Shown piece by piece: positions 1 through 21,612 of a stretch of 21,612 nt of DNA. Below the pieces are notes generated by a model. The model did not search any database. It was not told where the DNA came from and saw only the letters and a program-made list of their open reading frames with translations. The position numbers and the translations under genes are program-made. The DNA lies in IMG/VR virus record IMGVR_UViG_3300043464_001557, positions 1 through 21,612 of that record. One strand, given 5' to 3'. Each line of letters starts with the position of its first letter. The first letter of the stretch is position 1. This DNA is from a virus.

Positions 1-1
1 A

Positions 2-1168
2 ATAGATTTAGGTGGATTTCAAATGCAAGATGAGTTAAATCCTAAGATATGGGATGAAAATCAAAAAATGAAACCTGAAGTTAAAAAAACTCTTTTAAAA
101 ATAGCTGATGATTATTTTGAATCTTTAAACTTACCTGGGGTGGATATTGAAGATGTTACCATGACAGGTTCATTAGCTAACTATAATTGGTCCAAATATT
201 CTGATGTAGATTTACATATTGTAATAGATTATAAAGATGTCCCTGTCGATAAAGATTTAGTTCAAGACTTTTTTAAATCAAAAAGTTCTAATTGGAATAA
301 GGAACATGATATCGCCATTTATGGTTATGACATTGAGATTTATGTTCAAGATATTAATGAGCCTCACCATTCTACGGGTGTCTATTCAATATTAAACAAT
401 GAATGGAAAATAAAACCCGAAAAAAAGAAAATTACTATTAATGATAAGTCAGTTAGAGATAAAGCTAACATGTTAATGGATCGTATTGAAGATTTATATG
501 ATGAGTTAATAGATGGTGATTATAATGTAGCTATTAAAGGTGTTGATAAATTAACAGAAAAAATTAAAAAAATGCGTCAATCAGGTTTAGAATCTGGTGG
601 TGAATTTTCTAATGAGAATATGGTTTTCAAAGTTTTAAGAAGAAACGGCATGATGGATAGGTTGTATGATATAAAAACTGTGGCTTACGATAAAGAAATG
701 ACTTTAGAATCAATCCAAGAGTCAAAAAAAATCGATGCCCTTTTAGAATCAATTGAGGATAGTCCATTTAAATGGATAAAAGACACCAATCCAACCCAAA
801 TAAAAAAAGGTGGTGAGGATGATTATTATGGTGAATATGATATTGTTTTTGATTATTTCAAAAAACAACCTTCATTAAAATACGGTAACTGGGTTTATTC
901 TTTTGATTCATTTAGTGGAACAGTTGTGTGGAGGCAAGACGATAATAACGATATTATTTTTTACGCAACACCTTTTTGGAATGGCGAAGGATATTTACCT
1001 ATAGATTATCAAGCCGATATGGGTGATTACGATACTGTTATTAATATAAATTTACCTGAATTTCACTACAAAGAAGAACTTATAGAGTGGTTACAAATTA
1101 CTTATCCACAAATAGTTCATGAAGAAATAAAAGAATATATGGGGGATTTAGGTCCCTTACCTGAATAA
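2..1168 (+). CDS. Nucleotidyltransferase-like protein, 5' partial
   Basis: Probable DNA polymerase beta-superfamily nucleotidyltransferase; the nucleotide and acceptor are unknown. The frame is open to the left edge. The first ATG is at 23, but the preceding residues (IDLGGFQ) read naturally into the protein, so I treat the 5' end as lying outside the window. Counting from ATG 23, the signature GSLANYNWSKYSDVDLHI (residues 49-66) gives the Gly-Ser loop and Asp61/Asp63, and DIEIY at 103-107 offers the third acidic residue (Glu105). This is the minimal metal-binding set of the family. Residues 140-240 are helical and Lys/Glu rich. The last 130 residues are rich in aromatic residues and aspartate and look like a separate module that I cannot name. 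It lies just upstream of virion fibre genes with an 18-bp gap, so it may be a virion-associated or host-takeover enzyme. Activity is inferred from motifs only. Confidence 0.7.
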   Translation: MDLGGFQMQDELNPKIWDENQKMKPEVKKTLLKIADDYFESLNLPGVDIEDVTMTGSLANYNWSKYSDVDLHIVIDYKDVPVDKDLVQDFFKSKSSNWNKEHDIAIYGYDIEIYVQDINEPHHSTGVYSILNNEWKIKPEKKKITINDKSVRDKANMLMDRIEDLYDELIDGDYNVAIKGVDKLTEKIKKMRQSGLESGGEFSNENMVFKVLRRNGMMDRLYDIKTVAYDKEMTLESIQESKKIDALLESIEDSPFKWIKDTNPTQIKKGGEDDYYGEYDIVFDYFKKQPSLKYGNWVYSFDSFSGTVVWRQDDNNDIIFYATPFWNGEGYLPIDYQADMGDYDTVININLPEFHYKEELIEWLQITYPQIVHEEIKEYMGDLGPLPE

Positions 1169-1185
1169 AATAGATAAAAAAGAAT

Positions 1186-1512
1186 ATGAATAGCTATTCA
1201 ATACTACACACATTACCAAACGCTGATTATAGTGCCAACACTTATTTTCAAATATATGTTGACCCTACTAGTGTCTTTGTGTATAAAGGGATTTCAATAC
1301 CTGTTTCTGATAAACCAATCATATATAATCTAACGGTTTCTTCAGAAAAAGATATTATTGGTAGTAGTGATATACTTCTACTCGGTAAATTAAACCCATT
1401 TCGGGATTTATATGATAATGAACCAGTTCCAATAGATGGTGATAAATTTATAATAGATGAATACGGATTCTTTATTTTAGATGAATACGGTTCAAAAATT
1501 TTATATGAATAA
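1186..1512 (+). CDS. Small virion-type protein, paralogue of the 5237 gene
   Basis: A 108-residue protein of unknown function. Its first 70 residues (starting MNSYSILHTLPNA) align with the product of the gene at 5237-5524; more than half of the residues are identical, including HTLPNA, QIYV, LTV and the GSS..LLGK..NP end. The shared domain looks like a compact beta-rich fold without a signal peptide or membrane segment. The tails differ: this copy ends in two DEYG-containing repeats (IIDEYG, ILDEYG). The A-rich leader has no Shine-Dalgarno sequence. It sits between the nucleotidyltransferase-like gene and the long fibre, which suggests a fibre-attachment, tip or decoration role, but this rests on position alone. 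Confidence 0.7.
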   Translation: MNSYSILHTLPNADYSANTYFQIYVDPTSVFVYKGISIPVSDKPIIYNLTVSSEKDIIGSSDILLLGKLNPFRDLYDNEPVPIDGDKFIIDEYGFFILDEYGSKILYE

Positions 1513-1535
1513 TAAAAAAATAATTAAATAAAAAA

Positions 1536-4118
1536 ATGAGTAATAAAAGAATTGATCAATATCCCAGTAACGATAATAGTTTAGGTGGTGATAATTTATT
1601 TTTAATGTATGCTTCTGGACACACAGTTAACGCTACTTTAGATTATGTTAAAGATTATATAGGTATTGGGTTATCCGCGAATACCATTACTCACACTACA
1701 TACTCTGAACTTGTAGATAAAATTACAAATAGTTTATTAATACCAGGAAGATTTTATTTAATAACAGATTATCAAACTTGTTATGATCAACCTGATTATG
1801 ATTATAATGGCAATCCAATTACAATAGATAACTATAAAATAGGAAATATTTCACCTATAATTGTATTCGCTCTAGATTCAAGTTCTTTAGCGTCTGATGC
1901 TTACCAACCTGAATGGCCGAATGATAACATTAAATATGATATCACATTCAATCAAACCGAAGTAACATCTAACCCTGCATTCGGTAGAATAACATATAGA
2001 AAAGACGACCAAGGAAATGAATTTGATTACGACTTTAGAGAGGTTCTTTTCAAAAGATATGATGCATATTTTTCCGAAAATGTTTATGTCGGAACCGTCT
2101 CTATTGAGTTTTCAATATTAGGTGCTAACTTTGCTGATGTAACAGGAATTGGTACTACTTTTACCGATTTCACAACTGGACAGATTGTTGGTGTTTTGGA
2201 TGTAAATAATAATCCTATTGTAACTTATTACGAAATTGTATCTATAGAAGATAATACCAATATGGTCGTTACCGGAAATGTAATTATTACTGTTTCAGAT
2301 AAAAGATTAGTTAATGCAAATCTATTAACAGGTGTGTCTTGGAAACAAAATAACATTATATCTAATACCGATTCAGTAGAATTGCCAACTTTTGAAGACA
2401 TAGACAGATGTTTTGGAAACACATCTACAAATACGGCAGCATATACGGTATGGGATGAATATAATTTCTTATTACCAAATAATGTGTTCAAAGGTAACAA
2501 TACTTATTTAGATAATTCATTTGGACACGATTTTAGAAATAACACATTTAGAGCTAGTTGTGATTCTAACAAAGTTATAGGTGCCTTTTACAATAATATC
2601 ATTGATAACGATTTTGACAATAACATAATCAATGATAATTTCTACGATAATATAATGGATTGTGATTTTCAACGCAACACAATTAATGGTGAGTTTTACA
2701 ATAATCATCTTGGAGATCAGGATGGTAACGATTTTGATTACAATCTTATCCAAGGTACATTTTCCAGAAACTTCTACACAGGAGAAGATGATTTTGAATA
2801 CAATATAATCAAAGGAGGTTTTAATAGCAACATCATACTTGGTGAATTTAGTAAAAACACTCTTAACGGATTTAATAATAATGTTTTAGAAGACACATTT
2901 AGTGATAATCAAGTAGGTGAATCGTTTAACAATAATAAGACATATCAAGAATTTAGAGAAAATGTAATTGGTGATGAAGTTTATGATAATAACTTCTTTA
3001 GTATATTCATAGGAAATACTCTTAATGGAGATGAGCACTATAATAATAACTTTTATAGTCAATGTTGGAGAAACCGAATAGGTGCATCATTTAGAGAAAA
3101 TAATATAGGAGATTCCACAAATATCGGAAATACATACTTTGAAGATAATGTAATTGGTAATAATTTTTACTCAAATGATACACTCGGAGATGTTCAATTT
3201 AATGTAATTGGAAACGAATTTAATAACAATACAGTTGGTGATAAGTTCTCATATAACCAAATTGGAAATTTATTTAGTAACAATACTATTGCATCTGATT
3301 TTGGATTTGGTGGATCATCTAATCAAGGTAATAGGATCGGGAATTATTTTTATAATAATATTATTGGTGAATACTTCTACAATAATACAATTCCTGATAA
3401 CTTTTACAATAACACAATTGGGGAATACTTCCAATGGAATGTTGTTGACACATATGTAAATAATGTTGATTTTACAACAAATTATGGAAACGTAACCGCA
3501 TTTACATATATTGCTTTAGGTAATGCCACACCTAATGGTACATACGTTAATAGAGTTGGAACAACAAACGGACAGGGTGTTGATGCATCTTTTGATATTG
3601 AGGTTTCCGGTTTCGTTGTTACAGGCGTTACTGGTATCTTTTCGGGTAAACTATATGGAATAGGTGACACAATAACAATACCGGGAACTCAGATTGGTGG
3701 TCTCTCAGGTAACATAAACGCATTTTCAAGTAATGGTTTTGGCTTAACTGGAGCTGATGGTTCATATACCGATATACTTGCACAAGGTGGTGCAGGTACG
3801 GGTGAGAATTCTACTTTTGATGTTACCGTTGCCAGCGGAATTGTTAATAGCGTTTCATTGACTTACGGAGGTGAAGGTTATTCGCTCGGAAATACATTAA
3901 CAATACCAGGAAGTGCCTTCGGAGGCACTGAAGATATAGTCATAACTGTTGATGGAGTTTACTCCGATGATGTTATTGTTACCGTTACGGGTATTGGTCC
4001 TAATCCATCTGTTTATGAATTATACACTTGTCAGATTTTTAAAAATTCATCATTAACAAATAGGTTATCATACTATGACGAATCAGATGTATTAACAATA
4101 AAAAATATAAATGAATAA
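1536..4118 (+). CDS. Long tail fibre / adhesin with Asn-rich beta-solenoid
   Basis: An 860-residue probable tail fibre. The N-terminus (MSNKRIDQYPSNDNSLGGDN) resembles phage fibre N-termini that dock to the baseplate. Residues about 60-180 include LIPGRFYLITDYQT, a type of segment I associate with Bacteroidota phage fibres. Residues about 190-255 look like a small beta insertion domain (GIGTTFTDF...). Residues about 309-636 carry roughly 25 copies of a nine-residue motif, xxNx[I/V]xxxF, predicting a long beta-solenoid shaft with stacked Asn and Phe ladders. Two related modules follow at about 679-721 and 753-796, each with FD(I/V)xV, GY or YG, G(D/N)T(I/L)TIPG and a following GG. This module type is common in myovirus structural proteins. 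The next fibre gene starts 2 bp after the stop. Receptor and exact virion position are unknown. Confidence 0.8.
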   Translation: MSNKRIDQYPSNDNSLGGDNLFLMYASGHTVNATLDYVKDYIGIGLSANTITHTTYSELVDKITNSLLIPGRFYLITDYQTCYDQPDYDYNGNPITIDNYKIGNISPIIVFALDSSSLASDAYQPEWPNDNIKYDITFNQTEVTSNPAFGRITYRKDDQGNEFDYDFREVLFKRYDAYFSENVYVGTVSIEFSILGANFADVTGIGTTFTDFTTGQIVGVLDVNNNPIVTYYEIVSIEDNTNMVVTGNVIITVSDKRLVNANLLTGVSWKQNNIISNTDSVELPTFEDIDRCFGNTSTNTAAYTVWDEYNFLLPNNVFKGNNTYLDNSFGHDFRNNTFRASCDSNKVIGAFYNNIIDNDFDNNIINDNFYDNIMDCDFQRNTINGEFYNNHLGDQDGNDFDYNLIQGTFSRNFYTGEDDFEYNIIKGGFNSNIILGEFSKNTLNGFNNNVLEDTFSDNQVGESFNNNKTYQEFRENVIGDEVYDNNFFSIFIGNTLNGDEHYNNNFYSQCWRNRIGASFRENNIGDSTNIGNTYFEDNVIGNNFYSNDTLGDVQFNVIGNEFNNNTVGDKFSYNQIGNLFSNNTIASDFGFGGSSNQGNRIGNYFYNNIIGEYFYNNTIPDNFYNNTIGEYFQWNVVDTYVNNVDFTTNYGNVTAFTYIALGNATPNGTYVNRVGTTNGQGVDASFDIEVSGFVVTGVTGIFSGKLYGIGDTITIPGTQIGGLSGNINAFSSNGFGLTGADGSYTDILAQGGAGTGENSTFDVTVASGIVNSVSLTYGGEGYSLGNTLTIPGSAFGGTEDIVITVDGVYSDDVIVTVTGIGPNPSVYELYTCQIFKNSSLTNRLSYYDESDVLTIKNINE
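2464..3447 (+). repeat. Coding array of degenerate 27-bp (9-residue) repeats
   Basis: In-frame array encoding about 25 units of xxNx[I/V]xxxF, for example DNNIINDNF, YNNTIPDNF and YNNTIGEYF. Units are conserved mainly at protein level, and several are lengthened by 2-10 residues. It forms the predicted solenoid shaft of the long fibre. Confidence 0.75.
3572..3930 (+). repeat. Two tandem fibre C-terminal modules
   Basis: Two copies of one coding module, about 3572-3700 and 3796-3930. Each encodes FD(I/V)xV near the start and TIPG followed by a GG pair near the end (TITIPGTQIGG and TLTIPGSAFGG). They are diverged at DNA level, so this is an old duplication within the fibre gene. Confidence 0.6.
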
Positions 4119-4120
4119 AA

Positions 4121-5128
4121 ATGTCAATAACAAAATACATAGTAAATAATTTATCAGGACAAACAATATCTGAAATAAATTCAACAACAATTATTTCAGA
4201 TACAATTTCCGCTAACACTTATTCAAATTTACCAATCCCAACTTCTATAAGTAGTGGGCCAACTGCACCTGGAACTGCTGTTGTTGCAAACGAAACAGAT
4301 GTTGATATTAACTTCTCCGATGGAATCGGAACTGCGTGGAGTTTTTCTTCGACAGGTTTAACTTTTCCTGATGATACGGTGCAAACAACAGCGTATACAG
4401 GTGGAAGTGGTTCTGGAGTGACTATATTAAATAATGTAAACAACAGAATGATTACGGCAACAGGAAATAATGGAGAATTAAATGCGGAACCCCTTATTAC
4501 TTTTGACGGTGCTAAATTAAGTCTTTTGTTTCAATCAGGGGATGAAGGAGGTGAGATTTTATTAGGGAAAGCGGCAACCAACACGTCACTTTCGGGTGAT
4601 GGTATAACAATTGATGTTTATCAAAATAGATTAAGAATCTTTGAGCAGGGTGGTAATGCTAGAGGTGGGTATTTTGATTTGACTACTTTAGGGAATAGCG
4701 TATCCACAAATCTTGTACCAACTCTTTATTTACTTGAAGCAACAACTGCGGATATAACTTATAACTTACCGGGTTCATTTACTGAAGATCCTTGTAGATA
4801 TAGTATTGTGAGTAATTCGGTTAATGTATCAAGTAGTTGGTTTAATACATCTAATTATACATTTACACCACAAAAGGTGGGTTATTGGGAAATTACTGCG
4901 TCGTATGATGTATATAGAAATAGTGAAGCGAGTATGGCAATTAAGAAAAATAATATAATTGTTGCTGCCGCGGGTTCTTTTAACTCGGTGGCTCAAACAA
5001 TAACAAAAATTGTATATCTAAACGGATCAACTGATTTCATAAACATTGTAAATGTTGGTGGAGCATCAAATTCAAGAAGTCAATTCGCCGTGAGGTCTTG
5101 GTTTCAAGCAAGATGGGTAGGTGAGTAA
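4121..5128 (+). CDS. Short tail fibre with C1q/TNF-like C-terminal domain
   Basis: A 335-residue probable receptor-binding fibre. The N-terminal 50 residues are Ser/Thr/Asn/Ile rich and contain TISANTYSNLP, a linker type I associate with Bacteroidota phage fibres. GLTFPDDTVQTTAYTGG near residues 85-101 matches the widespread phage motif FPDGTxQTTA that precedes fibre knobs. The last 110 residues (YTFTPQKVGYWEITASYDVY, then KKNN, then QARWVG) have the strand pattern of a C1q/TNF-like trimeric head. Such domains serve as fibre tips. It lies 2 bp after the long fibre gene, so the two are presumably co-transcribed and may act together in host recognition. No chaperone gene is evident next to it. 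C1q-like assignment is by pattern and moderately sure. Confidence 0.75.
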   Translation: MSITKYIVNNLSGQTISEINSTTIISDTISANTYSNLPIPTSISSGPTAPGTAVVANETDVDINFSDGIGTAWSFSSTGLTFPDDTVQTTAYTGGSGSGVTILNNVNNRMITATGNNGELNAEPLITFDGAKLSLLFQSGDEGGEILLGKAATNTSLSGDGITIDVYQNRLRIFEQGGNARGGYFDLTTLGNSVSTNLVPTLYLLEATTADITYNLPGSFTEDPCRYSIVSNSVNVSSSWFNTSNYTFTPQKVGYWEITASYDVYRNSEASMAIKKNNIIVAAAGSFNSVAQTITKIVYLNGSTDFINIVNVGGASNSRSQFAVRSWFQARWVGE

Positions 5129-5158
5129 GAGTATCGGGAAATGCTTTCAATAATAAAA

Positions 5159-5181
5159 TAAATAGAATATTCATCTATTTA
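5159..5181 (+). other. Weak A+T-rich hairpin after the fibre genes
   Basis: AAATAGA (5160-5166) pairs with TCTATTT (5174-5180) around a 7-nt loop, plus one flanking A-T pair. It lies in the 108-bp gap after the fibre operon and is followed by A-rich rather than U-rich sequence. It could be a weak terminator or an mRNA 3'-end stabiliser; otherwise the gap holds only the motif at 5215. Confidence 0.3.
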
Positions 5182-5214
5182 ATTAAAAAAAATAAATTTT
5201 AAACGATATAAATT

Positions 5215-5222
5215 ATATTTAT
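5215..5222 (+). promoter_or_regulatory. Putative late promoter motif ATATTTAT
   Basis: ATATTTAT ends 14 nt before the ATG at 5237, in a gap of about 108 bp. It is one of six copies upstream of transcription units in this window. The core TATTTATT is close to the reverse complement of the T4 late-promoter core TATAAATA. The role is inferred from position and recurrence. Confidence 0.45.
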
Positions 5223-5236
5223 TAATAAAAAACAAC

Positions 5237-5524
5237 ATGGATAGTTATTACGTACTACATACATTACCAAACGCTATATATTCAGCATACACATATTATC
5301 AAATATATGTAAATGCTGGTGATACATTAGTGTATAAAGGTAATACATTGGCGGGTCCAACAGGTGGTCCAATAATACTTAATTTAACAGTTTGTTCTGT
5401 TAACGATATAGCGGGTAGTTCTGGAATTGCTTTATTAGGTAAGAAAAACCCTGAAACTTTTGCTCAAGGACCTAATGGACAAAATGGTCTTAATACTGAT
5501 GGTACGTGGTCAATAAAAGGATAA
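5237..5524 (+). CDS. Small virion-type protein, paralogue of the 1186 gene
   Basis: A 95-residue protein of unknown function, starting MDSYYVLHTLPNA. Its first 70 residues match the 108-residue product at 1186-1512. The C-terminal tail differs: instead of DEYG repeats it ends in a Gly/Asn-rich stretch (GPNGQNGLNTDGTW), a collagen-like or flexible linker. No signal peptide or membrane segment is visible. It opens a transcription unit behind a putative late promoter, with the acidic repeat protein 15 bp downstream. Two paralogues flanking the fibre pair suggest a shared docking or decoration fold whose tail differs by partner; that is inference. The start is the only sensible ATG. Confidence 0.7.
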   Translation: MDSYYVLHTLPNAIYSAYTYYQIYVNAGDTLVYKGNTLAGPTGGPIILNLTVCSVNDIAGSSGIALLGKKNPETFAQGPNGQNGLNTDGTWSIKG

Positions 5525-5539
5525 AAAATATTTAAAAAA

Positions 5540-7630
5540 ATGAATAAAAAACTATTAAAAAGATTGTTAGAATTATCAGATATTAAACCTGTGATTAAAG
5601 AAAGTAAAATGAATCTTTCTAATTTTGAACTAGTTAAAAAATCTGTTAATGGTAACACATACGCTATTGTAAGAGAAAATACTAAATACTATATAAAGTC
5701 CTCCCAAACAAAAGAAAATTTAAAAGAATCTGATTTTGATTATTTGGGTGGTTTGGCTAATAAAGGTAGAAAATATTTTAATTCTTTTGAGGAAGCAACT
5801 AGAAACCTTAACCTTATGTTTGAAGAAATTAACAATCACTACGATGGTGTAGATAATGTTAATTTACTTGAGTCTGATTTATTAAATGAAAAAAAATACG
5901 TTTTAAAACTTAACAAACCAAAGGCGAAAGCAGAACCAAAAGAACCTATGACGGATTTTGGTAGTGCTGAAGAAAAAAATACTGATACAGGAACCGATGA
6001 TTTTGATTTTGGTGGTGGAGATGAAGAAACAGAAGATGATTTTGATTTTGGTGGAGATGATGCTGGTTCTGACGAATTTGATTTCGGTGGTGGAGATGAA
6101 GAAACTAAATCTGATGAAGATGGGGATGATGCTGGTTCTGACGAATTTGATTTCGGTGATGATACTGAAGAAGTAGATGACGAGGATTTTGACTTTGGTG
6201 ATGATACTGAAGAAGTAGATGATGAAGATTTAGGTGATGGAGATGATGAGATAAAGGATATTCAAAGTACAACAGGAAAATTAGGTCAACAACTTAGAGA
6301 CGTTGAGGATTTATCTTCTGATATGCAAAAATGGGTTGCTAAATCTGTTTTATCAGCATTAAATTTAGATAACATGGATTCTGAAGACAAAAAAGATATC
6401 ATTAGAACGGTTAAAAGAAAATCTAAAGAAGAAGAATCAAAAGAAGAAGAATCTTTTGATTTTGGATCTGAAGAACCAATGGAAGAAGATTATGAGCATT
6501 ATATGAAAGATAATGATTCTAATTTATTAACTAGAAAAGACCTTGGTATGGGAGATGATACAAATTATATGTCTTATATGAAAGATAAAAATAATTACTC
6601 CCAAAAAGAAGTTAATGATTGGTTAAATGATATGGAAATGTCAGGATTTGGTGAAACTACACCAAAACCAATGTATGATTCTTTTATGAGTGATAAAACT
6701 GAAAATAACCCACATATAGGCGGTGATGAAGATGAAGATCCAAATAAATTATTGTTAGATTTTGAGGAAGATGAAACTTTATATAACCCAAATTTAAAAG
6801 CACATAGACAAGCTAGAAAAGATATGGTTCCCCACTATTTAAAACACGCTGGTCCTGGGTATGAGGAAAGACCTTCTAATGAATGGCGTAGAAATTTATT
6901 ACCAGACAACTCAAATTTTAGGGCTGGTTATTCTGAGTACGATGATTTTATGTCTGAAACAGATATCATGGATGAACTTGAAACCTATGAACAAGAATTA
7001 GCTTACAATGATGTTGTTGATATGGCTTCAGAATATGGCTTCACCGTTGGTTTTTGTCATAAAGACAAATCTGAAGACCCTGAAGAACAAACAATTTATT
7101 TAGATATCAAAGACGGTAAAAAGAAAGTTATGAAAGCTAGAATCAATTCCGTTGGTAATATAGAATTGGGTACTATGAGAGGTATGCATTTTATTGGTGA
7201 ACCTATTGACACTTTCTCAGATTTTGACGAAGTTTTAGGGGAAGACGGAATAATAGATACTATGGGACCACAAAGGGAAAAATCACCTGAAACAAAACCG
7301 GGAAGAGAAACTGAAACAAAACCTGGTAGAGAAAGTAAACCTGATACTGATAGGCCTTCAAGAAGACCATTTAGTCCTCCTCCGGGAATTACACCGGGAG
7401 AAGAACCTGGCCCAAAAGCTGGTGATGAAAGATGGGACGGGACAAGACCTTCAATGGCACCACAACCAGCAAAGGAACCTGAAACAACACCTTCCGAACC
7501 AACAACAAAACCTGGTAGAGAAAGTAAACCTGATACTGATAGGCCTTCAAGAAGACCATTTAGTCCTCCTCCGGGAATTACACCGGGAGAAGAACCTGGC
7601 CCAAAAGCACGTGGTAGAAGAAGATTCTAA
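5540..7630 (+). CDS. Acidic repeat-rich probable structural protein with Pro-rich tail
   Basis: A 696-residue protein of unknown function. The N-terminal 130 residues are Lys/Asn rich (MNKKLLKRLLELSDIKPVIK; later YAIVRENTKYYIK) and probably folded. Residues about 140-235 are an extremely acidic low-complexity array built from D(D/E)FDFG and DDTEEVDDED units. Residues 236-560 are hydrophilic and Met/Asp/Glu rich, with mixed helical segments such as ELETYEQELAYNDVVDMASE. The last 120 residues are Pro/Arg/Glu rich and contain a 35-residue segment twice (KPGRESKPDTDRPSRRPF is its first half). No catalytic motif or membrane segment was seen. The strongly negative middle and the place between fibre and terminase genes fit a virion, scaffold or internal head protein, but this is a guess. 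A terminator follows directly. Confidence 0.7.
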   Translation: MNKKLLKRLLELSDIKPVIKESKMNLSNFELVKKSVNGNTYAIVRENTKYYIKSSQTKENLKESDFDYLGGLANKGRKYFNSFEEATRNLNLMFEEINNHYDGVDNVNLLESDLLNEKKYVLKLNKPKAKAEPKEPMTDFGSAEEKNTDTGTDDFDFGGGDEETEDDFDFGGDDAGSDEFDFGGGDEETKSDEDGDDAGSDEFDFGDDTEEVDDEDFDFGDDTEEVDDEDLGDGDDEIKDIQSTTGKLGQQLRDVEDLSSDMQKWVAKSVLSALNLDNMDSEDKKDIIRTVKRKSKEEESKEEESFDFGSEEPMEEDYEHYMKDNDSNLLTRKDLGMGDDTNYMSYMKDKNNYSQKEVNDWLNDMEMSGFGETTPKPMYDSFMSDKTENNPHIGGDEDEDPNKLLLDFEEDETLYNPNLKAHRQARKDMVPHYLKHAGPGYEERPSNEWRRNLLPDNSNFRAGYSEYDDFMSETDIMDELETYEQELAYNDVVDMASEYGFTVGFCHKDKSEDPEEQTIYLDIKDGKKKVMKARINSVGNIELGTMRGMHFIGEPIDTFSDFDEVLGEDGIIDTMGPQREKSPETKPGRETETKPGRESKPDTDRPSRRPFSPPPGITPGEEPGPKAGDERWDGTRPSMAPQPAKEPETTPSEPTTKPGRESKPDTDRPSRRPFSPPPGITPGEEPGPKARGRRRF
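6001..6240 (+). repeat. Internal repeats encoding Asp/Glu/Phe/Gly units
   Basis: Imperfect in-frame repeats. A perfect 34-bp copy pair lies at 6056-6089 and 6125-6158 (offset 69 bp, 23 codons), and GGTGATGATACTGAAGAAGT occurs at about 6155 and 6197. The array encodes DFDFG and TEEVDDED units and has probably changed length by recombination or slippage. Confidence 0.8.
7315..7608 (+). repeat. Perfect 105-bp direct repeat in the Pro-rich tail
   Basis: Positions 7315-7419 and 7504-7608 are identical by eye, offset 189 bp (63 codons) and in frame. A degenerate partial copy of the repeat head (ACAAAACCGGGAAGAGAAAC) lies just upstream near 7291. Perfect identity, synonymous sites included, means a recent duplication or ongoing gene conversion. 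Confidence 0.9.
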
Positions 7631-7648
7631 AAAATAAAACATATTAAG

Positions 7649-7677
7649 AAAACATAGCCTGTTGGCTATGTTTTTTT
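7649..7677 (+). terminator. Rho-independent terminator
   Basis: AACATAGCC (7651-7659) and GGCTATGTT (7664-7672) form a 9-bp stem, extendable by two A-T pairs, with loop TGTT. A run of seven T follows (7671-7677). It ends the unit holding the acidic repeat protein. Confidence 0.9.
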
Positions 7678-7690
7678 ATGCCTTTTAATA

Positions 7691-7699
7691 ATATTTATA
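7691..7699 (+). promoter_or_regulatory. Putative late promoter motif ATATTTATA
   Basis: ATATTTATA lies 13 bp after the preceding terminator. It contains TATTTATA, the exact reverse complement of the T4 late core TATAAATA. If it is a -10-like element, transcription would start near 7706, which excludes the ATG at 7704 as the start of the next gene and supports ATG 7755. Confidence 0.5.
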
Positions 7700-7754
7700 G
7701 TATATGTATTTGATTTATATAAACAGAATTGGAAAAACCTTTAAAGGTGAAAAT

Positions 7755-8111
7755 ATGTTTGAGTTTTTATTCTCGGATTCTACTGAATGGGAGTGGGATG
7801 AGTCTTGGTATGAATCGTCTGTAATGACGGATACTAGGGATTTAGCACCTGATGAATCTATAATCAAGTTGGTTGGTTCACTTAAAACTGATGAATTTGA
7901 TTTAGAATTAATTCAAGAAGATGGTGTTCGTGATATTTATAATGCTGTAGAAGGTATTATGGCTTTAGGTTGGGAAAAATTACAAGATGATGAAGATTAC
8001 CCCGAAAAAAGAAGGGTCTTTAAATTTGGTGATACTAAAGAATCTGTAGATGAACAACTTTATGAATATGACCTTGTATTAAAGTATAAAGAAAATAAAG
8101 TAACAAAATGA
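7755..8111 (+). CDS. Small acidic protein of unknown function
   Basis: A 118-residue acidic protein (MFEFLFSDSTEWEWDESWYE) that I do not recognise. It is Asp/Glu and Trp/Tyr rich at the N-terminus and ends in a Lys-rich tail. I chose ATG 7755 over the in-frame ATG 7704: AAAGGTGA (7743-7750) gives one of the few good Shine-Dalgarno matches in the window at suitable spacing, and 7704 sits almost on top of the putative promoter. Its TGA overlaps the ATG of the next gene (ATGATG at 8108), so translation of the two is probably coupled. It may partner the 660-residue protein that follows. Confidence 0.65.
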   Translation: MFEFLFSDSTEWEWDESWYESSVMTDTRDLAPDESIIKLVGSLKTDEFDLELIQEDGVRDIYNAVEGIMALGWEKLQDDEDYPEKRRVFKFGDTKESVDEQLYEYDLVLKYKENKVTK

Positions 8112-10090
8112 TGAAAAAAAAATATTTTATACAAGAGGAGGTTGATGGTCAAAAGATGTCTGACGAACTTCAAAAAAGTTTAGCTCAAGATGAATTAAAT
8201 TTAGAAAAAGAAAAAGAAGAATTAAAAAATTTACAAACCGATTATAAAATTAAAGTACAACAAAATAATGATAGGAAAAAACTTAAAACTATGGGTGCCT
8301 CCGCCCCAGTAGGTTCTGATTCTAATACTGAGTCAAAAGCTTTATCACAAAGTATAAATGCTTATGAAAAACAAGAAAATTTTGTAAAGAAAAATATCGG
8401 AGATAAAGAAGAATCTATTAAACAGAAAGAAGAATTTATAAAATTAAAACAAGAAACCTTAAAAAATATGGAAAAAAATAATATGGGTGAACATAGAATT
8501 ATAAAAGCAAAAGATTTTAAATCTATTGTTGAAAACTATACTAAAATAAGTTTGTCTGAATCAGAAATTATGAATATACTTGTAGAGTCTCAAAATCCGG
8601 TAATGACTAAATCGGAATTGGTTGAGAGTATACAAAATAACTTAATAATTGAAGCAAGAATGAATCCTAATGTAAGTCGTAGTTTTGATAGTGGTGATAA
8701 TGAATATGCTGAACTTTTGGGTTCTGATATAGCCAAACAAATGGCTGACCAAGCTTTTGCTGATATAGCAAGAAACATACAACAAAAAACAGGTAGACAA
8801 AATGTTAATTTAGAAGATGTCCAACGATTATTGATGTCTTCTTTAATAGAAGCTGCTAAAAAAGAATATCAATACGGTATAGAAAGATTGGAAAGAAAAG
8901 CTGTTGAATTAGTTAGTAAAAAATTTAATGTCCCAAGTGGTTCATTGAACTTTGATGTTAAAATAACTGGTTTACCACCACAATTAGTTCCAGCACTTTT
9001 ACCTACATCAGGTCTTAACGGACAACAAATGATGGAGGCCATGAGTTTAGTACAAAACCCTACACCACAAAATTTAGAAAGACTTTCTGAAATGTTACAG
9101 GTTAGAATTGGTATGGTAGAAAAGGAGGGGATGAGTTATGAAAAAGGTAATACCCCACCACCACAAGGTAAAACTGCCGAACAAATGAAACCTAAAGTTA
9201 AACGAAGAAGATTAACTAACGCTATGATGCAAGGTTCAGCTAGATTAACACAAAACCTTCATTTTGCTGATGATGATTTTCGTGATGAAAACCCTGATTT
9301 AAGTCGTGAATACGGTAAAATTATGGCGGCTAATGACGCTAACTATTGGTTGATGGACGACGATACAATTAAAAGAGAAGGACAAGGTGGTATTCACGCT
9401 GGTAATTCAAGGGTTAAACTTTCTCAAACGGGGGGTGTACCAACAATTGTAGCACAAGGAATGACCTACCCAATATTATTACATGAATTAGGTAAAGGTA
9501 TTCCTGAATTAATGTCTTTATGGTCTTTACCCACTGACCCTGAAGAAAGAAAATATGTTTTATCTCAAACAGATAATTTAGAGGCTGAAACAAACGATAT
9601 TAGATTAGGACCGGCTCTTTGGACTAAATTTATTGAGGAGATACCTGTAGAAAATCAAGAAGTAGTTTCTTTAACTTGGCATAAACTACAGGAGTTAAGT
9701 GATTACGATTTTAATAGTATTGTTGAAGGTTTATTACAAAATAGAACCGATGCTAAAAATAAAATTAAAATGATGGCTGAGGAGGCTATTGAGGAATTAA
9801 GAGAAGAAGGTTCTGACGAGGCTCTTGGTGTTTACGGTGGTGATGAGGAAGAAGATGAAGAAGGTGATGTGGCAACACCTGAAGCTGGTGAAGAAAAAGA
9901 AGGTGAATATACTGATCCTGTATTGAAAAAACTTCTTGGCGGTGATGAGGAAGAAGATGAAGGTCCACAAGAAACTGGTAATCTTGAAGATATGTCAAAG
10001 GACCAATTAGTAAAATTAATGCAATCAGCAATTGAAGACGAGGATTATGAATTTGCTTCACAAATTAGAGATATCTTAAATAATAGATAA
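8108..10090 (+). CDS. Probable structural protein with C-terminal UVR-like motif
   Basis: A 660-residue protein of unknown function. Residues about 15-130 are Lys/Glu/Gln rich and predict a long coiled coil with a short break (GASAPVGSDS). Residues 130-330 are mostly helical (for example IAKQMADQAFADIARNIQQK). A basic patch, KPKVKRRRLTNAMM, lies near residue 365. Residues about 380-545 look globular and include GGVPTIVAQGMTYPILLHEL. Acidic linkers (GGDEEEDEEGD, GGDEEEDEGP) precede a C-terminal UVR-like helical hairpin, DQLVKLMQSAIEDEDYEFAS followed by QIRDIL. UVR motifs mediate protein-protein contact in UvrB, UvrC and McsA. The start overlaps the preceding stop. The position before terminase and the long coiled coil suggest a virion or assembly protein; no enzyme motif is visible. 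Confidence 0.7.
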   Translation: MMKKKYFIQEEVDGQKMSDELQKSLAQDELNLEKEKEELKNLQTDYKIKVQQNNDRKKLKTMGASAPVGSDSNTESKALSQSINAYEKQENFVKKNIGDKEESIKQKEEFIKLKQETLKNMEKNNMGEHRIIKAKDFKSIVENYTKISLSESEIMNILVESQNPVMTKSELVESIQNNLIIEARMNPNVSRSFDSGDNEYAELLGSDIAKQMADQAFADIARNIQQKTGRQNVNLEDVQRLLMSSLIEAAKKEYQYGIERLERKAVELVSKKFNVPSGSLNFDVKITGLPPQLVPALLPTSGLNGQQMMEAMSLVQNPTPQNLERLSEMLQVRIGMVEKEGMSYEKGNTPPPQGKTAEQMKPKVKRRRLTNAMMQGSARLTQNLHFADDDFRDENPDLSREYGKIMAANDANYWLMDDDTIKREGQGGIHAGNSRVKLSQTGGVPTIVAQGMTYPILLHELGKGIPELMSLWSLPTDPEERKYVLSQTDNLEAETNDIRLGPALWTKFIEEIPVENQEVVSLTWHKLQELSDYDFNSIVEGLLQNRTDAKNKIKMMAEEAIEELREEGSDEALGVYGGDEEEDEEGDVATPEAGEEKEGEYTDPVLKKLLGGDEEEDEGPQETGNLEDMSKDQLVKLMQSAIEDEDYEFASQIRDILNNR

Positions 10091-10098
10091 TTAAAAAT

Positions 10099-10692
10099 AT
10101 GATAAAAAATAAATTAGATAATTACTATCAATTTATTGAGGGATGTAGAGATAAAGTGGTAAATTTATACCATAATCATCATATAATACCTAAAAGTATG
10201 GGTGGTAGTGATGACCAAAGTAATTTAATAAAATTATCATACGAAGATCATCAAAAAGCACATATATTATTATCGGAATGTTTTGATAAAGATTCTAAAG
10301 AGTATAAATATAATAAATTAGCTTCACAATTATTAAGTAGTTGGGCAGACAACCCAAATGTAATTTTGAGTGGTTGGTCACATAGTGAAGAAACTAAAAA
10401 AAAGATGAGTGAATCAGCTAAAAGCCGAGTTTTTAGTTGTGATTATATTAATGGATTTGATGGTAAAAAACACACAAAAGAACATAAAGAGTATATATCT
10501 AAATTAAATACCTTAAAGTCTTTTACGGTGATACAACAAATAGGTAAAGATGGTAAATTAATTCATGAATATACTTCTTTAAGTGATATAAAAGAAAAAA
10601 ACCCTAGTTTTAATAAATCTAATATTAGTCACATGTTAAACGGGGGTAATTCTAAAAGTGTGTATGGTTATATATGGACATACAAGTATTAA
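10099..10692 (+). CDS. Free-standing HNH homing endonuclease (NUMOD-type)
   Basis: A 197-residue site-specific DNA endonuclease of the mobile HNH type. HNHHIIPKSMGG (residues 25-36), Asn42 and YEDHQKAH (48-55) form the HNH nuclease core with a bound metal. SHSEETKKKMSESAKSR near residues 93-110 matches NUMOD3-like DNA-contact helices. The C-terminal 55 residues (IGKDGKLIHEYTSLSDIKEK, then SHMLNG and YGYIWTY) match NUMOD1-like DNA-binding modules of intron-encoded nucleases. The length is normal for the class and nothing looks broken. It lies 8 bp after the structural gene and before a structured RNA segment, so it is a probable recent insertion riding in a late operon. I see no intron around it. 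The nuclease core resembles the one in the portal intein (HHxxxxKS...DHQKxH). Confidence 0.88.
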   Translation: MIKNKLDNYYQFIEGCRDKVVNLYHNHHIIPKSMGGSDDQSNLIKLSYEDHQKAHILLSECFDKDSKEYKYNKLASQLLSSWADNPNVILSGWSHSEETKKKMSESAKSRVFSCDYINGFDGKKHTKEHKEYISKLNTLKSFTVIQQIGKDGKLIHEYTSLSDIKEKNPSFNKSNISHMLNGGNSKSVYGYIWTYKY

Positions 10693-10697
10693 AAATA

Positions 10698-10729
10698 AAC
10701 GGATAGGACCGTTATAGTCTACGGACTAT
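10698..10729 (+). other. Two tandem RNA hairpins, one with a UACG tetraloop
   Basis: AACGG (10698-10702) pairs with CCGTT (10709-10713) around ATAGGA. Directly after, ATAGTC (10714-10719) pairs with GACTAT (10724-10729) around TACG. The C(UACG)G closure is the very stable UNCG tetraloop type. With the terminator that follows this makes three consecutive hairpins in the mRNA between the HNH gene and terminase. Confidence 0.7.
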
Positions 10730-10730
10730 T

Positions 10731-10766
10731 AAAACCCACCAAGTTCGCTACTATGGTGGGTTTTTT
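10731..10766 (+). terminator. Rho-independent terminator before terminase
   Basis: AAAACCCACCA (10731-10741) and TGGTGGGTTTT (10754-10764) form an 11-bp stem around a 12-nt loop that can pair further (AGT/ACT). The T-run covers 10761-10766. Confidence 0.88.
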
Positions 10767-10777
10767 CATGCCCGATG

Positions 10778-10785
10778 ATATTTAT
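10778..10785 (+). promoter_or_regulatory. Putative late promoter motif ATATTTAT
   Basis: ATATTTAT begins 11 bp after the terminator and ends 4 nt before ATG 10790. It overlaps the reading-frame ATG at 10775, so 10775 is unlikely to be used if this is the promoter. Transcripts would have almost no leader before 10790, or a leader of about 20 nt before the in-frame ATG 10811. Confidence 0.45.
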
Positions 10786-10789
10786 TTGC

Positions 10790-13700
10790 ATGAGTTTATC
10801 GAAGGCACAAATGTTATATGAAATAGGGAAGTGTTTATCTGACCCTATATACGCTATTGAAAATTATTTAGAAACAGAAGATAGGACACAAAAAGGTTTT
10901 GTACCTTTTAGATTATTTCCTAGACAAAAAGAATTAGTAAAGGCATATAAAGACCATCACCACAATATTGTGATGAAACCTCGTCAGGCAGGTATATCCA
11001 CAACAACAGCCGCTTATCTAGCGATTCTTACGGCTTTAGCCTCAAATAAGAGTACACAAAAAATTCTTATTGCGGCTAATAAACAAGAAACAGCTAAAGA
11101 ATTCTTAAAAAAAATTAAAGATTTTACAATGCAATTACCTGATTGGATGGATGTTTATCGTCCACCAGGAAATGATAGTTGGTTTAACCTAGAAAAAAAC
11201 TCAAGTTCACATTATAAATTATGGAATGGTTCAGAGGTTAAGGCGGTGGCTTCTTCAAAAGATGCTTTAAGGGGTTATACACCTTCAGTTATTGTAGTTG
11301 ATGAGGCAGCATTTATCGAAGGTAATAAAGGAGAGGAATTCTATACAGCAGCACAACCATCACTTTCAACAGGTGGTAGGTCAATATTAATTTCTTGTGT
11401 AACTGACGATACTTTTGTTTTAACACCAAAAGGTATTAGAGAAGTATCTGATTTTATTGAATACGATAAAGAAGGTGGTTATTTTACAAAAGAATATGAA
11501 ATTTATGGATACGGTAAATCTAGAAAATCTAATATTTTCCATAATAATGGTTTTGTTGATACTAAAATTATTGAAACTAAGTATTCTAAATTAGAAGGTA
11601 GTAATAACCATAAATTATATGCTTATTCTGAAAAAAACAATAGATTTGGTTGGTATAAATTAGAAGATTTAAACGTTGGGGATTATGTTCCTATTGTTTA
11701 CGGTCATGATGTTTGGGATAATAATGACAATTGTTCTGATTTTAATCCAATAGAAAACAAAAAAAATAAAAATATTTTTAGACCAAAAAAAATAACTGAA
11801 GATATTTCATATTTTATGGGATTATTCTTAGCTGAAGGTTCTTCATATAAATTTATTAAAAATGATAAACATATAGGGACATCTATTACTATTAGTTGTG
11901 GTGATAATGTATCCCATATTTTTGATAAATTAAATTTAAATTATTCTTATGACGGTGAATGGCATTATACTACCGGTTCTAAAGAATTAGGTGAATTTTT
12001 AGAGTATATGGGTTTTGATTTATCTTTAAAAGCTAAAAATAAAGTTATCCCAAAAAGAATATTTGAACTATCTAGAAAAAATATAATATCCTTTATAAAA
12101 GGTTTTATGGATGGTGATGGGTATAGTAGGTCTGATAACGGTAAAGTAGGCTTATGTTCATCATCAAAACGTTTGGTAGAACAATTTAGAATGTTGTTCA
12201 TGAACTTGGGTATATTATCTGAATATCAAGAAATATTAATGAAACCGACTAAAAGAGTTAAAGTCCATTCTATGAATTATAGATTAAATATATCTGATTC
12301 TAATTACTCTAAATTATATTACGATATAATCGGTTTTGATTTTAATAGAAAAGAAATTAAAAAAGAAAGTTTAAACAATAGATCATTTCGTAACACACAT
12401 GATATTATACCTATGGGTGCTGATATAATTAGAGATTTTTATAAAAAATCCAACAAAGGGTTAAAATATTTTAATGATAATGGATGTAATATATCACATA
12501 TAACAAAAAAGAATAGTAAAAGTAAACATATCAGTAGAGAGTTAATGTTAAGTTTTTTAGATATTATAAATGAAGAAAATGGTTTAATTAAAAATAACAT
12601 TACTTGGGTACAAATTAAAAATATTAAATCTAACCAAAATAATACTTACGATTTTTCTTTACCAGATTCACCAGAAGACTTTTGGTGTCACTCTGTTCTA
12701 TACAATGGAATTTTAGGGCACCAAACACCAAACGGACATGACCCACTTTATCATAAAGCCTATGTTACGGCGGAAAAGGGTAAAAATAATTTTAACATTG
12801 TATCGATGAGGTGGTATGAAGACCCTCGTTATAATGGTAAAAATGATGGTTCAGGTATGTCATGGGTTTTACGTCACGAAAAAACTGATGAAGTTGTAGA
12901 AGAATTAGTCGACCCTAAAAGTGGTTCAGGTCCCGATGCGGTAGTACCTGAAGAAACATGGCCTGAAATGATAGAAAAAGGGTATCAACCTAGGTCCAAA
13001 TGGTTTGATGATATGTGTGCCCAACTTAATCATAATGTTAGGTCGATTGCACAAGAGTTATTATGTTCTTTTGTTGGTTCGGGTGATAACGTAATTGACG
13101 ACAAATACAAAAATAGACAAGAAAGGGATAACGTTAGAGAGCCTTTAAGAAAAGAATGGTTAGATGGTAATATGTGGATATGGGAAGATCCAATAGCTGG
13201 TCATGAATATATTTTATCTGCTGACCCTTCTTCAGGTTCTTCTGATGACTTTGCCGGACTTTGTATATGGGATTTTACAACAGGAAATCAAGTTGCTGAA
13301 TATCATGGTAAAGTTGCTCCCGATGTTTTAGGTGAAATATGTAAGTATTATGGTGAATCTTACGATGCCTTTATTGTGGTGGATATCACTGGTGGTTGGG
13401 GTGCTTCTGTTGTACTTAAACTAATTGAATTAGGATACCCTAAAAGAAAACTTTATTATGATGTAACGGTTGGTATCGATTCTATTGAAAGTAATAGAGC
13501 CTTACAGAAATACATGGATAAAGGTAAATTACCTGGGTTAAATTTCCAAAAAAATAGAAATACAATTATATCTAAATTAGAAGAAGCTATTAGAATGGAT
13601 TCTTTTAAAATACGTTCTAAAAGAGCCTTAGCCGAAATAGAAACTTTTGTCTTTATTAGTGGTAGAGCGGACCACATGAAAGGTTATCATGATGATCTTT

Positions 13701-13954
13701 TAATGTCTATCGCGATGTGTTGTTTTGTTGCTTCAACTTCCTTTAAGGATTTGGAAAAATCAAAAGGTCAGGCCAAAGCTATGGTAAATAGTTGGTCAGT
13801 TGAAACAAATGTGGTAGAAGATAATAATATTTTAAATGAGGTAATTGGAACTGGTTTTTATGTAGACAACGCTAGTAAAAATAATAACATAACTATTGAT
13901 CAAACCAAAGAATATAATTGGTTATTCAGTGGTATGAAAGGATTTAAAAAATAA
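10790..13954 (+). CDS. terL: Terminase large subunit interrupted by a LAGLIDADG intein
   Basis: Packaging motor ATPase and headful nuclease of the T4 gp17 type. Numbering is from ATG 10790: P-loop MKPRQAGIST at 62-71, Walker B VIVVDEAA with Asp171/Glu172, and the ATPase coupling motif ILIS...TPNG, which is split by the intein (residues 203-645). The precursor is 1054 residues; the spliced protein would be 611, normal for the family. In the nuclease domain, ADPSSGSSDD (Asp812), VVDITGGWG (Asp865) and HDDLLMS (Asp968/969) supply the RNase H-like metal-binding acids. The P-loop lacks the usual GK(T/S) lysine; a lysine sits at the start of the motif (Lys63), as in lambda gpA. I prefer 10790 to 10775 because 10775 lies in the putative promoter; 10811 is also possible. 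No recognisable small terminase gene is nearby. Confidence 0.95.
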   Translation: MSLSKAQMLYEIGKCLSDPIYAIENYLETEDRTQKGFVPFRLFPRQKELVKAYKDHHHNIVMKPRQAGISTTTAAYLAILTALASNKSTQKILIAANKQETAKEFLKKIKDFTMQLPDWMDVYRPPGNDSWFNLEKNSSSHYKLWNGSEVKAVASSKDALRGYTPSVIVVDEAAFIEGNKGEEFYTAAQPSLSTGGRSILISCVTDDTFVLTPKGIREVSDFIEYDKEGGYFTKEYEIYGYGKSRKSNIFHNNGFVDTKIIETKYSKLEGSNNHKLYAYSEKNNRFGWYKLEDLNVGDYVPIVYGHDVWDNNDNCSDFNPIENKKNKNIFRPKKITEDISYFMGLFLAEGSSYKFIKNDKHIGTSITISCGDNVSHIFDKLNLNYSYDGEWHYTTGSKELGEFLEYMGFDLSLKAKNKVIPKRIFELSRKNIISFIKGFMDGDGYSRSDNGKVGLCSSSKRLVEQFRMLFMNLGILSEYQEILMKPTKRVKVHSMNYRLNISDSNYSKLYYDIIGFDFNRKEIKKESLNNRSFRNTHDIIPMGADIIRDFYKKSNKGLKYFNDNGCNISHITKKNSKSKHISRELMLSFLDIINEENGLIKNNITWVQIKNIKSNQNNTYDFSLPDSPEDFWCHSVLYNGILGHQTPNGHDPLYHKAYVTAEKGKNNFNIVSMRWYEDPRYNGKNDGSGMSWVLRHEKTDEVVEELVDPKSGSGPDAVVPEETWPEMIEKGYQPRSKWFDDMCAQLNHNVRSIAQELLCSFVGSGDNVIDDKYKNRQERDNVREPLRKEWLDGNMWIWEDPIAGHEYILSADPSSGSSDDFAGLCIWDFTTGNQVAEYHGKVAPDVLGEICKYYGESYDAFIVVDITGGWGASVVLKLIELGYPKRKLYYDVTVGIDSIESNRALQKYMDKGKLPGLNFQKNRNTIISKLEEAIRMDSFKIRSKRALAEIETFVFISGRADHMKGYHDDLLMSIAMCCFVASTSFKDLEKSKGQAKAMVNSWSVETNVVEDNNILNEVIGTGFYVDNASKNNNITIDQTKEYNWLFSGMKGFKK
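11396..12724 (+). mobile_element. LAGLIDADG intein in terminase
   Basis: An in-frame 443-residue intein. It starts at Cys (CVTDDTFVLTPKG, block A) and ends in block G, NGILGHQ, with Thr as the first residue after it. Block B is probably LEGSNNHKLYA, and block F NTYDFSLPDSPEDFW. Two LAGLIDADG helices of the homing nuclease are present: FMGLFLAEGS (terminase residues 342-351) and IKGFMDGDGY (436-445). Removing it joins ILIS to TPNG and restores the coupling motif. The last residue is Gln instead of the usual Asn, which is a known but uncommon variant. All parts look intact. Confidence 0.93.
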
Positions 13955-13960
13955 AAAAAA

Positions 13961-14197
13961 ATGGCAAGAATAATATCTAATAATCCCTTTAGTAAAAGAC
14001 CTAGTGTTAGAAAGGGTGCTGGACCAGTTTATAATATAGTAAAAAAACCTAATAATAATGCAAGTAATTTAAATAAAAAAGTTGTATCTGAATTATCACT
14101 TTGTTCTGGTGATTACGATAATTTAGTTAGTTACGTGTATGAGATTCAAACAAATGGTAATCATTTATCTTACGTTGATTGTGATTACGTAGAATAA
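13961..14197 (+). CDS. Small basic protein of unknown function
   Basis: A 78-residue protein that I do not recognise. The first 45 residues are basic and Asn rich (NPFSKRPSVRKGAGPVYNIV) and look disordered. The rest (SELSLCSGDYDNLVSYVYEI) is more hydrophobic and may form a small helical or mixed domain with two cysteines (CSGDY, VDCDY). It starts 6 bp after the terminase stop behind an A-run and has no Shine-Dalgarno sequence. It must be co-transcribed with terminase. Its place between terminase and portal suggests a small head or packaging accessory protein, but this is position only. Confidence 0.6.
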   Translation: MARIISNNPFSKRPSVRKGAGPVYNIVKKPNNNASNLNKKVVSELSLCSGDYDNLVSYVYEIQTNGNHLSYVDCDYVE

Positions 14198-14245
14198 AAT
14201 TACATACCATTCACATTACTAATTATGGGTTTATTTTTAATGGTA

Positions 14246-14254
14246 ATATTTATA
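14246..14254 (+). promoter_or_regulatory. Putative late promoter motif ATATTTATA
   Basis: ATATTTATA lies 21 nt upstream of the portal ATG in a 78-bp gap. It contains the exact TATTTATA core. No terminator precedes it here; ACCATT and AATGGT in the same gap could pair across a loop of nearly 30 nt, but no T-run follows. Confidence 0.5.
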
Positions 14255-14275
14255 ATATAAGAAATATTTTTTTAA

Positions 14276-17200
14276 ATGGCAGATAATAATAAAAATTTAA
14301 CAGTATATCAAAAACTATTCTACTTGTTTGGTCAGGGTCATGGTAGTGTAAAAAATAATATGACTTACAATAAGTATGCTTTAGACGATAAAGATTTAAT
14401 TGTAACTAAATCTAGACAAGATTACGAAAAAGAAAAATTACAATTACAACAACAAAAATATTTAGAAGGTCAATGGGCTAAGGTTGATAACGAATTATAT
14501 CAAAAAGCCGTATTTTATGAAACTTCTAGGATAGCTTCTTACATGGATTTTGAGGCCATGGAATTCACACCTGAAATAGCTGTTGCTTTAGATATTATGT
14601 CTGAGGAGAGTTGCCTTGCTGGAAACACTTTAATACCATTATTAAATGGTGAAAATATTACTATAAAAGAATTGTATGAAAAAAATTATACTAACTTTTG
14701 GGTGTACGGTGTTAAGATAGATGAGGATAGTATAAAACCCTCTATAGTAGATAAAGTTGTTTATAAAGGTTATAAAGATGTTTATAAAGTAATTTTAGAT
14801 GATGATACAGAAATTATTTGTACCCCAGACCATAAATGGTTAAACACTGAAAATAAATGGGTAGAAACTAAAGACCTAAAACATGCGACAGCTTTAAAAT
14901 CTATTTACAGTAAAAAAACTGCTAAAGGTTATGAAAAAGTTTCTTTAAATGACCATTGGAGTGATTACAAATTAACCCATAGAATTGTGGCTGATAGTAT
15001 TTTAAAAGAAGAGAAAAAAAGTTTATTAGATAACCCAAGGAATGATTCCCAAAAAATAGTTATACACCATAAATCTTTTAATAAATTAAATAATGATCCT
15101 AGTGAATTACAATATATGTTTTGGGACGACCATCAAAAGTTACATTATGAATTAAATTCTGAAAGATGGTTAAACACTGAGTATAGTGAAAAAATGAAAA
15201 AAATATTTAGTGATACAGCCAAAATGACGTGGTCTAAGTTGAGCCCTGAAGAAAGATTTATAAAACGTTCTTCATCTATGAAAAACTTAATCAGTAAATT
15301 AAGTTTAGAGGATAAAAAACGTATTTATGGTAGAAAAGGTGAGAATAATGGTATGTATGGATCCCAAAGAAATGGTAAACTTAATCCAAATTATAACCAT
15401 AATAAAAAACACATAGAAGATATTAATGAGGATGAATATATAAAATTTATATCATCAATTAAGGGTGATAGAATTAACCCTACAACAAATTATTTTAATT
15501 TAACCAGTCAATCAGTCATTAATTTTAATAAAATTCTATGTAAAAAATATAATCTACAAAGAATTGAGGATATAGATTTTGTAACCAATAAAGAAGGTTA
15601 CTCAATTACAAACATGAAAAATTTCATAAAAAACTCAAAAAACCCACATAGAGAATTTAAAAAATATTGTAATGTAAATAATTTAGATTACCAAGTAACT
15701 AGAAGATTTATAAATAAACAAGGTTATTCTAAATGGGGTGATTTAATCGATAATGTTGATAATCATAGAGTTGTTAGTGTTGATTATGTAGGTAAAGAAG
15801 ATGTTTATGATTTAGTTAATTCAAGTGTTGATAGTACTTTTGGTGTTAAATGTGAAAATGGCATGATAGTATCACATAATTGTACTTTAAATGAACAAGG
15901 TAAAATTTTAAGTATATATTCAGATTCATCTAGAATTAAAAAAGTTTTAGAAGATTTATTTTTCAATGTTTTAGATATTCATTCTAATTTACCTATGTGG
16001 ACTAGAAATACATGTAAATATGGTGATAATTTTCTTTACTTAAAAATAGATTATAAGGACGGTATTATTGGGGCATCACAATTAACTAACATAAACATTG
16101 AAAGGAAAGAATCAGGTTTATTCCCATTCCAATCTTTAAAAGACGATACATCACAAGAACCAAACGCGTCAAAAAAACAAGTTAAATTTTATTGGAGAGA
16201 TAAAAGTTTAGAGTTTAATGCTTGGGAAATAGCACACTTCCGTTTATTGGGTGACGATAGAAAACTACCTTATGGTACTTCTGTATTAGAAAAAGTTAGA
16301 CGTATTTGGAAACAATTACTTTTAGCTGAAGACGCGATGTTAGTTTATCGTGTTACCAGAGCTCCTGAAAGAAGAGTATTTAAGGTTTACGTTGGTAACA
16401 TTGATGATAATGATGTTGAAGCTTATGTACAAAAAGTTGCTAATAAATTTAAAAGAACACAAAAAGCCGATAGAGAAACAGGTCAAGTAGACCTTAGATA
16501 CAATACCTTAGCGGTTGACCAAGATTACTTTGTTCCTGTAAGAGACCCTAATGCTAGTAGTCCAATAGAAACTTTGGCGGGTGCCTCTAACTTAGACCAA
16601 ATAGCTGATATCCAGTTTATCCAAAGAAAAATGGTAACGGCTCTTAGAGTACCAAAAACTTTTTTAGGTTTTGAAGAAGTTGTGGGTGATGGTAAAAATT
16701 TAGCCATGCTGGACATTAGATTCGCTAGAACTATCAATAGGATTCAACAATCTATTATCCAAGAATTAAATAAAATAGCTATTATTCATTTATATATTTT
16801 AGGGTTTCACGATGAATTAAATAATTTTAAATTAGTCCTTAATAACCCATCAACACAAGGTGAAGTTCTTAAAGTTGAACAATGGAAAGAAAAAGTACTT
16901 CTTTACAAAGACCTTGTATCAGCTATTGATGGTGGTATCGCTCCTACATCTCATACTTGGGCTAAGAGAAATATATTTAACTGGTCTAATGATGAAATAT
17001 TAGAAGATTTAGAACAACAAAGACTTGAAAGAGCGGCAGCTAAAGAACTTGAAAATACCCCTGAAGTAATTAAAAACACTGGGTTCTTTAAAAAAGTGGA
17101 TAAACTATATGGTGAGATATCTACAGGTGAAGAAACACCTACTGAAACTGAGGGTGAAGAAACTGGTGGAGGATTCGGTGGAGGAGAAGAAACTGGTGGA

Positions 17201-17446
17201 GGATTCGGTGGCGGTGGATTTGACTTAGGTGGAGGAGAAGAAATTGGCGGTGGAGAAGAAATTGGCGGTGGAGAAGTTGGTGGATCTGAAGCAGGAACTG
17301 GATTTGGTGAAAGTTTTAGGGGTGATGAAAATGTTATAGATAGACTTCTTTTGGAGGGTAAAAAGAAGAATGAAGACATATTTAATATGACTAAAGGAAT
17401 TGATTTATTACTTAATGAAGAAAATAATGAAATACTTGATAGCTAG
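14276..17446 (+). CDS. Portal protein interrupted by an HNH intein
   Basis: T4 gp20-type portal, the dodecameric vertex ring to which terminase docks and through which DNA enters the head. The precursor is 1056 residues; after splicing it would be 633, slightly above usual because of a Gly-rich tail. Flanking portal sequence includes EIAVALDIMSEES before the intein and CTLNEQGKILSIYSDSSRI after it. Further portal-type segments are YKDGIIGASQLTNINIERKE, EIAHFRLLGDDRKLPYGTSV, YRVTRAPERRVFKVYVGNI and FIQRKMVTALRVPKTFLGFE. The tail from about residue 960 is GGGFGGGEETGGGFGG-like and ends in a helical segment, IDRLLLEGKKKNEDIFNMTK. No Shine-Dalgarno sequence; the leader is A/T rich. Unlike T4, no tail sheath or tube gene separates terminase from portal. 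Confidence 0.93.
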   Translation: MADNNKNLTVYQKLFYLFGQGHGSVKNNMTYNKYALDDKDLIVTKSRQDYEKEKLQLQQQKYLEGQWAKVDNELYQKAVFYETSRIASYMDFEAMEFTPEIAVALDIMSEESCLAGNTLIPLLNGENITIKELYEKNYTNFWVYGVKIDEDSIKPSIVDKVVYKGYKDVYKVILDDDTEIICTPDHKWLNTENKWVETKDLKHATALKSIYSKKTAKGYEKVSLNDHWSDYKLTHRIVADSILKEEKKSLLDNPRNDSQKIVIHHKSFNKLNNDPSELQYMFWDDHQKLHYELNSERWLNTEYSEKMKKIFSDTAKMTWSKLSPEERFIKRSSSMKNLISKLSLEDKKRIYGRKGENNGMYGSQRNGKLNPNYNHNKKHIEDINEDEYIKFISSIKGDRINPTTNYFNLTSQSVINFNKILCKKYNLQRIEDIDFVTNKEGYSITNMKNFIKNSKNPHREFKKYCNVNNLDYQVTRRFINKQGYSKWGDLIDNVDNHRVVSVDYVGKEDVYDLVNSSVDSTFGVKCENGMIVSHNCTLNEQGKILSIYSDSSRIKKVLEDLFFNVLDIHSNLPMWTRNTCKYGDNFLYLKIDYKDGIIGASQLTNINIERKESGLFPFQSLKDDTSQEPNASKKQVKFYWRDKSLEFNAWEIAHFRLLGDDRKLPYGTSVLEKVRRIWKQLLLAEDAMLVYRVTRAPERRVFKVYVGNIDDNDVEAYVQKVANKFKRTQKADRETGQVDLRYNTLAVDQDYFVPVRDPNASSPIETLAGASNLDQIADIQFIQRKMVTALRVPKTFLGFEEVVGDGKNLAMLDIRFARTINRIQQSIIQELNKIAIIHLYILGFHDELNNFKLVLNNPSTQGEVLKVEQWKEKVLLYKDLVSAIDGGIAPTSHTWAKRNIFNWSNDEILEDLEQQRLERAAAKELENTPEVIKNTGFFKKVDKLYGEISTGEETPTETEGEETGGGFGGGEETGGGFGGGGFDLGGGEEIGGGEEIGGGEVGGSEAGTGFGESFRGDENVIDRLLLEGKKKNEDIFNMTKGIDLLLNEENNEILDS
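14612..15880 (+). mobile_element. HNH intein in the portal gene
   Basis: An in-frame 423-residue intein at precursor residues 113-535. It starts CLAGNTLIPLLNG (block A), has block B TPDH at 183-186 (TxxH), and ends DVYDLVNSSVDSTFGV (block F) then NGMIVSHN (block G), followed by Cys. Asn as last residue and Cys at +1 are the classical arrangement. The central nuclease is HNH type: HHKSFNK (His264/265), Asn in the N-N-D-P stretch and DHQKLH (285-290). A NUMOD3-like segment, GENNGMYGSQRNGKLNPNY, follows. Splicing motifs and nuclease core look intact. Confidence 0.93.
17156..17283 (+). repeat. Gly-rich coding repeats in the portal tail
   Basis: A 26-bp unit (GAAGAAACTGGTGGAGGATT and six more bases) occurs at 17156-17181 and 17186-17211, offset 30 bp. 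A GAAGAAATTGGCGGTGGA unit then occurs twice in tandem at about 17238-17270. They encode EETGGGFGG and EEIGGG units, a flexible low-complexity tail. Confidence 0.8.
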
Positions 17447-17449
17447 AGC

Positions 17450-17457
17450 ATATTTAT
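17450..17457 (+). promoter_or_regulatory. Putative late promoter motif ATATTTAT
   Basis: ATATTTAT begins 4 nt after the portal stop and ends 15 nt before the next ATG (17473). It has the same spacing class as the copies at 5215 and 19689. Confidence 0.45.
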
Positions 17458-17472
17458 TTTAAAAATATTGCT

Positions 17473-18267
17473 ATGAATTTTGGTACATTAAAAGATATAT
17501 TCACCGAGAAGTTAATAGAATCTTATACTTCTGATGATAAAACAGGTAAAGAACTATACAAAAAATTCCTTAAAATATTAAAAGAAAACGAAACTTTAAA
17601 AACAACTTTTATTATTTATAAGAATTTAGAGACAAAAACTTTTAAAAGTGAAATTGCTGCTAATGATTACCTTAAAGAATCTATATCAATATTGGATAAA
17701 TTTAGGGGTGAAGAATCAATAAACGAACAATCAAAAGTTTTAATTAATCTTTTAGAAAAAAACTGTATTAATTATAAAGACCGACAAACTAAAGATCTAC
17801 ACGAGTCAATACATAATTTATTAACTATTAAAAAATCTGTTTCTACAATAGATAAGATACAAGAATCTAAAGAAAATTTGGTTGGTTGGTTAATGAAAGA
17901 AAAAGAAGTTATTTCTGAAGAAACTACCTATATTAATACAGATGTCAACCCAAATAAATTCCTAGAATTAGCTGTTAATAAATTTAATGAAAAATATAAA
18001 GATAGTTTAACAGAAGAGGAAAAAAATATATTAAAAGTTTTACGTGAGAATAATGAAGAAAACACTAAAACTTTAGTATCTAATTTAGTTAAAGAAACCA
18101 TAGAACTCGTTAATAATCATTTAGAATTGTATGGAGAAAATGTTACAGTAAAATCAAAATTATTAGAAACTAAAGATGCTATCTATAAGATGGCAGAAAA
18201 TAACGACAGTTCTAATGATAAAGTTCTAAAACTGTACGATTTAAAAAATAATTTAAAAAATGATTAA
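17473..18267 (+). CDS. Helical Lys/Glu-rich protein of unknown function
   Basis: A 264-residue protein that I do not recognise. It is almost entirely Lys/Glu/Asn/Leu rich and predicted helical, with heptad-like stretches (ESISILDKFRGEESINEQSK; LVSNLVKETIELVNNHLELY). There is no membrane segment or enzyme motif. It follows the portal gene and precedes the protease by three genes. In T4 the small prohead core proteins gp67 and gp68 occupy a similar interval, so a core or scaffold role is possible, but I see no sequence evidence for homology. Its stop overlaps the start of the holin gene by 8 nt. Confidence 0.65.
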   Translation: MNFGTLKDIFTEKLIESYTSDDKTGKELYKKFLKILKENETLKTTFIIYKNLETKTFKSEIAANDYLKESISILDKFRGEESINEQSKVLINLLEKNCINYKDRQTKDLHESIHNLLTIKKSVSTIDKIQESKENLVGWLMKEKEVISEETTYINTDVNPNKFLELAVNKFNEKYKDSLTEEEKNILKVLRENNEENTKTLVSNLVKETIELVNNHLELYGENVTVKSKLLETKDAIYKMAENNDSSNDKVLKLYDLKNNLKND

Positions 18268-18814
18268 TAGATTTTTAAACCACTTTGTAAGTTGTTTTGG
18301 GTTTACGTGTAAACAAGATTTTGGTGACTCGATTGTACACTCTAATTTAATGCCACTAACAATACCTATTGCAGGTATTTCAGCTTTTATTGAATCTTTT
18401 ATAGGTTTACAAGGATTAACTGTGTTTGCATTTGTTGTTTTAGTTATATTAGAATTGATAACTGGTATAGTTGCGGCAAAAGCTAGAGGTGAAAAAATAG
18501 TATCACACAAATTTAGTCGTTTTGGTTTAAAAGTTTTTGTATGGATGTGTTTATTATTTATAACAAATTCTGTTGGTCTTGAATATGAAAATCATAAAGA
18601 TTTTTTATCTAAAATGGGTAGTGGGTTTTTTAGTTGGTTACATGGTACCCTTTTTGTTTATGTAACGCTAGAATATTTAATTTCTGTTTTAGAGAATATC
18701 GGTTCATTAACAAATGAAAAAAGTAAAAAAACTTTAATTACAGCAATAATAAATAAATTAAATAGTTTCCTTGGTCTTGAAAAATCTGAAAAAAAATCTG
18801 ATGAAACTAATTAA
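18260..18814 (+). CDS. Phage holin (holin 4 / toxin-secretion family type)
   Basis: A 184-residue membrane protein, probably the holin that forms lesions in the inner membrane to start lysis. Four hydrophobic segments lie at about 31-48, 53-73, 88-107 and 122-146. The conserved family stretch runs from the second to the third: ELITGIVAAKARGEKIVS, then KFSRFGLKVFVWM, then YLISVLENIGSL near the end. This pattern (acidic residue-x-x-TG, small charged loop, S...GLK, ENIGSL) is typical of the holin family also annotated as toxin-secretion holins. The tail is Lys/Glu rich. The start overlaps the preceding stop by 8 nt. No endolysin is present in the window. A holin inside a head-gene block is unlike T4. 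Confidence 0.8.
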   Translation: MINRFLNHFVSCFGFTCKQDFGDSIVHSNLMPLTIPIAGISAFIESFIGLQGLTVFAFVVLVILELITGIVAAKARGEKIVSHKFSRFGLKVFVWMCLLFITNSVGLEYENHKDFLSKMGSGFFSWLHGTLFVYVTLEYLISVLENIGSLTNEKSKKTLITAIINKLNSFLGLEKSEKKSDETN

Positions 18815-18824
18815 GGATGTCCTA

Positions 18825-19067
18825 ATGGAAAAAGGTAGATGGTCTCAAGGTAGAATCTATCTTTTTTGGTCTATATTAGCTTATTATGTTACCCTAGGTA
18901 TTCTAACTTGTACGGGTATGACTAAAAAAGCTAATATAGATATGAATAATTTTAAAATTATTATAGACGCCTTAGAATATTCAATGACACTATTCGCTGG
19001 TTATGTATTTGGGAATAGGTTCCTAGAAATATTTAAGGTTTTGAAATCTAATAAAAAAGATGAATAA
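18825..19067 (+). CDS. Small two-helix membrane protein, possible holin partner
   Basis: An 80-residue membrane protein of unknown function. Hydrophobic segments IYLFWSILAYYVTLGILTCTG and, near the C-terminus, YSMTLFAGYVFG are separated by a short polar loop, and the end is Lys rich (KSNKKDE). I chose ATG 18825 because AAGGA (18813-18817) sits 7 nt upstream; in-frame ATGs at 18771 and 18801 would start inside the holin gene. It begins 10 bp after the holin stop and ends just before a strong terminator, so it is presumably made with the holin. A second holin, antiholin or spanin-like helper is possible, but I saw no lipobox or signal sequence that would settle this. Confidence 0.65.
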   Translation: MEKGRWSQGRIYLFWSILAYYVTLGILTCTGMTKKANIDMNNFKIIIDALEYSMTLFAGYVFGNRFLEIFKVLKSNKKDE

Positions 19068-19084
19068 TCTTAAAAATTATTAAT

Positions 19085-19115
19085 AAAGCCCCCTAAATTT
19101 AGGGGGCTTTTTTTT
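19085..19115 (+). terminator. Strong rho-independent terminator
   Basis: A perfect 26-bp palindrome at 19085-19110 (AAAGCCCCCTAAA and its complement) with five G-C pairs in a row, followed by T to 19115. It ends the holin unit. Confidence 0.95.
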
Positions 19116-19152
19116 GTTCTATATTTTTATTATATTTTAACAAAAATTATGT

Positions 19153-19211
19153 ATGAATAAAATGTTATATAACACGGTTTTAAACCCGGAGGCAAATTAA
19201 TAAACCTATTA
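19153..19211 (+). promoter_or_regulatory. Leader with micro-ORF and looped Shine-Dalgarno site
   Basis: The leader holds a 15-codon reading frame at 19153-19200 (MNKMLYNTVLNPEAN then TAA). GGAGG at 19188-19192 is the best Shine-Dalgarno match in the window, but it lies 19 nt from ATG 19212. Between them TTAATA (19197-19202) can pair with TATTAA (19207-19212) around AACC. This hairpin would bring the two sites closer, as described for T4 gene 38. I could not define a promoter upstream; only A/T-rich sequence such as TATATTTT (19131-19138) is there. Confidence 0.4.
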
Positions 19212-19649
19212 ATGAAACGAGGAAAAGAAATGAGGGTAGAAACCCCTTACCAATACAATGTAATTACAGGAACAGTAGACAATAAAACACCCAAATCAAT
19301 TTATATTCAAATATCAGCATGGGGTAAACCAAAAGAGTGGGGAATTGAAAATTATGAAACTATAATTAAAAAAAAATCAAAAAGAGTTAAAAGTAAATTA
19401 TATGAAATTTTAGATGATAAATCTTTTTATAAAACAAAAACAATTGTTGATTTTAATATGGCTTCTTCTGGTATTAATTATGATAAAAGAAGTTTTATGT
19501 CAGTAGAATTAACTTTATTTAAAAAAGAACCTTTAATACCAATCAATTCAGATGAAATAAAACCACTAATAGAATCTATATCTGAAAAAATTATTAAAGA
19601 TGTTTTTGAAAAAGATGAGAACTTTGAATTTTTTAAAAGTAAAAATTAA
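19212..19649 (+). CDS. Terminator-bracketed protein of unknown function
   Basis: A 145-residue protein that I do not recognise. The N-terminal half has alternating strands (QYNVITGTVDNKTPKSIYIQ; SIYIQISAWGKPKEWG), then a very basic stretch (IIKKKSKRVKSK), a further strand region (DFNMASSGINYDKRSFMSVE), and a C-terminal amphipathic helix (LIESISEKIIKDVFEKDENF). This is compatible with a nucleic-acid-binding or small alpha/beta fold. No signal peptide or membrane segment is present. A second start at ATG 19230 is possible (AGG 7-8 nt upstream). It is the only gene between two terminators and lacks the ATATTTAT motif, so it is probably expressed on its own schedule, like a moron or an early gene. 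Lys/Ile content matches the neighbours. Confidence 0.65.
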   Translation: MKRGKEMRVETPYQYNVITGTVDNKTPKSIYIQISAWGKPKEWGIENYETIIKKKSKRVKSKLYEILDDKSFYKTKTIVDFNMASSGINYDKRSFMSVELTLFKKEPLIPINSDEIKPLIESISEKIIKDVFEKDENFEFFKSKN

Positions 19650-19651
19650 GT

Positions 19652-19680
19652 AAAAGGGGGATTTAATCTCCCTTTTTTTT
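19652..19680 (+). terminator. Rho-independent terminator
   Basis: AAAAGGGGGA (19652-19661) pairs with TCTCCCTTTT (19667-19676), 10 bp with one G-U pair, around TTTAA, followed by T to 19680. Confidence 0.88.
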
Positions 19681-19688
19681 CTTACGGC

Positions 19689-19712
19689 ATATTTATAAAA
19701 AAAATATAAATA
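19689..19712 (+). promoter_or_regulatory. Putative late promoter ATATTTATA with inverted copy
   Basis: ATATTTATA at 19689-19697 starts 9 bp after the terminator and ends 14 nt before the protease ATG. TATAAATA at 19705-19712 is its exact inverted copy across a 7-A spacer, reaching into the start codon. The second copy equals the canonical T4 late core in forward orientation, but it would place transcription start inside the gene. Confidence 0.5.
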
Positions 19713-20467
19713 TGAAAATATTAAAACCGGGTGAAACAGGTGCAGGATTTTTAGTAGAATATGATTCAGGGTACATTTCCCCTGAATTAACTTGTCCTGA
19801 TGGTGTTTGTTCAAACTCTAACTTAATTAAAGAATTTAAGTCAGGTACAAATCTAACTTTAGATGGTCCACTACCCGAAAAAATAGAAATATATGCCGTT
19901 CTTCAGAAATGGGGTGTTGAAAACAAAAACGGTAGAGTTTATCCAAAAGAAATTTTAGAAAGAGAAGCCAAAAGATATCAAGAGTTTATTGATATGGGAA
20001 CTTCACTTGGTGAATTAAATCACCCTGAATCATCTATTATTGATGCTGATAGAGTATCACATAGAATTACTGAAATATGGTGGGAGGGCAGAACTCTTAT
20101 GGGTAGAATGGAATTGGATACAACACCAGGTTATCATAAAATGGGTATCATATCTTCCGTTGGAGATAAAGTTCTTAATATGATAAGAAAAGGTTGGACT
20201 GTTGGTATATCTTCTAGAGGTGTAGGTTCACTTAAAAATGAAGGTGGTAAGAATGTTGTTCAAGATGATTTTGAATTAATTTGTTGGGATATTGTTACTT
20301 CACCCTCTACACCTGGTTCTTGGATATCAACAGAAGAAAAAGATTTAAAACCTTATATGGAATCTACGGAAAATAAAAAATCTTTAATAGATACCAAGAA
20401 TCATAAAAAATTTTTATCTGAAGATGAAACAAAATTATTAGATGATTTAAATAAATTTTTATTATAA
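19712..20467 (+). CDS. Prohead core maturation protease (T4 gp21 type)
   Basis: A 251-residue serine protease of the T4 gp21 / prohead protease type. It degrades the prohead core and trims head proteins, in T4 after (L/I)xE motifs, before DNA packaging. The domain spans about residues 62-210: YAVLQKWGVENKNGRVYPKE, then GTSLGELNHPESS with the candidate catalytic His104, then TVGISSRGVGSL with Ser167/Ser168, then FELICWDIVTSPSTPGSWIS. These are the signature blocks of the family. The first 60 residues include CPDGVC and may be a removable extension. The C-terminal 35 residues are charged and helical. The start follows an A-run leader. Neighbours are the terminator-bracketed gene upstream and two small genes downstream, where T4 would have the scaffold gene. 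Confidence 0.92.
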   Translation: MKILKPGETGAGFLVEYDSGYISPELTCPDGVCSNSNLIKEFKSGTNLTLDGPLPEKIEIYAVLQKWGVENKNGRVYPKEILEREAKRYQEFIDMGTSLGELNHPESSIIDADRVSHRITEIWWEGRTLMGRMELDTTPGYHKMGIISSVGDKVLNMIRKGWTVGISSRGVGSLKNEGGKNVVQDDFELICWDIVTSPSTPGSWISTEEKDLKPYMESTENKKSLIDTKNHKKFLSEDETKLLDDLNKFLL

Positions 20468-20474
20468 AAAAATA

Positions 20475-20518
20475 ATGCGCGCAGCAGCAGCTAGCTTTTA
20501 GCAAAAAGCAAAGCAGCA
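20475..20518 (+). other. G+C-rich GCA-repeat island between genes
   Basis: GCGCGCAGCAGCAGCT (20477-20492) is about three quarters G+C in a very A+T-rich genome. Two exclusive hairpins are possible: GCTA/TAGC (20490-20493 with 20499-20502) or GCTTTT/AAAAGC (20494-20499 with 20504-20509). A short frame ATG 20475 encodes MRAAAASF and stops at TAG. It lies in the 68-bp gap after the protease. Confidence 0.6.
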
Positions 20519-20535
20519 AAAATAAATAAAATAAA

Positions 20536-20814
20536 ATGAAAAAAGTAATTAAATTAACTGAATCTGATTTAGAAAAATTAGTTCAAAGAATTATTAAGGA
20601 AGAAGATGTGGAACAACAAAAACCCACCTCAACAAGTAGTATGAAAAAAGATATTACACAAACCGGTAAGGAATTAGGTGGTTTGGTTGGTCTTGAAAAG
20701 GAGGGTATAACTAAATTAAATTTAGTGATAAAAAAATTAAACGAACCTGGAAATCAAATCACTGGTAATGCTAAAAATTTATTAGTTAAATTGTTTAAGG
20801 AATTTGGTGTTTAA
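20536..20814 (+). CDS. Small protein with charged helical N-terminus
   Basis: A 92-residue protein of unknown function. The N-terminus MKKVIKLTESDLEKLVQRII followed by KEED is an amphipathic charged helix of a kind that recurs at the start of several proteins here. A Ser/Thr/Gln linker follows (QQKPTSTSSMKK), then a helical C-terminus (GITKLNLVIKKLNEP; NAKNLLVKLFKEFGV). No enzyme motif. It follows the protease and the G+C-rich island. The position is that of a core or scaffold gene in T4, but it is much shorter than gp22, so I do not assign that role. Confidence 0.6.
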   Translation: MKKVIKLTESDLEKLVQRIIKEEDVEQQKPTSTSSMKKDITQTGKELGGLVGLEKEGITKLNLVIKKLNEPGNQITGNAKNLLVKLFKEFGV

Positions 20815-20826
20815 TTTTTTAATCTG

Positions 20827-21348
20827 ATGAATATTCGTAAAATTATAAAAGAAGAATTGTTAAAAGAAATTGTCTCTGGGTATGACGACCCAACAGTAAT
20901 GGGACAACACGCAGTTCAAACATTATCCATTATAGTTAATAGTTATAAAGATTTAAGTAACGTTTTTGGGGCTTTAGCTAACGCTATAAAAGATAAACAA
21001 CCTAAAGAAGATATTATAACTTACTTGAATGAAACTATTGAAGAAATGCGACAATTTATTCAGTCAGTAGAAATAGTTATTAAAGATTTTAGTGAAAGGG
21101 GTTTGATTAATAAAACTAATAAAATAATGGATAAAATGAAAAGTCGTGAGGTTGAGATTAGGACTTTAATTAATATGCCAAACGATGTTATTAGTGATAC
21201 CCAATTTATGGAGCGTTTAAAAATAATATTAATGGATTTACTCCCATCTATACAAGATTGGGCAAAAGAATTAAATTTAACTAGAGGATTATTTGTTGAT
21301 AGATTAAGTGGTACAAATAAAGGTTCCTTTGGTATGGGGTTTAATTAA
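20827..21348 (+). CDS. Helical protein of unknown function
   Basis: A 173-residue, almost wholly helical protein. The N-terminus MNIRKIIKEELLKEIVSGYD is again a short charged helix with IIKE and LLKE. Residues 30-160 form amphipathic helices (ETIEEMRQFIQSVEIVIKDF; NKIMDKMKSREVEIRTLINM; ERLKIILMDLLPSIQDWAKE). The tail is Gly rich (GTNKGSFGMGFN). It starts 12 bp after the previous stop behind a T-rich leader. A head core or virion role fits its place after the protease, but nothing in the sequence proves it. Confidence 0.62.
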   Translation: MNIRKIIKEELLKEIVSGYDDPTVMGQHAVQTLSIIVNSYKDLSNVFGALANAIKDKQPKEDIITYLNETIEEMRQFIQSVEIVIKDFSERGLINKTNKIMDKMKSREVEIRTLINMPNDVISDTQFMERLKIILMDLLPSIQDWAKELNLTRGLFVDRLSGTNKGSFGMGFN

Positions 21349-21407
21349 TTTTATACTTCACAAATTAAAATATTTTTTTGATCATTAACTCAACAATAAT
21401 TATTAAT

Positions 21408-21425
21408 TTTTAAAACGTTTTAAAA
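21408..21425 (+). promoter_or_regulatory. 18-bp perfect palindrome at the start of the last gene
   Basis: TTTTAAAACGTTTTAAAA is a perfect inverted repeat whose last base is the A of ATG 21425. It could be a protein-binding operator or an mRNA hairpin that hides the start. The rest of the 76-bp gap is A/T-rich without an ATATTTAT match. Confidence 0.4.
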
Positions 21426-21612
21426 TGGGAGACCAAACATTAAATTTTTTCCTCGTTAGAGTTGAGTTTGAAACAATAAATGAAACTACAGGAAAACCAA
21501 AAAAAATTAAGACACAGTATCTTGTAGATGCTATGACTTGTACTGAAGCTGAAGCTAGAACACATCAATACCTAAATGGTACTGTATTAGATTATGAGAT
21601 TGTATCAGCAGT
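21425..21612 (+). CDS. DUF4494-like protein, 3' partial
   Basis: The first 62 complete codons of a protein that runs off the right edge. After MGDQTLNFFLVRVEFETINE comes KIKTQYLVDAMTCTEAEART. This resembles DUF4494 proteins, which have an N-terminal strand, a Lys-rich hairpin, and then YLVDA(L/M)(S/T)xTEAEAR. That family is typical of Bacteroidota genomes and their phages; its function is not known to me. The match is by motif memory and only part of the protein is visible. It starts inside a palindrome, 76 bp after the previous gene, and probably opens a new unit. Confidence 0.65.
   Translation, partial: MGDQTLNFFLVRVEFETINETTGKPKKIKTQYLVDAMTCTEAEARTHQYLNGTVLDYEIVSA

Follow-up and report, generated by a model that had tools for sequence, protein, structure and literature searches.

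Three homing elements at the terminase and portal genes of an uncultured T4-like virus and their absence from a near-identical relative

The packaging genes and their inserts

The window analysed here is a 21.6-kb record of an uncultured virus (IMGVR_UViG_3300043464_001557, all 21,612 nucleotides). It carries late genes of the T4 type, namely a gp17-like terminase, a gp20-like portal and a prohead protease (Table 1). Both packaging genes are T4-type by homology (Portal_T4, E=7e-68; terminase against gp17 structures, E=1e-21) and the source is a T4-like virus of bacteria. A preliminary description had placed three homing elements at these genes, and domain searches, open reading frames and alignment to the relative L003 bear it out at the same positions. 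The three counted there are endonucleases, two of which are carried by inteins.

Table 1. Features of the window discussed in the text, with positions in the whole stretch.
Feature	Positions	Strand	Basis or remark
Inserted HNH element, 602 bp missing from L003	10088-10689	+	pairwise DNA alignment
Free-standing HNH homing endonuclease, 197 aa	10099-10692	+	ORF, Pfam HNH, PHROG
Terminator-like hairpin and T-run in spacer between HNH gene and terminase	10733-10766	+	read from sequence; relatives aligned
Terminase ORF	10775-13954	+	start more probably ATG 10790 by homology
Terminase N-extein, ATPase domain to coupling motif (...SILIS)	10790-11395	+	
Mark left of terminase intein	11386-11395	+	relative to L003: ATT CTT to ATA TTA and TCG to TCT, synonymous
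Terminase LAGLIDADG intein, 443 aa, C1...H442-Q443, then T	11396-12724	+	
Terminase C-extein (TPNG..., nuclease domain), through stop	12725-13954	+	
Portal ORF	14276-17446	+	
Portal (gp20-like) N-extein (...MSEES)	14276-14611	+	
Mark left of portal intein	14605-14611	+	GAA GAA TCT (L003, L215) to GAG GAG AGT
Portal HNH intein, 423 aa, C1...H422-N423, then C	14612-15880	+	
Portal C-extein, Portal_T4 domain, through stop	15881-17446	+	
Prohead protease, Peptidase_S77	19712-20467		domain match

The terminase insert matches LAGLIDADG_3 (E=3e-10) and keeps both LAGLIDADG motifs with their catalytic acids, FLAEG (E147) and FMDGDG (D241). Its matches to Intein_splicing (E=3e-5) and TIGR01445 both fall under their cut-offs. 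The splicing residues are nevertheless readable as C1, block B GSNNH72, YDFS (block F D419), the penultimate H442 and a Thr at +1, and they are kept in 21 homologues, bar a few end variants. The AF2 model (pLDDT 91.8) resembles the TliVMA intein, which also bears a nuclease (7qss, TM 0.72), and PI-PfuI (TM 0.61). Excision of the insert yields SILIS/TPNG (here and below a slash within a motif marks a junction), which is the uninterrupted sequence of relatives, and an exact, in-frame empty site is present in L003 and in dozens of relatives. The identity of the insert as an intein is settled by three things together: its precise empty site in relatives, its splicing blocks and the structural match to TliVMA. 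Its site, S/T, aligns with T/T, the last two threonines of ITTTPNG in T4 gp17, which is the ATPase coupling motif.

A small correction concerns the end of this intein, which is Gln (GHQ/T) rather than the canonical Asn. C-terminal Gln is a known intein variant and does not exclude the insert from the inteins. Among relatives of the terminase intein the Gln end is the rule, with Asn found in a few (e.g. L173, L195 and L203).

The portal insert is identified as an intein by Intein_splicing (E=8e-15, 55.5 bits against a cut-off of 35.8) and intein_Nterm (E=6e-10). Its splicing motifs comprise a CLAGN start, block B TPDH, YDL and an SHN/C end. The nuclease matches a PHROG HNH family (E=7e-7) through the motif HHKSFNKLNNDP...DHQKLH, and the HNH residues H152, H153, N161, H174 and H178 are invariant in five portal intein homologues. 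The AF2 model was unusable for the structure of this nuclease (pLDDT 60.9 overall, with low confidence in the nuclease part). Excision yields MSEES/CTLN, again the uninterrupted sequence of relatives; the sequence match to the gp20 structure starts downstream of the insertion site. A search for the DNA of the portal intein in named phages returned no match.

The free-standing gene upstream of the terminase encodes an HNH endonuclease by its matches to Pfam HNH (E=1.9e-5, above cut-off) and to a PHROG homing endonuclease (E=4e-19). Its motif is intact (HNHHIIPKSMGG..NL..DHQKAH) and the C-terminus bears a weak match to a NUMOD3-like motif. The gene combines an HNH domain, an intergenic location and an element-free allele in the near relative L003. 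The terminator-like hairpin downstream is not part of the insert because relatives free of the HNH gene have it too. Close relatives of the gene were absent from viral contigs, where full-length matches reach at most 38% identity. Local comparison alone detected a 58% identical relative in L023 and L024, which sits in the same spacer in inverted and broken form and lacks an intact N-terminus.

That two distinct intein types occupy two packaging-motor genes, as previously claimed, is upheld. One is of the LAGLIDADG and the other of the HNH type, and a shared origin was rejected as BLASTP found no mutual similarity (E about 1). Common ancestry of the free HNH gene with the HNH domain of the portal intein was likewise rejected (BLASTP best E 0.4).

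Near-isogenic alleles with and without the elements

Alignment of relatives recovered the intein-free alleles sought, among them L003, the portal of L215 and the terminase of L004. In protein, L003 is identical to the window in the terminase extein (100%) and 97% identical in the portal, and all three elements are absent. The DNA alignment of the two contains three exact gaps, of 602 bp (HNH), 1329 bp (terminase) and 1269 bp (portal). To the left of the HNH insert there are no SNPs for about 480 bp, and to the right there are 11 SNPs in about 200 bp (10694-10897). From 10898 to 16193 only eight of the 2698 comparable sites differ, all of them within 10 bp upstream of an intein site, a count made after re-placing the junction codons (TCT against TCG; AGT against TCT) that the aligner had misplaced across the gaps. 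Past the terminase intein the next difference is at 14605, and past the portal intein the window equals L003 until 16194. These are homing elements of a known sort, yet the natural before-and-after pair is unusually clean. With a near-identical relative lacking all three, they appear to be recent parasites of essential genes, each mobile on its own.

Further contigs bear on the same alleles. L215 (metagenome 3300034355) has an empty portal with the flank seen in L003, and L209 (metagenome 3300042946) has the portal intein and is 100% identical to the window over 14846-21612. A second pair exists for the terminase site, where the occupied L067 differs from the empty L004 by an exact insert of 1326 bp. 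The flanking codons are AGC/ACG in L004 and TCT/ACA in L067, with no further change within 50 bp. The terminase inteins of L067 and the window are 81.5% identical in DNA, and one recent transfer behind both was rejected for so low an identity.

The changes beside the inserts are informative. To go between TCT and AGT, or between AGC and TCT, at least two bases of one codon have to change, exactly at the insertion, which points to short DNA replacement rather than mutation. Both breakpoints hug the insert, as suits repair of a local cut; with loss by ordinary recombination they could fall at any place in the flanks. TCT/ACA flanks the occupied terminase site in the window, L067, L070, L169 and L172 (L078 has TCA), and GAG AGT/TGT flanks the occupied portal site in the window, L070 and L077. 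The empty relatives L003 and L009-L011 differ from the carriers in these codons. The marks do not name a donor because the flanking codons of carriers also occur in some empty relatives, and no donor of the window's elements was found among the contigs compared. The marks may be the whole conversion tract, although at 10 bp or less they fall short of what T4 homing would lead one to expect. They may equally be the remnant of a longer tract that was trimmed when the phage later recombined with empty sister phages.

Other carriers and further insertion sites

With the spliced terminase as query 80 loci were found, the majority of them intein-free at the terminase site of the window. Relatives of the terminase intein were found at 41 loci by alignment search. 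The elements occur apart as well as together. L067 has only the terminase intein, with no portal intein; in L077 the same portal site (112) is occupied by an intein, 43% identical, while the terminase intein at residue 207 is absent; and L070 has both inteins at the same two sites, with 60 bp between the neighbouring genes and so no room for the HNH gene. Both terminase and portal inteins are present in 3 of the 77 contigs sampled, a co-occurrence above chance by a Fisher test that ignores kinship (p=0.008).

Alignment breaks mark candidate further sites in the terminase (near residues 60-73, 199, 321-336, 364-375 and 509-535) and in the portal (near residues 98, 156, 245-260, 347 and 387), of which only those read through are confirmed as inteins. 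L078 carries one intein in the terminase and two in the portal. The highest count for both genes among the relatives is in L186, with five inteins (three terminase, two portal). The terminase intein of L078 has lost both catalytic acids (E147K, D241N) and that of the window keeps both, which fits a homing cycle of gain and decay. Mobile genes were also considered as the cause of the longer spacers between terminase and portal in relatives and rejected, as the ORFs read by eye there showed no obvious nuclease except for an intein of L186.

An intein split in two with an endonuclease gene in between is known from the so-called fractured genes. A likeness to this arrangement exists in relatives and not in the window. 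In L081 the terminase is split near residue 321 by intein halves that flank a nuclease-like ORF, and the length of the insert indicates the same for L082.

Probable gain, inheritance and mobility of the elements

The evidence very probably describes three separately mobile, selfish homing elements that the lineage of the window gained recently. In a mixed infection each endonuclease would cut element-free copies of its target, and the element would be copied in when the break is mended from the genome that carries it. The inteins, at conserved codons of terminase and portal, would be spliced out of the protein with sufficient efficiency to free the essential extein. The free HNH gene lies in the spacer upstream of the terminase, a position like that of the mob genes of T4. 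We infer that the elements first arrived independently. Given that the inserts interrupt the coupling motif of gp17 and the portal protein, it is a reasonable inference that head assembly would depend on two splicing events.

Old vertical inheritance is the obvious alternative, with L003 and L004 having lost the elements by recombination with element-free phages. The synonymous divergence between the window and L067 is similar for the terminase intein (dS 0.87) and extein (0.86-0.99), which fits shared descent, and the deeper groupings are concordant in that intein and extein trees unite the same six carriers. Taken by itself, the intein DNA fails to reject the clade of window and L067, which is the order of the exteins (p=0.18). 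However, intein-free closest relatives stand beside each of the five carrier lineages of the terminase tree (window; L067; L070; L078; L169/L171/L172), so that a loss is required next to every carrier, and at least seven changes of intein state are needed to satisfy the well-supported branches of the 90-row tree. Three elements would have to be lost, with breakpoints no more than about 10 bp from the inteins. Measured from the window, the L070/L067 distance ratio comes to 0.85 (0.66-1.08) with the intein and to 2.78 (2.18-3.61) with the extein, a disproportion that rejects strict vertical co-descent. The portal intein shared by the window and L070 is also less diverged (88.0% DNA identity, dS 0.49) than the portal itself (81.7%, dS 0.88). 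Old inheritance followed by loss is therefore improbable. The 'repeated invasion' proposed in the preliminary description fits these observations, as intein-free alleles are abundant, five carrier lineages lie near the window and the elements occur apart; the relatives do not all carry both inteins on trees that match the exteins, since the carriers are patchy and the distances disproportionate. On the sequences compared, gain rather than loss in the lineage of the window is strongly favoured and its copies are most likely recent. We conclude that carrier lineages gain and lose these elements and in between pass them on by descent for some time.

Recent gain might also have happened at one stroke, by a recombination that imported all three elements from one donor. 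The window and L003 do differ in all three together, L070 has both inteins at the same two sites, and the inteins co-occur above chance. The DNA between the inteins (12725-14604) contains no SNP relative to L003 up to the 7-bp portal mark, which excludes a block from a divergent donor; the donor would have to be a phage of the same lineage with all three already in place. In L070, moreover, there is no space for the HNH gene. Such an import is unlikely. A regulatory role, in which the inteins would be kept in order to delay packaging until conditions suit, would parallel the biosensor function suggested, without a test, for the two TerL inteins of Microcystis phage Mic1 (PMC7156551). We consider it very unlikely, given that near-identical phages manage without the inteins, that their presence is patchy and that the nuclease domains of the window are intact, as a mobile element would need. 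Finally, the contigs are metagenomic and one of them (3300023281_000793, L207/L065) looks like an occupied and an empty allele joined, which raises the question of inserts wrongly joined in a single assembly. This is scarcely credible for the window, where both inteins keep the reading frame and a full set of splicing motifs, the same codons are occupied in other contigs, and the occupied portal (L209) and the empty portal (L003, L215) lie on separate contigs.

Separately mobile elements of this sort have several precedents, and those of the window can be assigned to kinds already described, namely inteins of phage TerL and portal proteins and mob-like HNH genes. In mycobacteriophages the terminase is the commonest intein host, including at a coupling-motif site, and portal inteins are also recorded (PMC5050341). 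The TerL6-f intein is likened to that of the window by site, both being inteins of a phage large terminase at the coupling motif, and the TerL inteins of the study behind this comparison were reported to be splicing competent with active endonucleases. TerL6-f belongs to another phage group, whereas the window has a T4-type terminase, a C-terminal Gln and an unrelated portal intein next door. The best identity of the terminase intein to a phage record is to the large TerL intein of Mic1 (28.9% over 320 aa), whose insertion point, LLTG/CVAP...SHN/TPKG, is equivalent (PMC7156551). Mic1 is a siphophage, however; its intein ends in Asn, and its second intein is in the TerL nuclease domain and not in the portal.

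In T4, mob HNH genes occupy spacers, and homing is known to leave converted flanks behind (PMC2988022). The mobA-mobE genes are alike in being intergenic HNH genes beside an essential gene with one-sided sequence changes (PMC2988022); the HNH gene of the window adjoins the terminase and is likened to them as an HNH gene only. The haloarchaeal mcm gene offers a parallel for several inteins at neighbouring sites of essential genes, where homing carries flanking codons (PMC10643990), although in the window the inteins are spread over two adjacent genes of a phage instead of a single archaeal gene, and its elements are known from sequence. The window stands out for its near-isogenic alleles, for the shortness of the marks and for elements stacked in two neighbouring genes.

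It is conceivable, and we propose it only tentatively, that in uncultured T4-like phages the packaging genes serve as a lasting arena for homing elements. Within a single lineage several elements would move in and out of the terminase and the portal, so that occupancy changes almost from one allele to the next. Each gene would offer several sites, the two together carrying up to five inteins; homing would leave tracts of at most ten bases, and the stacking in neighbouring genes would be favoured by the biology of the elements over chance. The window with L003, and L067 with L004, are natural near-isogenic pairs in which homing elements account for nearly all differences around the insertion sites. 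These pairs make testable both the shortness of conversion tracts after homing in T4-like phages and the cost of an intein in the packaging motor. The Gln-ending terminase inteins at the coupling motif, together with the further sites in relatives, are new material for work on splicing.

The window and its near-isogenic partner

Two patches of the window are far more diverged from L003, the near-isogenic contig without the three window elements, than the DNA around them, which is mostly 96-100% identical. Identity per 150 bp falls to 49% in 8100-8550, the start of the ORF at 8108-10090, and to 83% in 16650-17400, the glycine-rich portal end. The former ORF lies 5' of the HNH gene and has a UvrB/UvrC motif at its C-terminus. 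The first window ORF (23-1168) has a weakly nucleotidyltransferase-like N-terminus. The small ORF between terminase and portal has no PHROG match; it is kept in many relatives, with a C-terminal end of YVDCDYV or similar. The HNH relatives on L023 and L024 sit 5' of terminase, in the same spacer as the free HNH gene of the window.

Features on the window and related viral loci
Feature	Locus	Positions	Remarks
Relative of free HNH gene	L023	399-899	58%; inverted, broken
Relative of free HNH gene	L024	1657-2157	58%; inverted, broken
Terminase interrupted by split intein	L081	1585-3071	
Terminase interrupted by split intein	L082	8976-10462	
Terminase interrupted by split intein	L077	9024-9421	
Two portal inteins	L078	9549-10718; 10896-12164	
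Locus with portal ORF	L219 (LR756508.1)	145234-151283	484-kb phage genome; unannotated
Terminase and portal, adjoining	L186 (IMGVR_UViG_3300001097_000006)	6900-14900	five inteins in total
Small ORF	window	13961-14197	terminase-portal spacer

Multiple inteins in relatives

The L186 inteins have junctions TALG|C..HN|TGG, MLIS|C..HQ|TPNG and HDD|C..HN|C in terminase (n=3), and YGT|C..HN|S and PGA|C..KN|S in portal (n=2); the insertion pattern of L206 is the same. The portal ORF of L219 seems to contain three inteins. L078 holds one more intein, in its terminase, and in this intein both catalytic acids are gone (E147K, D241N).

Split terminases and a probable chimera

The split intein parts terminase near residue 321 in all three loci. 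A nuclease-like ORF lies between the L081 halves (MTES_1575, E=2e-5, under the cut-off); one is assigned to L082 from its equal insert length, and none lies between the L077 halves. In L207/L065 (about 1550-1660 of contig IMGVR_UViG_3300023281_000793) residues 1-31 of the terminase intein are followed almost directly by an intein-free C-terminus. This terminase is probably a chimera joining occupied and empty alleles.
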